Source: Timaviella obliquedivisa GSE-PSE-MK23-08B (GTDB lineage Bacteria; Cyanobacteriota; Cyanobacteriia; Elainellales; Elainellaceae). From it: a DNA stretch of 64,000 bases. The translations under genes were made by a program, and so were the position numbers. Positions 1-64,000 of the stretch are shown piece after piece. Within the stretch, counting starts at the first letter, position 1; each line of letters starts with the position of its first letter. The notes beneath the pieces are model-generated. The model was not told the DNA's origin and searched no databases. It saw only the letters and a list, made by a program, of their open reading frames with translations. Location: contig JAHHII010000003.1 of assembly GCA_019358855.1 (NCBI GenBank), positions 62,001 through 126,000 of the forward strand, written 5' to 3'.

Positions 1-1570
1 GCTGCTGTTGTCCTCCCGATAAACGAACGCCCTTTGCCCCAATCATTGTCTCTAGTCCTGCTGGCATCGCGGCAATATCTTGTTCAAACACCGCTAAAGC
101 GATCGCTTGTTCTAGCACTTGTTCATCAGGTTCTAGCCCCAGCAGCAGATTCTCTCTAAGGGTGTAACTAAACAGTTGGGGTGCTTGTGGGGTATAGGCA
201 GTTTGGGGCGGAACGAAGAACCTCGCTGGATGCTCAACGAGTTGATGGTTCCAGTAAATTGCCCCGGTTTGCTGAGGTAATAATCCTAAAAGCACCCGCA
301 ACAACGTGGTTTTACCTGAACCTACACGTCCAGTGATCACCGTCAAACTACCCCTTGCCAACGACAGATTAACGTCAAAGATACCGCGATCGCTTCCAGG
401 ATAACGATAAGTTAGGTTGTGGACAGTCAAGCTGTGTAGCTGATTCGATCGATCAGGTTGTTGAATAGGCGGTAACGGTGGTTTTTGTCCTCGCAGATTA
501 TGCAAATAAAGTGGCGTTGCTGCAACCAGTGCAGACGGGGAAGGACTGCTATCTATAGTGGAAGGAGATGGCATCTTTTGCTCCTGCTTTAACAGTGAAG
601 TCATTCGCTCGAAGGCGACTTCTGTTTGCTTTGACAAAGTTAAGAACCCTCCTAGGAACGAAAGAAATTCTGTGACAAAGGATAGATAGTAAACAAACAG
701 GGCAAAATCACCCACTGTCAACACAGCGGCTCCATTGGCGATCGCGAGGGAGGCAACCAGCAAAATTAGCCCAGTTCCGATGCTAACCAAGTTCTCCAAA
801 CTGGAATTCAATGCCGCCATAAACACTTGATCTCGAACCATTGAGCGTCGCCGCTGTTCGTTGAGATGACGGAAATGATCGAGGACGATCGCCTCTGCAC
901 CCGCGACTTGAATCGCTTGTACGGCACTGAACATTTCGGCAATCAACCCGGTAACTTGTTGAGTGGCTTGGCGGCTAGTGCGGCGATATTGCTTAATTCG
1001 TTTTTCAGCCAATTGAATGAGAATAGCAATGAGCACTAGCGGTAAAAAAACAAATAACGTTAATGGAATACTCACGTTAAGAAGAATTGCGATCGATATA
1101 GCCGCAAATATTCCTGCACCTACAATCTCATTGGTTCCTACTACAGTATCTTCAATTTGTGCGACATCTTCCCGAAAATAGCTGATGATCTCTCCTGGCG
1201 ATACCGTTTTACCATTCTCAAGCATGAACGGTTCAGCCCCAGGACGACGAAACAATTGTTCTAACAAATTGCACTGTACCAGTGAACTTATGGTAAATCG
1301 ATGCTGTGTTTTGGTGATACGCCCTGCAAAAATTGCCACGATGCGTCCTAGTCCTGTGGCGAATAACAGAGCAATCAGCGCTTGAGGAGACACACTGTTC
1401 TGAGATTGGTTCGTCAACGTGTTAAAAAACTCACGGATGATCAGTCCCAGGATGGCAGGCAATCCCATGATAAACATCCATAAAAAACTGTCTATCAGGT
1501 ATAACCGGGGTGCATACCGAATCATTTCCCAAAGGAGTTTCCAGATTGAGCTTTGCTTAGTTGAAGTCAT
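1..1570 (-). CDS. ABC transporter, fused membrane and ATPase domains (partial, 3' end outside window)
   Basis: Exporter-fold ABC half transporter. I translated it from an ATG at 1570; the reading frame stays open to the left edge, giving 523 residues without a stop. The first 330 or so residues hold about six hydrophobic segments. A nucleotide-binding domain follows with Walker A GRVGSGKTT near residue 413, and the signature LSGGQQQ is the last thing visible. Walker B and the switch histidine lie outside the window. It sits beside the siderophore receptor cassettes and resembles in architecture the gene at 18216-20039. Such proteins in siderophore loci either export siderophores or, as in YbtPQ and IrtAB, import the ferric complex with an exporter fold; the sequence does not decide between these. 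I see neither the island's direct-repeat operator nor a convincing Fur-like box upstream of it. Confidence 0.9.
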   Translation of the reverse strand, partial: MTSTKQSSIWKLLWEMIRYAPRLYLIDSFLWMFIMGLPAILGLIIREFFNTLTNQSQNSVSPQALIALLFATGLGRIVAIFAGRITKTQHRFTISSLVQCNLLEQLFRRPGAEPFMLENGKTVSPGEIISYFREDVAQIEDTVVGTNEIVGAGIFAAISIAILLNVSIPLTLFVFLPLVLIAILIQLAEKRIKQYRRTSRQATQQVTGLIAEMFSAVQAIQVAGAEAIVLDHFRHLNEQRRRSMVRDQVFMAALNSSLENLVSIGTGLILLVASLAIANGAAVLTVGDFALFVYYLSFVTEFLSFLGGFLTLSKQTEVAFERMTSLLKQEQKMPSPSTIDSSPSPSALVAATPLYLHNLRGQKPPLPPIQQPDRSNQLHSLTVHNLTYRYPGSDRGIFDVNLSLARGSLTVITGRVGSGKTTLLRVLLGLLPQQTGAIYWNHQLVEHPARFFVPPQTAYTPQAPQLFSYTLRENLLLGLEPDEQVLEQAIALAVFEQDIAAMPAGLETMIGAKGVRLSGGQQQ

Positions 1571-1619
1571 GTTGCTATGGTTGGGCTACTACCTCTCAAT
1601 AGGAATGATACTGTGATTA

Positions 1620-1790
1620 CGGTTGCAGCGATCGCTATGGTTACTCTAGATGGCAAAGTCACAATTTAATTACCCTCCACTATTCCGCCAGGTGAGCATA
1701 AATTGGTGCTGATAATTGATGAAATCTCTACCGAAAATAAATGTCCACCCCTAGGTTTTCTGCAATTCACTGTTAATAGCTCAATGCCCT
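1620..1790 (+). pseudogene. Relic of a VapB-like antitoxin gene
   Basis: In one plus-strand frame this stretch reads AIAMVTLDGKVTI, then a stop, then LPSTIPPGEHKLVLIIDE. The antitoxin encoded at 33996-34274 reads IAVVDREGKLTIE and then LPPGTHRAVVVINE in the same order. The in-frame stop and the loss of a recognisable C-terminus make this a decayed copy. A shorter second copy of its first 43 bp lies at 2588-2630. The rest of the gap between the ABC gene and the Uma2 gene shows nothing else I can name. Confidence 0.6.
1628..1670. repeat. 43-bp direct repeat, copy 1 (antitoxin relic)
   Basis: Matches 2588-2630 at about 40 of 43 positions, starting with the HIP1-containing GCGATCGCTATGGTTACT. 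The two copies bracket the Uma2 gene at 1831-2580. Both correspond to the start of a decayed antitoxin reading frame. Confidence 0.8.
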
Positions 1791-1830
1791 CTAGGTTATA
1801 CTGAAATTAGTTTTACCGGGAAATTCTGCT

Positions 1831-2580
1831 ATGGTACATCTTGATGAGAATCCTCCCTTTATTAGTGAGGAGGTCATTTACGATATTGATTTGCCTCCCA
1901 GCGACTTATATAGTGACGAGCCAGCCTTGGAAACCGATCTTCACCGCAACCAGATTGACCTATTGATTCGGCTACTGAACTATTGGTGGCAAGATCGTCA
2001 AGATTTCTACATTTCTGGCAACCTGACGGTTTACTACAATAAGCAGCAACTCAAGTCGCGCGATTTTCGAGGACCGGATGTGTTCATCGTGTTAGGCACC
2101 GAAAAGAAAAATCGTCGCAGTTGGGCGATCTGGGAAGAAGGGGGTAAATATCCCAATGTGGTGATTGAACTACTTTCTAGCTCCACGGCAAGTATAGACA
2201 GAGGTGCTAAGAAAACTCTGTATCAAGACGTGTGGCGCGTACCAGAATATTACTGGTTTCACCCAGAAACGCTAGAATTCGCAGGATTTCGGTTGGTGGG
2301 TGGTAGTTATTTAGATATTGCATCAACTCAGAGCGATCGATTGCCTAGTGAGCAGTTGGGGCTAGAGCTTGGAATGCATGAGCGGCAGTTGCGCTGGTTT
2401 ACGGCAGAGGGCGATCTGGTTCTCTTACCTGAAGACGGGGAACGACAACGGGCAGAGCAGGAATATCAACGGGCAGAGCAGGAATATCAACGGGCAGAGC
2501 AAGCCCAACAACGATTAGAGCAGCTAGAGGTGTTTCTGCGATCGCAGGGAATTGACCCAAACCAACTGCCTGAATCATAG
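1831..2580 (+). CDS. Uma2 family PD-(D/E)XK endonuclease-like protein
   Basis: Protein of 249 residues of the Uma2 (DUF820) family, which is greatly expanded in cyanobacteria and has a restriction-endonuclease fold. The core shows GPDVFIVLG (Asp83) and PNVVIELLS (Glu113), matching the family's D...E active-site pattern. Residues from about 205 form a charged heptad-like tail with the unit EYQRAEQ repeated, followed by the ending RSQGIDPNQLPE. The second Uma2 gene at 7650-8522 shares that ending, and two orphan DNA copies of it lie at 2634-2720 and 9237-9320. The gene is on the strand opposite to the siderophore genes and is flanked by 43-bp direct repeats. The biological role of Uma2 proteins is not established, so I give none. 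Confidence 0.85.
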   Translation: MVHLDENPPFISEEVIYDIDLPPSDLYSDEPALETDLHRNQIDLLIRLLNYWWQDRQDFYISGNLTVYYNKQQLKSRDFRGPDVFIVLGTEKKNRRSWAIWEEGGKYPNVVIELLSSSTASIDRGAKKTLYQDVWRVPEYYWFHPETLEFAGFRLVGGSYLDIASTQSDRLPSEQLGLELGMHERQLRWFTAEGDLVLLPEDGERQRAEQEYQRAEQEYQRAEQAQQRLEQLEVFLRSQGIDPNQLPES

Positions 2581-2587
2581 GGGGCGC

Positions 2588-2630
2588 GCGATCGCTATGG
2601 TTACTCCAGATGTCAAAGTCACAATTCAAT
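2588..2630. repeat. 43-bp direct repeat, copy 2 (antitoxin relic)
   Basis: Second copy of the repeat at 1628-1670. In frame it reads AIAMVTPDVKVTIQ and then a stop, so it is an even shorter piece of the same antitoxin start. Confidence 0.8.
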
Positions 2631-2633
2631 AGT

Positions 2634-2720
2634 CATAGCTGGGATTTCGGTGTCTAGCCAGAGGATTTTCTGCGATCGCAGCGCATTGATCCGAATCAAC
2701 TGCCTGATTTGTAATTGGGG
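2634..2720 (+). pseudogene. Orphan Uma2 3'-end relic, copy 1
   Basis: About 85 bp alike to 9237-9320. The second half contains CTGCGATCGCAG followed by a sequence matching the RSQGIDPNQLP ending shared by the two intact Uma2 genes. No start or catalytic core is present. It is a fragment of a third Uma2 gene, or a repeated tail left by recombination. Confidence 0.65.
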
Positions 2721-2774
2721 CGATCGACAGAGAAGAATTGAGTTGTTGTCATGGCGTTAGTTACTTTTTACCTT

Positions 2775-3752
2775 TCATTTATCTATTAGATGCTTAAACA
2801 GATCGTCAAGAATCAGGTTTGCATCCACTGGAGTTGATCCAGAAATCCAAATTTCACTGCTGACTTCATACACTTTGCTAGTTTGAACCGCTTCTAACTG
2901 AGACCAAAGAGGATGTTTGATAAACTGATCTAACTTAGAAGGTTCATGCCCTCCAAGCAGCAGAAAAATCACATCACCTGCCATTTGTGGGATCGCTTCT
3001 AGTGAAAGATTTTCAACCGACCACTCGTCTTTATCCTGAAACGGAGAACGCAGGAAACCAGCCTCTTCAATAACCTGCCCTCCAATACATTGTTTGAAAT
3101 AAATGCGAACATCGGTTGCAAAGAAATTGACCAGAGACACTTGGGTTTTAGAAATTTGCTCGCCCATCCGTGCTCGAAACTCACCCACTCGTTGCTGATA
3201 CTCATTTAGAATGCGATCGGCTTCTTGAGTTTTTCCCAGTACATCAGCATAAGCTTTGAAGGCATTCTGCCACTTTGAATAAGCCTTATCGCCATCAAAG
3301 AAAATTACCGTGGGAGCAATTTTTGATAATTGAGCGTAGATTTCTATAGGATAAGTTCCCATAATCAAGTCAGGCTGTAAGCGAACGATCTTCTCTAAAC
3401 TTGGTTGCCCAATTACCCCAATATTTTCAATTCCCTCGGTTTGTTCTGTCAGAAAGCTACGAAATTGATTCATCTCATACGTGGCTGCCCCGATTGGTTT
3501 AACACCCAAAACCAGGACACTATCTAATGCCGTTAACACCACAATTCGCTGAGGACTTACGGGAACGCAGGTTTCTCCCATTGTGTGTTTGACTATTCGA
3601 CAATTGGTAGAAGATAAACGATTGCTTGAGACAGAAAAATTAGAGGTACTGCTCTGGCAAGCCACTATCCATAATGAAATTAGCAGTGACAGCAGAATCG
3701 ATCTCATTTGTCGATTGAGTATGTCTGGTTTGGCAGTCATGAAGGCATTCAT
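2775..3752 (-). CDS. Ferric-siderophore periplasmic binding lipoprotein (FecB/FhuD-like)
   Basis: Class III solute-binding protein expected to take a ferric siderophore from the paired outer-membrane receptor and deliver it to an inner-membrane ABC importer. The N-terminus has a hydrophobic stretch ending in the lipobox WIVAC (Cys32), so a lipid anchor is likely. The family's opening motif follows: MGETCVPVSPQRIVVL, then the DLIMG segment after the first ligand-binding region. It lies 32 bp downstream of the receptor at 3785-6352 and is surely co-transcribed with it. The first ATG is used here; ATGs at 3740 and 3707 would also leave a complete signal peptide, the last giving the most usual length. 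No permease or ATPase gene accompanies it. Confidence 0.9.
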   Translation of the reverse strand: MNAFMTAKPDILNRQMRSILLSLLISLWIVACQSSTSNFSVSSNRLSSTNCRIVKHTMGETCVPVSPQRIVVLTALDSVLVLGVKPIGAATYEMNQFRSFLTEQTEGIENIGVIGQPSLEKIVRLQPDLIMGTYPIEIYAQLSKIAPTVIFFDGDKAYSKWQNAFKAYADVLGKTQEADRILNEYQQRVGEFRARMGEQISKTQVSLVNFFATDVRIYFKQCIGGQVIEEAGFLRSPFQDKDEWSVENLSLEAIPQMAGDVIFLLLGGHEPSKLDQFIKHPLWSQLEAVQTSKVYEVSSEIWISGSTPVDANLILDDLFKHLIDK

Positions 3753-3784
3753 TCAGATGATAGTTTTTTATTAATAAAGTTAAA

Positions 3785-6352
3785 TTAGAATTGTACTGAA
3801 ACTGTTCCCAAAACTGTAAATGGAGCGCCCACGAATAACCCGTATTGAGCATCTTCGTAGTACCGAGTACTGGTCAGATTTTTGAAGTTTAGCGCTACCC
3901 GCCAGTTGTCACGGCGATAAAACAGGCTAGCATCCGCACGGACATAAGAGGGAATGACAAAATCATTTGGCAGTTCAGCTTCCCGATCGCCCACATAAAA
4001 CACACCGATCCCAAAGCCCAATCCTTGCAAATTGCCACTCTGAAGTTCGTAGGTTGTCCACAGGCTGGCTCCCTGATCGGGCGCGATTTGTAATCTGTCG
4101 CCTTCAGGCAGCGTACTATCTTTGGTCACGATCGCGTCATTCAGAAACGCAGACGCAAAGAGATTCCAGCCAGTCAGAATCTCTCCACCAATATCAAACT
4201 CAATCCCACGACTCCTGACTGCTCCAACCGGAACGGAAAAATTGGGATCGTCAGGGTCATTGGTGAGAATGTTGGTTTTGGTAATTTCGTAAACAGCAAG
4301 GTTCGCTGCCAGATCGCCAAATTCAGCCCTGACTCCTATTTCATACTGAGTGCCGCGTGTCGGTTCAATTAAGTCGCCTTCACGGGTTGTGGTGTTGTTG
4401 GGGACAAAGGATTGACTAAAGCTGCCATATAGGGAGATCGGTTCGATCGGCTGATAGACGATTCCTGCACGCGGGGAAAATGCCTCGTTGTAAAAATCAT
4501 TAGAGTTGTCTGTGCGGACTCCTTCAAAAATACTATTGATTTCAACGTTCTGATTAATCGAATCATACCTGCCTCCCAAAAGTAGTTTTAGATTAGGTAA
4601 CAATGTAATTTGATCTTGAAGATAAACTCCAACGGTATCGCTTGAGTTAGGATTGATAAACGTGTAGTCATCCCGTGCTGAAAACGGTGTACCGTAGATG
4701 GGATAAAGAACATTGATTGCAGAATTTTCAGTTGATTCAAATACAGAAGTTTTACCGCTTGAGGTGCGTAGCTCCAACCCGAAGAGTAGCTGATGCTGGA
4801 TCGAACCTGTGTTGAACCGAGTCATTAAATCTGTTTGCCAGGTGTAGCTACTGCTGTAGGTTTCACCTAATCGTGAGTATCGCTCCCATAGGTTTGTTTG
4901 AGGATCAAATCCAAATAGCCCAAAACCGTCATTTTGTCCTTCCGAAAAGACAGCACTGATGGCGCTGTTGAGGCGCAGACTGTCGCTAAACTCGTGTTCA
5001 AAGCTCAGAATTAGCGAATGATCGGTGCTATCTAATCGATCGCCATCTGGTTCGTTGTAATTGCGGCTTCTGGGTAACTCGAAGGCGATCGGGTCAATGG
5101 GTAAGCCACTATAGGACGCTTGATCAATATGGGTGTAATCGTAGGAAAATGATAAGGCGGTGGCATCACTAAATTCGTAGCGAAGGATGGGGGCGATCGA
5201 GATCAATTCTCCATTGACAAAATCGGCAAAGCTGCCAAAGTTTTCATAGGACGCATTAAATCGGTAAAGCAGTCGTTCATCTTCGGTTAACGGCCCAGAG
5301 AGATCGATCGAACCTTCATAAAAACTGTAGCTTCCAGCCGTTAATTCTGCTGAATAGTAAGGTTCTCTCAGAGGTTGTTTTGTGACAAAGTTGATAATGC
5401 CACCCGGTTCACCTGTACCGTACAATACTGAAGCCGGGCCGCGCAGAATTTCAATGCGTTCCAGATTACTCGGAGTCTGAACACGAGCCGAAGTTCCATC
5501 TCCCCCAGACGGAATCCGAAAGCCATTTCTCAGCGTGGTGGAAGAGTCAAACCCGCGAATTAGGAAAGAACTGGAGGCGGCTCTGGTATCTGCGGCAGAG
5601 GCAACCCCGACCGCATTCCGCAACACATCTTCAACCCGTGTTGCTCCTTGATCTTCAATCACCTGACGAGGAATGATTTGAATTGACTGAGGAATATCTC
5701 TCAGAGGTGTATCAGTTCGGGTAGCTGTACTAGCATTCGGAACAGCATAGCCTTCATCTTGTTCACCCGTTACCACGACCTGAATGGCATCTTCTTCAGA
5801 TCCTGCCCTTCCTTCTGCACTAGCAACCACACTCAACACCAATCCCTGCGCTTCCGTTCTCACCTCAGTCGTTGGTGGCGCATCCAATCCTGTAATCGCC
5901 ACACGAATTCCGCTTTCTCTAGAAGTAACGGATATTAGGGCAATTCCTTCAGCCGGATTCGCTTGCTGAAACTCCTCTCCATTTGGCAAAACCAGCACCG
6001 CATTAGGAATGTCCGCAATCAAGGCATTTCCCATCACCGAAGTGGCAGGAGCCGTCAGATCGCCCTCAGCCGTCTCTAGTACCACCTCCAAGCCCGACTC
6101 GGTATCCTTCACCCGAACTCCGATCACCTGAATTAGCGACTGTGCCAGATATGATTCCTCTTGCGCCAACCATTTCTCAACCGTTGTTGCAGTAGCATTT
6201 GGCTCATTAGCCTTCAACCCGTCAGCATTTAACCCATGAAGCAGCGGCATATCAGCACTACCCGTCTCTGCCCTGGTGGGTTCACTGATAGCGATCGCCG
6301 CCCCAATTACGCCGAACAGCACTCCATATTTTAGCCACTGCACTTGATTCAT
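3785..6352 (-). CDS. TonB-dependent siderophore receptor with N-terminal AMIN domain
   Basis: Outer-membrane receptor of 855 residues, of the FhuA/FpvA-like siderophore class. A signal peptide is followed by an AMIN domain (roughly residues 75-185, with NALIADIPNAVLVLP), a TonB-box-like DAIQVVVTG, a plug domain beginning TPLRDIPQSIQIIPRQ and containing ILRGPASVLYG, and a 22-strand-type barrel ending in the terminal aromatic VSVQF that outer-membrane insertion requires. The start chosen is the ATG at 6352, just after GGTGTGAGAG; a GTG three codons upstream is less likely. It heads an operon with the binding lipoprotein at 2775-3752. Upstream lie a Fur-like box (6387-6401) and a direct-repeat operator (6451-6482). 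The substrate cannot be read from sequence. Confidence 0.93.
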   Translation of the reverse strand: MNQVQWLKYGVLFGVIGAAIAISEPTRAETGSADMPLLHGLNADGLKANEPNATATTVEKWLAQEESYLAQSLIQVIGVRVKDTESGLEVVLETAEGDLTAPATSVMGNALIADIPNAVLVLPNGEEFQQANPAEGIALISVTSRESGIRVAITGLDAPPTTEVRTEAQGLVLSVVASAEGRAGSEEDAIQVVVTGEQDEGYAVPNASTATRTDTPLRDIPQSIQIIPRQVIEDQGATRVEDVLRNAVGVASAADTRAASSSFLIRGFDSSTTLRNGFRIPSGGDGTSARVQTPSNLERIEILRGPASVLYGTGEPGGIINFVTKQPLREPYYSAELTAGSYSFYEGSIDLSGPLTEDERLLYRFNASYENFGSFADFVNGELISIAPILRYEFSDATALSFSYDYTHIDQASYSGLPIDPIAFELPRSRNYNEPDGDRLDSTDHSLILSFEHEFSDSLRLNSAISAVFSEGQNDGFGLFGFDPQTNLWERYSRLGETYSSSYTWQTDLMTRFNTGSIQHQLLFGLELRTSSGKTSVFESTENSAINVLYPIYGTPFSARDDYTFINPNSSDTVGVYLQDQITLLPNLKLLLGGRYDSINQNVEINSIFEGVRTDNSNDFYNEAFSPRAGIVYQPIEPISLYGSFSQSFVPNNTTTREGDLIEPTRGTQYEIGVRAEFGDLAANLAVYEITKTNILTNDPDDPNFSVPVGAVRSRGIEFDIGGEILTGWNLFASAFLNDAIVTKDSTLPEGDRLQIAPDQGASLWTTYELQSGNLQGLGFGIGVFYVGDREAELPNDFVIPSYVRADASLFYRRDNWRVALNFKNLTSTRYYEDAQYGLFVGAPFTVLGTVSVQF

Positions 6353-6386
6353 TACTCTCACACCGCTGCTCTACACACTACTTAAT

Positions 6387-6401
6387 TGCAAATTATTCTC
6401 A
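6387..6401 (-). promoter_or_regulatory. Fur-like box upstream of receptor 3785-6352
   Basis: 7-1-7 imperfect palindrome TGCAAAT-T-ATTCTCA on the plus strand, 35 bp upstream of the receptor start. It belongs to a set of thirteen alike boxes placed before every receptor operon and every AraC gene in the window. Fur binding is inferred from form and context. Confidence 0.65.
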
Positions 6402-6450
6402 AATAATTAGGCAAACTATAGGATGAATAGGATAGCTGTGTCTGCCAGGC

Positions 6451-6482
6451 AACGGAATTTTTTAGTCACTGAGCGGAATGTT
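6451..6482 (-). promoter_or_regulatory. Direct-repeat operator (AraC type) upstream of receptor 3785-6352
   Basis: Two CGGAAT-containing half sites with CGG at 6453 and 6474, 21 bp apart. The first is CGGAATTTTTT; the second, CGGAATG, is weaker and lies inside the last codons of the AraC gene. Part of the eight-member operator set of the island. Confidence 0.6.
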
Positions 6483-7482
6483 TAAAGACTTTAGGACTAA
6501 CACCAAATTCCCGCTTGAAGGCAGCAGCAAAATGACCAGGGTGAGTATATCCCACCAGACAAGTCACCTCAGTCACACTCATTTCCGTATCTTGCAGCAA
6601 TTGGCGGGCTTTGATGAGACGCTGTTGTCGAATGTAGCCAAACACCGTTGTACTAAATACCTGGCGAAAGCCGCGCTTGAGCGTACAGTCGTTTAGCCCC
6701 ACGGCATGAGCCAAATCGAGCAGTGAAGGGGGATGGTCTAGCTGTTGGGTCACTAACTCTCTGGCTTGATAAATTCGCTCAATATCCGATCGCTTGAGAA
6801 TAGGGTGCGGCTGCGATCGCTCGGACTGCAAAAAACGAGCAGACTGTAGCGCAATGAGTTCTAGGGCTTTTCCTTCCAAATACACTTGCTGAATCGAGCC
6901 ACTGTAGGGACAGTTAAGAATTTGCTGAAGCACGAACTGAATATTAGGAGCAAGCACTCCAAGAGGAGCATCCCACTTATCCTGATGCAACTCGACCACT
7001 TCCCGTAGTTCAGCCGGAATCAATTCCAATTGCTCCTGACTGAAGGATTGAGCGCCCTGTTGAGTCCTCAAGTGCAAGTCAATTTTGACAACTCTGCCCT
7101 TGCCCTGCCATTCTTGGAACTCAGCATGGGTTCGATTTTCGGATAGCATCAAAAAACCATTTGAAATATCCGTATTACCATGATGGGTCAGATCACAGTC
7201 CAACAGATCGAAGCCAAACTCCAGTGTCAGCCCTGGTATTTCCGGTAGGTTTTCCTCAATTAACCCATCATCTAGCCAGTAATCTCGAATCAGCAGGTTC
7301 AGCCCGTGGCGCAAGTTCAGCGATCGCTTGTAGCTACGATTATTCGCATCAGGGGCTTGAATCAACAGATCGAAACTACCCGTTTGGCTAAAGCCCAGGT
7401 TTGTTGAGGTAGGCTGTGAGGTGGGCTGCGATGCTATCTGTGCCGATGCTGGCAGATCCTTTTCTGAGAGGATGATTGTCAT
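6466..7482 (-). CDS. AraC family transcriptional regulator (PchR-like)
   Basis: Regulator of 338 residues: a long N-terminal domain of about 230 residues and a C-terminal AraC helix-turn-helix pair (HPPSLLDLAHAVGLNDCTLKRGFRQVF, given here in two parts: HPPSLLDLAHAVGL and NDCTLKRGFRQVF; then a second helix unit with GYTHPGHFAAAFKREFGVSP). PchR-type members of this family sense a ferric siderophore and activate the cognate receptor gene. The start at 7482 gives MTIILSEKDL, aligning with MAIALSQSDY of the other five regulators; the longer frame from 7650 would overlap the divergent Uma2 start and is unlikely. It lies directly upstream of the receptor at 3785-6352. A palindrome at 7531-7549 is a probable operator. 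Confidence 0.9.
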   Translation of the reverse strand: MTIILSEKDLPASAQIASQPTSQPTSTNLGFSQTGSFDLLIQAPDANNRSYKRSLNLRHGLNLLIRDYWLDDGLIEENLPEIPGLTLEFGFDLLDCDLTHHGNTDISNGFLMLSENRTHAEFQEWQGKGRVVKIDLHLRTQQGAQSFSQEQLELIPAELREVVELHQDKWDAPLGVLAPNIQFVLQQILNCPYSGSIQQVYLEGKALELIALQSARFLQSERSQPHPILKRSDIERIYQARELVTQQLDHPPSLLDLAHAVGLNDCTLKRGFRQVFSTTVFGYIRQQRLIKARQLLQDTEMSVTEVTCLVGYTHPGHFAAAFKREFGVSPKVFKHSAQ

Positions 7483-7530
7483 AGGGTGGTTAATTTTGCT
7501 AAAAAAAAGCAAGTCTGCATCTGGATTATA

Positions 7531-7549
7531 AATGAGATATATTCTCATT
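7531..7549 (-). promoter_or_regulatory. Palindrome / Fur-like box upstream of AraC gene 6466-7482
   Basis: AATGAGATATATTCTCATT is a near-perfect inverted repeat, 49 bp before the start. Its 7-1-7 core at 7533-7547 ends in ATTCTCA like the other island boxes. Confidence 0.6.
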
Positions 7550-7649
7550 TTCTGCTGGCGATCGCCCGTCAATCGATCGCTGCCATCAGTCGCTCCATTC
7601 TTTTGGCATATACTAAAGTGAGTCACGTCAGCTTTGAGCACGGGATGCA

Positions 7650-8522
7650 ATGAGTCAACAACTTCTCAAGACTGAAGCAAAGACTGAAGCCGAGACTGAA
7701 GCGATCGTCCCGGAGCTTGACATCAGCCATCTTGCGATCGAGGATGATCAGCCCGTGGATAATTTTCAATCAGAATTGCAGCAGCGCCTCTTGGTCGAAC
7801 CCATCTGTAGCGCCAAGGTTTTGGTTTCTCCGTTTCTCGCTGCCGCCAATGTCGGACTATTCTATCAGTACAAGGGCGATCCGATTGTTCCCGATATGCT
7901 GTTGAGTTTGGGCGTACAGCGGGCTGAGGACTTCGCCGAACGTCGCCATCGCTCTTATTTTGTTTGGGAGTTTGGCAAAGTACCGGATGTTTGCATTGAA
8001 ATTGTCTCGAATCAGGAAGGCGATGAACTTTCCCTAAGCCAAAAATCGCGGCAGAAAGGTAAAACCCTCTGTAAAAAAGACATTTATGCTCAGATTGGTG
8101 TGCCTTATTATGTTGTGATTGATCCGCTGCGGCAGATCCAGGGCAAGGCTGAGATGGACGGGGCGTTACTACGCGTCTGGGCAATTTCTCCAACGGGCTA
8201 CACAGAGCTAACTTCCCTTGAAGGCATCGTTGAGATTCAGCAATCGGTGTGGTTAGAGCGGATTGGACTGGGACTAACCCTTTGGGAAGGCGCGTTTGAG
8301 GAAGAAATCTCTAGGCTGTGGTTGCGCTGGTGCGATCGTCAGGGGCAGGTCATTTTGACAGGAGCAGAAGGGCAGGAGATCGAGCGCCAGCGGGCAGAAC
8401 AGGAGCGCCAGCGGGCAGAACAGGAGCGCCAAGCCAAGGAGCAAGCCCAACAGCGATTAGAACAGCTAGAGGTGTTTTTGCGATCGCAGGGCATTGACCC
8501 GAATCAGCTACCTGAAGAGTAG
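7650..8522 (+). CDS. Uma2 family PD-(D/E)XK endonuclease-like protein
   Basis: Protein of 290 residues. The nuclease-fold core carries DPIVPDMLLSLG (Asp82) and PDVCIEIVS (Glu117), then QKSRQKGKT and YYVVIDP. The C-terminus is a charged repeat (RQRAEQE units) ending in RSQGIDPNQLPEE, nearly the same as the tail of the gene at 1831-2580, although the cores differ clearly. It is transcribed away from the AraC gene at 6466-7482 from a shared intergenic region of 167 bp. The two genes with alike tails suggest tail exchange or duplication. The role is unknown. Confidence 0.85.
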   Translation: MSQQLLKTEAKTEAETEAIVPELDISHLAIEDDQPVDNFQSELQQRLLVEPICSAKVLVSPFLAAANVGLFYQYKGDPIVPDMLLSLGVQRAEDFAERRHRSYFVWEFGKVPDVCIEIVSNQEGDELSLSQKSRQKGKTLCKKDIYAQIGVPYYVVIDPLRQIQGKAEMDGALLRVWAISPTGYTELTSLEGIVEIQQSVWLERIGLGLTLWEGAFEEEISRLWLRWCDRQGQVILTGAEGQEIERQRAEQERQRAEQERQAKEQAQQRLEQLEVFLRSQGIDPNQLPEE

Positions 8523-8557
8523 GAGGGCGATCGTTAGTAAAAAATCCAGTGGTAAAT

Positions 8558-8899
8558 CTATTTGTTTTGAGGAGATAAGAGTTGTTTAAGCAGCAAAATT
8601 AACTCTGGAACATCTTGACGAATCACATCCCACACTACTTCAGCATCTACTTTGTCGTACTGATGTGCCAGGATATTTTGCATTCCGATAATGTCTTTCC
8701 AAGGCACAGTTGAATGTTCTACCCGAAACTTATCTGATAAACGGTTTGCGGCTTTGCCAATGACTAAAATCTCGTAGAAAACAGCAGCTTGGGTACGGCG
8801 ATCGGATTCTAAAGAAGCGTAATCCAGACCAGCCGTGAAGTTAAGAATTTCCTCGGCTGCATTAACCATGTCCCGAATTGATTGCTGGTCACGCGACAT
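8558..8899 (-). CDS. hepT: HepT-like toxin (DUF86, HEPN ribonuclease family), altered active site
   Basis: Protein of 113 residues with the HepT pattern: MVNAAEEILNF near the N-terminus, YEILVIGKAANRLSD, then W-K-D-I-I-G-M-Q-N-I-L-A-H-Q-Y. The family's catalytic motif is Rx4HxY. Here the arginine position is Gln74 (codon CAA), while His79 and Tyr81 remain. In the well-studied HepT/MntA system the antitoxin adenylylates that tyrosine. The gene overlaps its antitoxin gene by 11 bp. The R-to-Q change, a single base from CGA, suggests a weakened or dead toxin that persists with its antitoxin. Confidence 0.85.
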   Translation of the reverse strand: MSRDQQSIRDMVNAAEEILNFTAGLDYASLESDRRTQAAVFYEILVIGKAANRLSDKFRVEHSTVPWKDIIGMQNILAHQYDKVDAEVVWDVIRQDVPELILLLKQLLSPQNK

Positions 8900-9203
8900 A
8901 CAAAACTTGAGCAGAATTCAAAATGTTGCGACTGCGAGCAGGGTTGTGGCTTTGTTGAATTGATTTTTTGGTGAGTATATCCACGTTTCTCCCTAGCAGG
9001 TCTTCTAGTTCATGTTTAATTTGAGCTAGAGTCAACAATCCCTTTCTAGCATTAGGGGCAAAGCTAATTAATACATCAATGTCGCTATTAGGTCTGAAGT
9101 CATCTCGTAAGACAGAACCAAATAGCGCAAATTCAATAATTTGATGGCGATCGCACAGTTCTTTGATTTGAGCCATTGGTAATTCGAGGGTATGAATCGT
9201 CAT
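8889..9203 (-). CDS. mntA: MntA-like nucleotidyltransferase antitoxin
   Basis: Protein of 104 residues of the minimal nucleotidyltransferase family. It has GS at residues 29-30, DID at 41-43 and a third acidic position in VDIL (Asp75), which together form the usual metal-binding site. In MntA/HepT pairs this enzyme AMPylates and silences HepT. The start at 9203 (MTIHTLELP) is chosen because upstream codons in the same frame match non-coding Uma2-tail DNA (9237-9320). It overlaps hepT by 11 bp. The pair sits between the binding-protein gene at 9347 and the Uma2 gene at 7650. Confidence 0.87.
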   Translation of the reverse strand: MTIHTLELPMAQIKELCDRHQIIEFALFGSVLRDDFRPNSDIDVLISFAPNARKGLLTLAQIKHELEDLLGRNVDILTKKSIQQSHNPARSRNILNSAQVLYVA

Positions 9204-9236
9204 GACGGCTAATATCACTTTTGCTGTAATTATTAG

Positions 9237-9320
9237 CATAGCTGAAATTTCGGTGCCTAGCCAGAGCGTTCCCTGCGATCGCAGGGCATTGATCCAAATC
9301 AGCTGCCCGAATTGTAGGGG
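9237..9320 (+). pseudogene. Orphan Uma2 3'-end relic, copy 2
   Basis: Alike to 2634-2720 over its whole length, including a non-Uma2 lead-in (ATTTCGGTG, CTAGCCAGAG) and the Uma2 tail (CTGCGATCGCAG and onward). Together the two copies bracket the first receptor cassette, the second Uma2 gene and the mntA/hepT pair. Confidence 0.65.
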
Positions 9321-9346
9321 TGACAATTCGGGTATAGAATTTGCTG

Positions 9347-10402
9347 TTAGGGATCTGTTTTTTCCATTAAGGGAAGCAAGAGCGGAGGCAGTTTTTCTAG
9401 AATCAACTGATCGGTAATAGGACCACGAGTGACGCTACCCCAAAGCTGATAATCAACGAAGAAAACCTGCCCATTCTTGAACGCTTGCATTTGCCGTAAG
9501 AGCGGAGTTTTGCTCCATTGCTGTTCAATTTCTAGTTGCGGATCATAAAGTTCCTCTGACCACGCCAAAACGAAAATCAGATCGGTTTCAATTTGGGGAA
9601 GAATCTCTAGGGAAACTTGGACATTTGCCCCTGATTTAAGAGACACATCTTCAGGCGATATAATCTCAAACCCGATCGCCCGTAACATATCAGCCGCCTT
9701 ACTATCATCTGCCATAGCAATAGAATTGCTGAGACGATTAGAATGAATCACTAGAACTTTTGGGTAGGCTGCAACAACCGGAGCCAATTCTTTGCGAGCT
9801 AGGGCAGTTTGTTGAGGATAGTTTTCAAGTAATTGTTGTGCTTGTTGTTCTCGTCCTAGTGCTTTAGCAATTCCTCCAATGCTATGCTTCCAATGCTGAT
9901 CATCGTTCATGCCAACATCACTAAATAGGAGGGTTGGTGCAATTTTAGATAGTAAATCATAGTGTTTTTTGGAAGTCCAAGACTCACCCAAAATCAGATC
10001 GGGTTTTAGTTGGGTGAGCAGTTCCAACGAGGGATTATCTCGGTTGCCCACGTTGATGGGTTGAGTCGTCACATAACGCCCTAAAAAGGGAATTTGCTGC
10101 TCTGGACGATCGAACTTGCGCAGATTGAGTGTGCTAGCTTCTGCATAGGCGATCGGTTGAACACCCAGAGACAAAATACTATCAAGAATATGGGGACTGA
10201 GTACTGCCACCCGCTGTGGTTGACCACAAATTTTGGTTTCTCCTAGTTCATGGGGCACCATGCGGCAGTTAGGGGGTGGCGATATTGCCGATTGCGGTTG
10301 AGGGGGCGATCGATCGCTGCAAGCTCCTATCACAAGAATTGCAATGAGACTCAGTAGAAATAGCCGAAGCCGAAAGATATGCATAATGCAATGATCAGAC
10401 AT
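9347..10402 (-). CDS. Ferric-siderophore periplasmic binding lipoprotein (FecB/FhuD-like)
   Basis: Binding protein of 351 residues with a signal peptide ending in lipobox VIGAC (Cys28), then LGETKICGQPQRVAVLSPH and later LKPDLILGE, the usual family landmarks. It differs from its paralogs in having KICGQP instead of TCVP/TCIP. The start ATG overlaps the stop of the upstream receptor in the sequence TAATG, so translation is probably coupled to that of the receptor at 10402-13104. It should pass the ferric siderophore to a FecCD-type importer encoded elsewhere. Confidence 0.9.
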   Translation of the reverse strand: MSDHCIMHIFRLRLFLLSLIAILVIGACSDRSPPQPQSAISPPPNCRMVPHELGETKICGQPQRVAVLSPHILDSILSLGVQPIAYAEASTLNLRKFDRPEQQIPFLGRYVTTQPINVGNRDNPSLELLTQLKPDLILGESWTSKKHYDLLSKIAPTLLFSDVGMNDDQHWKHSIGGIAKALGREQQAQQLLENYPQQTALARKELAPVVAAYPKVLVIHSNRLSNSIAMADDSKAADMLRAIGFEIISPEDVSLKSGANVQVSLEILPQIETDLIFVLAWSEELYDPQLEIEQQWSKTPLLRQMQAFKNGQVFFVDYQLWGSVTRGPITDQLILEKLPPLLLPLMEKTDP

Positions 10403-13104
10403 TAAAATTCAACCGAAACAGTTGCCAGCACATTAATGGGGGCACCCGGATAAATAATGGATCTGGACTGTACTGTCTCATAGTATTCAATGTCAAACAA
10501 GTTGCGCACATTCACGCCCACTCTCCAGTTATCACGCCGATAAAATATCGTAGCATCTGCTCGTAAAAAGCTAGGCAACTGAAGATTGCTGTTGGGTAAT
10601 TCTCCTTCCCGTTCTCCTGTAAAAAACAATCCCAGTCCAAATCCTAACCCCTGAAAATCTCCGTCTTGAATTTCGTAGGTTGACCATAGGTTAGCAGTGT
10701 GGTCTGCCACGTTGGTTGGGCGATCGCCCTCTGGAATGCTGTTATCTTCAGAAACTCGTGCATCAGTATAGGCATAGCCTGCAATGATATTCCAACCGGG
10801 CAGAATTTCGCCTGCTAAGTTTAGCTCTACACCTTGGCTGCGCTGTTCTCCCAGGGCGATCGAAAAGTCTGGATTATCGGGGTTAGTGGTGAGAATGTTG
10901 GACTTGGTGATATCGAATGCTGCCAAAGTACCTGAAAGCCTGCCGTCTAGAAAATCACCCTTGATGCCGATCTCATATTGACTGCCGCGCTCTGGATCGA
11001 AGACAGAATTATCAGCAGAGCGCCCGATGTTGGCAGCAAAGCCTTCACTGTAGCTAGCGTAAAGAGAAATCTCGTCGCTGGGCTGGTAAACTACTCCTAT
11101 GCGTGGGCTAAAAGCACTGTTGGTTTGCTCAGTAGATGATCCATCGTAGGGGAAACGAGTATCTTGTGTAATGTGATCAAAGCGACCTCCCACCAAGACA
11201 ATGAGATTATCTATTAGATTGATCTGATCTTGCACATAGATGCCAAGCGTATCGACAAAAGTCAGTTCATTGTATGGAGATGCTAAATCATTGGGGCGAT
11301 CGACATCATAGTTTGGGTTGAAAATATCGATCGATGGTAAAGCCCCAGAGAGAAGATCATAGTAGCGTGTCCGACGGTTTAGCTCCACACCCATTAACAA
11401 TTCATGGGTAATACTTCCCGTAGAAAATTCGCCTACGACTTCTGTTTGCAGCGCATAGTTTTCGTTAAGAAACTCATCTACATCCAGTCTTCGAGGGGAA
11501 AATTGATCGTCTACTACATCACCATCGACCACGACACTTTCTCCATCTGCAAAAGCCGAATAGATCGACAAGGCATTACGGATTCGCCAATCTTCGCTAA
11601 AGCGATGCTCAAAGTTATAGCCCGCTCGGAAGACTGTTTCACTGTACTTGTCTAGGGAAGGATAGCCCAAGAAACGATTGATCGGTAAAACTAGAGAACC
11701 ATCGCTCAGCGCCACTAAACCGCGATCGAAAACCGGATCGTTGTCCAGATATTCAAAATTGAACGTTATGGTTGTGTTATCGCTAATATCCCAGGTTAAT
11801 ACCGGAGCCACAAAGAACCGTTCTGTGTGATTATAATCTCGAAAACTACCAGAATTTTGATAGGCAAGGTTAAGACGATATCGCAAATCACCATCGTTGT
11901 CGATCGAACCAGAAATATCTAATTCCGGACGATAAAAACTAAATTGCCCACCTGTAAATTCAAACGAGTAGTAGGGCTGCTCAGTGGGCTGTTCCGTAAT
12001 GACATTGATGATGCCGCCGGGTTGGGCTTGCCCAAACAGAACAGAAGACGGACCCCGCAAAACTTCTATTTGTTCAATATTAGCCGGATCAGAAATGCTG
12101 TAGAAATCGTTATCCCGAAAACCGTTTCTAAAATTTCCTTCTTGCTCAAAGCCCCGAATTTTATAAGAACCGCCTTCACCGCCACCATAATTTCCCTGGC
12201 GCGTCACACCGCTGACATTCTGAAGTGCGTCTTGGAGGCGAGTTACTTGCTGATCTTCTAAAACTTGGCGGGGAATGACTTGAATGGATTGGGGAATGTC
12301 TCGAATGGGTGTATCGGTACGAGTTGCAGTTGTAGCACTCGACGGATTATAACCCTCATCCTGTTCACCCGTTACCACAACCTGAATGGCATCTGCATCA
12401 CTATCTGCCACTGCTGCTCCCGGCAATACGCTCAACACCAATCCTTGAGCATTGGGGTTCACCTCTGCTGTGGGTGGAGCACCTGTTCCTGTGATGGCAA
12501 CTCGTACTTGGTTGCCTGGTAAATTGGTCACGCTAACTAAGGCAATCCCCTCTGTTGGGTTACTCTGCGAATACTCATTCCCATCGGGTAATGCCAGCAC
12601 TGCATTGGGAAAATCTGCAATCAAAGCATTGCCCACCGATCGCGTCATTGGCGTGAGCACATCCCCCTCTGTCGTTTCCAACACCACCTGCAAACCTGAC
12701 TCTGTTGCTTCTACTCGCACCCCTGTAATTTGTACCAGGGATTGAGCAATTTCGGTCATCCAGTCCTCTACCGTGGTGGCAGGCTGATCCGGTTCACTGA
12801 GAGGGGCTAGGTCACCGAGAGGAGCGATCGCGGCTGTTGAAGAACTTGAGGCAAAAGACGATTCACCTAATGCCTCTGGAGTTGTGTCTGGAGCTAGTGG
12901 GTCTGGAGCCGTTGTATTCGGGGCTGCAATCTGCGGATTGATAATTTCCTCGATCGCTCTCACAGGTCGCATTTCCACAGCCAGCGCACTGAACACCAAA
13001 AGACTCACTAAGAAGGGCGATCGCGCAGCATCTCTAGCAAAAAAGCGCACTAACATTCCAGCAAAAAACTTGCCATTACTCCAATTCTTCAAACTGATTC
13101 CCAT
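10402..13104 (-). CDS. TonB-dependent siderophore receptor with N-terminal AMIN domain
   Basis: Receptor of 900 residues. A signal segment (VSLLVFSALAVEM) is followed by a linker rich in Pro, Ala and Thr, an AMIN domain (about 130-230), the TonB-box-like DAIQVVVTG, a plug with TPIRDIPQSIQVIPRQ and VLRGPSSVLFGQAQPGG, and a barrel ending VSVEF. The start at 13104 has GGAAGAG nine bases upstream and a GGTGTGG motif before that; a start four codons upstream is possible. Unlike most receptors here, the gene immediately upstream is another binding protein (13268), not an AraC gene, yet it has its own Fur-like box and direct repeats. It forms an operon with 9347-10402. Confidence 0.93.
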   Translation of the reverse strand: MGISLKNWSNGKFFAGMLVRFFARDAARSPFLVSLLVFSALAVEMRPVRAIEEIINPQIAAPNTTAPDPLAPDTTPEALGESSFASSSSTAAIAPLGDLAPLSEPDQPATTVEDWMTEIAQSLVQITGVRVEATESGLQVVLETTEGDVLTPMTRSVGNALIADFPNAVLALPDGNEYSQSNPTEGIALVSVTNLPGNQVRVAITGTGAPPTAEVNPNAQGLVLSVLPGAAVADSDADAIQVVVTGEQDEGYNPSSATTATRTDTPIRDIPQSIQVIPRQVLEDQQVTRLQDALQNVSGVTRQGNYGGGEGGSYKIRGFEQEGNFRNGFRDNDFYSISDPANIEQIEVLRGPSSVLFGQAQPGGIINVITEQPTEQPYYSFEFTGGQFSFYRPELDISGSIDNDGDLRYRLNLAYQNSGSFRDYNHTERFFVAPVLTWDISDNTTITFNFEYLDNDPVFDRGLVALSDGSLVLPINRFLGYPSLDKYSETVFRAGYNFEHRFSEDWRIRNALSIYSAFADGESVVVDGDVVDDQFSPRRLDVDEFLNENYALQTEVVGEFSTGSITHELLMGVELNRRTRYYDLLSGALPSIDIFNPNYDVDRPNDLASPYNELTFVDTLGIYVQDQINLIDNLIVLVGGRFDHITQDTRFPYDGSSTEQTNSAFSPRIGVVYQPSDEISLYASYSEGFAANIGRSADNSVFDPERGSQYEIGIKGDFLDGRLSGTLAAFDITKSNILTTNPDNPDFSIALGEQRSQGVELNLAGEILPGWNIIAGYAYTDARVSEDNSIPEGDRPTNVADHTANLWSTYEIQDGDFQGLGFGLGLFFTGEREGELPNSNLQLPSFLRADATIFYRRDNWRVGVNVRNLFDIEYYETVQSRSIIYPGAPINVLATVSVEF

Positions 13105-13160
13105 CGCTCTTCCCACACCTTTTAAGACGAACTATCAATTTCTTAGAACTTTATCATTAC

Positions 13161-13175
13161 TAAGAACTATTCTCA
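13161..13175 (-). promoter_or_regulatory. Fur-like box upstream of receptor 10402-13104
   Basis: TAAGAAC-T-ATTCTCA on the plus strand, 57 bp before the start. Member of the thirteen-box set. Confidence 0.6.
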
Positions 13176-13223
13176 AAAAGATACTGGAAAATCAAACCAC
13201 ATGGGTACTAGCGATCGCTCTCA

Positions 13224-13256
13224 GCCGGATCTTTTTGCGCCCTAACCGGATTTCCT
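13224..13256 (-). promoter_or_regulatory. Direct-repeat operator upstream of receptor 10402-13104
   Basis: Half sites CCGGATCTTTTT and CCGGATTTCC with CGG at 13226 and 13247, exactly 21 bp apart, with a HIP1 octamer just to the left (13211-13218). Its presence here, without an adjacent AraC gene, implies control by an AraC protein encoded in another cassette. Confidence 0.6.
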
Positions 13257-13267
13257 ACTCAACTGTT

Positions 13268-14230
13268 TTAATTCCATTCATCGATCAAATACTTGAATAA
13301 ATCATCTAGGACAACATTAGCTCCTACGGGTCCGTATCCAGCTAGCCAAGCCTTAGCATCCACTAGGTAGACTCGTCCCTCCTTAACGGCTTTTAATTGC
13401 AACCACAAAGGATGACTCAATAGTTTTTCTACGCTAGACGGATTGTTACCTCCGATCGCCACAAAAATTACATCTCCCGCCATTTTGGGAATCAACTCTA
13501 ACGAAAGATTTTCATTAACACGCTCCCTGTCTTGCAAGGGGGGACGCGGTAGCCCAATATCGCTCAAGATTTGTCCACTGAATGATCGCTTCATATAAAT
13601 GCGATAGTTATCCCATGCCACAACAACAGAAACTTGAGTTTGAGAAAGCCTTTTCCCTATCTTCTGCTGAAAGCTTGTAATTCGCTTGTGATAGTCGGCT
13701 ATCAGAGCATCCGCTTCTTGCTGTTTTCCAAGTGCTTCACCGTAGGTTTTCAACCATGCTTTCCAATCGATGGTTTCCCCATTTCCAGCAGATACAATCG
13801 GCGCAATTTGAGAAAGTTGATGATGGGACTGCCCCCAATAGACATCCAAAATCAAGTCAGGCTGCAACTGCAAAATACTCTCAAGATTAGGCTGCACTAA
13901 GTCGCCAACAGATTTAATATTCGTGCTCTTCTCCATCGGCAGTAGGGTACGGAAACGCCCATCATCAACGGTTGCACCTACGGGCTTGACACCCAATGCT
14001 AAAACATTGTCCAATAGGTCAAGCGCCACAACCCGCTGGGGATTGACAGGGACACAGGATTTTCCCAGAATGTGCTGAATGACTCGACAGGGAGATCCAG
14101 CTTCATCACTGGCATCGACATAAACGCGATCGAGGGTATGGTAGCAGGCGGTTAGGAAGAATGCAGTTAGTAACGCCAACAAATATTTCTGATATTCTCG
14201 GGGATAACGCTTTTTATCATGATTAACCAT
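13268..14230 (-). CDS. Ferric-siderophore periplasmic binding lipoprotein (FecB/FhuD-like)
   Basis: Protein of 320 residues with lipobox FLTAC (Cys29) after a clear hydrophobic segment. Family landmarks follow: LGKSCVPVNPQRVVALDLLD and LQPDLILDVYWG. The ATG at 14230 is preferred over a TTG four codons earlier. It follows the receptor at 14273-16999 by 42 bp and is its likely partner. Because that receptor belongs to a different subfamily (IutA/SchT-like), this binding protein may handle hydroxamate-citrate siderophores; this is inference from pairing. Confidence 0.9.
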   Translation of the reverse strand: MVNHDKKRYPREYQKYLLALLTAFFLTACYHTLDRVYVDASDEAGSPCRVIQHILGKSCVPVNPQRVVALDLLDNVLALGVKPVGATVDDGRFRTLLPMEKSTNIKSVGDLVQPNLESILQLQPDLILDVYWGQSHHQLSQIAPIVSAGNGETIDWKAWLKTYGEALGKQQEADALIADYHKRITSFQQKIGKRLSQTQVSVVVAWDNYRIYMKRSFSGQILSDIGLPRPPLQDRERVNENLSLELIPKMAGDVIFVAIGGNNPSSVEKLLSHPLWLQLKAVKEGRVYLVDAKAWLAGYGPVGANVVLDDLFKYLIDEWN

Positions 14231-14272
14231 TGCTACTTTCAACTACAGCGAAGATTTCAGCACAACTTAGAA

Positions 14273-16999
14273 TTAGAAATTAATTGAATAACCTAAACGA
14301 AACATTCGACCTCTTGCCGCAACATTTCCTGTTTCATCAAAGCCACTGAAATACTGGGAAACCACTGTAGAATACTGTTCGTTGAGCAGGTTTTCAACAC
14401 TAAAGTTGAGATGTCCGCCAAACAACGGAATGCTGCTGATGAAATCTAATGTTATGTAGCTACCGATCGGCACTGGATCGGTTTTGTCTTCAAACCCGCC
14501 ATCGCGGTTTCCAACAAAAATTGCCTGTAAACGATTGCGCCAACCAAAGGCAGTTTCATGTTGGACATAAGTTGTGAGTTTGAAGGGAGAAATAGCTAAA
14601 CTACTGAGCGCAACGAACTCACCTTCAGCATTTTTGAATTCTCCTTCAGTCCAGGTTGTAGTTCCACCCAGTCCCCAACCGCCCCCAGGCTGCCAGTCCA
14701 GAGCCGCTTCCAGTCCATAAATTCGTTGGGGTTCACGAGCTAAGGTTGCAGAACGACCTGCTTCTCCAGGGACAATTCTTAACCCTAAATCAGAGTCAGT
14801 ATAAAATCCAGCTAAGGAGAATTGCAATGTTTGCCAATTCCCCCGAACTCCAAGTTCATAGCTATTGACCTTCTGAGGACTGGTGATGTCTAAATCAGCT
14901 TCTACGCTATTGGGAACTTGACCCAAGGCGCGACTATAGTCTGGAGCAGAAAACCCTTGAGCAAAGTTTGCAAATAGATTGATCGTATCCGTTGCTTGAT
15001 AAACCAGACCCGCATTAAACACCACATCATCAAAGCTGAGACTCCCCCCTTCAACCTGGCGATCGGGTTCAAAGCCAAAGTTTTCTATGGTGTAGTCCTC
15101 CACACTTAGCCCAAACTGCTCATAGCGCGCTCCGCCACTGAGAATCCATTGAGGACTCAAATCCCACTGCATTTGAGCAAAAGCACCAAAGTTGTTGACG
15201 CGGTAAGCAAATGGGATCTCGTCAACGACTTGTAACGTTCGTTTACCACTTGAATCAAATACTGCGGTATCAAATACATTGGTGGGCTGGTTAACTCTTT
15301 CAGAAGAGTAGTCTGCGCCCCAAAGTAAACTCAAGGCAGATGAAAGTGGGGTGTCTATTTGCAGTCTTCCTCCAAATAGTTCGCGTTCATAAACAAACTG
15401 CACCACTTCAGGATCTTTAAATTCAAAGGGTCTACCATCAAAGTATTCTCCTCGAAATCCACTACTGCGATAGTAGGCTTGGGCTTGGAGTTGACTACCT
15501 AAGAGCGCTTCATGAGTGTAAGTCAAGCTAATGATGGTATTGTCATTACCTGGATTGGGGGCTTCAATATAATTGGCTTCGGGTACTGCAATTCCACGAG
15601 CCGCTTGAATTCCTGGAATGTCAAGAATAGATGGATCAGAAATCAGGTTGCTGTTATCGTCTGCATTAAAGTAGTTTGCGGTTAGTTGTAATTGCTGTGT
15701 TTCCCCAATGTTAACGCCTAATCCGCCCAGCAGATTGAGTTCTACGCTATCTGTCAGAGTACTTTGACCATAGGGAAGGGGGTTGCCCGCTGCATCATAA
15801 GCAGTGCCAATATCATTCCGGGCGATCGAGAAATTGAAGTTAATATCTCCTTCAGTCCCGGCAAATCCAGCTTGAAAGAAATTCCCAAAGCCTTCCCCAG
15901 GCAGGGTAACATCATCACCTCGACCCGGTGCATTCACTCCAAATTCAACTGTAGAAATAATTCCCGTTTCACTGGGTCGGCGAGTAATGATATTAATCAC
16001 CCCACCCGTGCCACCATTACCATAAGTTGCCGTTGCCCCACGGACAATTTCAATTCGTTCGATCGCAGCCGGATCAATACTCCTCAAGTCCCTAGCCTGA
16101 CTAGAAAAGTTATTTGAGATGATGGGCACTCCATCAATCAAAACTTGAGGAAAACGTCCCCGCAGGTTTTGCCCGCTATTGAGCAGAACAGTTTGGCTAG
16201 GTGGGCTAAAGCCAGGCACAAGGTTGCCTAAAATATCCTGGAGGCTCCTGGAAACTCTGGCTTGTTCTGCAATTTCTTCTCGCTCAATAATCGTCACCGA
16301 TCGCGGTACACTCTGCACATCTTCTTCAGTTCGAGTAGCTGTCACCACTACTTGAATAGCATCATCATTGGTTTCTGCCGCTTCTGCTCCCGGAACTACA
16401 CTCAAGATTAATCCCTGCGCTTCCGTTCTCACGTCAACCGTTGGTGGAGCCTCTGTGCCTGTGATCGCTACACGAATGCCATCCCCTCTAGGCGTAACGG
16501 ATATCAGTGCAATTCCCTCGGTCGGATTCGCTTGCTGAAACTCTTTCCCATCCGGCAAAACCAGCACCGCATTGGGAATGTCAGCAATCAGGGCGTTACC
16601 AATCACCTGAGTTGAGGGCGTTGGCAATGCTCCGGTTGTTGCCAAAACCAGTTCAAGCCCAGTATCAGTAGCATTCACACGCATTTCAGTAATCTCGATG
16701 ATTGCGGCTTGAGCAATTTGAGTCAGCCATTGATCAGCGGTTATTGCAGGTTGCTCTAACTCGCTGAGTTGGGAGATATCTGAGCTAGTCTGAAGAGACT
16801 GAGACTCTGTAGCAACTTCTGGATCAGCAGATTGCGGCTCAATCTCTGCGTTGTTCTGATTTGCCCAACTGGGTTGAGCGATCGCTATCATGGCTCCCGA
16901 TACCCAGAGTGTCAGCCAAAAGAGCGATCGCATCAGCGTTGAGGAATGTCTTGTCAGCCTGTTTGGATACCGATCGTGATATAAACGGCGCGAACTCAT
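14273..16999 (-). CDS. TonB-dependent receptor, IutA/SchT-like subfamily, with AMIN domain
   Basis: Receptor of 908 residues. The AMIN domain (about 90-200) is alike to those of the other receptors, but the plug and barrel are of another subfamily: VTATRTEEDVQSVPRSVTII replaces the TPLRDIPQSIQVIP block, and the plug has GRFPQVLIDGVPI and EIVRGATATYGNGGTGG. This layout is like aerobactin/schizokinen receptors (IutA; SchT in Anabaena), so a citrate-hydroxamate substrate is plausible but not shown. The barrel ends LGYSINF. The ATG at 16999 lies nine bases after a GGAG within the conserved GGTGTGTGGAG leader. It heads an operon with 13268-14230, downstream of AraC gene 17137-18117. Confidence 0.92.
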   Translation of the reverse strand: MSSRRLYHDRYPNRLTRHSSTLMRSLFWLTLWVSGAMIAIAQPSWANQNNAEIEPQSADPEVATESQSLQTSSDISQLSELEQPAITADQWLTQIAQAAIIEITEMRVNATDTGLELVLATTGALPTPSTQVIGNALIADIPNAVLVLPDGKEFQQANPTEGIALISVTPRGDGIRVAITGTEAPPTVDVRTEAQGLILSVVPGAEAAETNDDAIQVVVTATRTEEDVQSVPRSVTIIEREEIAEQARVSRSLQDILGNLVPGFSPPSQTVLLNSGQNLRGRFPQVLIDGVPIISNNFSSQARDLRSIDPAAIERIEIVRGATATYGNGGTGGVINIITRRPSETGIISTVEFGVNAPGRGDDVTLPGEGFGNFFQAGFAGTEGDINFNFSIARNDIGTAYDAAGNPLPYGQSTLTDSVELNLLGGLGVNIGETQQLQLTANYFNADDNSNLISDPSILDIPGIQAARGIAVPEANYIEAPNPGNDNTIISLTYTHEALLGSQLQAQAYYRSSGFRGEYFDGRPFEFKDPEVVQFVYERELFGGRLQIDTPLSSALSLLWGADYSSERVNQPTNVFDTAVFDSSGKRTLQVVDEIPFAYRVNNFGAFAQMQWDLSPQWILSGGARYEQFGLSVEDYTIENFGFEPDRQVEGGSLSFDDVVFNAGLVYQATDTINLFANFAQGFSAPDYSRALGQVPNSVEADLDITSPQKVNSYELGVRGNWQTLQFSLAGFYTDSDLGLRIVPGEAGRSATLAREPQRIYGLEAALDWQPGGGWGLGGTTTWTEGEFKNAEGEFVALSSLAISPFKLTTYVQHETAFGWRNRLQAIFVGNRDGGFEDKTDPVPIGSYITLDFISSIPLFGGHLNFSVENLLNEQYSTVVSQYFSGFDETGNVAARGRMFRLGYSINF

Positions 17000-17055
17000 T
17001 TCTTTTTCTCCACACACCACATTTAGCCAACAGTGTAAGATAACTTGTTGTTAGC

Positions 17056-17070
17056 TAGGAACTATTCTCA
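17056..17070 (-). promoter_or_regulatory. Fur-like box upstream of receptor 14273-16999
   Basis: TAGGAAC-T-ATTCTCA on the plus strand, 57 bp before the start, the same spacing as at receptor 10402-13104. Confidence 0.6.
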
Positions 17071-17117
17071 GTAAGCTATCAGGAAATAATGTAGTGTGGG
17101 CAATGGCGATCGCTCTC

Positions 17118-17152
17118 ATCGGGATCATTTTGCGCCCTAGCCGGATTTTTTG
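17118..17152 (-). promoter_or_regulatory. Direct-repeat operator upstream of receptor 14273-16999
   Basis: Half sites GGGATCATTTT and CCGGATTTTTT, 21 bp apart (17121 and 17142), with the spacer GCGCCCTAG shared almost exactly with the operator at 13224-13256. The right half site overlaps the last codons of the AraC gene. A HIP1 octamer lies just left (17106-17113). Confidence 0.6.
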
Positions 17153-18117
17153 CTTAAAAGATAGGCTTTTGGATTGATACCAAACTGTTTACGGAATGCG
17201 GCAGCAAAGCGACTCTGATTGGCGTATCCCACAGTTTGAGCCACTTCTCGGACATTCATCCGGCGATCGCTCAATAGTTGCCGGGCTGTCTCCATACGAT
17301 ATCGATGAATATAGCCAAACACTGTGATGCCAAAAATCTGCCGAAAACCAAGCTTCAACTTAAAATCATTTAGCCCCACTTGCTGCGCCAACTGCATCAA
17401 GGAAGGTGGATGATCAGAATGTTCTGTAATGATCTCCCGCGCTAAATAAAGGCGATCGATGTCGTCAGGGTTAAGCGAACACAGCGGTGATCTGATGTAT
17501 CTATCCCCGGCTTTAACTTGCTCTAATTTCAGAGCGATTAACTCTAAACATTTACTTTCCAAATAAACCTGTCTGGTTGTACCTATAAACGGACAATCTA
17601 GAATTTGCTCTAATGCCGATCGCATTGCTGGCGTAATCAAATTGAGGTCACAAAATGAGGATTCGTCATTATCTTCAATTAATTGCCGAACCTCAGCAGG
17701 GAAGCTTTCTAGCTCTTCGCCAATGAGTTGATGGAGTTGATCAGGAGACTGTAAATGGATGTCTATTTTTAAGATAGGATCATCTGCGTAGCTTTCCCAT
17801 ACGCCTTCACCTTCATAAGATCCCCAACTGATAAAACTTTCGCCAGTTCGTTTCTCGCTGCGATTACCAGAAATATTAAATCCAAACTCCCATTCGGTTC
17901 CAGCAAAGTTATCTTTGACAAATACATTTTCTTGAAGTTGATAATCAAAGATAGAAAGCGACATTCCCCGCAATAGAATTGAACGAACCCAACCACAGCC
18001 CAGTAGCGGAGAAATTACTTCCAATTTTTCAGAACTGCCTGAACAGGTTAACGCCTCAGACGTAGGATTATGTTGCCACAGATCGTCATAATCTGCCTGG
18101 GAGAGAGTGATGGTCAT
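17137..18117 (-). CDS. AraC family transcriptional regulator (PchR-like)
   Basis: Regulator of 326 residues. It opens MTITLSQADYDDLW, like its five paralogs. The DNA-binding half begins near residue 225 with DDIDRLYLAREIITEHSDHP and has helices PSLMQLAQQVGLNDFKLKLG and GYANQSRFAAAFRKQFGINP. Its N-terminal half is more diverged than those of the regulators at 25815, 31966, 38601 and 43778, in line with its neighbouring receptor being of another subfamily. It is probably the siderophore-responsive activator of 14273-13268. A Fur-like box lies at 18166-18180. Its 3' end overlaps the direct-repeat operator. Confidence 0.9.
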   Translation of the reverse strand: MTITLSQADYDDLWQHNPTSEALTCSGSSEKLEVISPLLGCGWVRSILLRGMSLSIFDYQLQENVFVKDNFAGTEWEFGFNISGNRSEKRTGESFISWGSYEGEGVWESYADDPILKIDIHLQSPDQLHQLIGEELESFPAEVRQLIEDNDESSFCDLNLITPAMRSALEQILDCPFIGTTRQVYLESKCLELIALKLEQVKAGDRYIRSPLCSLNPDDIDRLYLAREIITEHSDHPPSLMQLAQQVGLNDFKLKLGFRQIFGITVFGYIHRYRMETARQLLSDRRMNVREVAQTVGYANQSRFAAAFRKQFGINPKAYLLSKKSG

Positions 18118-18165
18118 GGTTGTTGCGATCGCATGTTTAAGGGCAGTTTTATAATGATGAACTAA

Positions 18166-18180
18166 TAGAATTTATTCTCA
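18166..18180 (-). promoter_or_regulatory. Fur-like box upstream of AraC gene 17137-18117
   Basis: TAGAATT-T-ATTCTCA on the plus strand, 49 bp before the start. Confidence 0.55.
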
Positions 18181-18215
18181 ACTGCTTAGTCAAGATAGTC
18201 AAGCGATCAAGCTCG

Positions 18216-20039
18216 CTATATTAAAGGTTGTACCTTTTTGGAGCTAGCAATCAAAAGCTTTGAGAAGTGCGATCGCTCATCGTTTTGAAGGGTCAGGCGA
18301 TCGCCATACTCCCGAATCTTTCCCTGTTCCAAAATCAAAATTTGGTTAGCTTGTTGAACGGTAGTTAATCGATGAGCAATAATGATGCCAGTTCGGTTTT
18401 GAAAAAGACGCGCGATCGCCCGTTCAATTTGAGTTTCGGTAATGGGGTCAAGCCGTGAAGAGGCTTCATCAAGAATGACTAAACTCGGATTTTTGAGAAA
18501 TACGCGGGCAAAGGCTAACAATTGAGCTTGTCCGGCAGAAAGTCCGCTGCTATCTGCACCCAGTAAGGTATCGAGTCCGTGGGGAAGTGAATGCAGCCAT
18601 TCTGTCAGTCCTAACCAATCCAACGTTTCCCGAATCTCTGAATCGCTAACGCGAGAATCGAAAAAAGTTAAATTATCACGAACGCTAGCTTGAAACAGTT
18701 GGATATCTTGTGTAACCAATCCAATCCGCTGTCGTAACTGAACGAGAGACGGTTGAGCGATCGGGACTTCACCAATGCAAATCTTGCCCGATTGAATGTC
18801 ATAGAGTCGCAGCAACAAACGGGCGATCGTGGTTTTGCCGCTGCCTGTGCGTCCTAGTAGTCCTAACACTTGACCTGATGGAAGGTGGAAGGAAATATCC
18901 TGGAGTTGAGTGGATGAGGGAATGGGTGAATGAGTAAATGGGTGCGTAAAAACCTGTCCATGCTTTTGCACTGCTGTGTTTTTTTCGGCTGCCTCGTAAC
19001 TAAACCAAACGTGATCAAATCTAACTGATAGCGCTTCCGGCGGAAGAGAGCGATCGCCCTTATCCTCTAGTTTCGATGTGGTATTGAATAACTCCTGAAT
19101 GCGGTAAATACTAGCTTCTACTTGTTGCAGTTCTTCCAGTTCTTCGCGGATACGTTCGATCGGTTGGTTGAGCAAATTGGTGTAATGAAAGATGAGATAA
19201 GCCGTGCCGATCGTGATGGCGTTTTGATTCCAAAGATAAGCCGCTGTAGCGAGGGCGATCGCATTTCCAGTTGTAAATAATCCCACAGAAGTTGCCCACA
19301 GTACCGTGCTGGCAAATCGGGCGTTTTGATAGATCGGCAACCAGCGTTGCAAAATTTCGTGAAATCGACGCATCACGTAGCTGACTGCACCGTTCGCGCG
19401 AATATCTTCTCTGCCTGCCAGATGTTCTCCCAGGAAGCCGAAAAACTCTGCCCCCATTTGGCGATATTCCGTCCAAGGCATTACGGCAAACGATCGCAAA
19501 CTCAACAGCAGCGACAGCGCCATCAATGAGAAAATGCTAAGACTTAGCCCTGCCCGCCAATCTTCAAAGAACAGCACAATTAGAATGCCAACGAGCAAGA
19601 TACCATTTCCCAGAACATGGATCACTAACTGTGAGAAGAACCGAGAGAGCATCGTCACATCGCCATCTACCCGCTCTAGCAATTCGCCGGAAGTGTGAGA
19701 TTTGTGGAAGGACAGGTCGAGTCGCAAGCAATGTTCCACCAGATCGGCTCGCAGAGCATTCGTGGCTGTCCAAGCTACGTTTTCGCCGAAGTAGGTAGCG
19801 ATGACGGTAAGAATCTGGGTTAACAATGCTACACCTGTAAACAGCAGAGCCGCCGTCAACAAAGATTGAGTGGAACCGCCCGCGCTTGCCGTATCGATAA
19901 AATAACCCAGCAGTTGCGGATTGAGAATTTGTAAACCGATACTTCCCAACAGGGTTACCGCCAGCCAAACAACGCGATCGCGTTGAGGTTTAAGATAATC
20001 TGCTAGGAGATCGCTATATTGCTTGAGAGGAAGTGGCAT
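18216..20039 (-). CDS. ABC transporter, fused membrane and ATPase domains
   Basis: Half transporter of 607 residues with an exporter-type transmembrane domain (about residues 15-310, six segments) and an ATPase domain (about 340-600): Walker A GLLGRTGSGKTT, signature LSAGQAQLLAFARV (LSAGQ instead of LSGGQ), Walker B LVILDEASSRLD and switch IIAHRLTT. Between strand and Walker A is an odd low-complexity insert (HGQVFTHPFTHSPIPSS). The gene stands between AraC gene 17137 and the toxin-antitoxin cluster, and carries its own copy of the direct-repeat operator at 20126-20158. That ties it to the siderophore regulon. Export of a siderophore, or YbtPQ/IrtAB-like import together with the gene at 1-1570, are both possible. 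Confidence 0.92.
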   Translation of the reverse strand: MPLPLKQYSDLLADYLKPQRDRVVWLAVTLLGSIGLQILNPQLLGYFIDTASAGGSTQSLLTAALLFTGVALLTQILTVIATYFGENVAWTATNALRADLVEHCLRLDLSFHKSHTSGELLERVDGDVTMLSRFFSQLVIHVLGNGILLVGILIVLFFEDWRAGLSLSIFSLMALSLLLSLRSFAVMPWTEYRQMGAEFFGFLGEHLAGREDIRANGAVSYVMRRFHEILQRWLPIYQNARFASTVLWATSVGLFTTGNAIALATAAYLWNQNAITIGTAYLIFHYTNLLNQPIERIREELEELQQVEASIYRIQELFNTTSKLEDKGDRSLPPEALSVRFDHVWFSYEAAEKNTAVQKHGQVFTHPFTHSPIPSSTQLQDISFHLPSGQVLGLLGRTGSGKTTIARLLLRLYDIQSGKICIGEVPIAQPSLVQLRQRIGLVTQDIQLFQASVRDNLTFFDSRVSDSEIRETLDWLGLTEWLHSLPHGLDTLLGADSSGLSAGQAQLLAFARVFLKNPSLVILDEASSRLDPITETQIERAIARLFQNRTGIIIAHRLTTVQQANQILILEQGKIREYGDRLTLQNDERSHFSKLLIASSKKVQPLI

Positions 20040-20125
20040 TCATCAAAATATTCTGGGCAAAACGATCTGGGGCAACGGTAGCTTAGCGTGAAGCGCGATC
20101 GCTGGGAAGATGAAAATGAGCGCTG

Positions 20126-20158
20126 GACGGATTTTTTTGATGCCTAGACGGAATTTTT
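20126..20158 (-). promoter_or_regulatory. Direct-repeat operator upstream of the ABC transporter gene 18216-20039
   Basis: Half sites GACGGATTTTTTT and GACGGAATTTTTG with CGG at 20128 and 20149, 21 bp apart, and TGCCTAGA in between; the best-conserved copy in the window. A HIP1 octamer lies about 25 bp to the left (20096-20103). I do not see a good Fur-like box in this promoter. Confidence 0.65.
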
Positions 20159-20301
20159 GTAGCTCAGTTTGTTGAATTGGCTGACCCGATATTGTTGGGT
20201 TTCTTCCGCAAGCTGATCTTGTCCTGAACTCCATTGCGTTACCACCCCATTCTGCATACCTCAACTCTGGCTGCACAAGCTCTAGCAACACTACCATCAG
20301 G
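20155..20301 (-). pseudogene. Relic of a sucrase/ferredoxin-like gene (C-terminal fragment)
   Basis: Read on the minus strand with one frame change, this stretch gives PDGSVARACAARVEVC and then VTQWSSGQDQLAEETQQYRVSQ. The intact gene at 27103-28113 ends PDGTRSGAYTARVEACGQV, TTMWNSGDEKSLETVKQYQVSR. The order and spacing agree, so this is the decayed 3' end of a second copy. It lies where the third gene of the 23153/22152 operon would be expected, now separated from it by two toxin-antitoxin pairs. Confidence 0.75.
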
Positions 20302-20406
20302 TCATGGTAGATTGAATCAGGGGATTAAGAAGAACTAGCTTTGTCTGATGCAACAGTGACCCAGAGTTATCTCAATGATTCGCACTAAAATTAGGGAGGC
20401 TTAATC

Positions 20407-20643
20407 ATGGATACGAACATGATATCGATTTCTATTTCTCTGGAACAACTCATCGCAGCCGTACAACAATTGCAACCGGATGAGCAGGTACAGGTTGCTA
20501 GAGTCTTAGTTCAAGCAGGGTTACGTTCAGATTTGACGGCTTTAATCCAGGAACTGTATAACCAATCGCCTGTTGATGACATCACAGATGATGACATCAT
20601 GGCTGAAATTAAGGCTGTACGCCAGCAATCCCAGCAAGTATGA
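20407..20643 (+). CDS. Probable antitoxin of a PIN toxin pair
   Basis: Small acidic protein of 78 residues opening MDTNMISISISLEQLIAAVQ; the middle is helical and the C-terminus is charged. No named domain is recognised with certainty. The role is inferred from position: its stop overlaps the start of the PIN gene in the sequence ATGA. The pair is on the plus strand, against the direction of the siderophore genes, and sits between the sucrase/ferredoxin relic and another toxin-antitoxin pair. Confidence 0.75.
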   Translation: MDTNMISISISLEQLIAAVQQLQPDEQVQVARVLVQAGLRSDLTALIQELYNQSPVDDITDDDIMAEIKAVRQQSQQV

Positions 20644-21035
20644 CGTTTCGAGTCGTGGTTGATACCAATATCTGGATTCGCATCTTGCTAAAGGGGCAGG
20701 TGACATTGCCAATCTTAGAAGCGTTCAATCAGGACAAATTTGAGTTGGTGATGAGTCAACTGCTCATGGATGAACTCCGTCTCGTTTGCGATCGCCCCCG
20801 ATTAAAAGAGCGAATTGATACGAGTCAAGCCTTTCGCCTTGAACAACAGTTACAGAACCGCGCTACATGGGTTGAGTTGAAAACAATTCCACCGAATTGT
20901 CGAGATCCAAAAGATTTACCTGTGCTGGCTACGGCTATTGATGGTGAAGCAAACATGATTGTGACTGGGGATGATGATTTACGGGCTGATGATGAATTGA
21001 GGACAATCATGGCACTTATGGTATCCAGTTGCTAG
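20640..21035 (+). CDS. PIN domain toxin
   Basis: Ribonuclease-type toxin of 131 residues. The PIN acidic residues are visible: Asp8 in VVVDTN, Glu45 in LLMDEL, Asp92 in DPKDLPVLATAI and the DDD at 111-113 in IVTGDDDL. The layout matches the family annotated as putative toxin-antitoxin component, PIN family. Translation is coupled to the antitoxin through the ATGA overlap. All catalytic positions are present, so it may be active. Confidence 0.88.
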   Translation: MTFRVVVDTNIWIRILLKGQVTLPILEAFNQDKFELVMSQLLMDELRLVCDRPRLKERIDTSQAFRLEQQLQNRATWVELKTIPPNCRDPKDLPVLATAIDGEANMIVTGDDDLRADDELRTIMALMVSSC

Positions 21036-21354
21036 GCGTTAATTCTTTTTTGGAATGTTTAGAATAGGGATACATCAATCGTTCCACTTTCAGAAGGTGA
21101 CGATCGCTTTCAAGGTTGAGGTATTTCGATGATCAACCAGCGATCGTAATGCCAGGCAGAACCAATTGGCTCGTGACCATTGGTCTTGGAAACGGTGGAG
21201 CAGAGCAGCCATCAAAAGGGATTGAGTGAACCAGAAGTTAGCGATCGCAGAGACATCTCAACGGTCATACTGCTCTAAAGCATACTGTGCGTTGCGTCAA
21301 ACTTCAATTCAGTGACTATCATTAGAAGTACAAATCTAGATTGAGCCAAGTACC
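21036..21354. other. Intergenic region between two toxin-antitoxin pairs
   Basis: No intact gene. A stretch at 21146-21208 is alike to 22031-22093; in frame the two read NWLVTIGLGNGG and NWVMVIGFGHGR, which looks like two decayed pieces of one unknown coding sequence on either side of the RelE-type pair. The last 60 bp should hold the promoter of the next pair, but I cannot place it with confidence. Confidence 0.4.
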
Positions 21355-21597
21355 ATGAGAGCGATTAAAGCGACTGGTAGCATTGATGAGCAGGGACAAA
21401 TTCATCTTGACCAACCGCTTGTGAATGTAGATGGTCGTGTTGAAGTCATTGTCCTGATTGCTGAGGAAGATGAGCCGGAGACAGATCTGGTCTCAAAAGA
21501 TGAAATTCTTGCAAACTTTCGGCAAGCTTGGCATGAGGCAATGACAGGGCAAACGGTTCCAGTCTCACAAATGTGGGAAGGGATTGATCGTGACTGA
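21355..21597 (+). CDS. Antitoxin (RelN-like)
   Basis: Protein of 80 residues. The N-terminus (MRAIKATGSIDEQGQIHLDQ, then VDGRVEVIVLI) is a small beta-rich domain, and the C-terminus is acidic and helical (KDEILANFRQAWHEAM). This form matches cyanobacterial antitoxins annotated as RelN, partner of RelE in the RelNE system. Its last codons overlap the start of the toxin gene by 8 to 14 bp depending on the toxin start. Confidence 0.75.
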   Translation: MRAIKATGSIDEQGQIHLDQPLVNVDGRVEVIVLIAEEDEPETDLVSKDEILANFRQAWHEAMTGQTVPVSQMWEGIDRD

Positions 21598-21934
21598 TAA
21601 GCCGATAATCCAGGTTGAAGCAGCTAAAACGTTCACTCGTGACTTACGGACTCTCTCGAAAAAGTATCGCAGTATTTATAAGGATGTTCAGCCCGTTATT
21701 GAGGAACTTCAGAATGGCAACATCCTTGGTGATCAAATTCCCAACATTGGCTATGCAGTCTTTAAAGTCCGAATCCGTAACAGTGATATAAAAAAAGGAA
21801 AAAGCGGCGGGTATCGATTGATTTATTATCTCCAAACCATGACTGGGATTATTCTCTTAACTATCTATCTAAAGTCTGAGCAAGCCAATATTGAACCCGA
21901 CGAGATTAAGTCAATCATTGAACAAGAACAATGA
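21584..21934 (+). CDS. RelE/ParE family toxin
   Basis: Basic protein of 116 residues with features of RelE-type ribosome-dependent mRNA interferases: FTRDLRTLSKKY, then IYKDVQPVIEELQNG, FKVRIRNSDIKKGKSGGYRLIYYL and ILLTIYLKSEQANI. It begins at a TTG (21584) or more likely the GTG at 21590 (VTDKPII), both inside the end of the antitoxin gene, so the two are translationally coupled. A rho-independent terminator follows at 21949-21982. Confidence 0.85.
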   Translation: MIVTDKPIIQVEAAKTFTRDLRTLSKKYRSIYKDVQPVIEELQNGNILGDQIPNIGYAVFKVRIRNSDIKKGKSGGYRLIYYLQTMTGIILLTIYLKSEQANIEPDEIKSIIEQEQ

Positions 21935-21948
21935 GATGAGGTTAATTT

Positions 21949-21982
21949 CTATCTCTACCCAACGGAGATAGCCTTCTTTTTT
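21949..21982 (+). terminator. Rho-independent terminator after the RelE-type pair
   Basis: Stem CTATCTC / GAGATAG (21949-21955 and 21965-21971) with a nine-base loop, followed after four bases by a run of six T. Confidence 0.75.
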
Positions 21983-22151
21983 CCTGCTTAATTTGTCGCT
22001 GAGAACCGGATTGAAAAATTTCAGGAAATCGAGAGCGTACTGCCATACGGAGACAATTGGGTTATGGTCATTGGCTTTGGACACGGTAGAACAAAAGTGA
22101 CAATCAGATTAGTGCGATTAGTTGTTAGCATTAGTTCCAGAAATTGGTAGG

Positions 22152-23135
22152 CTATTGCTCATCAACCAAGTATTTGAACAGGTCGTCAATTACAGCATCA
22201 GCAGCAATTAAATTTGATCCGATCCAGGCGTAAACGTCTACAACATACACCTGACGTTGCTGAACAGCCTTGAGCGATCGCCAGAGAGGGTCTTGTTGCC
22301 ACTTTTTAGATGCTTCAGCAGCTACATCCTCACGAGCTTGAATAAATAAAATATCAGCATCCATTTCTCCTAGCTTTTCTTCAGAAAGAGGATAGTAAAC
22401 TAGACCATTAGGTACATCAATATCTTGTGATTTTGGACGTTTTAGTCCGATATCTTTAAGAATAGATCCTGCAAATGAATTTCTACCCCATACCTGCACA
22501 GTACTGTCCTCAGCGAGAGTGATGACGGATATTGTTTTATCCACATATCGATTTTTTAAGGCTAATTTAAGCTTCTCAATTCGTTGATAATATCTATCCC
22601 ATTCTTGTTGTGCAACATCCTGCTTTCCTAATGCTTCAGCCATGAGGTTAAAAAAATCTTTCCAATCTGGAGTTTCTCCAAAACGCAGCATTATCGTAGG
22701 GCTGATTTGAGAGAGAAGAGGGTAAATACTACGAACAGCAAGATCCCAACTGATGATCAAATCAGGCTTGAGCAACGATATTTTCTCCAAATTAGGCATA
22801 CCTTGACTGCCTAGTACGGGTATATCCCCTATTTCTCTTCTTAAATATGGAGGAAAGTTATCTTGTGAATAACTGGAGGCTGAAGTACTGCCAATTGGTT
22901 TGATCCCTAAAGCAAGTGCATTAGCCAGAGCGAAGTGAGAAATAGTAACCACTCGTTTAGGATTATGAGGAATACAAGTTTTCCCCATTACATGAGCTAC
23001 AACTCGACACTCTGGTGTTGCCTGTTCTGAGTTCTTGACAGGATGGTTAACACTCCTGCCACAGGCTCCAATAACTGAGCAAACCAAAAGCCCTAGCAGA
23101 AACAGATAGGTAATACGGCGTTGAAACATTTTCAT
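22152..23135 (-). CDS. Ferric-siderophore periplasmic binding lipoprotein (FecB/FhuD-like)
   Basis: Protein of 327 residues with lipobox VIGAC (Cys25 counted from MKMFQRR). Landmarks are MGKTCIPHNPKRVVTISHF and LKPDLIISWDLA. The ATG at 23135 is preferred; the frame stays open to a GTG at 23165 that would overlap the receptor stop, and an ATG two codons later is equally good. It follows the split receptor at 23153-25739 by 18 bp. Because the receptor is frameshifted, this binding protein may be an orphan or may serve other receptors; its own frame is intact. Confidence 0.9.
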   Translation of the reverse strand: MKMFQRRITYLFLLGLLVCSVIGACGRSVNHPVKNSEQATPECRVVAHVMGKTCIPHNPKRVVTISHFALANALALGIKPIGSTSASSYSQDNFPPYLRREIGDIPVLGSQGMPNLEKISLLKPDLIISWDLAVRSIYPLLSQISPTIMLRFGETPDWKDFFNLMAEALGKQDVAQQEWDRYYQRIEKLKLALKNRYVDKTISVITLAEDSTVQVWGRNSFAGSILKDIGLKRPKSQDIDVPNGLVYYPLSEEKLGEMDADILFIQAREDVAAEASKKWQQDPLWRSLKAVQQRQVYVVDVYAWIGSNLIAADAVIDDLFKYLVDEQ

Positions 23136-23152
23136 TGGTGTCGCCTTGCTAC

Positions 23153-25739
23153 TTAAAATTCCCACGAGATTTGCCCCTGCATTGTAAATGGCTCACCGGG
23201 AAACACCTCCAACTCTCCGTAGGAAGCCTGAAAATAATCTACATTGAATAAATTTTGAAGATTGAGGGAAGCACGAAAACGATCATGCCGATAATAAATC
23301 GCCGCATCCGTCCGCAGGTAACTAGGCAAAACAAATGCATCGCTAAACCCTTGACGCTCACCGACGTAGAATAACCCCAAGCCAAACCCTAAACCTTGTA
23401 AGGCACCTTGTTGAATTTGATAAGTAGTCCATAGGTTAACAGAGTTCTCAGGTACATTACTCAAGCGACCGCCTACAGGAAGATCATTATCTCTAGTGAT
23501 TTGGGCATCCGTGTAGGCATAGCCCGCAGTAATGTTCCATCCCGGCAAAATTTCGCCTGCGACGCTGAGTTCAACACCTCGGCTACGCTGTTCACCGACT
23601 TGAATCGAAAATCCTTCATTGTCCGGATCAGACGTTAGAACATTGGATCGTGTCAATTCGTAAAGAGCAAGGGTTGTCGAAAGCCGATCATTCAAGTCCG
23701 CTTTGATTCCAACCTCATACTGAGTGCCACGCTCTGGTTGAAAACTGCTACCATCAAATGCTATGCCAAGGACTGGAGCAAATGAGTTAGTGTAACTGGC
23801 ATAAAGTGAAATTGGCTCAATAGGCTGATAAACAATTCCGACACGAGGACTGAGTGCGTTACCGGATTGATTGTTTGATTCAGTAACTCCTGTTCCTGCT
23901 CGAAAAAATCGATCAGTTTGATCATACATATCAAACCGTACACCCAGCAGCAGCTTAAGATTCTCTAGCAGGGTAATCTGATCTTGAACATAAAAGCCTA
24001 AATCATTTCTTAAAAAGGTATTGATTCTAGTAAGAGATGGAGTCTCAAAAGGCTGCCCGTACACAGGGTCAAACAAGTCAATTGATCCGATGGTTCCGAA
24101 GGAGTCTTGAATGCTAAAGGATGCGTAACCCAGGTTGGCTCCAAAGACTAGCTGATGCCCTATCGAGCCAGTTGAGAAATTACCTGTAAGGTTTAATGCG
24201 ACTTCGTAGGCATCATTTTCGAGATCCCTGAATAGGGTAGAACGATTTAGCGTTCGGTTATCAGGCTCAAGGCTATCAGGGAGAATAAATAGTAAATCCT
24301 CTCGAAGTGAGCCGAACTGAAACGCATTCTGTAGTGACCAGGTATCACTAAACTGATGCTCTAGCCTATATCCAACTCTGGTCGTAGTACCATCTATGGA
24401 AGCGTCAGTTTCTCCAATATAACGATCTCGGGCGATGCGACCATTGGGATTAGGCAATACAGTGCCGACTGCTGGTAGTCCCGGAGTAAACGAAGTTTGT
24501 GCATCTGTATAATCGAATTCTATTGTTAAATTAGTTCTATCTCCAATTGCCCAGCTTAATACAGGAGCAACAAAAAATTGATTCTCCTTGTAAATATCAA
24601 TGAAGCTATTTCTATCCAGATAAGATGCATTGAGTCGATATAAAACTGTCCTGGAGTCATTCAGTGGACCAGACAAGTCTGCTGTAACCCGGTAAAAATC
24701 AAAGCTGCCAATTGTGGCATCAAGGGAGTAGAAAGGTTCGCGTAGCGGTTGCTTTGTCAGCAGGTTGATGGTTCCACCTGGATTACCTGGACCAAACAGC
24801 ACTGAAGCTGGACCCTGGAGAAATTCAACCCTCTCAATATTAGTAAAAACAGTTGGCGCTCCTGAAAAACGTTCTCTCAGACCATTTCTAAGAAAATTGC
24901 CACCAAAAGGAAAGACTCCAAAGCCTCGGATATTAATTAAGCTATCGGGCTGTGTGGAAGGCGAGATTTGGTTTGCCGCAGGAACATTTCTAATGACTTC
25001 TTCCAAACGAATGACGTTTTGATCTTCTAGCACTTGCCGAGGCACGACTTGAATAGATTGGGGAATATCTCTCAATGGTGTAATCCGTTCGCGTGGCGGT
25101 CGAGGCATCATCCACTGCATATCCCTCTTCCTGCTCCCCCGTCACCACTACCTGAATTGCATCTTCCTCAACTTCTACTGTCGCTGTGCCCCTCGTAACA
25201 CTCAAGACCAAGTTTTGAGCTTCTGTGTTGACCGTCGCTGTGGGTGGAGCCTCTGATCCTGTGATCGCCACTCGAATGCCGTCCCCTCGCGGTGTAATGC
25301 TTACTAAAGCAATGCCTTCCGCCGGATTAGCTGCCTGAAACTCATTGCCCTCCGGCAATGCCAGCACTGCATTCGGGATATCTACAATTAACGCATTGCC
25401 AACCACCGAAGTAGTAGGAGTCAGTTCTCCTGAAGTCTCTAAAACGATCGCAATTCCATCGGCTGTGGCATTGAGATTCACACCCGTAATCTGCGCGATC
25501 GCCTGGGCAATCTCAGTCAACCATTCATTCATCGTGGTCGCAGGCTGCTCAATCTGGCTGAGGCGAGGAATTTCAGTTTCCCTTTTAGTCTCCTGAAGCT
25601 CTGCAACTTCGGCAGTCTGCGCTTCTATCGTTCCTGTCTCTTGAGATCTATTCTCCTGCTCAACCTCTGCCCAGGCAGGGCAAGCCATCAGCATGAGTAA
25701 AACACCCGCTATCCAAATCGATCGCTGTTGTTGATTCAT
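23153..25739 (-). pseudogene. TonB-dependent siderophore receptor with AMIN domain, split by a one-base insertion
   Basis: The 5' part (from ATG at 25739, MNQQQRSIWIAG) encodes the signal peptide, AMIN domain (about 75-180), DAIQVVVTG and TATRTD, then runs into another frame. The 3' part resumes the exact family sequence at TPLRDIPQSIQVVPRQ and continues through plug (FLQGPASVLFGPGNPGG) and barrel to ISWEF. Removing one A at 25082-25083 (plus strand TGTAATCC to TGTATCC) restores TATRTDTPLRDIPQ and a single frame of 861 residues, the usual length. No other damage is visible, so the event is recent, phase-variable, or a sequence error. The conserved GGTGTGTGGAG lies just before the start, and the neighbouring AraC and binding protein genes are intact. 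Confidence 0.88.
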
Positions 25740-25793
25740 AACTCCACACACCAAAACACAAGAGACGGTAAGACAGAACTCCTTACCCTCAAT

Positions 25794-25808
25794 TGCAAAT
25801 CATTTGCA
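25794..25808 (-). promoter_or_regulatory. Fur-like box upstream of the split receptor
   Basis: TGCAAAT-C-ATTTGCA, a perfect 7-1-7 palindrome and the most symmetrical of the set, 55 bp before the start. Just upstream on the coding strand is CCGGTAAGCTT, also present before the box at 31857-31871. Confidence 0.7.
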
Positions 25809-25814
25809 AAAAGC

Positions 25815-26888
25815 TTACCGGAAAGCAGCAGCGTATGGGCGATCGCATTGATCACGAGCGGGAATTTTTAGATCACAAGCGGGAATTTTGGCATCTCCCA
25901 AATTCCTTTGTCTTCCAATCAGTAGGGAATAGGCTTTAGGATTGATGCCAAATCTCTTTCTAAATGCGGCGGCAAAGTAACCACGATTGGCAAAACCGAC
26001 TGCGTGAGCAATCTGAGTAATCGACAGATTTCCCTCCTCTAGCAATTGCTTAGCCTGTTCCATGCGGTATTGATGTAAATAACCAAATACGGTAGTGCTA
26101 AAAACCTGGCGAAATCCCCGCTTCAGAATAAATTCGTTTAGACCAACCTGACGAGCCAATGCTTTAAGCGAAGGCGGATTCTGCAAGTGTTTTGCCAAAA
26201 TCTCCCTGGCATAGTGAAGGCGATCGACATCTTCTGCTTTTAATTGCCACAGGTTGCCTTGATTGGCTTGCTGGTTCACCGCTTCCAACTGCAACGCCAT
26301 CAGTTCCCACACTTTACTTTCGAGATACATTCGTTTGACTGCGCCTTGGTGGGGGCAATTCACGATCTGTTGTAAGGTGATTTGCATGGCAGCAGTAGGT
26401 GCATGAGAACAAACGAAACGCTCTTGGTCAGGTTTCTTAAGCAGTTTTTGGAATTCTTCAGGAACTTCTCCAGCGCGATCGCTCACAGATGCACAAAATA
26501 GTTCAGGCTCCATATGAACGCACACCTCAAAGTTGCGCTGTCCTGGTAAATACTCACACGAATCCTCGCAAGCATTGCCACTGCCAGAAAAGAAATACTC
26601 TCCATCGCTAGATGAGGGCTGGTGGACAAATTCCTTCACAGTCCAAAAACTACACTCTAGCGGATGGGCACGCTCAGGAGATTCAACAATCAGCGGTTTG
26701 TGGAGTTGATAATCGCCAATCTCCAACAATAGCCCCTCCTGAAGCTGAAGCGATCGCCAATAGCCTTGCCCAAACTGCTCCGGGTATTTCCAGATGGTGT
26801 CAGCCTTATCTGGGCGCGTCATTTGTGCTGTTGCCAAAGGCTCCTGAAACAACGCCCAGTAGTCAGATTGAGAGAGTGCGATCGCCAT
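25815..26888 (-). CDS. AraC family transcriptional regulator (PchR-like)
   Basis: Regulator of 357 residues from the ATG at 26888 (MAIALSQSDYWALFQE). It has the usual N-terminal half, then DDVDRLHYAREIL-type linker (here AEDVDRLHYAREILAKHLQN), PSLKALARQVGLNEFILKRG and GFANRGYFAAAFRKRFGINP. It is about 25 residues longer than its paralogs at the C-terminus, because the frame runs through the direct-repeat operator. The extra tail contains KIPACDLKIPARD, which is the two operator half sites translated. An ancestral stop before the operator was probably lost. It should control the split receptor and its partner. A Fur-like box lies at 26911-26925. Confidence 0.9.
   Translation of the reverse strand: MAIALSQSDYWALFQEPLATAQMTRPDKADTIWKYPEQFGQGYWRSLQLQEGLLLEIGDYQLHKPLIVESPERAHPLECSFWTVKEFVHQPSSSDGEYFFSGSGNACEDSCEYLPGQRNFEVCVHMEPELFCASVSDRAGEVPEEFQKLLKKPDQERFVCSHAPTAAMQITLQQIVNCPHQGAVKRMYLESKVWELMALQLEAVNQQANQGNLWQLKAEDVDRLHYAREILAKHLQNPPSLKALARQVGLNEFILKRGFRQVFSTTVFGYLHQYRMEQAKQLLEEGNLSITQIAHAVGFANRGYFAAAFRKRFGINPKAYSLLIGRQRNLGDAKIPACDLKIPARDQCDRPYAAAFR
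25857..25889 (-). promoter_or_regulatory. Direct-repeat operator inside the 3' end of AraC gene 25815-26888
   Basis: Half sites GCGGGAATTTTTA and GCGGGAATTTTGG, CGGG at 25859 and 25880, 21 bp apart. The sequence between (GATCACAA) repeats the sequence before the first site (GATCACGA), so the direct repeat is about 20 bp long. HIP1 lies just left (25840-25847). Confidence 0.65.
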
Positions 26889-26910
26889 AATTACTGTGGT
26901 TGACTTTAAT

Positions 26911-26925
26911 TGCAAATCATTCTTA
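26911..26925 (-). promoter_or_regulatory. Fur-like box upstream of AraC gene 25815-26888
   Basis: TGCAAAT-C-ATTCTTA on the plus strand. The surrounding 60 bp are closely alike to 44790-44848 upstream of the AraC gene 43778-44773. Confidence 0.65.
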
Positions 26926-26949
26926 TTATTAATACCTTAATTTTTGGAG

Positions 26950-26961
26950 GGATTGCAATCC
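26950..26961. promoter_or_regulatory. Palindrome GGATTGCAATCC upstream of AraC promoter
   Basis: Perfect 12-bp palindrome about 25 bp upstream of the Fur-like box; an identical palindrome lies at the same distance at 44834-44845. Either a conserved regulator site or a by-product of a promoter duplication. Confidence 0.45.
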
Positions 26962-27102
26962 AGTATTATGAAGCGTGAGTATCAACGACTCATGTCTAAT
27001 GCCGATGGCATGACTCAATGCTGCAATTGGGATTGAATTGCCCCGATTATGCAGACTTTGTAAGGCGGTTAGAGACAAAAGGATCAGCGGGCGATCGCTA
27101 AC

Positions 27103-28113
27103 CTATGGCGAAATGACTTGATCTAGGCGACTGACCTGATACTGCTTAACCGTCTCCAATGATTTTTCGTCTCCTGAATTCCACATCGTCGTGACCTGAC
27201 CGCAAGCCTCAACTCTGGCTGTGTAGGCACCCGATCGAGTTCCATCTGGTGAGGTAAAGTTAATGCGAACCTCTGCCCAGTTAGGATAATCTGCATCGGA
27301 TGGGTCGATCGCCAATGTTTCGCTATGCTTGAGGTAATTGAGCCAATCCCAACCTTCCTGCATCCAGATTTCTCGCTCGGCAATTTGTTCAGCCCAGCCT
27401 AGTCCTGCCCATCCTCGGTAAAACGATCGCAACCCCGCTACAGAACCATTGCGATGCACTAGCAAATCCAGAATTTCTGGCTCTAAATGCCCCCAGTAGC
27501 GACCTTCGGGTAGATCGAGTAGGGTGGGTGCAAACTGATGTCCGCCAAAATGGGAACAGCGCCAGACTTGGAGAGATGATGAATGGCGCATGGCGTACTC
27601 TTTGCGAAGTTTTTCATAGATGGGATAACCAAACCTGCCGCAAGCCACGTCGTAGTTGCTATGGGTACAGATTAGTAAGTCTCGGATGTGATTGGTGTTT
27701 TGCTGATAGGACGTGAAGTTGGGAAGTTGGTCTGGTTGAGTAAGCAAGGCGTTGATCAGAGGAGCTAGTTCAGTAAACGGCAGAATGAATTCCTGCTTGG
27801 TGTATTGTGCAAATTGCTTAGCAGGGCGCTGGTAATAGATGACTCGTGTGGCATTGGGCTGGGTGTAGTCTCGATCGGGCGCAATGGCTAGTGGTCTGAA
27901 GTTGATATCCTGATTCCAAGCAGTTTGAAACACATCGATGACTGGTTGGGGCAACGTTCCAGGTTCAATCCAAATTGCAGGCGACCAGGGTTGAGGCAGT
28001 TCAATCAGCAGAAAGCGATCGTAGGTGGCTCCTGTGCCGATCGGATCTTCGTGATTAGATTTGGACACAACTGAACAAAATCGGCAGGTAGTTAAAGCTT
28101 GGTTAGGAGACAT
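27103..28113 (-). CDS. Sucrase/ferredoxin-like thioredoxin-fold [2Fe-2S] protein
   Basis: Protein of 336 residues from the ATG at 28113 (MSPNQALTTCRFC). It belongs to the Suc/Fer family, related to yeast Apd1, whose [2Fe-2S] cluster is held by two Cys and two His. Here the candidate ligands are HSNYDVACGRFG (Cys149, Cys158) and HFGGHQFAP (His188, His192), plus a CRFC near the N-terminus. It is soluble, with no signal peptide. As third gene after receptor 29160-31787 and binding protein 28157-29137 (44 bp upstream), it may supply electrons for releasing iron from the imported siderophore; that role is inferred. The last 50 residues match a gene relic at 20155-20301. Confidence 0.85.
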   Translation of the reverse strand: MSPNQALTTCRFCSVVSKSNHEDPIGTGATYDRFLLIELPQPWSPAIWIEPGTLPQPVIDVFQTAWNQDINFRPLAIAPDRDYTQPNATRVIYYQRPAKQFAQYTKQEFILPFTELAPLINALLTQPDQLPNFTSYQQNTNHIRDLLICTHSNYDVACGRFGYPIYEKLRKEYAMRHSSSLQVWRCSHFGGHQFAPTLLDLPEGRYWGHLEPEILDLLVHRNGSVAGLRSFYRGWAGLGWAEQIAEREIWMQEGWDWLNYLKHSETLAIDPSDADYPNWAEVRINFTSPDGTRSGAYTARVEACGQVTTMWNSGDEKSLETVKQYQVSRLDQVISP

Positions 28114-28156
28114 AAGCAAATCAACATGAATGGATACCAAGAGTTGTTATTGATGA

Positions 28157-29137
28157 TTAATTCCTGACGAGATACTTGAACAGATCATCAATGACGGCAT
28201 TGGCAGCCAGCGGCCCTGCTCCAATCCAGTAGCCAGGAACCTCATAGACTTTCCCTTGCTGCACGGCGTTTAATTGTGCCCATAGTGGATCGGTTTTCAA
28301 CTGCTTTAGGGCAATCTGCGCCTCTTGCTGGTATTGCTGGTTATAGCCATACGTCCACATAAAGATCACATCTCCGTCAGCATCTCGAATGCGTTCTTTA
28401 GAAATCTCGTAAGCTGCCCCTGACTTGTCTTGAGAAGGCGGACGAGGTAATCCGGCATCCTCTAAAATTGTGCCAATGAAAACATCGTTTAGATAGAGAC
28501 TAATGTGAGTGGGATAGACGCGCACAACGGAGACTTGAGTGTTCTCTAATCGCTCGCCCATTTGAGTTTTGAATGTCTCTAGCCGATCGTTGTAGTCTTG
28601 TAAAATCTGTTCCGCAACATCGGTCTTTCCCAACGCCTCGGCAAAGTTCATCAGTGCTGCTTTCCAATCCTTTGAGTCTTTGTGAGGCGTTAAAACTGTT
28701 GGGGCAATTTGTGATAATTGACGATAGGTTTGCTCGTGGATCATTGTGCCTAAAATTAAATCAGGTTTAAGCGCCAATATTTTCTCCAGACTGGGTTCTC
28801 CTTCGCTACCCAGGTTTTCAATTCCTTGTATCTTTCCTTGAAAATAGGGCGGAGTATTTTCAAAAATAACGCTGCCAACGGGTTTAGCCTGTAATGCCAA
28901 AACGCATTCTAAGGCATATTCATCTAGTGTGATAATCCGGTTGAGATTAGTGGGAACTGTGGTTTTCCCCTTACCGTGTTCAACAACGTGTACTGCTGCG
29001 GAAGATTGTAATTCTACACCATTGTCTCCGCTATCTCCTAATTGTTCGACACTGCTGCCATTGCAGGCAATCACCCAAACTAACGTGATAATCACCAGCA
29101 GAATCCGCAAAATCGATCGATGCATTCTTCCCGCCAT
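28157..29137 (-). CDS. Ferric-siderophore periplasmic binding lipoprotein (FecB/FhuD-like)
   Basis: Protein of 326 residues with lipobox WVIAC (Cys25). Landmarks: HGKGKTTVPTNLNRIITLDEY (no Cys in the TTVP motif, unlike most paralogs), then LKPDLILGTMIHE, and the C-terminal YEVPGYWIGAGPLAANAVIDDLFKYLV shared in part with all seven proteins. It follows its receptor by 22 bp and precedes the sucrase/ferredoxin-like gene by 43 bp, giving a three-gene operon. Confidence 0.92.
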   Translation of the reverse strand: MAGRMHRSILRILLVIITLVWVIACNGSSVEQLGDSGDNGVELQSSAAVHVVEHGKGKTTVPTNLNRIITLDEYALECVLALQAKPVGSVIFENTPPYFQGKIQGIENLGSEGEPSLEKILALKPDLILGTMIHEQTYRQLSQIAPTVLTPHKDSKDWKAALMNFAEALGKTDVAEQILQDYNDRLETFKTQMGERLENTQVSVVRVYPTHISLYLNDVFIGTILEDAGLPRPPSQDKSGAAYEISKERIRDADGDVIFMWTYGYNQQYQQEAQIALKQLKTDPLWAQLNAVQQGKVYEVPGYWIGAGPLAANAVIDDLFKYLVRN

Positions 29138-29159
29138 GCCACATCTCTGCTACATTTTT

Positions 29160-31787
29160 CTAAAACTCTACCGATACGCTGCCCACAATCGTCAAGGGTT
29201 CACCCGGTCTAACTGTGTTGGTTCCAAAATCTGCCCCTGCAAAATGCCGCTCATCAAACAAGTTCTTGATGTTAAGCGCGGCTCTCCAGTTATCACGACG
29301 ATAATAGACAGCCGCATCCGTGCGGATAAAAGAGGGTAATTCATAGGTGTTATCAAAATTACCGGGTCTATTATCGACATAGAATAAGCCAATACCAAAT
29401 CCCAATCCCTGGAGCGTTCCAGTTTGTATCTCATACGTTGTCCAGAGACTAGCCGTATTGGGAGCAACATTGGCGTTGCGTAATCCCTCCGGAAAGAAGG
29501 GATCATCGCCACTGTCTGTGACTTTGGCATCCGTGTAAGCATAGGAGGCAATGATATTCCAACCGGATAAGATTTCCCCTGCAACATCCAATTCAATCCC
29601 CTGGCTTCTGACTTCACCCAAGGGCAGCGAGAAGTTGGGATCGTCTGGATTGGTAGTAGCCACGTTGGTCTTGGTCAGATGGTACGCGGCCAAATTTGCA
29701 ATCAGGCGATCGCCTAGAAATTCGCCGCGAATGCCCACCTCAAACTGTCGTCCCCGTTCGGGTTCCAGAAAAGAACCATCGGATTGGGTAAACACATTAG
29801 GCTGAAACGACTGGCTATAGCTGGCATAGAGTGAAATGGGTTCGATCGGCTGATAGAGAATGCCAATTCGGGGAGAGAAAGCCTCTTCGTTTTGGTCACT
29901 GCCAGTACCGCTCAGAAAACTGAAAGAACTCTGATCAATAATGTCGAATCGTCCACCGATCAGCAGATGCAAGTTGTCTAAGAGGTCAATTTGATCCTGG
30001 ATAAAAAAGCCCACTGTGTTGGTGGCATTGAAGCGATCGATAGTCAGCAGCGGCAGATCCGATCGCTCAGGTCGGAAGGCACCGTATTCTGGGTCAAAGA
30101 TGTTAATCGATGGAGTAGACTCGGCGGCTCTGGTATTGCTGCGCTGGGTGTTTCGGCTCCAGTCTACGCCCAATAACAGGGTATGGTCGACCGATCCCGT
30201 TGAGAACTCTCCCACTAGCTCGGTCTGGAGGGCAAAACTCTCGCGGTGGTCATCATTGGAACGCAAATTGCGCGTCAATATCCCCGTTTCCTCGTCCAAA
30301 CTATCAGGCTGAAAGGCAGAGTCTAAGGAATCGCTAAACAGCGTCCGGAAAGCGTTTCGCACCCGCCAGTTGTCGCTAAAGCGATGCTCAAAACGGTATC
30401 CTGCGCCAACTTCTTCCACCTGCCGGAAATCATCTTCCTCGCCCAGTATTCGGCTGATGGGAATATCTGCCACTTCATCGCCAATGACCACTAAGCCGCG
30501 ATCGAAGGGGCGCTCGTCGCGCACATGATCAAATTCCAGTGTCAGATCGGTGCGATCGCTAATTTGCCAGGTCAACACCGGAGCAATAAAGTATCGTTCG
30601 GTGGCGCGGCTAAAATCTCGAAACCCGTCTTCGTTCAGGTAAGCCGCATTGAGGCGATACAGCAGAGTTTCATCGTCGTTTAAAGGGCCCGAAAAATCGA
30701 TCGACGGACGCACAAAGCCGTAATTCCCCAACTTTAGTTCTGCGGAGTAGTAGGGATCAGACAGCGGTATTTCGGTAATAAAGTTGATCACACCTCCCGG
30801 TTCCAGATTGCCATAGAGTAACGAGGCTGGACCTTTCAGCACTTCGACTCGTTCAATATTGGCAAATTCTCGAATGCCTTGAGCGTTGTCTCTGAAGCCA
30901 TTACGTAAATACAAATCAAAGGCTGGAAACCCCCGGATCACGAAGCCACCATCCTGCGTGTTCCCAAACGTGTTGCCTGGGACGACCCCGCTGACGTTGC
31001 GAACCGCGTCTTCCAGTTGAATTACCTGCTGGTCTTCGAGAATCTGTCGGGGAACCACCTGAATCGATTGGGGAATATCTCGCAGTGGTGTATCGGTGCG
31101 GGTGGCGGTCGTCGCCTCATCGACCTGATATCCCTCTTCCTGCTCCCCAGTCACCACCACCTGAATCGCGTCTTCCTCTGTCACTTCTCCCGGTTCACCC
31201 GATGTCACACTCACCACCAATTCCTGAGCCTCCGTGCTTACCTCAGTCACAGGCGGCGCATCTGTTCCTGTAATGGCAACTCGCACCCGATTATTGGGCA
31301 AATTGGTCACACTGATTAGCGCAATTCCCTCACTTGGATCGGCTACCCGGAATTCATCCTCATCTGGCAAGACCAGTGTTGCATCTGAGATATCAATAAT
31401 CAACGCATTGCCCACAATAGAAGGGGAAGCAGGCTGCAATTGCCCTGTTGCATCCAGAATGACCTCTACTCCCTCTGGAGTTTGGTTTAATCGTACTCCT
31501 GTAATTTGCACCAAAATCTGTGCCAGCCATTCCTCAACCGTTGTTGCAGGTTGCTCAAGTTCGCTGACTGTGGGGAGTAGCGAGTGGGGAGTAGCGAATG
31601 AAAAAAAATCTTCATCGATTTGCGGTTCTGGTCTATCTCTTATCTCTTCTTCGCCCTGATCCCTAATTCCCCATTCCTGATCCCTATTTTCTATTCCCTC
31701 CAAGCTCACCTCTGCCCAAGCAAATGGAGCCAACCACACCGAGAACAAGCTTGCAATAAGCGACGATCGCCACAACAAATTCAACAT
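29160..31787 (-). CDS. TonB-dependent siderophore receptor with N-terminal AMIN domain
   Basis: Receptor of 875 residues from the ATG at 31787 (MLNLLWRSSLI). Signal peptide, then a Glu/Arg-rich linker, AMIN domain (about 95-200), DAIQVVVTG, plug TPLRDIPQSIQVVPRQ with VLKGPASLLYGNLEPGG, and barrel ending VSVEF. The motif GGTGTGTGG lies directly before the start. It belongs to a close subgroup with the receptors at 35777 and 41038, which share RVEVLKGPAS and the NxEPGG turn. It heads the operon 29160-28157-27103. Box 31857-31871 and operator 31921-31953 lie upstream. Confidence 0.93.
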   Translation of the reverse strand: MLNLLWRSSLIASLFSVWLAPFAWAEVSLEGIENRDQEWGIRDQGEEEIRDRPEPQIDEDFFSFATPHSLLPTVSELEQPATTVEEWLAQILVQITGVRLNQTPEGVEVILDATGQLQPASPSIVGNALIIDISDATLVLPDEDEFRVADPSEGIALISVTNLPNNRVRVAITGTDAPPVTEVSTEAQELVVSVTSGEPGEVTEEDAIQVVVTGEQEEGYQVDEATTATRTDTPLRDIPQSIQVVPRQILEDQQVIQLEDAVRNVSGVVPGNTFGNTQDGGFVIRGFPAFDLYLRNGFRDNAQGIREFANIERVEVLKGPASLLYGNLEPGGVINFITEIPLSDPYYSAELKLGNYGFVRPSIDFSGPLNDDETLLYRLNAAYLNEDGFRDFSRATERYFIAPVLTWQISDRTDLTLEFDHVRDERPFDRGLVVIGDEVADIPISRILGEEDDFRQVEEVGAGYRFEHRFSDNWRVRNAFRTLFSDSLDSAFQPDSLDEETGILTRNLRSNDDHRESFALQTELVGEFSTGSVDHTLLLGVDWSRNTQRSNTRAAESTPSINIFDPEYGAFRPERSDLPLLTIDRFNATNTVGFFIQDQIDLLDNLHLLIGGRFDIIDQSSFSFLSGTGSDQNEEAFSPRIGILYQPIEPISLYASYSQSFQPNVFTQSDGSFLEPERGRQFEVGIRGEFLGDRLIANLAAYHLTKTNVATTNPDDPNFSLPLGEVRSQGIELDVAGEILSGWNIIASYAYTDAKVTDSGDDPFFPEGLRNANVAPNTASLWTTYEIQTGTLQGLGFGIGLFYVDNRPGNFDNTYELPSFIRTDAAVYYRRDNWRAALNIKNLFDERHFAGADFGTNTVRPGEPLTIVGSVSVEF

Positions 31788-31856
31788 CACACCACACACC
31801 TCATGAGCAATGGGAAAGTACAGGGAGTGGGCGAAATCATTGCTGCTCCCTGCTAT

Positions 31857-31871
31857 TACTAATCTTTCTCA
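31857..31871 (-). promoter_or_regulatory. Fur-like box upstream of receptor 29160-31787
   Basis: TACTAAT-C-TTTCTCA on the plus strand; a weaker match, 70 bp before the start, preceded on the coding strand by CCGGTAAGCTT as at the split receptor. Confidence 0.5.
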
Positions 31872-31920
31872 ATAAGCTTACCGGGAAATAAGATCTAACT
31901 TGCAGGTACTTTTAGCTTCA

Positions 31921-31953
31921 AACGGATTTTTTTTGTTTTCAAACGGATTTTTT
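31921..31953 (-). promoter_or_regulatory. Direct-repeat operator upstream of receptor 29160-31787
   Basis: Half sites TTCAAACGGATTTTTTTT and TTCAAACGGATTTTTTG, CGG at 31923 and 31944, 21 bp apart. The repeat includes the TTCAAA lead, so this is the longest exact direct repeat of the set. Confidence 0.68.
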
Positions 31954-31965
31954 GTCAACCCACAC

Positions 31966-32985
31966 TCATGCAGTTGAAGACTGATTCGACATAGAAACAG
32001 ACAAAACCGTGGATTTCTGAAATAATTTAGGATTAACGCCAAATTTCCTCTTGAATGCCACAGCAAACGCGCTCTGACTCGTATAGCCGACTGCTTTCGC
32101 GGCTTCTCGGATATTAATTTGTCCAGTGGTCAGCAATTGTTGGGCTTGCTCCAATCGATAATCGTGGAGATATCCAAACACCGTTTTGCCAAACACCTGA
32201 CGAAAACCTTGCTTGAGCTTGCAATCATTCAGTCCAACTTGATGAGCCAACTCCAACAAAGAAGGCGGATTGTCTAAACGGTTGAGGAGAATTTCTTTGG
32301 CATGGTGAATGCGATCGACATCATCTCGCTTCAGAAACGATGAAACTTGAGATTTGCCGCTGCGAATATCTAACTCTTGCTCAATTAACAAGGTCAACAA
32401 TTCCCAAACTTTGCATTCTAGATACAGGCGTTTGGTGATACCTTGATAAGGGCAATTCAACAGTTGTTGCAAGACCACCTGCATGGGTACTGTGGTGAGA
32501 CCAGAGCGAAAATAGTATTCTTGAGTGGACTGCTGAATCAGGTGTTTTAACTCAGGAGGAAGTTGATCTGCTGGGTTGCCTAAGAAGTTGCCAAATAATT
32601 CTGGTTCAATATGGACATTAACCGTTAAGTGCCGTTCCTGAGCAAAGGATCGGCTGATTTCTCTGGGGGCTACACCGCTACCACAGAAGTTATATTGCCC
32701 TGCCCTGAAGACGCGATCGCCGCTGGTGGAACTATTGCAGAGATAAAACATATATTCCAGTGGGTGTTCTCGATCGGGTGCTTCTGAAATCACATCGTCA
32801 TGCAGCGTATAGTCAGCAATGGTCAGATATAATCCTTCCCGCAGATCAACCTCTCGCCAAAACCCATGTCCTAACTGCGACGGGTATTTCCGAATGATAT
32901 CAACTTCATCAGAAGCAGGCTGTTTACCTTCTACACTTTCCTGAAATAATGCCCAGTAGTCAGCTTGAGAGAGTGCGATCGCCAT
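31966..32985 (-). CDS. AraC family transcriptional regulator (PchR-like)
   Basis: Regulator of 339 residues from the ATG at 32985 (MAIALSQADYWALFQE). DNA-binding half: DDVDRIHHAKEILLNRLDNP, PSLLELAHQVGLNDCKLKQG and GYTSQSAFAVAFKRKFGVNP. The tail SVSMSNQSSTA is unique. It lies just upstream of the receptor operon 29160-27103 and is probably its activator. Its promoter region and first codons are nearly the same as those of the regulator at 38601-39575, part of a duplicated block of about 190 bp. Confidence 0.9.
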   Translation of the reverse strand: MAIALSQADYWALFQESVEGKQPASDEVDIIRKYPSQLGHGFWREVDLREGLYLTIADYTLHDDVISEAPDREHPLEYMFYLCNSSTSGDRVFRAGQYNFCGSGVAPREISRSFAQERHLTVNVHIEPELFGNFLGNPADQLPPELKHLIQQSTQEYYFRSGLTTVPMQVVLQQLLNCPYQGITKRLYLECKVWELLTLLIEQELDIRSGKSQVSSFLKRDDVDRIHHAKEILLNRLDNPPSLLELAHQVGLNDCKLKQGFRQVFGKTVFGYLHDYRLEQAQQLLTTGQINIREAAKAVGYTSQSAFAVAFKRKFGVNPKLFQKSTVLSVSMSNQSSTA

Positions 32986-33000
32986 ATTGTGAGATTGAAC

Positions 33001-33186
33001 TAGTTGCAACTAATTCTCAATATTTTTGCACAGTTCGCTAATCACTTGAAGCGATCGCCGATTTTTTTAAGAAACAGGTGGAACGCGAACTAATAAACGC
33101 GATCGTAAGGACTCAGGCATTTTAGCTGGCAACACGTAGCCGTCTTCACTTTGCCTATAAAGTTGATCAAATTGCAGCAACGCATC
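33001..33186. repeat. 186-bp duplicated block, copy 1
   Basis: Nearly the same as 39591-39776. It spans the AraC promoter (Fur-like box, HIP1) and the 3' end of a DUF1636 gene. In copy 2 the DUF1636 gene is whole; in copy 1 the match ends at GCGCATCGGC, after which the sequence follows another DUF1636 gene. Confidence 0.85.
33005..33019 (-). promoter_or_regulatory. Fur-like box upstream of AraC gene 31966-32985
   Basis: TGCAACT-A-ATTCTCA on the plus strand, 20 bp before the start. An identical box lies at 39595-39609. Confidence 0.6.
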
Positions 33187-33262
33187 GGCTTCATTTGCGG
33201 GAACGTTGGTGAAGAGATAGGTGACTTTGTCTGCGGCAGAGAAGGCAATGGCATAAACTCGC
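33067..33262 (-). pseudogene. Mosaic DUF1636 relic (C-terminal half only)
   Basis: On the minus strand this encodes about 60 C-terminal residues of a DUF1636 protein ending LRSRLLVRVPPVS and a stop, as at 39657-40040. The 5' part of the relic (33181-33253), however, matches the gene at 34334-34702 (FSA.DK.TYLFTN.PANEADALLQF). The N-terminal Cys residues are absent. It therefore looks like a recombinant between two DUF1636 copies that lost its start. Confidence 0.78.
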
Positions 33263-33319
33263 TGAGTTTGATTTGAGCTAATCTAAAGAGGCAACCGTGG
33301 CATACTCAGCAGTTCTCAT

Positions 33320-33478
33320 ATGACACAGATACCAGCAAACGCCTACCCCTTTGTTGAAGAATTTTTGACTGACAATAGTGGTCAAGTCTGCAAGGTTGTC
33401 TTGCAAGTAGATGATTATCGGCGGCTACTCGAAGCGCTTGAAGATGAATGGCTATATCGAGCGATAACAAGACGTTAA
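33320..33478 (+). pseudogene. Decayed antitoxin gene, followed by a toxin remnant
   Basis: From the ATG at 33320 the frame gives MTQIPANAYPFVEEFLTDNS and then VVLQVDDYRRLLEALEDEWL, like a RelB/Phd-type antitoxin, and stops at 33478. In another frame the sequence goes on as DVKHEVPLSLSAALQELDSDEG and stop, a fitting antitoxin C-terminus, so a one-base loss near 33470 broke it. Directly after comes ATG with MKVEYISRS and then KKLLAIA in a shifted frame, the start of a RelE-type toxin cut short by the neighbouring VapC-like gene. Confidence 0.6.
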
Positions 33479-33574
33479 GCATGAAGTTCCGCTCAGCTTG
33501 AGTGCTGCCCTGCAAGAACTTGATAGCGATGAAGGTTGAATATATCAGCCGCTCAAAAAGCTGCTTGCCATTGC

Positions 33575-33991
33575 TTAGTTATTCATTCGTAGCAACGCTT
33601 GGTAACCTGCCTGCACAAAATGCTCATCAGCAGTAACAGCTTCACTCAGGTTTTGATTTTTCATTACCACAAATGAAATGCAGTCTGTTAAGCCCCAGTC
33701 CTTGTCATTACGAGCAGCATAAAGCTGTAAGGCTTGATCGAGTAATGCTGTGTCAACACTCATGACATGAATATTTGGAGTTTGATAGCACAACTGAATA
33801 AATTCAACGGCTCCCTGCCGATTCACCTCACTCAGACCATTGCCTACTTCAATTAAAATGGCTTCTGTAATCCACACCTCTGCTGCTTCAACCTGAGGCA
33901 ACAGAGCCAGCGCCTTAGCATGATACCGATCGCGGGAATTGTAGAGGGCTTGAATAAACACTGTGTCAAGAAAAAGACGGCTTTGGCTCAT
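33575..33991 (-). CDS. VapC-like PIN domain toxin
   Basis: Protein of 138 residues with the PIN quartet visible: Asp9 in LFLDT, Glu48 in ILIEVG, Asp103 in WGLTDCISF and Asp122 in TADEHF. All are in place, so an active ribonuclease toxin is likely. It lies four bases downstream of the antitoxin gene at 33996-34274. The pair is on the same strand as the siderophore operon but comes after the DUF1636 gene; it separates the intact DUF1636 gene from the mosaic relic. Confidence 0.88.
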   Translation of the reverse strand: MSQSRLFLDTVFIQALYNSRDRYHAKALALLPQVEAAEVWITEAILIEVGNGLSEVNRQGAVEFIQLCYQTPNIHVMSVDTALLDQALQLYAARNDKDWGLTDCISFVVMKNQNLSEAVTADEHFVQAGYQALLRMNN

Positions 33992-33995
33992 CTAT

Positions 33996-34274
33996 TTAAG
34001 ACTCTCGCTTTGGAGTGCCATAGAGATAGTGGTCATGCTCTTTAGACCAGTCTTCTGGCATCTCTACTGTTCCGGCATGAGCGCGTAAAACCATCCAGGC
34101 TGTTTTAACTACTGCTGATTGCGCTGTCGGTTCTCCGTTAGTTGCTGCTTGTGCTAACAATGCTTCGTTGATCACCACCACTGCTCGATGAGTTCCCGGC
34201 GGCAAATCTGAGGCTAACTCAATCGTGAGCTTTCCCTCACGATCGACCACGGCGATGGTTTCTATGGTTCTCAT
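33996..34274 (-). CDS. VapB-like antitoxin
   Basis: Protein of 92 residues with a beta-rich start (MRTIETIAVVDREGKLTIEL, then LPPGTHRAVVVINE) and a C-terminal region ending DHYLYGTPKRES that probably binds the toxin. No DNA-binding domain is clear. Pairing with the PIN gene four bases downstream supports the call. Relics of a related antitoxin lie at 1620-1790 and 2588-2630. Confidence 0.78.
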   Translation of the reverse strand: MRTIETIAVVDREGKLTIELASDLPPGTHRAVVVINEALLAQAATNGEPTAQSAVVKTAWMVLRAHAGTVEMPEDWSKEHDHYLYGTPKRES

Positions 34275-34333
34275 CCTGAAGCCTCTCTCATACCCTAAAT
34301 TGAGTGCTAATCCAGTTTAGCGCCCACTGCCCT

Positions 34334-34702
34334 TTAGACCGATGGAATTTTAGCCACCTCTGCTGATTGCAACACTTCAGGAAATTGCTTCCAGGGGATG
34401 TCTCCATTCTGGCTGTTGAGATAGAGTTCGCCAAATTGGAGCAGCGCATCGGCTTCATTTGCAGGGAGGTTGGTGAAGAGATAGGTGGCTTTATCGGTGG
34501 CGGAGAAGGCAACGGCGCAGGGATGGCTGCACGTCCACAGACATCCAACTGCTCGAATTTCCAGATCCGCTTGGTGCGTCCAGGTTTGATGTAGGTTCTG
34601 GAGTTTGTTCAACAGTTTGGAGCCGTCGGATGGGTCTGTAGTTTGGTCTTGATCAGACTCGGCGTTGCAGGATTTGCAGATGAATAAGACGTGTTTAACC
34701 AT
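34334..34702 (-). CDS. DUF1636 Cys-rich thioredoxin-fold metal-binding protein
   Basis: Protein of 122 residues. Five Cys are visible: Cys9 and Cys12 in FICKSC, then Cys54, Cys58 and Cys62 in GCLWTCSHPC, a spacing like that of thioredoxin-like [2Fe-2S] ferredoxins. DUF1636 has no proven function. It follows the binding protein at 34708-35754 by five bases, as third gene of the operon starting at 38422. By position it takes the place held by the sucrase/ferredoxin-like gene in the 29160 operon, so I infer a redox or metal-handling role in releasing iron. Confidence 0.85.
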   Translation of the reverse strand: MVKHVLFICKSCNAESDQDQTTDPSDGSKLLNKLQNLHQTWTHQADLEIRAVGCLWTCSHPCAVAFSATDKATYLFTNLPANEADALLQFGELYLNSQNGDIPWKQFPEVLQSAEVAKIPSV

Positions 34703-34707
34703 GACTC

Positions 34708-35754
34708 TTATTGTTCTTCAATTAGGTATTTGAAAAGGTCATCAATTACGGCATTTGCAGATAGAATACTGCTACCAATCCAATAGCTAGGCACCTCGTA
34801 AACTTGTCCTTGCTGAACAGCTTTGAGTCGTTGCCAGAGTGGATCAGCTTTGAGTTTGGCAATTTCAGTTTGCACCTCTTGCTGAGATTGCCCGGACTCA
34901 TTATTCCACAAAAAGATCACGTCTCCGTCAGCAATTTGCAGACTTTCTTTAGAGATGTCTAACTGTCCAGTTGGGGTTTGTAAAAGCGGACGAGCCAATC
35001 CAGCGTCTTCTATGATTGAGCCAACAAAGGTATCGCTAGTATAAATTGAGATCGTGTTGGGATAAATCCGAATAATAGAAACTTCAAGCTGTTGCAAGCG
35101 AGTGCCCATTTGAGCTTTGAAGTCGGCTAAGCGATCGCCATAAGATACCATAAGCTGGTTTTTCACATCTGTCATACCAAGCGTTTCTGCGTTATGCATC
35201 AGGATATCTTTCCACTGTCCGCTGCTTTCAAAGTTAAATAAAACAGTAGGGGCGATTTTCGTAAGCTGTGAGTATATTTTTTCATCTTCGGTCAGCCCTA
35301 AGATCAGGTCTGGTTTAAGCGCAAGAATTTTTTCCAGGCTCGGCTGAGTAAAGTTGCCAACTGCTTCAATGCCAGATAGGCGATCGCGCAAATAGTCTCG
35401 ATCGTTTAGCCAGTCTGGGGACATGGCAACTCCTATAGGCTGTATTCCAAACGCCAAAACGTTTTCAAGTGAGAATGGGTCAATTGTCACCACGCGCTGA
35501 GGATTAAGAGGAACACAGGTTTCGCCCATAGCGTGTTCAACGATTCGACAATCTGATGTTTGAAGTGGTGAGTCAGAGACGCTATCTGATGAAACGTTGT
35601 TACCACAGGCTGAAACTAGACAAAGAATCAGGGTGATCAAAATCAGTAAATGGAACCAGAAATACTTAAAAAAAACGCCAGAAACTCGGAAGTGAGTAAC
35701 TTGTCTAAAACCTTGCACCCACAGAATTCCTTTACTTCTCGGCAGAAAGTTCAC
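34708..35754 (-). CDS. Ferric-siderophore periplasmic binding lipoprotein (FecB/FhuD-like)
   Basis: Protein of 348 residues starting at a GTG 22 bp after the receptor stop. A long leader of 50 residues ends in lipobox LVSAC (Cys50). Landmarks: MGETCVPLNPQRVVTIDPFS, LKPDLILGLTEDE and the C-terminal YEVPSYWIGSSILSANAVIDD. The long charged leader before the hydrophobic stretch is unusual; no ATG lies between the GTG and the lipobox, so the GTG start is likely real. It sits between receptor 35777-38422 and DUF1636 gene 34334-34702. Confidence 0.9.
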   Translation of the reverse strand: MNFLPRSKGILWVQGFRQVTHFRVSGVFFKYFWFHLLILITLILCLVSACGNNVSSDSVSDSPLQTSDCRIVEHAMGETCVPLNPQRVVTIDPFSLENVLAFGIQPIGVAMSPDWLNDRDYLRDRLSGIEAVGNFTQPSLEKILALKPDLILGLTEDEKIYSQLTKIAPTVLFNFESSGQWKDILMHNAETLGMTDVKNQLMVSYGDRLADFKAQMGTRLQQLEVSIIRIYPNTISIYTSDTFVGSIIEDAGLARPLLQTPTGQLDISKESLQIADGDVIFLWNNESGQSQQEVQTEIAKLKADPLWQRLKAVQQGQVYEVPSYWIGSSILSANAVIDDLFKYLIEEQ

Positions 35755-35776
35755 AGCTTCTCTTACCCCTAACTCT

Positions 35777-38422
35777 TCAGAATGTTACTGAGACTGAACC
35801 GACAATGGTAAAAGGTGTGCCTGGCGTAATTACCGCTCGATCATCGACGGCTTCAGTATAGTCGATATTAAAGAGATTCCTAACATTGATGCCCGCTCGC
35901 CAGTTGTCTCGTCGGTAAAAAAGACTGGCATCGGTACGGAGATAACTTGGAACGCTGAAGGAATTCTCTAAGTCTTGTCGATCGCCAACAAAAAATAGTC
36001 CTAGTCCAAAGCCCAACCCTTGCAAGTCTCCGCTTTGAATTTCGTAGGTTGACCATAAACTAGCGGCATGTTTTGGTACACCTGCCAGTCGATTTCCCTC
36101 TAACGGACTGCCTTCATCCTCGGTCACTTCGGCATCTGTGTAGGCATAGGAGGCAATAATATTCCAACCGGAAAGGATTTCGCCAATCACATCTAGTTCA
36201 ATTCCCTGACTTCTCTGCTCTCCAGTTGCAATACTGAAGTCCGGGTTATCCGGGTCTGTAGCCGCAATGTTAGTTTTGGTCAGGTAATAGGCTGCCACGT
36301 TGGTCGTCAGTCTATTTTCAAAGAACTCACCTCTAACACCAACTTCATATTGCGTACCGCGTGTAGGTTCGAGGATGTCTCCTTCAACGGTTGTACCAAA
36401 GTTGGGGGCAAAGGAACGACTGAAGCTGGCGTAAAGGGAAAGTGGTTCGATGGGTTGATAGACAATCCCGATGCGGGGAGAAAATGCCTCGTCTTGTTGT
36501 TGGTCAGTTGTATCTGAGAGAACATCTCCAGCAGAAACAGATGTAAAGAAAGAATCTTGATCGACGATGTCAAAACGTCCACCTACGAGTAGCTTTAAAT
36601 TATCTGTCAATGCAATCTGATCTTGCAGATAAAGTCCAAAAGCCCGTACTGTTCCTCCGAACAAAGACTGTCTTTCATTTTCAAGCTCAGATCGGCTTGG
36701 TCTGGGAGCACCATAAACTGGGTCAAAAATGTTGATGATACTACGCTCAAGCGCGGATCGATTATCAAAATCATTCGTTTCTCTGGAGAAATCAGCCCCT
36801 AGTAAAAGGGTATGTTCGATCGAGCCTGTAGAGAACTCACCTACAAGATTGGTTTGCAGAGCATAGCCTTCGATAGTACCATTTTGGTCAGTAATGTCTC
36901 TTGCTAATTCACCTGTTTCTTCGTTCAGATTGCCCCTATTTTGAAACGCTCTCGTTGTACGCTCTGTCGAAATATAGCGAAAGACATTCCGGAGTTGCCA
37001 GTTTTCGCTGAACCGATGTTCTAGGCGATAGCCAGCCACATACTGGTTCCTGATATTAACATCATCCGGTTCGCCCAAAATTCGATCGAATGGGATATCG
37101 GCGATTTCATCACCAATGGCAGCTAAGCCGCGATCGAAGGGACGTTCATCGTAGAGATACTCAAAGTTTAAGGTTAAATCTGTATTGTCAGTAATGGCTA
37201 AACTGAGTACAGGGGCAACAAAAATTCGCTCAATTCCCTGATCAAACTCACGAAAATCATCAGCCGTTTGATAAACCGCATTCAACCGATAAAGTGCAGT
37301 GCGATCGGAGTTGAGTGAACCAGACAAATCAATGCTAGGACGAAGCAAACCAAAGTTTCCAGCTTGAAGTTCGACTTCATAAAATGGATCTTCTAAAGGC
37401 TGTTCTGTGACAACGTTGATAATACCGCCTGGCTCAAGGGTGCCATACAAAACAGACGCCGGACCTTTGAGCACTTCTACCCTTTCTATATTTGCGGTTT
37501 CTCTAAAACTGCTATTATTTCCTAGATTAGATGTACCTAGTTCAATACCATCTAATAGAACATTGTTGGTTTGAAAACCCCGAATCAAAAATGCATCGCC
37601 ACTATTACCAAAATTGCTGCCTTCAATCACTCCGCTCACATTGCGGGTCGCCTCTCGAAGCTGAATGACTTGCTGGTCTTCTAATACCTGCTGAGGAATG
37701 ACTTGAATGGATTGAGGAATGTCGCGTAATGGCGTATCTGTTCGGGTTGCAGTTGTGGCATCAGATGGGCTGTAGCCTTCATCCTGCTCTCCCGTTACCA
37801 CAACCTGAATCGCATCCTCATCGGTTTCTGCCGCTTCAGTTCCAGGCGTAACAGCTAACACTAATCCCAATGATTCCACGCTCAAATTAGCAGTAGGCGG
37901 CGCATCCACTCCGGTAATTGCCACCCGAACGCGATCGCCCGGTAAACTGGTCACGCTCACCAACGCAATTCCTGCCGTCGGATTTGCTGCCTGAAACTCA
38001 TCGCCCTCTGACAGTGCCAGCACCGCATTGGGAATATCCACAATCAGCGCATTTCCCACCACCGAGGTAGAAGGAGTCTCCAAAGATTCAGACGTTTCCA
38101 GCGTAATTTCTAAACCCGTATCGGTTGCTGTCACCTGCACCCCTGTCACCTGCACCTGTGCTTGGGCAATTTGAGCCATCCACTCATCCACAGTGGTTGC
38201 GGGTTGCTCAAGGTCGTTGAGATGTGGGATTTCTAGAGTTAAGGGATCTTGTACGTCACTGGTTAACTGTCCTTCGTTTCGTAGCAACCCACGATCGACC
38301 ACCAATGACTCCTCCCTTCCAGATTGCCTATCCCCGATTTCCTCTTCCGCCAAAACACTGGGGACAACAAGTAGTGAAAAAATACCCGATAAAACCACGA
38401 GTTGTACAAATCGATTCACCAT
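35777..38422 (-). CDS. TonB-dependent siderophore receptor with N-terminal AMIN domain
   Basis: Receptor of 881 residues from the ATG at 38422 (MVNRFVQLVVLSG), preceded by GGTGTGTGGAG. Signal peptide ending near VPSVLAEEE, AMIN domain (about 105-205), DAIQVVVTG, plug TPLRDIPQSIQVIPQQ with VLKGPASVLYGTLEPGG, barrel ending VSVTF. The open frame reaches 38497 but the extra 25 residues include the ribosome-binding region and are not credible. It heads the three-gene operon with 34708-35754 and 34334-34702. Confidence 0.93.
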   Translation of the reverse strand: MVNRFVQLVVLSGIFSLLVVPSVLAEEEIGDRQSGREESLVVDRGLLRNEGQLTSDVQDPLTLEIPHLNDLEQPATTVDEWMAQIAQAQVQVTGVQVTATDTGLEITLETSESLETPSTSVVGNALIVDIPNAVLALSEGDEFQAANPTAGIALVSVTSLPGDRVRVAITGVDAPPTANLSVESLGLVLAVTPGTEAAETDEDAIQVVVTGEQDEGYSPSDATTATRTDTPLRDIPQSIQVIPQQVLEDQQVIQLREATRNVSGVIEGSNFGNSGDAFLIRGFQTNNVLLDGIELGTSNLGNNSSFRETANIERVEVLKGPASVLYGTLEPGGIINVVTEQPLEDPFYEVELQAGNFGLLRPSIDLSGSLNSDRTALYRLNAVYQTADDFREFDQGIERIFVAPVLSLAITDNTDLTLNFEYLYDERPFDRGLAAIGDEIADIPFDRILGEPDDVNIRNQYVAGYRLEHRFSENWQLRNVFRYISTERTTRAFQNRGNLNEETGELARDITDQNGTIEGYALQTNLVGEFSTGSIEHTLLLGADFSRETNDFDNRSALERSIINIFDPVYGAPRPSRSELENERQSLFGGTVRAFGLYLQDQIALTDNLKLLVGGRFDIVDQDSFFTSVSAGDVLSDTTDQQQDEAFSPRIGIVYQPIEPLSLYASFSRSFAPNFGTTVEGDILEPTRGTQYEVGVRGEFFENRLTTNVAAYYLTKTNIAATDPDNPDFSIATGEQRSQGIELDVIGEILSGWNIIASYAYTDAEVTEDEGSPLEGNRLAGVPKHAASLWSTYEIQSGDLQGLGFGLGLFFVGDRQDLENSFSVPSYLRTDASLFYRRDNWRAGINVRNLFNIDYTEAVDDRAVITPGTPFTIVGSVSVTF

Positions 38423-38481
38423 GACTCCACACACCTGGGATACTATCAGAGCCAGCGGTTTGTTAGTCGCCAGCCCGGTAA

Positions 38482-38496
38482 TAAGAATATTTCTCA
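38482..38496 (-). promoter_or_regulatory. Fur-like box upstream of receptor 35777-38422
   Basis: TAAGAAT-A-TTTCTCA on the plus strand, 60 bp before the start; CCGGTAATCT precedes it on the coding strand. Confidence 0.58.
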
Positions 38497-38545
38497 AATA
38501 GATTACCGGAGTGTGAGGTCAGATAGGCGATCGCAATGTCTGCTC

Positions 38546-38580
38546 AACGGAATATTTTTGTGAACTAGACGGAATTTTTG
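38546..38580 (-). promoter_or_regulatory. Direct-repeat operator upstream of receptor 35777-38422
   Basis: Half sites AACGGAATATTTTT and GACGGAATTTTTG, CGG at 38548 and 38570. The period is 22 bp rather than 21 through one extra base in the spacer, which holds the CTAGA seen in other copies. HIP1 lies to the left (38528-38535). Confidence 0.63.
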
Positions 38581-38600
38581 CTTAAACTAATGCTGAAGCG

Positions 38601-39575
38601 CTATCCATGCCCTTTGCGGTAGGCTCCAGGCGTACAGCCAAACTTCTGACAAAATGCCTTGGTAAAGTAGTTGCGGGCAAACCCTATAGACCGAGCAACC
38701 TCAGCAACCGTCATCTCTCCAGTGGTGAGAAGTTGTCTAGCTTGCTCTAGCCGATAGTGATGCAAATAGCCAAATGCCGTCGTACCAAACACCTGACGAA
38801 AGCCGCGCTTCAGGGTACACTCGTTTAAGCCAACCTGCCGTGCCAGTTGCGTCAAAGACGGTGGATTGTTTAAATTCTGCAACAAGATGGCTTTAGCGTG
38901 GTGAATCCGATCGACATCATCGGGCTTCAGCCAGACAGGAGATTGTTTGCCTTGTTGAGTTTCCACCTCCTGCTCCAGCAATAACGCCATCAATTCCAAC
39001 ACTTTGCTTTCTAGAAACACTCGCTGGGTAAATCCTTGATAGGGACAGTGCAAAATTTGCTGCAAGGCGATGTGCATTGCTGGTGTCGCCTGCCCCGGAC
39101 GGACGTAGTATTCCTGATTGCGATCGCCAATCAAGTGTTGCAGCGCGGCGGGAACCTCTCCATTAGGGTTGCCTGCAAACGATTGAAATACCTCCGGCTC
39201 AATGTGAACGCTTACCCACATGCTTCGCTGGTTAGCAAATTGTTTCCAATGCTCTCCCGGTGAAATGCCGCTGCCGTAGAGGTGGTAAAGAATAGCATCA
39301 GCCGAAGCTTGATGTCCGCCTGCAAGGTTAAAGGTGTATTCAAGCGGATGTTCGCAGTCGAAAGAATGGGTGATGATATCGTCATGGGTTTGATAGTCTG
39401 CGATATCCAACACCAATCCCTCTCGCAAGCTAATCTCTCGCACAGAGCCATGTCCCAAAAGCGATGGATACTTCCAGGTGATGTCTAACTGATCCGCAGT
39501 AGATACAGTGTGCTCATCTGCTGCACTCTCTTGAATCAGCGACCAGTAGTCAGATTGTGAAAGGGCGATCGCCAT
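38601..39575 (-). CDS. AraC family transcriptional regulator (PchR-like)
   Basis: Regulator of 324 residues from the ATG at 39575 (MAIALSQSDYWSLIQE). DNA-binding half: DDVDRIHHAKAILLQNLNNP, PSLTQLARQVGLNECTLKRG and a second helix unit GFARNYFTKAFCQKFGCTP. The second unit differs from its paralogs (GFANRSYFASAFRKKFG): it is one residue shorter and has Cys and Lys substitutions in the recognition helix region, so its DNA specificity may be changed. It is upstream of receptor operon 35777-34334. Confidence 0.9.
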   Translation of the reverse strand: MAIALSQSDYWSLIQESAADEHTVSTADQLDITWKYPSLLGHGSVREISLREGLVLDIADYQTHDDIITHSFDCEHPLEYTFNLAGGHQASADAILYHLYGSGISPGEHWKQFANQRSMWVSVHIEPEVFQSFAGNPNGEVPAALQHLIGDRNQEYYVRPGQATPAMHIALQQILHCPYQGFTQRVFLESKVLELMALLLEQEVETQQGKQSPVWLKPDDVDRIHHAKAILLQNLNNPPSLTQLARQVGLNECTLKRGFRQVFGTTAFGYLHHYRLEQARQLLTTGEMTVAEVARSIGFARNYFTKAFCQKFGCTPGAYRKGHG

Positions 39576-39590
39576 ATTGTGAGATTCGGC

Positions 39591-39776
39591 TAGTTGCAAC
39601 TAATTCTCAATATTCTTGCACAGTTCGCTAATCACTTGAAGCGATCGCCGATTTTTTTAAGAAACAGGCGGAACACGAACTAATAAACGCGATCGTAAGG
39701 ACTGAGGTATTTTAGCTGGCAACACGTAGCCGTCTTCACTTTGCCTGTAAATTTGACTGAATTGCAGCAACGCATC
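39591..39776. repeat. 186-bp duplicated block, copy 2
   Basis: Partner of 33001-33186; here the DUF1636 gene it overlaps is complete. Confidence 0.85.
39595..39609 (-). promoter_or_regulatory. Fur-like box upstream of AraC gene 38601-39575
   Basis: TGCAACT-A-ATTCTCA, identical to 33005-33019, within the duplicated 186-bp block. Confidence 0.6.
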
Positions 39777-40040
39777 AGCGATCGCCTCAGCAGGTAGATC
39801 GACAAAATGATAGGTGTATTTTTCAGGACAAGCAAAAGTGACAGAACAAGGGCGATCGCACGTCCATAAACATCCTACAGCTTGAACATTTAATTTATTA
39901 TGCTCAGACTGATTCTGATTGAGTTGTTGTAACTGATTGAGTAACAGCACTCCTTCTGTGATTGTCTCTTCGGTGACATCATCATGGGCGATCGATGCGC
40001 TACAGGATTTGCAAACAAATAGCGTATGTTTTGTCATCAT
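39657..40040 (-). CDS. DUF1636 Cys-rich thioredoxin-fold metal-binding protein
   Basis: Protein of 127 residues with Cys10 and Cys13 in FVCKSC and Cys57, Cys61, Cys65 in GCLWTCDRPC. It resembles the gene at 34334-34702 in the Cys motifs but differs over much of the rest. Its start overlaps the stop of the binding-protein gene (ATGA), so it is translated as part of operon 41038-40037-39657. The role is inferred to be redox or metal handling after siderophore import. Confidence 0.86.
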   Translation of the reverse strand: MMTKHTLFVCKSCSASIAHDDVTEETITEGVLLLNQLQQLNQNQSEHNKLNVQAVGCLWTCDRPCSVTFACPEKYTYHFVDLPAEAIADALLQFSQIYRQSEDGYVLPAKIPQSLRSRLLVRVPPVS

Positions 40041-41023
40041 AATGGAGTTTCAACAAGATACTTGAACAGGTCATCAATCACTAAATTGGCAGCAGTCGTT
40101 CCACTTCCGATCCAATAACTTGGCACCTGATAAATTTTGTTTTGTTTTACTGCTCTCAAGCCTTGCCAAAGTGGATCAGACTTGAGTTCCGCTAATTTTT
40201 GTTGAGCTTGTTGGTTGGCTTCCGCCGTGTTTTCACCTGTCCAGATAAACATTACATCACCATCTGCTTGATGCAGCAACTCGCGGCTAATGGAAACTTG
40301 AATTTCATTGTCAAATCGCTTTTTTGCTTCTGATGCAGAAATGTTTTGGGCTTCAGGGCGCAGCAAGCCAGCATCCTGCAAAATCGTGCCGCAAAATGAC
40401 TCTTTCAGGTAAAGATTCACGCTGTCTGGATAGATGCGAACTACAGAGACTTCTGTTTGCTTTAAGCGTTCTCCCATTTTCTGTCTGAACTGATCCAGTC
40501 GCTTATCATAGTCATTCATTACTTGTTTTGCAATTTCTGTTTTTTGTAGTATCCGAGCAACGTCCATAAAAACATCTTTCCATTGACCACTGTGTTCAAA
40601 TCCATACAAAATTGTAGGCGCAATTTGTGAGGATTGAGAGTAGATCGTTTGGTGATAATCTTGTCCTATGATTAAATCGGGCTGAAGTGCTAGTATCTTT
40701 TCGAGGCTTGGTTCGCCTACATTGCCAATATCCTCAATCCCTATTAGATCTTGTTGCACCTGTGATGCAAACTCATCTGAAAGCGTAGCGCCAATCGGTT
40801 TAATGCCGAGGGCGATCGCAAACTCAAAGGTTGTTGTGTCTAATACCACCACTCGTTGAGGTTGCTTTGGAATGCAAGTTTTCCCCATTACATGAGTAAC
40901 CCTGTAGCAGTCTTTCGATTGAGGCGAAGAGACTTGATTAGGTGCAGATGCGCAGGCGGTAGCGATGCCGATCGCCAGAATCATCAGCGTTAAAAAGCGC
41001 AAAAAACGAGGAATAAACCGCAT
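40037..41023 (-). CDS. Ferric-siderophore periplasmic binding lipoprotein (FecB/FhuD-like)
   Basis: Protein of 328 residues with lipobox IATAC (Cys24). Landmarks: MGKTCIPKQPQRVVVLDTTT, LQPDLIIGQDYHQ and YQVPSYWIGSGTTAANLVIDD. It follows the receptor by 14 bp and overlaps the DUF1636 gene by four bases, the tightest of the seven cassettes. Confidence 0.92.
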   Translation of the reverse strand: MRFIPRFLRFLTLMILAIGIATACASAPNQVSSPQSKDCYRVTHVMGKTCIPKQPQRVVVLDTTTFEFAIALGIKPIGATLSDEFASQVQQDLIGIEDIGNVGEPSLEKILALQPDLIIGQDYHQTIYSQSSQIAPTILYGFEHSGQWKDVFMDVARILQKTEIAKQVMNDYDKRLDQFRQKMGERLKQTEVSVVRIYPDSVNLYLKESFCGTILQDAGLLRPEAQNISASEAKKRFDNEIQVSISRELLHQADGDVMFIWTGENTAEANQQAQQKLAELKSDPLWQGLRAVKQNKIYQVPSYWIGSGTTAANLVIDDLFKYLVETPL

Positions 41024-41037
41024 AATTGTCTTGCCAT

Positions 41038-43668
41038 CTAGAACGTGACTGATACTGAACCAACGACTGATAAAGGTTCTCCGGGTGCATTGGCTTCTCT
41101 AAATCCTTCGCTGTAACGGATGTAGTCTACATCGAAGAGATTCTGGACGTTCAGGGCAATTCGCCAATTATCGTGTCGATAAAAGATAGCAGCATCGTTA
41201 CGCAGATAGCTGGAAAGCTCGTAAGTGTTTTCAAAATCACCTGGACGATTGTTCACGTAGAATAGCCCTAATCCAAACCCTAATCCTTGCAGCGTTCCAG
41301 TTTGAATCTCATAGGTTGTCCACAGGCTGGCGCTATGGTCTGCCACGTTGTCAGGTGTATTACCTTCAGGAATAAACGACTCTTTAGTAACTTCGGCATC
41401 AATATAGGCATAGGAGGCGATCACATTCCAGCCATCCAAAATTTCTCCAGCAATATCGAATTCGATGCCACGACTACGGATTTCGCCTACACCTAGGGAA
41501 AAATCTGGGTTATTGGGATCGGGAGCCGCCACGTTTTGTTTGGTAATTTCAAACGCTGCCAAATTTGCAATTAAGCGACTGTCTAAAAACTCGCCGCGAA
41601 TTCCAATCTCAAACTGTTCACTAATTTCTGGCTCAAGAATTGAACCGTCCACTGTGGCATCAAACAGGTTGGGTGAAAATGCCTGACTGTAGCTGGCATA
41701 GAGAGACAGGGGTTGAATCGGCTGATACACAATTCCTACACGCGGCGTAAATCGTTCTACAGTATCTTCGGTCGTCGTGTTTGTTGTAATATCCAGCGAT
41801 CGGTAATCAAAGATATCAAATCGACCCCCAAGTAGTAGCTTCAGATTGTCTGTAAAGGAAATTTGATCTTGCAAATAAATTCCTAAGTTATCTTGTCGGC
41901 TGTTGCCATTTCGCACGATCAGCGTCAATTCTTCCAAGCCGGGCTTGGGTGTATTGACTGCTCCTGCGGTGAAAATATTAGTGAAGAAGCCAGGATCGCC
42001 GGGCAGCCGTTGCTGCTGACCCCTAGTCGTTGCCCGATTTAAATCCACTCCTACCAGCAGTGCGTGTTCGATCGCTCCAGTTTCAAACTTGCCCACAACA
42101 TTGGTTTGGAACACGTAGGATTCAGCGTAATCATCATTCGATCGCCAGCGTTGCTCCAATCTGCCAGAATCTTCAATTGTCCAAGACTCTAAACGAAAAT
42201 CAAAGGTGTCCACTGACAAATAGCGAAAAGCATTGCGTAACGTCCAGTCGTCATTAAAACGATGTTCTAGACGATAACTGGTGCTGAGTTCCTCTGTGCT
42301 GGCGATTGTATCAGGATTTTGAAACAATCGATCGCGCGGAATGTCAGCAACTCCATCTCCAATGGCAGGAATGCCTCGATCGAAAGGGCGATCGGCTTCC
42401 GCATAAGTTGCATCAAAGGTAACGGTGGTGCGATCGCTGATATTCCACGTTAGAGAGGGTGCAATCACAAAGCGATGGATATTCTGGTCGTAGTCGCGGA
42501 ATCCATCTTCTACTTCGTACAATGCATTTAAGCGATAAAGTAGCTCGCCATCGTTATCGAGCGGCCCCGTCAAATCAAGACTGGGACTGATAAAACCAAA
42601 GCTGCCACCTGATGCTTCAAAGGTGTAAAACGGCTCCGAAAGCGGTTGCTCTGTAATGATATTCACCACGCCACCGGGTTCAATGTTGCCGTAGAGAACA
42701 GAGGCAGGCCCTTTTAGTACTTCAATTCGTTCAATTAACTCGGCATCAGCAATACCAATCGAACTAAACGCATTGCGTCGGAAACCATTTTCTAAAAATA
42801 CATCTGATTGGAAGCCGCGAATGTTGAAGCGATCAAGCGAACCGCCAAAACCATCGTCTACCTGCACTCCACTGACGCTTTGCAACGCCTCACTGACGCG
42901 ATCGACCCGTCGATCCCGTAGCAATTGCTGCGGAATGACTTGAATGGATTGTGGAATGTCGCGCAGTGGCGTATCGGTTCGCGTTGCAGTTGTAGCATTG
43001 TTCGGTGTATAACCCTCATCCTGCTCACCCGTCACCACGACCTGAATCGCATCCTCGTCTGTTTCTGTTGTTTCTGTTCCCAGACTCACACTCAACACCA
43101 ACCCTTGTGCTTCCGTCCTGACTACGGCTGTGGGAGGCGCATCCGTTCCTGTAATTGCCACCCGCACGCGATCGCGAAGCGCTCCCGGAACGGTATCGCC
43201 AGGGAGACTGGTAACAGTAACTAATGCAATGCCCTCAATAGGATTTGCGGATTGAAATTCGTTGCCATCTACTAACGCTAACGTCGCGTTATCAATATCG
43301 ACAATTAACGCATTGCCAACGACCGAAGTTGCAGCAGATTGAGACAGTTCTCCAGTGGTTTCTAGCTGCAATTCCAACCCTTGCGCCGTTGAATTTAATT
43401 GCACTCCTGTAATTTGCACAGGTACAGCAGTGGATTGAGCCAACCATTCTGCAACCGTCGTGGCGGGACGATCCAGTTCACTGAGATTCTCTTCACTTAG
43501 CTGGGAAGTAACCGTTATTGCGACTGGTTCTTCCTGCACTTTCGTTTCCACAGGTGCCGATCGCCCAGTTTCTTCGCTAGCAGGATTAACTTCTGCCCAA
43601 GCAGGAGAAGCCATGAGCAATAACATGAATGCCAATCTTGCCGATCGCCAAATTTGGTTGAAAACCAC
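41038..43668 (-). CDS. TonB-dependent siderophore receptor with N-terminal AMIN domain
   Basis: Receptor of 876 residues. The start is probably the GTG at 43668 (VVFNQIWRSARL), right after GGTGTGTGGC; an upstream GTG inside that motif is the alternative. Signal peptide, AMIN domain (about 90-205) with an insert of about nine residues (TVPGALRD) against its paralogs, DAIQVVVTG, plug TPLRDIPQSIQVIPQQ with VLKGPASVLYGNIEPGG, and barrel ending VSVTF. First gene of operon 41038-40037-39657. Confidence 0.93.
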   Translation of the reverse strand: MVFNQIWRSARLAFMLLLMASPAWAEVNPASEETGRSAPVETKVQEEPVAITVTSQLSEENLSELDRPATTVAEWLAQSTAVPVQITGVQLNSTAQGLELQLETTGELSQSAATSVVGNALIVDIDNATLALVDGNEFQSANPIEGIALVTVTSLPGDTVPGALRDRVRVAITGTDAPPTAVVRTEAQGLVLSVSLGTETTETDEDAIQVVVTGEQDEGYTPNNATTATRTDTPLRDIPQSIQVIPQQLLRDRRVDRVSEALQSVSGVQVDDGFGGSLDRFNIRGFQSDVFLENGFRRNAFSSIGIADAELIERIEVLKGPASVLYGNIEPGGVVNIITEQPLSEPFYTFEASGGSFGFISPSLDLTGPLDNDGELLYRLNALYEVEDGFRDYDQNIHRFVIAPSLTWNISDRTTVTFDATYAEADRPFDRGIPAIGDGVADIPRDRLFQNPDTIASTEELSTSYRLEHRFNDDWTLRNAFRYLSVDTFDFRLESWTIEDSGRLEQRWRSNDDYAESYVFQTNVVGKFETGAIEHALLVGVDLNRATTRGQQQRLPGDPGFFTNIFTAGAVNTPKPGLEELTLIVRNGNSRQDNLGIYLQDQISFTDNLKLLLGGRFDIFDYRSLDITTNTTTEDTVERFTPRVGIVYQPIQPLSLYASYSQAFSPNLFDATVDGSILEPEISEQFEIGIRGEFLDSRLIANLAAFEITKQNVAAPDPNNPDFSLGVGEIRSRGIEFDIAGEILDGWNVIASYAYIDAEVTKESFIPEGNTPDNVADHSASLWTTYEIQTGTLQGLGFGLGLFYVNNRPGDFENTYELSSYLRNDAAIFYRHDNWRIALNVQNLFDVDYIRYSEGFREANAPGEPLSVVGSVSVTF

Positions 43669-43696
43669 GCCACACACCGCCGTAAATTAATTAAAT

Positions 43697-43711
43697 CAAG
43701 AATTATTCTCA
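43697..43711 (-). promoter_or_regulatory. Fur-like box upstream of receptor 41038-43668
   Basis: CAAGAAT-T-ATTCTCA on the plus strand (TGAGAATAATTCTTG on the coding strand), a nearly perfect palindrome 29 bp before the start. Confidence 0.65.
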
Positions 43712-43759
43712 ATAGAATAGTAGTAAACAGTAGTGGATTGGCGATCGCATTGACCACTA

Positions 43760-43792
43760 TACGGAATTTTTTGAACGCTAGGCGGAATTTTT
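43760..43792 (-). promoter_or_regulatory. Direct-repeat operator upstream of receptor 41038-43668
   Basis: Half sites TACGGAATTTTTTG and GGCGGAATTTTTAT, CGG at 43762 and 43783, 21 bp apart, with GCTAG before the second. The second site overlaps the last codons of the AraC gene. HIP1 lies to the left (43741-43748). Confidence 0.68.
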
Positions 43793-44773
43793 ATAGCTAG
43801 ATAAATACTCTCTGGGTGTTACCCCAAACTTTTTACGAAATGCAGACGCAAAATAACTGCGATTGGCAAAACCGATCGCTTGAGCAATCTCAGAAATATT
43901 TAATTGGCGTTCTTCCAGCAATTGTTGAGCTTGCTCTAACCGATAATCATGTAAAAGACCAAACGCAGTGGTGTCAAACACCTGACGAAAGCCTCGCTTC
44001 AACGTGCAATCATTTAATCCAACCTGTCGCGCCAATTCCATTAAAGAGGGTGGATTATCTAAGCGCTGCATTAAAATTATTTTTGCTTGATGAATTCGAT
44101 CAACATCATCGGGTTTCAATGGATAAGCACAAGAAATAGTTTTTTTATTGTCGCGCAGTTTTAATTCTTCTTCTACTAACAGCGCCATCAATTCCCAAAC
44201 TTTGCTCTCCAAATACATCCGCTTGGTAATACCCTGAAAGGGACAATGGAGAATTTGCTGCACTGCTGTTTGCATCATGCCTGTCGTTGTGCCAGAACGA
44301 TTGTAATAAATTTGAGAAGAAGATTTAATTAAATGCTGTAACTCTTGTGGAACAGACTCTGCGGTTTGATTTAACCAAGTTGTGAATATCTCTTGCTCAA
44401 TATGGACATTGACATCTATCTGCTCAGTGTTAACCCATTCGCTGGTTTCGACGGGAGCTAACCCACTACCACACAGGGAATATTGCCCTGTACGAGCAGA
44501 ACTCTGCTGATTTTTGTATCCACCCGCCAGATGAAAGCTGTACTCCAAAGGATGCTCTCTCTCCGGTAATTGCATCGTGACAGTGTCATGCAGCTGATAG
44601 TGAGCGATCGCCAATTCCACGCCATCCCGCAATCTAATCTCGCGCCAATAGCCCTGACCCAATTGCTCAGGATATTTCCAAGTGATATCAAACTTATCAT
44701 CACTAAAGGCATTTTGTTCTTCTACATCTTGAAACAATGCCCAGTAGTCAGATTGAGAGAGTGCGATCGCCAT
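43778..44773 (-). CDS. AraC family transcriptional regulator (PchR-like)
   Basis: Regulator of 331 residues opening MAIALSQSDYWALFQD. DNA-binding half: DDVDRIHQAKIILMQRLDNP, PSLMELARQVGLNDCTLKRG and GFANRSYFASAFRKKFGVTP, the best match to the family pattern among the six. It lies just upstream of receptor operon 41038-39657 and marks the right edge of the siderophore island. Confidence 0.91.
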   Translation of the reverse strand: MAIALSQSDYWALFQDVEEQNAFSDDKFDITWKYPEQLGQGYWREIRLRDGVELAIAHYQLHDTVTMQLPEREHPLEYSFHLAGGYKNQQSSARTGQYSLCGSGLAPVETSEWVNTEQIDVNVHIEQEIFTTWLNQTAESVPQELQHLIKSSSQIYYNRSGTTTGMMQTAVQQILHCPFQGITKRMYLESKVWELMALLVEEELKLRDNKKTISCAYPLKPDDVDRIHQAKIILMQRLDNPPSLMELARQVGLNDCTLKRGFRQVFDTTAFGLLHDYRLEQAQQLLEERQLNISEIAQAIGFANRSYFASAFRKKFGVTPREYLSSYKNSA

Positions 44774-44794
44774 ATTAACGTGATTATGTTTAAT

Positions 44795-44809
44795 TGCAAA
44801 TCATTCCTA
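44795..44809 (-). promoter_or_regulatory. Fur-like box upstream of AraC gene 43778-44773
   Basis: TGCAAAT-C-ATTCCTA on the plus strand, 22 bp before the start, in a region alike to 26906-26965. Confidence 0.63.
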
Positions 44810-44833
44810 TTATTAATACCTTAATCTCTAGCA

Positions 44834-44845
44834 GGATTGCAATCC
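44834..44845. promoter_or_regulatory. Palindrome GGATTGCAATCC upstream of AraC promoter
   Basis: Identical to 26950-26961 and at the same distance from the Fur-like box. Confidence 0.45.
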
Positions 44846-45024
44846 AGAACAGCAGTTGCACAGTTAGGCACGAGCCTAAAATTTGCTAAAGTAAAGGGAA
44901 TTCGGTTGTGCGTCTACTGCCTGATTTTGGCACATAACAGCTAAGGTTAGCGGTTGCAGATACCCTTGAACTCAGTACCCCGATCGCCTGTCAATCCAAG
45001 GCACTGATGCACTGACGTTGTTAG

Positions 45025-45183
45025 CTGGAACACAGCCCTATAGGCATCAGCTATGCCTACACAAACCACTTTGCGGGTGCTTTTGGAATCACAGAAAATG
45101 CTGAAACCCCTGCCTTAGCAAATAACTTTCAGGATTGCTCAGGAATCATCGTGCCTATTTTTGAATTTATTCCATCAAGTTGA
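45025..45183 (+). pseudogene. C-terminal relic of an unidentified gene
   Basis: An open stretch without a start reads GISYAYTNHFAGAFGI, then ETPALANNFQDCSGIIVPIF and ends FEFIPSS with a stop. The composition looks like real protein, but I do not recognise the family. An in-frame stop lies just before it. The rest of the 44,850-45,582 gap shows no gene I can support. Confidence 0.4.
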
Positions 45184-45582
45184 AAAAACCATGAAGTCTG
45201 TCCTAGCTTAAGTCGGTGGTCAGAAAAGGAGTTATCAAGCAGTTTCTGGCTTTCATCCAACCGAGCAGGCAACGATCGCAAGCCAATTGTAGTGAAACTT
45301 GAAAGCTTAACGTTGGGTGTCCAAAAGCTACAGAAATTCCTGTTTATCCTATTAGAAGCTGGTTCGCGCCCTACCTCATCTTTCAAATCACCGCGACGAT
45401 GCTATAAAAAAACGATCGCCAGAGGGATAACTCTAAAGGTTAAACTCAAGGAGGTTACAATTAGCCCCATAGGTCAGGCAAAGAATGGCTAATTCATTGC
45501 TCGGTTGAGCGACCATCTTGTCAAAGTGACCAATCTTGCTAATAACTGCAATCCTAGAAGTTGGACAAACAGAGGTTTTGCG

Positions 45583-46290
45583 ATGGAAGCCCGAAAACCG
45601 GATCAGGAAGCTGCGAGACTTGAAGCCCTGAGACAATATCAGATCTTAGACACGCCTTCGGAACAAGCGTATGATGACTTCACTTTATTAGCCTCGTTCA
45701 TCTGTGAGGTTCCGATCGCCCTCATTAGCCTGGTAGATGCAGATCGGCAGTGGTTTAAGTCCAAAGTGGGCTTAGAGGTGAGCGAGACTGCTCGGAATAT
45801 TTCGTTTTGCGGTCACACCATTTTAAGTGATAAAACCTTGGTAGTAAATGATGCTCTTTGTGATCAACGGTTTATCAATAACCCTCTCGTTACCTCCGAC
45901 CCATCAATTCGCTTTTACGCTGGTGCCCCGCTGATCAGCCCAGAGGGACATACTCTCGGTTCTCTTTGTGTCATTGATCGACAGCCGCGATCGTTGTCAG
46001 AGTTGCAGAAGACAGCGCTGGAGTCACTGGCAAGACAGGTTGTTGCCCAACTAGAATTACGGCGAGTTTCGGCAAGACTTGCTGAATCTCTCGACAAAAT
46101 TAAGCAGATGGAAGGGCTGATTCCCATTTGCTCTTACTGCAAAGGCATTCGCGATGACCAAGGCTATTGGTCAACGGTTGAGCAATTCATTAAGCAGCAT
46201 TCAACCGTGGAGTTTACCCATGGCATTTGCAATAATTGTATGCAAGAGCACTTCCCTGATGTAGCCATGGTTTTGCTAAAAGACCCTTAA
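45583..46290 (+). CDS. GAF domain protein with C-terminal CxxC...CxxC module
   Basis: Protein of 235 residues from the ATG at 45583; an ORF extension of 26 residues upstream is not favoured. The opening ARLEALRQYQILDTPSEQAYDD is the standard lead of signalling GAF proteins, followed by a GAF domain (about 28-160) with SFCGHTI and APLISPEGHTLGSLCVID. After a short coiled helix comes ICSYCKGIRDDQGYW and later GICNNCM, that is Cys183, Cys186, Cys216 and Cys219. This terminal module also occurs behind response-regulator and PAS/GAF sensors, where it may bind a metal. No output enzyme is attached, so it would act through a partner. It stands alone, with no operon. Confidence 0.85.
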   Translation: MEARKPDQEAARLEALRQYQILDTPSEQAYDDFTLLASFICEVPIALISLVDADRQWFKSKVGLEVSETARNISFCGHTILSDKTLVVNDALCDQRFINNPLVTSDPSIRFYAGAPLISPEGHTLGSLCVIDRQPRSLSELQKTALESLARQVVAQLELRRVSARLAESLDKIKQMEGLIPICSYCKGIRDDQGYWSTVEQFIKQHSTVEFTHGICNNCMQEHFPDVAMVLLKDP

Positions 46291-46775
46291 TCAGGTCGTG
46301 TTCCACACATAACAGGCTGAGGGGATTATTGCGGAAGTTGATAGTAGGTGTCCTGGTGATTAAGGACACATTTATTTATCCGATTGGGTCTAATCGGATA
46401 AACTCAAAACGGCTTGTCGATCGGGATGCAGTTCATCAGTCAGCGTTCGCAGGACGCTCAACTTCTTGGTATAGCTGAGAAAATTGTTGAGGTTATGGGC
46501 ACGATTACTCACCCGCCTAGATACTAGGAGAACTGACGGCAGCAGAACTGACGATCGCTGTATAACAGACTCTGAGGGAGTTGCTCAAACTATAAGGATT
46601 GTAACAGTAGGAATAAAGTAAAAATTTCGCTCATTTAACCCTTATTAGAGTAGTTTAGTTAGGTCAAGACCTTCTCAATAAGAATAAGCCTGCTCCATCG
46701 CTAATGTAGTATCTACATCTGTAATACCCCAACTGAATTTAGTTTCAACTTGTACTGTACTTAGGGAGAATACTC
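46291..46775. other. Intergenic region, no gene seen
   Basis: No coding frame, RNA gene or clear repeat. The last 20 bases hold AGGGAGAA, the ribosome-binding site of the next gene, seven bases before its GTG start. Confidence 0.5.
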
Positions 46776-48527
46776 GTGAGTTTTACAAGAAGAGCCATAC
46801 AGACAATATGGCTGATAATTTTTCTTGCATTTTGCCTTCCTTCAGGCATTGCCTATGGTGTAGAAATTACCTCCTTAGTCGGAGAGCCTTCGCAACTAAC
46901 AGTTGCCACCTTCAATGTCGAAAACCTTGATCCCAAAAAGGAAGCAGTCTCCAAGGTTGATGGCAATACAGCCAGAAACGTTGATGATGATGTGCAAAGC
47001 GGTAAGTTTGTAGCTTTAGCAAACCAGATTGTTACTAATCTTAAAGAACCGGACATCATTGCTTTGCAAGAAGTACAGGACAATGATGGAGCCGAACTGA
47101 GTTCAGTGGTTGACGCTGATCTGACTGCCAAAACTCTGACTGATTCCATCGAATCTGCCGGAGGTCTAACCTATCAATATCAGGAAATTTCTCCTGAGAA
47201 CGGACAGGATGGAGGTCAACCGGGTGGCAATATCCGAGTAAGCTTTTTGTTCAATCCTCAACGAGTTAAGCTAGAGAAACTTGAACGTTTTGCAGATGAT
47301 CCAGCTTTTTTGGAGAGCCGCAAGCCTTTAGTGGGTGAATTTACGTTTAACAATATTCCCCTTACCCTAATTAATAACCACTTTGCTTCCAAAAGTGGGG
47401 GAGCGGCTTCCGACACACAGCGGATAGCTCAAGCCAGAATTGTTAACAAATTTATTGTAAATCGCCTGAATACTGACTCAACGGCAAACATCATTGTTCT
47501 TGGCGATCTGAACGATACTCCGAATTCCCAACCAATAAAAGCCCTTGCCGGAACTAATCTGAAAAATTTAGTAGACAATATTCCATTGGCAGATCGCTTT
47601 TCTTTTATATTTAGAGGGAGCAAGGAGCAAATTGACCAGATCCTGATTACCCAAAACTTATTTAGTAATGGGAATCCTGAGATAGAGGCTGTTCACATTA
47701 ATGCAGGTATACGTAACTCAGCTAGCGATCATGACCCTGTGATTGCTCGATTTACTCTATCTGCCCCTGGGGCACTTGCTCCTATTCAACCGTCTCCTGT
47801 GGTTCGTCCTAACCCACCAGCCGCTACGTCAAACACAATTCTTCCTGGTATTACAGGAGACAATTTACTGGAAGAGCTAGATCGGCTTTACTCTCCTCGT
47901 ATCAGTCTTGGTTACGGCAGTGCCAGAGACCTACTCTATACGGAAATAGATAACCAAGGCGGGATAGTCACAGATATCTACAGCGGCTATAGTGTTTCAA
48001 TCAAAAAAAATTCGGCTAAACCTAGAGAGGAAGCTGCGCAACATAGAATTAATGCAGAACATGTATGGCCGCAAAGCATGGGAGCTAAGGGTCCCGCAAA
48101 AAGCGATTTACATAACCTTTTTGCCTCAAGAGCAGAGGTTAACAGCGATCGGGCAAACTTTCCATTTGCAGATATTCCTGATAGCCAAACCACATCTTGG
48201 TACCTTGATGATGACGAACTATTTGTCAAACCCAGTCCACAGGATATTGACAAGTATAGTGAATTCAAAAGGGGAGCTTTTGAACCACGAGAAGCGAAGA
48301 AAGGAGACATTGCTCGCGTAATGTTCTATTTCCGCACAGTGTATCCAGAACTAGCAGATGAGAATTTCTTTGAGGCACAACAAGATACGCTTTGTAGATG
48401 GCAAGCGGATGATCCAGTTGATGCCATTGAGATGACTCGCAGTCGTGCGATCGCTAGAACACTTCAAGGTAATGAGAATCCATTTGTGTTAGATTCTACA
48501 CTGTCAAAACGAACCTATTGCCGCTAG
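46776..48527 (+). CDS. Secreted two-domain nuclease: EEP-type endonuclease plus EndA/NucM-type endonuclease I
   Basis: Protein of 583 residues with a GTG start behind a good ribosome-binding site and a signal peptide (IWLIIFLAFCLPSGIAYG). Residues about 40-330 are an endonuclease/exonuclease/phosphatase domain: VATFNVENLDP, IIALQEVQDN, NNHFASKSGG, VLGDLNDTPNS and SASDHDPVIARF carry the usual Asn, Glu, His, Asp and terminal Asp-His residues. After a Pro-rich linker (PSPVVRPNPPAA), residues about 355-583 are an endonuclease I domain with INAEHVWPQSMG and SDLHNLFASRAEVNSDR, the His-Asn metal site. It probably degrades extracellular DNA for phosphate or nucleotides. The fusion of two unrelated nuclease folds is notable. 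Confidence 0.9.
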   Translation: MSFTRRAIQTIWLIIFLAFCLPSGIAYGVEITSLVGEPSQLTVATFNVENLDPKKEAVSKVDGNTARNVDDDVQSGKFVALANQIVTNLKEPDIIALQEVQDNDGAELSSVVDADLTAKTLTDSIESAGGLTYQYQEISPENGQDGGQPGGNIRVSFLFNPQRVKLEKLERFADDPAFLESRKPLVGEFTFNNIPLTLINNHFASKSGGAASDTQRIAQARIVNKFIVNRLNTDSTANIIVLGDLNDTPNSQPIKALAGTNLKNLVDNIPLADRFSFIFRGSKEQIDQILITQNLFSNGNPEIEAVHINAGIRNSASDHDPVIARFTLSAPGALAPIQPSPVVRPNPPAATSNTILPGITGDNLLEELDRLYSPRISLGYGSARDLLYTEIDNQGGIVTDIYSGYSVSIKKNSAKPREEAAQHRINAEHVWPQSMGAKGPAKSDLHNLFASRAEVNSDRANFPFADIPDSQTTSWYLDDDELFVKPSPQDIDKYSEFKRGAFEPREAKKGDIARVMFYFRTVYPELADENFFEAQQDTLCRWQADDPVDAIEMTRSRAIARTLQGNENPFVLDSTLSKRTYCR

Positions 48528-48535
48528 AAAATACA

Positions 48536-48580
48536 GGAAGTCTTAACTCTATTGGGAAATAGTTTGAGACTTCCGTTTTC
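48536..48580 (+). terminator. Hairpin terminator after the secreted nuclease gene
   Basis: Stem GGAAGTCT / AGACTTCC (48536-48543 and 48567-48574) continued by a weaker inner stem around ATTGGGAAAT, then GTTTTC. The T-run is short, so it may be partly efficient. Confidence 0.6.
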
Positions 48581-48608
48581 GGCAAATAAGTAAATGCATT
48601 TCTCGACC

Positions 48609-48750
48609 AATGAAAGTATGAAAATCCGTTTCCCCTGCCCTCGCAGGGCAGGGGCTAGGGGTTAGGTTGAGTGGCTAACGCAGCGAGATAAACCTCTCCC
48701 CAACCCCTCTCCTGAAGGAAAGGGGCTTTGAGCAGGTTCATACTTTCATT
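48609..48750. mobile_element. MITE-like element with 14-bp terminal inverted repeats
   Basis: The ends AATGAAAGTATGAA (48609-48622) and TTCATACTTTCATT (48737-48750) are perfect inverted repeats. The 114 bp inside hold two GC-rich hairpins, CCCCTGCCCT / AGGGCAGGGG (48632-48654) and CCCCTCTCCT / AAAGGGG (48703-48725); Pyr-rich hairpins of this kind are common dispersed repeats in cyanobacteria. No ORF and no clear target-site duplication are seen. Confidence 0.65.
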
Positions 48751-49011
48751 CAGCAACGCTGGAATTCGTAGTCTTAGGCTCTCGTTCTTTAGATTGGCGA
48801 TCGCCTTTATTTGTAACGCGATCGCATTTTCAATTCTGAGTGGAGCTTCGGCAATCAGAAAAAGTGGATCTATATTTCCATCGTTTCTAGGCTCCATCCA
48901 CAAAATCCAAAGGGAGTCTCCCAATGCGTGAATCTTAACGATATGCTATTGATCCGACATTTCTACAAGATTGTCGTCTACGCCTCACCTTCCATTACCA
49001 AGAACTGTAAC

Positions 49012-49118
49012 GCGAAACCAATCCGAGCATTTGTACCAATATTGCCCAATATCTTGCAGAAGCCGCCGCTGATCTCTCTAAGCTTGAAGCAGAAGCCGCT
49101 CAGTCTAATGTAGCTTAG
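49012..49118 (+). pseudogene. C-terminal relic of an unidentified gene
   Basis: One frame reads ETNPSICTNIAQYLAEAAAD and LSKLEAEAAQSNVA to a stop at 49118, with normal protein composition but no start. Apart from this and the element at 48609-48750, I find no gene in 48,580-49,416. Confidence 0.35.
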
Positions 49119-49416
49119 GTGGAATTTCGATCGCATTACCTCCACAATCTGTTCAATTACAGGGGTAGTTCACAGATTTCTTCCTAAGGGCTGCCTTTCT
49201 CTATTCTCAGAAGAGACTAAGCGAAGTACTTTAATGCGATCGCTCAACCCTCCAATTCTACATCACTGACAAAATGATTTTTCTCGTTCCTTGAGTGAAG
49301 ATTAGGAATAAGAAAAACCTAACTTTATAGCCTTATAGCCTTCCATTTTAGTTAATCGCAACAACGAATTAGAGATTCTATATATAGTTATTGCTCTTTA
49401 GAAGCTAGTTCTATAC

Positions 49417-50757
49417 TCAATGTGGACGACATTCGTATAGCTTAGCGATCTGTGCATCGAGTTGAGCAACATCTCTATATCCAACTGAGATAAGACTCAT
49501 TAAACTCAAAATCGTCCATGATGCATACTTACATATTTCTGTAAGTTCAGCCTCATCTACACTATTTCTTAAGCCTCTGTGAACTATCTTTGATCTCTTG
49601 TCATAAAGACTTTTTACTGAACTATAAACAACATCAATTTCATCTGATGTTATGAACTGATAGTCGCTAAAAGCAGCTAGAGCAGAGATGCCGCGCGCTA
49701 AAGCGCCAGCAACACCTTTTTCTTTGTGTGAAAATATACACTCAAGGGCAGTCCAATACTTTAGGAATGAAATATCCCAATCAAATTCATTTTGAGCTTC
49801 ACCTGACCAATACATTGCTGTTAACAGACATCCTTCTAGCTGTGCCCGGTCATTACTATTCATATTCAGTATTCTAACAATTTCATCAAAGTAAAGTTTT
49901 TCTTTAATTTCATTCAGTCTTTCTTGGTTGACAGGGAAGTCTTGTGACGGTTTTCTTGTTACATTCCAGTGAAAGGAAAGATTTCCAGAAAATGCTTCTT
50001 TAGCTAAAACTTGGTTTTCATCAACATACGTTTCAGATACAACATTAATCTTCAGTAAATTTTCATGTATGCGTTTATAGAAAAGAAGGCATATCAGATA
50101 TCTAAAATAATTAATTGTTTCTCTTGTTCTAAGTTCTGCAAGCTTCTTAGAAGATTTAGAGTCGCCCGAACAACGGCACCTTATACAAACTCTATTTAAA
50201 AAATTTTTCTCTATAAACTCTGTGTATGTACCGTTTTGGTTTGTATCATCGCCTGTAGATAAGACTTCATTCATTACCTCTTGATTAAATTCTAATATTT
50301 GAATTGAACCAAAATCTATTTTTGAGATGCCAATTAGCTTAATACCTTCTAAGGAAAAGTAAAAATCATAGAGCTTTAATTTTGAATCAATTCTACAAAA
50401 CAAAGTCTTTAACACCTCCTCAAACTCTCTCGGATGATTTGACTCTTCAATAAAAGATAGTTCTGATTGAAGCTCATACTTAACGCTTTCATAAACTGTT
50501 CCAAAGCTATAGCTATTTTTAATTTCAGGGATTGCATAAATAGCTTTAGCGAAATTCCTAATCTCTTCTCGTGCTCTCTCTTTGGGATAAATATAGCTTC
50601 CAGAGTTCATCCTTAATTTATATGTAGCTACCTCAACCAATGAAAGCTTCATAGCTTCTTGGGAATCGCTAAAGTACTGATTAGTTTTTAATAAGACGTT
50701 TTCCCAGATATTTTTTGCTATCCGCTTGGACTTTGGATGCTTGAAATTAAAAACCAT
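49417..50757 (-). CDS. Uncharacterised protein with C-terminal HEPN-like region
   Basis: Protein of 446 residues from the ATG at 50757. I do not recognise a named family for the N-terminal two thirds. Around residue 195 is VCIRCRCSG, a possible Cys metal site. The C-terminal part has WDISFLKYWTALECIFS, ARGISALAAFSD, SVKSLYDKRSKIVHRG and a closing helix, which is the form of Apea-like HEPN domains (Rx4-6H: Arg-Ser-Lys-Ile-Val-His). HEPN domains often act as RNases in defence or stress systems, so a defence role is possible, but there is no partner gene beside it. The AT-rich, Ser/Ile/Lys-rich coding differs from the neighbours and suggests horizontal transfer. Confidence 0.75.
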   Translation of the reverse strand: MVFNFKHPKSKRIAKNIWENVLLKTNQYFSDSQEAMKLSLVEVATYKLRMNSGSYIYPKERAREEIRNFAKAIYAIPEIKNSYSFGTVYESVKYELQSELSFIEESNHPREFEEVLKTLFCRIDSKLKLYDFYFSLEGIKLIGISKIDFGSIQILEFNQEVMNEVLSTGDDTNQNGTYTEFIEKNFLNRVCIRCRCSGDSKSSKKLAELRTRETINYFRYLICLLFYKRIHENLLKINVVSETYVDENQVLAKEAFSGNLSFHWNVTRKPSQDFPVNQERLNEIKEKLYFDEIVRILNMNSNDRAQLEGCLLTAMYWSGEAQNEFDWDISFLKYWTALECIFSHKEKGVAGALARGISALAAFSDYQFITSDEIDVVYSSVKSLYDKRSKIVHRGLRNSVDEAELTEICKYASWTILSLMSLISVGYRDVAQLDAQIAKLYECRPH

Positions 50758-51009
50758 CAAATGAGCTAGGGTAATGATTTGGCACTTATCGACAAACTCA
50801 AGTAATTGCCTATTAGCAACCTTACTTAAGTTAGACCTAAATAGTAACAGATAACCTTGTAAACGATTGCCAAGACTGGAAGTGTGAGTGGCACGAGTTG
50901 TAATTAGAGTAAGCCGTTTCTGTCTAGATATCCCATTGTCGGAATTAGACAGAGACCCAACTTTCTAAACGAGCCGCTCTACTAAATGCTACAAAAATCC
51001 CTTTGCCCC

Positions 51010-51039
51010 TTGACTTTCACTGACAAATCTCGGTATTCT
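51010..51039 (+). promoter_or_regulatory. Candidate promoter for the double-hairpin leader
   Basis: TTGACT (51010-51015) and TATTCT (51034-51039) with an 18-bp spacer, about 40 bp before the first hairpin. Between the HEPN-like gene and this site I see nothing else. Confidence 0.4.
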
Positions 51040-51075
51040 CCAAAGCTAAGGCTGTGTGCAATGAAACACAGTCAG

Positions 51076-51229
51076 ACCCCAAAAACCTAGCACCGCCCAT
51101 CGCTGTTAGCAGCAGCAGATGGACGGCTAACCCCCAAACTGTACTCAGCAGTCTGGTGGCTGTCGGAGATTTTAACATCCCCTAGCCGCCCTGATTCGCT
51201 ACGACTTGATGGGCGGCTAGGTTTTGGGT
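51076..51229 (+). ncRNA. Candidate structured leader: two homologous hairpins
   Basis: Two hairpins with nearly the same arms follow one another. Hairpin 1 pairs CCTAGCACCGCCCATC (51086-51101) with GATGGACGGCTAA (51118-51130); hairpin 2 pairs CCTAGCCGCCC (51181-51191) with GGGCGGCTAGG (51211-51221). Arm 1 of the first can also pair with arm 2 of the second over about 22 bp including the flanking CCCCAAAA / TTTTGGG. These are mutually exclusive folds, as in attenuators. The small ORF at 51264-51530 begins 35 bp downstream. No known RNA family is recognised. Confidence 0.5.
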
Positions 51230-51263
51230 TTTCTGTACCCCGAAACTCAAAGGATGACAACCA

Positions 51264-51530
51264 ATGAATACAAGCTTGAAAAGCAAGCTACGAAGCAAAT
51301 TGCCCATTCAATCGGCGGTTGACGCTCAGAGGGCTGCGTTGCCCCAACCAATTCCTCAGCGAGAACAACTGGCAGTGTTGCTGATTGGCTCCCCGGATGG
51401 CGTGCGCGAGAACATCCACGAATTACATCAGCGGGGCTATGCGGAAGCGGGAACCTGGAGTGGGCTATTGCCTGCCCCGAACCCAGGTGAAGTGATGAGC
51501 GTGCTGATCCGTTATCGCTTGGCATTGTAA
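51264..51530 (+). CDS. Small uncharacterised protein
   Basis: Protein of 88 residues starting at an ATG with AAAGGAT seven bases upstream. Basic N-terminus (MNTSLKSKLRSKLP), then QREQLAVLLIGSPDGVRENI and HELHQRGYAEAGTWSGLLPA, which have the feel of a folded alpha/beta unit. I do not recognise the family. It follows the double-hairpin leader, which may control it, and ends before a strong terminator. Confidence 0.65.
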   Translation: MNTSLKSKLRSKLPIQSAVDAQRAALPQPIPQREQLAVLLIGSPDGVRENIHELHQRGYAEAGTWSGLLPAPNPGEVMSVLIRYRLAL

Positions 51531-51582
51531 GCGCGCGCTTTAAGACACCCGCAAGGGGTCGCTAACCAAACAACGGGATGAC

Positions 51583-51617
51583 AGCGGTATGCACTAAAGT
51601 TCTAGGCGCATACCGCT
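51583..51617. terminator. Bidirectional hairpin terminator
   Basis: Perfect 10-bp stem AGCGGTATGC / GCATACCGCT (51583-51592 and 51608-51617) with a 15-base loop and CTTTC after it, between two convergent genes. Confidence 0.6.
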
Positions 51618-51635
51618 CTTTCGACGATCAGAGAC

Positions 51636-52445
51636 TTAATATTCGTAAGGCGCATCTGGCTTAGGAATCTTCGTTAGAGCCGTCGCCATTACCACTAACT
51701 GCCGCTTACCACTTAAAGTCTGAGTTGCCATTTTTCCCTCTACCCGCAGCCATTGATCAGGCGCGTAAGTAGAACGACTTCCCTTCAACTTCACCGGAAT
51801 CCCGATCGGGTAGGCATCTGCCGCACAGCAAGTAATCACAAAGCGAGACAACGTTAAAACATCATCGGGCTGATCCTTGACGTGAATTACAAACCCTTCA
51901 ATCTTTGCTTTTTGATCCTTGTAAGCATCCGGCTCTGGATAAACATTGAGCGTCCGCACCCACTCGGTTAACGTTCGTTCTTCGGGTCTGCTTTTACTGC
52001 GAAACGACTGCGGCTGCGATCGCGTCAACGTCAACGTATCCGTCACGCCTCGGTCAAGTGCAGTCTGGCTGGCAAACGGCTGAGGCGTAAAATTTAGCCC
52101 AAATAACGCCACCCCTAACAGCAATCCACTCCCAAACGGAAACAATGAAAAGTGTGGCATTGCCTCAGCCGCCTGTGCCCGCGCCCGTGCTAATCGTCGA
52201 GAAGAACGATTAAGCGATCGCCCCACCAACTTCACTATCTTATACAATCCCAATCCCATCAAGAAGAATCCTGCGACATAAGCCAGCCACACATAATCAG
52301 GGTGCAGCAACAGATTAATTTCCTTTGTCCAACAAAACTTTAACAGCAGCAAGCTCCAAGTCAGAATGGCAGCAGTATCAAGCAACGCCATCAGGAGCGG
52401 CAAACGAGAGAAACGCGGTAAGCGAGAGGATTCGGTAGGAACCAT
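51636..52445 (-). CDS. TIGR03943/DUF1980 family protein, partner of a YraQ-type permease
   Basis: Protein of 269 residues from the ATG at 52445; the longer ORF overlaps the permease gene and is not favoured. Three or so hydrophobic segments in the first half (LLMALLDTAAILTWSLLLL; YVAGFFLMGLGLY; SGLLLGVALFGLNF) and a soluble C-terminal domain with VIHVKDQPD, the diagnostic FVITCCAADAYPIG and WLRVEGKM. The CC pair may bind a metal. These proteins are regularly encoded next to a DUF318 permease, here seven bases upstream. The substrate of the system is not known. Confidence 0.87.
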   Translation of the reverse strand: MVPTESSRLPRFSRLPLLMALLDTAAILTWSLLLLKFCWTKEINLLLHPDYVWLAYVAGFFLMGLGLYKIVKLVGRSLNRSSRRLARARAQAAEAMPHFSLFPFGSGLLLGVALFGLNFTPQPFASQTALDRGVTDTLTLTRSQPQSFRSKSRPEERTLTEWVRTLNVYPEPDAYKDQKAKIEGFVIHVKDQPDDVLTLSRFVITCCAADAYPIGIPVKLKGSRSTYAPDQWLRVEGKMATQTLSGKRQLVVMATALTKIPKPDAPYEY

Positions 52446-52452
52446 GGATGAA

Positions 52453-53484
52453 TTAGCTAACGTAAAGATTAATGAGTAACGCAACAAGAAATGTTAACAG
52501 CGCTGCCAAAGCAAAAAGATAGAAAATAGCGCGTCCTTTAAACACTGACCAAAGCAAAGCAATATTCTTCAAGTCAATCATTGGACCAAAAATCAGGAAT
52601 GCTAATAGAGACCCACTTGTAAACACAGAAGCAAAAGATAACGCAAAGAAAGCATCTACCGTTGAACAAATAGAGATAATGCAGGCTAGCAACAGCATTG
52701 CCAAAATCGATGTAACATTATCCTGCCCTAAACTTAAAATCACGTCACGCGGTACTGAAACCTGAACGATCGCCGCTATTGCTGATCCAATAACCAAAAT
52801 TCCGCCGAGTTCTCGCAGTTCTAGAACCACGTTATCCAACATCATCTGAAGCCGCACTGGAATTGGCTTCGACAACACCGGATTTGCCACCAAAGCCGCT
52901 GCCTGTAACGGGTCTCCATCTAGCTGGAGCTTACCCGACTGTCCTAAAATAAACGTGCCAGATTGCAATAAGTCTGAAACTGACTCCTTGTCCTTTTTCC
53001 CGCGCCTGCTACGATACCGGGGAACAGGCATTGAACGAGCGATCGCAGGTTGTAATAATGGGCGCAAGTCTTTTTGAGTACTGAACACCCAGCCCACGAC
53101 CGTGGCGATGAGCAGCGAAAAACCCACCCGCATGAATACAATTTCCGGCTGATCTCGGAATGCTGTCCAAGTTGCCCAAAACACAATTGGGTTAACCGTT
53201 GGAGCCGCCAGCAAAAACCCGATCGACATCGAAATAGGCGCACCCTGCACCATCAAACGTCGCGCTACAGGCACATTGCCACACTCGCAAACTGGAAAAA
53301 TAAAGCCAATTAAACTCCCCACAAAAGCGGCAAGTAGAGGATTGCGAGGCACAGATGCAATTAGCTGACGCTCATCTACAAACAACAGCAGCGCACTGGA
53401 GAATAAAACACCTAGCAACAAAAAAGGCATTGCCTCCACTAGCAAGCTGAAAAACAGCGTCAAAACACTATTTAACTGATTCAT
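52453..53484 (-). CDS. YraQ/DUF318 family permease
   Basis: Membrane protein of 343 residues with about eight hydrophobic segments in two halves separated by a basic linker (YRSRRGKKDKESVSD). Family signatures are PVCECGNVPVARRL near residue 65 and CSTVDAFFALSF in the second half. It forms an operon with the TIGR03943 gene seven bases downstream. The conserved Cys motifs suggest a metal or metalloid substrate, but none is proven. Confidence 0.9.
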   Translation of the reverse strand: MNQLNSVLTLFFSLLVEAMPFLLLGVLFSSALLLFVDERQLIASVPRNPLLAAFVGSLIGFIFPVCECGNVPVARRLMVQGAPISMSIGFLLAAPTVNPIVFWATWTAFRDQPEIVFMRVGFSLLIATVVGWVFSTQKDLRPLLQPAIARSMPVPRYRSRRGKKDKESVSDLLQSGTFILGQSGKLQLDGDPLQAAALVANPVLSKPIPVRLQMMLDNVVLELRELGGILVIGSAIAAIVQVSVPRDVILSLGQDNVTSILAMLLLACIISICSTVDAFFALSFASVFTSGSLLAFLIFGPMIDLKNIALLWSVFKGRAIFYLFALAALLTFLVALLINLYVS

Positions 53485-53540
53485 GAGTCAGCGATCGTCT
53501 ATAGAGATTAGGAAAGCGGTTCAGGAAGAACATTCTATAC

Positions 53541-53600
53541 CTCAATGGGGTCAATGATATCAACAATGGGATCAACAACGGGATCAGCAGCAGGATTGAG
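53541..53600. repeat. 12-bp tandem repeats
   Basis: About three and a half imperfect units of the form CAACAATGGGAT / CAACAACGGGAT / CAGCAGCAGGAT. On the minus strand one frame reads VLNPAADPVVDPIVDIIDP to a stop, so it may be the tail of a decayed gene. Confidence 0.5.
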
Positions 53601-53729
53601 AACGACCCATTTTTGGGCATCCTAAACAGTGAAAATGCTCGCTTCAACATCGTAGATGGCGGGTATGGAACGGATTAGCCACAGTTTGGAGGGTAAACTT
53701 TACCTAGAGAAAATACTGAAGCTGAATTA

Positions 53730-54344
53730 GTGCGATTGCTTAAAAAACGCTTGGCTCATCCTGAATGGATTGAAGCGATCGACGCTCAAATCCAAAAAAA
53801 GTTCGTTGAAACCCATGCTATTCTCATTCTCGACATGTCAGGATTCTCCCGTCTTGTCGAAGAATTTTTCATTATCCATACCTTGGCTCAGATTCAACAA
53901 ATGCGAGGAGTGGTCGTTCCTGCTGTTGAAGCCCACCGAGGCGAAATTCTTAAACTAGAAGCAGATAACGTTTACGCTATTTTCCCTCAGGTTCATCAGG
54001 CGGTGGTCGCCGCCACTCAAATGATTCAGCAGCTTGCCCAGGTCGGCATTCACGCCAGCATTGGCATTGGCTATGGCGAACTGATTATGATTGCCAACGA
54101 TAAAGCCTCGCAGGGCAGCAAAGACGCTTTCGGCAATCAAATGAACCTTGCCTCTAAACTGGGTGAAGACCTAGCCAAACCAGACGAAATTCTCTTAACA
54201 GAAGCCGCTTTTCAGCAAATCACTGCTCCCACTGCCCATTGGCAACTCGAAGAAATGCAGGTTTCTAATCTAAAACTTCAAGTCTGGCGATCGCCTCAAC
54301 CGCCACTCACAGGCGGAATTAGCACGACCTCATCCCCTGCTTGA
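53730..54344 (+). CDS. Adenylate/guanylate cyclase-like domain protein
   Basis: Protein of about 204 residues. The class III cyclase fold is visible: ILILDMSGFSRL with the first metal Asp, ILKLEADNVYAIF with the second acidic position, IGIGYGELIMI and FGNQMNLASKLGEDLA. The start is uncertain. GTG at 53730 is used, but the frame is open to a stop at 53694-53696 and has ENTEAELV before it, which looks coding. There is no ATG and no ribosome-binding site, so the 5' end may be damaged. The 3' end overlaps the convergent moaD gene by 49 bp. Confidence 0.72.
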   Translation: MRLLKKRLAHPEWIEAIDAQIQKKFVETHAILILDMSGFSRLVEEFFIIHTLAQIQQMRGVVVPAVEAHRGEILKLEADNVYAIFPQVHQAVVAATQMIQQLAQVGIHASIGIGYGELIMIANDKASQGSKDAFGNQMNLASKLGEDLAKPDEILLTEAAFQQITAPTAHWQLEEMQVSNLKLQVWRSPQPPLTGGISTTSSPA

Positions 54345-54556
54345 AGGATCGTATCCGGCTCAACAAACTGCAAGTTAACGCCAAACCGAGTCGTCGATCG
54401 CCACGGCTCTAGTTCAGGATGCTCGGCAATCAGGCGATCGCATAGTCCCTGTACTGTCGTCCCCATCGGAAATCCCAGGCTCAACTCACTAACCCCATAA
54501 GCCTCTTGGTAAACTGCAAACAACTTTACCGTTACCTGCACCTGCTCCTCAACCAT
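54296..54556 (-). CDS. moaD: Molybdopterin synthase small subunit (MoaD/ThiS family)
   Basis: Protein of 86 residues with a ubiquitin-like fold: VTVKLFAVYQEAYG at the start, GTTVQGLCDRLIAEHP in the middle, and the diagnostic ending LIPPVSGG, whose terminal Gly-Gly is made into the thiocarboxylate that gives sulfur to molybdopterin. No other moa gene is near. ThiS or another sulfur carrier is possible, but length and FAxxxE-type start fit MoaD. Confidence 0.85.
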   Translation of the reverse strand: MVEEQVQVTVKLFAVYQEAYGVSELSLGFPMGTTVQGLCDRLIAEHPELEPWRSTTRFGVNLQFVEPDTILQAGDEVVLIPPVSGG

Positions 54557-54619
54557 CCTGTCCTTTTCTCCTCTGTATACTAAATAGGAATTACCCGCTA
54601 TCCCTTGCCGCTTACAACC

Positions 54620-55006
54620 ATGCTAGGAACCTTTCAACAAAGCCACCTCCGAATCGAAATCAACGCCTCTCACCAAAAAATTGCCGATAGCCTGCTTTGC
54701 CCTGCTCAGTTTCAAAAATGGCTTTTCCCTCAAACCTTCTCGGCAGGCTTACCCGATCGCCTCAAGGCTGGGGTCGCGTACACCAGTTGGCTCGGCCCTA
54801 TTGCGGTTCAGCATCGGGTAGAACTCGCTGATGAGAATGGGCTACGGCTGCTTCTGCACCAAGGCATTGATGGGTTTCATGAGTGGCATTGGGGCGACGG
54901 CTGGGTGCAGTCTTGCCTGGAAGGGGTTTCCTTATTACCGTTAAACCTGGGGCAAACCTTAACCCTCATGCGGCTAAAGCAATTTTTGGCAACTCTGGAT
55001 AACTAG
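54620..55006 (+). CDS. Uncharacterised conserved cyanobacterial protein (possible SRPBCC-like fold)
   Basis: Protein of 128 residues from the ATG at 54620 (MLGTFQQSHLRIEINAS). No motif is decisive. The pattern ALCPAQFQKWLF-type helix near the start (LLCPAQFQKWLFP), alternate strands (RVELADENGLRLLLHQGIDG) and a closing helix (TLTLMRLKQFLATL) are compatible with a START/SRPBCC lipid-binding fold. It is divergent from moaD, 63 bp away. Confidence 0.6.
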   Translation: MLGTFQQSHLRIEINASHQKIADSLLCPAQFQKWLFPQTFSAGLPDRLKAGVAYTSWLGPIAVQHRVELADENGLRLLLHQGIDGFHEWHWGDGWVQSCLEGVSLLPLNLGQTLTLMRLKQFLATLDN

Positions 55007-55199
55007 GACATCTATCAAACTTTGCAATCTCCTCCAGCCCTCTACTTACTTCTTACTTCATTTTTAGAGAAATAAAAGCGAGGTGTATCTTGATAAAAAG
55101 TTAAAACTCTTCAAAATATACGAAATCTAGGCTTCAAAACATTAAACTACGGGAGAGCTACAAAACACTCAACATAAGTAAAAATCTAAAATTATTCCT

Positions 55200-57713
55200 A
55201 TGAGTAGTGATGGCGATTCTCAAAAAGGGTTGATGTGGTCTCTCAAATGGCTTGGAGGCGTTGTGACGGGGCTAGTAGCCTTCATAGGCTTAATTGCAGG
55301 CTTCGTTAAAGCGATCCAAGGGGAGACTGAACTTTATACTCCCCTACTAATCATCATTTTCACTATCACTCTGTCAGTAGTTTGCCTCTATTATGCCTGT
55401 TGGTGGAAGCCTGAGCTAGAGGATAAGGGGTCTATTATTATCCAACTCTCCTCTGATAAGGTAGTCAAAACTCAAGCCGTAAAGGTAAAGCACCGAAAGA
55501 TTGTCCGATCACTGAGTTGGATTGGCGTTATCGTTATTCCACTTTTGGGTATAGCTGGATTTTTCACCTGGCAAAATTATCAAAGTCTCCCACCCCAAAA
55601 GACCATAGTTTTAGTCGCAAACTTTGATGGCCCTGAACCACAGAAATATCGAGTTACGGAAGCAATTTATAACAACTTAGAAACTTCTATACGGGCATAC
55701 GAAAATGCAAAAGTAGAGCGTCTGCCCAAGAGCTTGTCACAACGAGATGAAGCTATATCTGAAGGGAAAAAGAGAAAGGCTACTGTCGTAATCTGGGGCG
55801 ATTATGGTCAAACTTCTGAAGTTGTTCCTGTTAATGCTACATTCACAGTCTTGAGATCTCCTAGCGCTTTTCCTGATTTAGAATTAGCTGCTAACAATCA
55901 GAAGACAAAAGTATCAAAAATAGCTGAATTGAATAATTTTAGGCTTCAGACACGGCTTTCAGAAGAAATGTCTTATCTGACTCTCTTTACTCTCGGCTTA
56001 GTACAATACTCTCTGGAAAAGGATAAAAAGGCGGTCGAGCTTTTCACGAAAGCACTGGAGATTGTCGAAAAAGTTCCTAGTCCGTCGTTGAACAAGAGTT
56101 ATATCTATTTTTATAGAGGCAATTCTCATATTCTGCTGAAAGATATATGTGCTTGCACGCAGAAGGATTATGAACTAGCTATTGAAGACTATGAGAAAGC
56201 TGTACAACTTAGACCTGACTTTACTGATGCTTATATCAGCTTAGGGCTTGCCTATGATAGACATGGCAATGTAGATGAGGCAATCAAAAATTATGATCAA
56301 GCTATTAAGCTTAACCCTAACGAATCGCTAGCTTACAATAACCGGGGCGTTGTTTACGTGCGTCAAGGGAACTACTCAGAAGCGATCGCTAACTACGACA
56401 AGGCCATTAAAAATAGCCCTAACTTTGGGTTAGCATATTTCAACAGAGGACTTGCTTATGCCGACCAGCTTAAATACGAAGAGGCTATTGATAATTACAA
56501 TGAATCGATCAAGATTTTTTCAAGCTCTTTATCGACAGAAGAATTGTCACCACTTTACTATTTTAGAGGAGTGACTTACATTAACCAGGGAAAACAAGAA
56601 CAGGCGATTGAAGACTTTAACACAGTACTCAAGAGCACACCTACCTCCGCTCTTTCTTATGTCTTAAAAGGAGAAGCATATAAACGTTCGGGTAATTATC
56701 AGAACGCATTTTTTAACTACGATAAAGCGATAGAACTGCAACCGAGCTCTTCCATTGCCTACTTTAATAGGGGCAGGGCATTTCTTGATCAGGGTAACTA
56801 TGAAAAAGCTGAACTTGATTTTACAAAAGGACTTCAGCTAAGTCCTAATTCTTCTAATATCTACTATGAACGAGGTTCGATTTATTTTAATAAAGAAAAT
56901 TATGCAGAAGCAATTAAGGATTTCGAGAAAGTGCTTCAACTTGTTCCAAATCATACAGAGAGCTACTTAAGGAGAGGAAAGGCTCATTACTATTTGAAGA
57001 ATTATGCATTAGCCATTCAAGACTTTAGTAAAGCCATCCAGATTGAGCCTGAGCGGTTTGATGGCTATTATGATCGAGGGATGGCCGCCTATGAGCAGAA
57101 GGATTTCAATCAAGTCATTAGGGATTTTCAGAAAGTTTCTCAGTTAAATCCTCTTAATATTACTGCTTATAATTATTTGGGATCTGCTTACCTAAAACAA
57201 GGAAAATATGATCTTGCCGTTGATAACCTAAGCCGAGTTGTTGGGAGTGGTCAAGATGATACACATTTATTCTTTAACCTCGGATATGCTTTTGCTCAAC
57301 TAGGTAGACATGAAGGGGCAGAAAACAACTATCGCAGGGCGATCGATCTTAAGAAAGACTACGCCGAAGCTTATCACAATTTAGGCTTGGTTTACGCTGA
57401 CCAAAAAGAGTATCAGAAAGCAGTCAAAAGCATTCTTTATGCTATTAAACTTAAGCCATCTGCATATATGTACAATAACTTGGGCACGGTTTACGCCGAC
57501 CAAAAACAAGATGAAAAAGCTATTGAAAGTTACAACGAGGCGATTCGACTTGATCCCAGTAGTGATAAAGCATATAGCAATTTAGGACATGCATATCGTA
57601 GGCTTGGTGATATTAATAAAGCTATCCAGAACTTTAAAAAAGCTTTGCAGGTAACAAAAGAGCAGGCTCTGAAACAACGAGTTTTGAAATCACTTCAGGA
57701 GCTTGAGTCTTAG
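55200..57713 (+). CDS. Large membrane-anchored TPR repeat protein
   Basis: Protein of 837 residues. Three hydrophobic segments lie near the N-terminus (LGGVVTGLVAFIGLIAGF; LLIIIFTITLSVVCLYYACWW; IGVIVIPLLGIAGFFTW). A soluble domain of about 130 residues follows (VLVANFDGPEPQKYRVTEAI, TVVIWGDYG), of a type found before TPR arrays. From about residue 258 to the end there are some 16 tetratricopeptide repeats, e.g. AIKNYDQAIKLNPNESLAYN. It is probably a scaffold at the membrane. The gene is single, followed by a convergent gene. Confidence 0.85.
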   Translation: MSSDGDSQKGLMWSLKWLGGVVTGLVAFIGLIAGFVKAIQGETELYTPLLIIIFTITLSVVCLYYACWWKPELEDKGSIIIQLSSDKVVKTQAVKVKHRKIVRSLSWIGVIVIPLLGIAGFFTWQNYQSLPPQKTIVLVANFDGPEPQKYRVTEAIYNNLETSIRAYENAKVERLPKSLSQRDEAISEGKKRKATVVIWGDYGQTSEVVPVNATFTVLRSPSAFPDLELAANNQKTKVSKIAELNNFRLQTRLSEEMSYLTLFTLGLVQYSLEKDKKAVELFTKALEIVEKVPSPSLNKSYIYFYRGNSHILLKDICACTQKDYELAIEDYEKAVQLRPDFTDAYISLGLAYDRHGNVDEAIKNYDQAIKLNPNESLAYNNRGVVYVRQGNYSEAIANYDKAIKNSPNFGLAYFNRGLAYADQLKYEEAIDNYNESIKIFSSSLSTEELSPLYYFRGVTYINQGKQEQAIEDFNTVLKSTPTSALSYVLKGEAYKRSGNYQNAFFNYDKAIELQPSSSIAYFNRGRAFLDQGNYEKAELDFTKGLQLSPNSSNIYYERGSIYFNKENYAEAIKDFEKVLQLVPNHTESYLRRGKAHYYLKNYALAIQDFSKAIQIEPERFDGYYDRGMAAYEQKDFNQVIRDFQKVSQLNPLNITAYNYLGSAYLKQGKYDLAVDNLSRVVGSGQDDTHLFFNLGYAFAQLGRHEGAENNYRRAIDLKKDYAEAYHNLGLVYADQKEYQKAVKSILYAIKLKPSAYMYNNLGTVYADQKQDEKAIESYNEAIRLDPSSDKAYSNLGHAYRRLGDINKAIQNFKKALQVTKEQALKQRVLKSLQELES

Positions 57714-57782
57714 TGGTACTTTTGTTCAGAAGTATCTCGACAGCGCGAATTCATGGAGACACTTTGATAATCTATTGAAAAA

Positions 57783-59102
57783 CTATTGGGCGACATCTGT
57801 GGCAGGAGCGATATCAGCGGCGGTCGCTCTCGGCATTGGCGGTAGAACTGGAGACCACAGGCGATCGACCTGTAAACTTTCAGCAGAGAGCGAGCTAGAT
57901 TGCGGTTGAAAAGTCAGACGAGATGCTGGCGAACTGCTTTCTCGCAATGTATTGTCCTGAACTGGAGCCAAATCCTGCGCGAGTTGAGTTTGCTGCTGAA
58001 GCTGCTGCGTCGAAGCCACCAAACCGCTGAGATTATTCACCAAATTCCGTAAGTTCTCTCGAAACGCCGGATCGCCCGTTAATTCATCCAAATCGGCAGT
58101 AATCTTTTGAGCATTTTGAAACGTCGATCGCGCTGAATCTAGCGTTTGCTGAAGCAACACCACATTTTCGGTGCTGCCCACCGCGCTAGTCAGATTTCGC
58201 AGGTTTGCCGACGCTTCAACCGCGTTTGCCGACAGGGTTTGCAAATTTTCTACCAAATTACTACTGCCGTCTGCGATCGCTGGATCAAAGCTGCCAACTA
58301 GTGATTGCAAGCGAGTGCTCGTTTGATTAATATTATCCAAAGTACTAACCAACGAAGAACGATTAGAAGAAACCAAGCTATTGACCTGAGCCGCTGTTAG
58401 CCCAATTTGCTCAGCCGCCTGCCCTACAGAAGTTGCAGAAGTTGCCGCTGCCGCCGAAATATTGCCCAACTCCTGCTTCACAGACTTCGTTAAAGTGGTG
58501 ACTTCTCCGGTCAACGTGGTCACCCCTGCTGCCGCTTTGGAGCTATTGCGAGTTAGCGCTCGAATTTCTCCAAAAAACTCAGGATTAGAGAATAGATCAG
58601 CAAACTGTACCGTTGTATCAATTAATTTCTTAAAACTGACCCCGATCTGACCTTCTAAACGCGACCCATTACAAACAATTTGCTGATTGTTACAATCTGC
58701 TGCTAAAGGATTAGCCGTCAGGAATGCTGCTGGCACCTCCGATCGCGGAATAATATCAATCGAAGTCTCACCAATCAAACCAGACTGGCTTGCCTCGATC
58801 GCCACATCGCGCGGCATTACCAGTGTCGCTGGAGTAATCTCCACATCCACCTCAACTGCATTAGGCGTTGTCCGAGCCTCCAGCACCCGCCCGACAGGCA
58901 CCCCCCGATAGCGGACGACTGCCCCCGACTGAATCCCGGAAACGTCAGTGAGCCCGCGCGCATCGGAAAACGCAAGCGTCACCTGATAGCTCTGATTAGT
59001 GGGGTTGAAGCCCCGCAGCCACAGCACAATACCCCCAAATAACCCTAGTCCTAGCAGTATCAGTAAGCCGACTGAACCTTCTCGAATTGTCCGCGATCGC
59101 AT
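57783..59102 (-). CDS. MCE/MlaD family lipid-transport protein
   Basis: Protein of 439 residues: an N-terminal membrane anchor (VGLLILLGLGLFGGIVLWL), one MCE domain (about 35-115, with VTLAFSDARGLTDVSGIQSG, VVRYRGVPVGRVLE and GLIGETSIDI), then a long helical region (about 190-380) rich in Ala, Thr, Ser and Asn. In cyanobacteria and plastids (TGD2) such proteins form the periplasmic part of a phospholipid ABC importer. The ATPase gene is 80 bp upstream on the same strand; the permease (MlaE/TGD1) is not in the window. Confidence 0.9.
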   Translation of the reverse strand: MRSRTIREGSVGLLILLGLGLFGGIVLWLRGFNPTNQSYQVTLAFSDARGLTDVSGIQSGAVVRYRGVPVGRVLEARTTPNAVEVDVEITPATLVMPRDVAIEASQSGLIGETSIDIIPRSEVPAAFLTANPLAADCNNQQIVCNGSRLEGQIGVSFKKLIDTTVQFADLFSNPEFFGEIRALTRNSSKAAAGVTTLTGEVTTLTKSVKQELGNISAAAATSATSVGQAAEQIGLTAAQVNSLVSSNRSSLVSTLDNINQTSTRLQSLVGSFDPAIADGSSNLVENLQTLSANAVEASANLRNLTSAVGSTENVVLLQQTLDSARSTFQNAQKITADLDELTGDPAFRENLRNLVNNLSGLVASTQQLQQQTQLAQDLAPVQDNTLRESSSPASRLTFQPQSSSLSAESLQVDRLWSPVLPPMPRATAADIAPATDVAQ

Positions 59103-59182
59103 GATAGTTCCTCACCGCTTTCAAGCTCTACTCAGATTAGCCCAGGTCACTCACCCTCGACAGGTTGTGTGTCTAAGACATC

Positions 59183-59965
59183 CTACCCTAGGGCATGAAT
59201 AGGGCCCTCGACACTACCGCTAAAAAATTGTCTCACCACCGGATGCTTAGTTGTATCAATTTCTGTCACCGACCCTTCCCATTGCACTTTGCCCTGATAG
59301 AGGCAGATCACCCGATCAGCAGTTCGGCGAATCGTGCTGTCTTGGTGAGTCACAATGGCATAGGTGCTACAGCCCCCTCGCGCCTTTTGAAGCTGGCGAA
59401 TTAAATCTTCAATCACGGTTGAAGCGATCGGGTCTAACCCAGCCGTGGGTTCATCATAAAGAATAATTTCAGGACTGTCTGCGGGATTGTCAGGATTATC
59501 CATAATGGCACGCGCAAAACTCACTCGCTTCCGCATCCCACCCGATAGCTCAGCCGGAAAGCGATCGCCCGTCCCCGGCAACCCCACCATCTCCAACTTG
59601 TGTTCTACTAAATCTCGAATTCGCTTAGCAGGCAACCGTGAATGCTGATAAAGCAGAAACCCCACATTCTCATCTACTGTCAACGAATCAAACAGAGCCG
59701 CGTTTTGAAACACCATGCCAATGCCAATAGACTCCTGCTGATCCTCTGCCAACCCTTCTCGGAGTTGCCCCTGCACATAAATTTCTCCTGAATCAGGAGC
59801 TAATAGCCCCGCAATCATCCGCAAAATGGTTGATTTCCCTGTTCCTGATGGACCAATAATGGCGATCGCCTCTCCTCGGTAAATCGTCAGATCCACATTG
59901 TCTAAGACAACATTAGATCCAAAAGATTTACTGACTTTCTTCAGTTGAATAAGTGGCTCAGCCAT
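59183..59965 (-). CDS. ABC transporter ATPase, MlaF/TGD3-like
   Basis: Protein of 260 residues with Walker A GPSGTGKST, Q-loop VFQNAALFDSLTV, signature LSGGMRKRVSFARA and Walker B EIILYDEPTAGLDP, then VTHQDSTIRR. The LSGGMRKR signature and the FDSLTVxENV Q-loop are typical of ATPases working with MCE proteins. It lies 80 bp upstream of the MCE gene and is probably co-transcribed, forming a lipid-trafficking complex at the envelope. Confidence 0.92.
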   Translation of the reverse strand: MAEPLIQLKKVSKSFGSNVVLDNVDLTIYRGEAIAIIGPSGTGKSTILRMIAGLLAPDSGEIYVQGQLREGLAEDQQESIGIGMVFQNAALFDSLTVDENVGFLLYQHSRLPAKRIRDLVEHKLEMVGLPGTGDRFPAELSGGMRKRVSFARAIMDNPDNPADSPEIILYDEPTAGLDPIASTVIEDLIRQLQKARGGCSTYAIVTHQDSTIRRTADRVICLYQGKVQWEGSVTEIDTTKHPVVRQFFSGSVEGPIHALG

Positions 59966-60319
59966 AGAGAGAATTTTCGTTACAAAAATAAAAATTAAGC
60001 TGGATTTGCATCTACAGTTCTAGCTTAGAAGAGCAACCTCAAAATCAGATCCTTTTGAGTGCCAGAAATCGATTTTTGAGTTACTGTCTGCTGCTAAGAG
60101 CAAAACGGGATAACCTAGGTTCAGTTTGTTTACAGGGTGTACGAAAAACAGATAGCGCTTTGTAAAGTAGCTCTTCATCAAAGCCTGTTGCTAGTGTAGT
60201 AAATTTTACGATTAATCTACGTATATACGCGTAGTTTCGAATCAGGGACACGTAGCCTCAATGCGCTTTCAGTGCAGTCTTTCCGAAAATTTGTTCTTCA
60301 CTTTTGCCCCTCATCTAAC
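59966..60319. other. Intergenic region between divergent mlaF-like and yvcK genes
   Basis: No gene seen. At 60217-60234 there is an imperfect palindrome, CTACGTATATACGCGTAG, about 85 bp before the yvcK start, which could be an operator. The ORF of yvcK is open upstream to a GTG at 60272, but the ATG at 60320 is the better start. Confidence 0.4.
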
Positions 60320-61687
60320 ATGTCTATTGGTTTACTCAAACAAGCCCTGCAAGCTCTTAAGCAAGAGTCGCGCTCCCGAACGCCAAATTGGGTAAACCAA
60401 TGGTTCAAATGGTTAGCTCCTGGCTTGTTTGTTAAGCGCTGGCTTCTGATTAGTGCAGCAGGCGTATTGCTGACTGCTCTAGGACTGGCCATTTGGTCAA
60501 ACCTCACCCCGATTTACTACATTAGCCAACTGCTAAGTGACTTGCTCCGTAGCATCACGCAATTAATCCCGAGTTACATTAGTGGGCCCCTGGTTCTTTT
60601 GTTAGGGATTCTCTTTGTTTTTTGGGGTCAAACTCGCAGCTTAGGAGCCATCACCGATGTCCTCATGCCTGAAGGCAACGAAGAATTAGTCGATCGCCTC
60701 CTCACTCATCGCCGTCTCCATCGGGGGCCCAAAATTGTCGTGCTGGGTGGCGGCACCGGGCTTTCTACCTTGCTCCGAGGGCTCAAATGCTACAGCGCCA
60801 ATATTACCGCCATTGTGACTGTGGCTGATGATGGCGGCTCGTCTGGTCGTCTGCGCCGCGAAATCGGTGTCCTTCCCCCTGGCGATATCCGTAACTGCCT
60901 GGCAGCCCTGGCAGATGAAGAAAAGCTTCTAACCGAGCTATTTCAATATCGGTTTCAGGCGGGCGATGGCTTGACAGGACACAGCTTTGGCAACCTGTTT
61001 CTAACTGTCATGAGCGAAATTACAGGGGATCTAGAGCAAGCGATCGCCGCCAGTTCTAAAGTGCTAGCGATCCGAGGGCAAGTCCTCCCTGCCACCCTGA
61101 GCGACATGCGCCTCTGGGCAGACCTTGCCGATGGTAGACGGATTGAAGGCGAATCAAGCATCACTGAAGCCCAAGGTAAAATCGTCCGTCTGGGCTGTAC
61201 TCCTGCCAACCCGATCGCCCTGCCTCGTGCTTTAGATGCGATCGCCGAAGCCGACTACATCATCATTGGCCCTGGCTCTTTGTACACTAGCGTCATCCCT
61301 AACCTGCTAGTGCCCGATATTGCCAAGACGATCGCCCGTAGCAAAGTTCCTCGTCTTTACATTTGCAACATCATGACTCAACCGGGCGAAACCGATGGCT
61401 ACACCGTCTCCGACCATATCCGTAGCATTGATGCTGTCAGCCCTTATAAACTTTTTGATGTTGTTCTTGTCCAAAAAGATTCCCCCTCTCCGTCATCTCT
61501 AATTCACTACGCGCAAGAAAAGTCTCATCCCGTCTACTTTGACCGGGAAGCCGTATCACAATTGGGTAGACGCGCAGTTGTTGCCAATGTCATGGACGAA
61601 GACAAACAGCTACACCTCGTTCGCCACGACTCCGATCGCCTTGCCAGAATCTTGCTGCGTTGGTATGGTCGCATCCAGGGACTGTAA
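60320..61687 (+). CDS. yvcK: YvcK-like gluconeogenesis factor (CofD family)
   Basis: Protein of 455 residues. About 130 N-terminal residues hold two membrane segments ([35 protein letters not shown]), an extension common in cyanobacterial members. Then comes the UPF0052/CofD core: [57 protein letters not shown] and [17 protein letters not shown]. In Bacillus YvcK binds UDP-sugars and affects cell-wall and carbon metabolism. Its nearness to glmM, which makes a UDP-GlcNAc precursor, is consistent with that role. Confidence 0.92.
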
Positions 61688-61737
61688 ATTTAAGGACTGC
61701 AAATTCAAGGACTGTAGCCATAAAGGCTGTAACCGTG
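61678..61737. repeat. 15-bp tandem repeats after yvcK
   Basis: Four units of about 15 bp beginning at the yvcK stop: GGACTGTAAATTTAA, GGACTGCAAATTCAA, GGACTGTAGCCATAA and a weaker AGGCTGTAACCGTGA. The first unit includes the stop codon of yvcK. Confidence 0.75.
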
Positions 61738-61886
61738 AAAAATTAATTAGAGTGGGGCTAGAAATTAAACTTGAAACAAGATTGAGAGCTTAACTAAAAT
61801 ACCTGATGTAATATCTTCTGTTGGGTCTTAGTCTATTGACCTGCTCTCGATCGCCCTCTTAACCCTGCTCATCCTGAATCCTCCTC

Positions 61887-62480
61887 ATGTCCCAACCTTT
61901 GCTTCAATCCCTCATCTGGACTGACTATCGCCTCGCTGTGCTTTTTACCGTTGTCCTGCCTTTTCTCCTGCTGATCTGGTCGTTTGCTCAAAAAGCAGAA
62001 GCCATCCAACGGTTGCTGATGATTTACTGGCGAGTGGCTAGCTTGCTCGCCATCACGGTTTATCTCCTGATTGGCAGCCACCCTATTGGTTTTATTACAG
62101 GGTTCCTTGCTAAAATCCTCATCCCGCTAGGTCTCTGGTTTTGGGTTGACTTAAATGAAGAAATTTCTGACCAGTTCCAAACTCCGCTCAAGCTAACCTT
62201 CACCTCTTGGCGGTGGGCAGTTAGCCTCTACTGCGGACTAGGCGCGATCGCCAGTCTCCCTTTTCTCAAATGTGGCTTTGCAATAGATGCATTTAGAACC
62301 GAATTCTGCCAAGCTTGGCTCTATCCTCCTTTCAGCTTCCGAGAGATCTTCCATCCTACTACTAAGCCCGAATTTCTTGGCTTCTTGGGCATTGTTGCCC
62401 TGATTGTTTACATCCTCTATCTCGGCTATTTTGTGGTGTTTCGCCTCGGCAAGCAGGGGCGATCGGCAGCAGAGCTTTAA
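61887..62480 (+). CDS. DUF3177 family membrane protein
   Basis: Protein of 197 residues with about five hydrophobic segments (LAVLFTVVLPFLLLIWSF; VASLLAITVYLLIG; AKILIPLGLWFWV; WAVSLYCGLGAIASL; FLGIVALIVYILYLGYFVVF) and the family landmark LNEEISDQFQTPLKLTFTSWRWA. It is conserved in cyanobacteria, with no known function. The next gene starts four bases after its stop, so the two form an operon. Confidence 0.85.
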   Translation: MSQPLLQSLIWTDYRLAVLFTVVLPFLLLIWSFAQKAEAIQRLLMIYWRVASLLAITVYLLIGSHPIGFITGFLAKILIPLGLWFWVDLNEEISDQFQTPLKLTFTSWRWAVSLYCGLGAIASLPFLKCGFAIDAFRTEFCQAWLYPPFSFREIFHPTTKPEFLGFLGIVALIVYILYLGYFVVFRLGKQGRSAAEL

Positions 62481-62483
62481 CCC

Positions 62484-62786
62484 ATGAGCGACTCCATTGG
62501 TTATCGTTTAGAGCAATATACCCTCAAACAACGTCCTCCAGAGGTTCTGCTGGTCACTGTAGAAATTGAGGGTGAGCCTGATCAAATTGCCATTTTCAAA
62601 GGGTTCTCTAGCTCTCTCATGCGCCCGACTGCGTTTGATCCAGATTTGCCTGTCTTACCCGAAAACGCTGCGATTCTGACTCTCGATCGCCTCGTTGCTC
62701 CTTACAATCCCCAGTCTCCTCAATACATTCAGCAAGGATTGACCTGGGAAATGATGCAAGAACTGCTTCAGGCGATCGGGGTCTAA
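62484..62786 (+). CDS. Small conserved cyanobacterial protein
   Basis: Protein of 100 residues, soluble: PPEVLLVTVEIEGEPDQIAI, FKGFSSSLMRPTAFDPDLPV, then ILTLDRLVAPYNP. The RPTAFDPDLPVLP segment looks like that of a short conserved cyanobacterial and plastid-related family (possibly DUF7734), but I am not certain. Co-transcribed with the DUF3177 gene. Confidence 0.72.
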   Translation: MSDSIGYRLEQYTLKQRPPEVLLVTVEIEGEPDQIAIFKGFSSSLMRPTAFDPDLPVLPENAAILTLDRLVAPYNPQSPQYIQQGLTWEMMQELLQAIGV

Positions 62787-62989
62787 AAAATCCTCACTCA
62801 ACCCTTCACTAACTTCCGGAAAAGCAAAATCCATTGCTGTAGTTAAACCTGACTTTTTTTCAAAAAAAGAGTAGTCTATTTGCACAACCTAACCTGAAGC
62901 GGGTTCTGTAATCTAGGCTTTGATTAAGCTGTCAATGCTTGTGCTATGCTCCGCTGATCGGTGTGATGTGTGTATGGAGTGATTTAGTT

Positions 62990-64000
62990 ATGGTGGCAGT
63001 TCCCGTATCGTCCGATAGACCTTTCTCTCGCATTTCTAAACCCCAATGGGGCGCGATCGCTCTCCCTAATACTCGGCTCTTTGGCACCGATGGTATTCGA
63101 GGTCGCGTAGGCGACTTGCTAACCGCGCCCCTTGCCTTACAAGTTGGGTTTTGGGCAGGACAAGTTCTCCAATCTCACCGTTCTGGCATCGTAATTTTAG
63201 GACAAGATTCCCGTAACTCTAGCGACATGCTGACCATGGCACTTTCAGCAGGGCTGACCGCCGCAGGGCTAGAGGTCTGGAACCTGGGTTTGTGTCCTAC
63301 TCCCACTGTCGCCCACCTCACGAGCACAACTGAAGCGATCGGCGGCATTATGGTTTCTGCCAGCCATAACCCTCCCGAAGACAATGGCATCAAATTCTTT
63401 GGCGAAAATGGCAACAAGCTCTCCACAGAAGTTCAGGCTCAAATTGAAGCTGCTCTTCGTGGCGAGTTAGACCTAGCGCCCATCAATAGTTCAGGACGCT
63501 GTTACCATCGTCCTGAACTTGTCCGCCAGTACGTGCAGTTTCTCCAAGAGCCGCTCCTGCCTGAGATTAATCTCAAAGGCATGAAAGTTGTCTTAGATTT
63601 AGCCTGGGGGGCTGCTGTTCAAGTTGCGCCGCTTGTGTTCAGCCAAATGGGCGCTGAAGTGATTTGCCTGCATGATCGAGCCGATGGCGATCGCATCAAT
63701 GTTCATTGTGGCTCCACTCATCTTGACTCTCTCAAAGCCGCAGTCCTGGAACACAGAGCCGATATTGGCTTTGGCTTTGATGGCGATGCCGATCGCGTCA
63801 TGGCGGTTGATGCTCAGGGTCGTACCGTCGATGGTGACTATATTCTCTACCTTTGGGGCGCTGCCTTGCGCCGCACCTGTCAACTTCCCCACGACATCAT
63901 TATCTCAACCGTCATGGCAAACCTTGGCTTTGAGCGAGCCTGGCAAAACCTCGGCGGTACCCTCATTCGTACCGATGTCGGTGATCAATATGTTCATGCT
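62990..64000 (+). CDS. glmM: Phosphoglucosamine mutase (partial, 3' end outside window)
   Basis: 337 codons are visible and the frame is open at the right edge. GlmM turns glucosamine-6-phosphate into glucosamine-1-phosphate on the way to UDP-GlcNAc for peptidoglycan. Family motifs are [13 protein letters not shown] at the start, the catalytic phosphoserine loop [17 protein letters not shown] near residue 125, and the metal-binding [15 protein letters not shown] near residue 260. The sugar-binding and phosphate-binding C-terminal motifs lie outside the window. The N-terminus is about 25 residues longer than in E. coli, common in cyanobacteria. Confidence 0.95.

Follow-up and report, generated by a model that had tools for sequence, protein, structure and literature searches.

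Candidate thioredoxin-like [2Fe-2S] ferredoxins behind siderophore receptor and binder genes in a cyanobacterium

Background

FhuF is a known [2Fe-2S] ferric-siderophore reductase with a helical fold and a CC-x10-C-x2-C motif (PMC8068687). Another kind of iron-sulphur protein, the thioredoxin-like [2Fe-2S] ferredoxins, includes those of Aquifex (1f37, 1m2a) and FeSI of Azotobacter (5abr). The domain of unknown function DUF1636 (PF07845) was predicted in 2015 to be of this kind, with one of the four Aquifex cysteine positions replaced by an additional cysteine near the first ligand (PMC4520260). DUF1636 has the fold and a GCxxxC loop in common with the Aquifex and Azotobacter ferredoxins, but identity is only ~10-16%, and the second ligand cysteine of Aquifex is displaced, a CxxC pair being present instead (PMC4520260).

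A crystal structure of a thioredoxin-like ferredoxin from Rhodobacter capsulatus with the molecule name ORF378 (9jn8) was released in February 2025, and by profile this protein is itself a DUF1636 member (E 4.6e-21). It shares PF07845, the thioredoxin-like ferredoxin fold and five cysteines with the proteins described below. The alphaproteobacterial members that we examined stand mostly in the aerobic cobalamin cluster beside cobW-cobN and have the loop C-[ML]-S-A-C, whereas those of the present locus belong to siderophore operons, and their loop reads C-[LM]-[WC]-x-C. In Anabaena, the DUF1636 gene alr4027 adjoins genes for a TonB-dependent receptor and a periplasmic binding protein (hereafter "binder"); it is controlled by a cobalamin riboswitch and rises ~100-fold on cobalt starvation (PMC10878165). 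The alr4027 primers of that study map inside the DUF1636 gene of our locus L070 and its relatives. Unlike the genes of the present locus, cobalt-responsive alr4027 is the first gene of a Btu operon and belongs to another branch of the DUF1636 tree.

For yeast Apd1, a thioredoxin-like ferredoxin domain with a [2Fe-2S] cluster bound by two cysteines and two histidines has been described (PMC11126956). Apd1 is a eukaryotic, cytosolic protein of unknown function with no link to siderophores. We take it to be a member of the Suc_Fer-like family (PF06999), which resembles it in the 2Cys2His ligands and probably in the ferredoxin domain.

Here we compare these systems with a stretch of 64,000 nucleotides (the window) from Timaviella obliquedivisa GSE-PSE-MK23-08B, whose parent assembly comprises 4.9 Mb in 29 contigs.

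Results

Seven pairs of genes for an AMIN-type TonB-dependent receptor and a binder are present in the window. In three of them (binders 28157, 34708 and 40037) the next gene encodes, respectively, a Suc_Fer-like protein (27103), a DUF1636 protein (34334) and another DUF1636 protein (39657). The relevant features are:

2775..6361, minus strand: counter-example; receptor and binder, then an opposite-strand Uma2 gene
9347..13116, minus strand: counter-example; receptor and binder, then MNT/HepT toxin-antitoxin genes
13268..17020, minus strand: counter-example; receptor and binder, next receptor immediately after
22152..25754, minus strand: counter-example; binder (22152-23165) and a receptor made up of two frames that overlap (23153-25120 and 24990-25754); no Cys protein in third place
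27103..28140, minus strand: Suc_Fer-like protein (PF06999, Apd1-type), third gene of receptor operon 27103-31799 (Pfam E 6.5e-32, 111.6 bits)
28157..29137, minus strand: PF01497 periplasmic siderophore-binding protein (Pfam)
29160..31799, minus strand: TonB-dependent siderophore receptor with N-terminal AMIN domain (Pfam; TIGR01783 449 bits, cut-off 223.5)
31966..33009, minus strand: AraC-type regulator of the Suc_Fer operon (Pfam)
33070..33261, minus strand: DUF1636 remnant, C-terminal half without start, cluster cysteines lost (PF07845 positions 55-117, E 3.3e-14)
34334..34702, minus strand: DUF1636, siderophore branch (GCLWTC), third gene of its own operon (PF07845 E 1.6e-39; tree; Cys alignment)
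34708..35754, minus strand: PF01497 binder (Pfam)
35777..38497, minus strand: TonB-dependent siderophore receptor (similarity to the other receptors of the window)
38601..39599, minus strand: AraC-type regulator (gene map)
39657..40040, minus strand: DUF1636, siderophore branch, 4-nt overlap with the binder (PF07845 E 5.3e-36; AlphaFold2 model; Foldseek)
40037..41023, minus strand: PF01497 binder (Pfam)
41038..43677, minus strand: TonB-dependent siderophore receptor (TIGR01783 469 bits)
43778..44773, minus strand: AraC-type regulator (gene map)

Pfam matches and open reading frame (ORF) ends confirm that the three genes are real and lie directly behind receptor and binder genes. By ORF ends, the distance between binder and DUF1636 gene is 5 nt for 34334-34702, while 39657-40040 and its binder share 4 nt, which bears out the ATGA coupling reported in the preliminary description. 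For 27103-28140 the gap is 16 nt with the listed TTG start, but a homologue suggests an ATG nine codons in as the real start, which would widen the gap to ~43 nt. The assertion that the third operon position is always taken by a Cys-rich protein proved false, as four of the seven operons (binders 2775, 9347, 13268 and 22152) have neither a DUF1636 nor a Suc_Fer gene (binder 22152 is followed by an opposite-strand gene), and the survey of 82 binder sites given below also speaks against it. An eighth unit, TBDT-binder-binder-MFS, lies outside the window in the same genome. The genes TonB-ExbB-ExbD-FecCD-FecCD-FecE lie together in one cluster on a different contig; the second Suc_Fer of the genome is found ~2.7 kb from the TonB gene of that cluster.

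The genome has three DUF1636 matches, and all of them fall within this one stretch. The third (33076-33261), which precedes the AraC gene 31966, is a damaged, mosaic copy whose 3' end resembles 39657 and whose middle resembles 34334. In the comparison of the window with itself, 32122-33189 matches 38718-39779 at 70% and 33157-33252 matches 34421-34516 at 84%. Judging by this comparison, the locus has probably grown by duplication of an AraC-receptor-binder-DUF1636 unit. The nearest named relatives of the 39657 protein come from Leptolyngbyaceae, at 85% and below.

Both intact DUF1636 proteins match PF07845 over its full length (135.4 and 124 bits, cut-off 31.6). Four cysteines (C10, C13, C57 and C61) are invariant in 118 of 118 members and a fifth is present in 115 of these, giving the pattern CxxC ... 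CxxxC xxx C. The five cysteines ascribed to DUF1636 are exact for 34334, while 39657 has a sixth that is not conserved. The Suc_Fer-like protein 27103 shows the pattern C-x8-C ... H-x3-H, and its putative [2Fe-2S] ligands C158, C167, H197 and H201, proposed earlier as Cys-Cys-His-His candidates, are invariant in all 73 cyanobacterial members. None of the three third-slot proteins matches PF06276 (FhuF) or PF04954 (SIP), the only matches being to PF06999 or PF07845. A detectable sequence relation between DUF1636 and Suc_Fer was rejected, since hhalign found no direct link, although each weakly matches a ferredoxin domain, in register. By sequence the two families are thus unrelated, and it is in kind that they resemble each other.

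The AlphaFold2 model of 39657 (pLDDT 87.6, from an alignment with 42 relatives) has 9jn8 as its best Foldseek match (E 2e-9, TM 0.76-0.77), followed by the thioredoxin-like [2Fe-2S] ferredoxins of Aquifex (1f37, TM 0.56) and Azotobacter (5abr). By this model DUF1636 is of the thioredoxin-like [2Fe-2S] ferredoxin kind, the cluster in the window's proteins being putative. The structure model of Suc_Fer 27103 was unusable (pLDDT 36, from an alignment of two sequences only), and the Suc_Fer profile gave no match among the sequences of solved structures; the fold is published for Apd1 alone. By analogy with Apd1 and with its invariant Cys2His2, Suc_Fer is probably of the same kind and would carry a similar cluster. 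The thioredoxin-like Fe-S nature attributed to both families from the outset agrees with these results.

To survey what follows the binder, 194 cyanobacterial genomes were searched with the window's binders, not with DUF1636, and 82 binder sites in 22 genomes were read. The next gene was DUF1636 at 13 sites, Suc_Fer at 7 and FhuF at 5; MFS exporters and other genes make up the remainder, and 24 of the 82 sites have nothing close on the same strand. DUF1636 would be expected at ~0.03 sites by chance, and the chance tails are 1e-29 for DUF1636 and 2e-15 for Suc_Fer (82 sites, gene numbers rough). The third slot is hence optional, but DUF1636 and Suc_Fer occupy it far above chance. As DUF1636 or Suc_Fer comes next at only about a quarter of the binder sites, the step they serve is not always encoded in the operon. 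In our reading of the survey table, such an operon with DUF1636, Suc_Fer or FhuF, or more than one of these, occurs in 17 of the 22 genomes. In a second set of 80 named loci, which was fetched with the siderophore-type alignment and is biased towards that type, 50 of 81 DUF1636 genes lie directly behind a binder, with a median gap of 4 nt.

FhuF, with its C-terminal 2Fe-2S motif, occupies the slot behind the binder in operons of Nostocales with the layout TBDT-binder-(binder)-FhuF-MFS. It is likewise an iron-sulphur protein, but differs from DUF1636 and Suc_Fer in family and fold. The whole genome of the window has no match to FhuF or SIP. FhuF-family matches occur in 10 of 386 cyanobacterial genomes and are of reductase size in only 5 of the 386; the others are ~600 aa or longer, a length that would fit siderophore synthetases. 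SIP was found in 1 of 194 cyanobacterial genomes. The presence of FhuF in the same slot, together with a genome without FhuF and SIP and with a second Suc_Fer near its one import cluster, favours the idea that DUF1636 and Suc_Fer do the same job and is its best support. Strict exclusion of FhuF and DUF1636 was rejected, as two Nostoc loci (L349 and L354) carry FhuF, MFS and DUF1636 in one row; DUF1636 may accordingly not be a substitute for FhuF and could act as an electron donor.

Among 113 DUF1636 genes labelled in cyanobacterial loci, 33 stand in a siderophore neighbourhood, 21 before the precorrin-6A reductase gene CobK, 13 with COG0523/CobW, 8 in Btu-type operons, 4 with HupE and 3 with MetE, while 31 have no label. 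Some DUF1636 genes pair with COG0523 metal-chaperone GTPases, and the DUF1636 gene of the Btu-type operon is accompanied by a gene for another protein with a ferredoxin domain. On alphaproteobacterial plasmids, DUF1636 lies directly before cobW-cobN or beside bluB-cobT, apart from two cases in unrelated surroundings. A cobalamin riboswitch (RF00174) immediately precedes the DUF1636 gene in 20 of 29 scanned non-siderophore loci, against 0 of 14 siderophore loci (Fisher p 1e-5, window counted in), and the scan of the window gave no Rfam match. An apparent DUF1636 fusion in two genomes (G033, G045) is taken as chance because the long frame covers the riboswitch in locus L123.

In the DUF1636 tree, the 33 siderophore-type rows need 3 label changes, versus 28.8 in shuffles; its alignment has few columns for many rows and some of its branches are long, so the deep order is unsure. 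The loop motif is C-[LM]-[WC]-x-C in the siderophore branch versus C-M-S-A-C elsewhere. Judged by tree and motif, the DUF1636 proteins of siderophore operons are a separate branch, and only this one branch is of the siderophore type. Its ancestor or sister group is probably a branch linked to cobalamin/cobalt, in which the chemistry of electron transfer is related. The preliminary description expected the locus to give DUF1636 its function. For the family at large this fails, given that most cyanobacterial and examined alphaproteobacterial members stand in other, mainly cobalamin or cobalt, neighbourhoods, an outcome which that description had itself named as refuting; what the neighbourhood survey retains of it is a real siderophore branch.

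Discussion

Judged by sequence, these operons most likely deliver electrons for the release of iron; reductase and donor are indistinguishable at this level. We consider it rather probable that the third-slot proteins are dedicated cytosolic thioredoxin-like [2Fe-2S] ferredoxins that supply electrons for the release of siderophore iron, as reductase or as donor. The receptor, the binder and the shared TonB-ExbBD-FecCDE machine would carry the ferric siderophore into the cytosol, where DUF1636 or Suc_Fer would donate a single electron, directly or via a partner, to the chelated Fe(III), and Fe(II) would then leave the siderophore. DUF1636 and Suc_Fer would thereby fill the role held elsewhere by FhuF and SIP. 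The cluster in these proteins, the electron path and the reduction of iron are what we infer here. That both families do the same job, as first proposed, finds agreement in the FhuF-bearing slot and in the observed lack of FhuF and SIP, which such a shared job predicts. Against the reading as a whole stand the irregular presence of DUF1636 and Suc_Fer, the two Nostoc operons that hold FhuF beside DUF1636, the mainly cobalamin-linked character of the DUF1636 family and, for DUF1636, the lack of an obvious siderophore-binding domain.

More tentatively, DUF1636 proteins may be electron donors to chelated metals in general, one branch serving corrinoid cobalt and the other recruited for ferric siderophores, with Suc_Fer, in replacement of FhuF and SIP in cyanobacteria.

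Most thioredoxin-like ferredoxins act as carriers, and DUF1636 in siderophore operons could be a small protein that carries electrons to a separate reductase, namely FhuF where present and another protein elsewhere. The co-occurrence with FhuF in L349 and L354 and the second ferredoxin-domain protein of the Btu-type operon are in line with this, but most DUF1636 siderophore operons contain no second reductase candidate and the genome of the window has neither FhuF nor SIP, which makes it unlikely. It is less probable again that the third-slot proteins are redox or iron sensors, or Fe-S or metal carriers that take the released iron onward: CxxC and CxxxCxxxC could bind a single metal and pairing with COG0523 GTPases would fit, yet 9jn8 was deposited as a thioredoxin-like ferredoxin and the slot is common to FhuF. 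Import of cobalt or corrinoid by the window's operons, with DUF1636 acting as in B12 clusters, is suggested by its company elsewhere (cobW-cobN, cobK, hupE and Btu genes, in many cases with a cobalamin riboswitch in control) and by the cobalt response of alr4027, but is very improbable here, where riboswitches are lacking in the window and in the 14 siderophore-type loci scanned, the receptors pass TIGR01783 (siderophore) and not TIGR01779 (B12), and branch and motif differ.

The nature of these proteins is already largely known. The siderophore branch of DUF1636 looks to be the new part of the picture: its sharing of a slot with FhuF, in a genome without FhuF and SIP, was not found in the searchable literature, and no papers on ORF378, or on Suc_Fer with siderophores, were found in the literature searched.

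Conclusions

Cyanobacteria import ferric siderophores, yet nearly all of those surveyed are without both known cytosolic reductase families. This question becomes testable with a candidate for the reduction step that is missing, one that can be recognised by its motif and is clearly linked to the operons. If electron delivery for iron release is true, one branch of a domain of unknown function would acquire a role; there is also a warning in it, as the rest of the DUF1636 family is to be annotated as linked to cobalamin and cobalt.

Gene content of the window

In the operon at 22152 the receptor gene is divided between two overlapping frames (24990-25754 and 23153-25120, together 23153-25754), which is a frameshift or a sequencing error. 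Genes of toxin-antitoxin type are found between or within the receptor operons:

33575-34274, 20407-21035, 21355-21934 and 8558-9326: toxin-antitoxin type genes (PIN, RelE, MNT/HepT)

Distribution of DUF1636 and Suc_Fer

One cyanobacterial genome, G289, holds 11 DUF1636 matches (contigs C2, C7, C11, C36 and C84), many of them downstream of receptor-binder pairs and some broken. Two Suc_Fer genes are located on a Gloeocapsopsis dulcis plasmid (locus L401, 1513-2538 and 10490-11518); MbtH-family genes lie near them, as do an AraC gene and a DUF1636 that is not annotated.

The cobalamin-uptake operons of locus L074 and the other Btu-type loci encode a DUF7676 protein (7814-8686 in L074), the counterpart of Anabaena alr4030, whose C-terminal stretch resembles a [2Fe-2S] ferredoxin (weak NCBIfam match). 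A further DUF1636 group, probably zinc-related, adjoins threonyl-tRNA synthetase and a COG0523 GTPase (loci L036, L096, L098, L101 and L398-L400).

In two Nostoc operons (L349, 3596-6393; L354, 3616-6393) FhuF, an MFS exporter and DUF1636 are consecutive, and these operons could help to distinguish whether DUF1636 is an electron donor to a separate reductase or itself the ferric-siderophore reductase.
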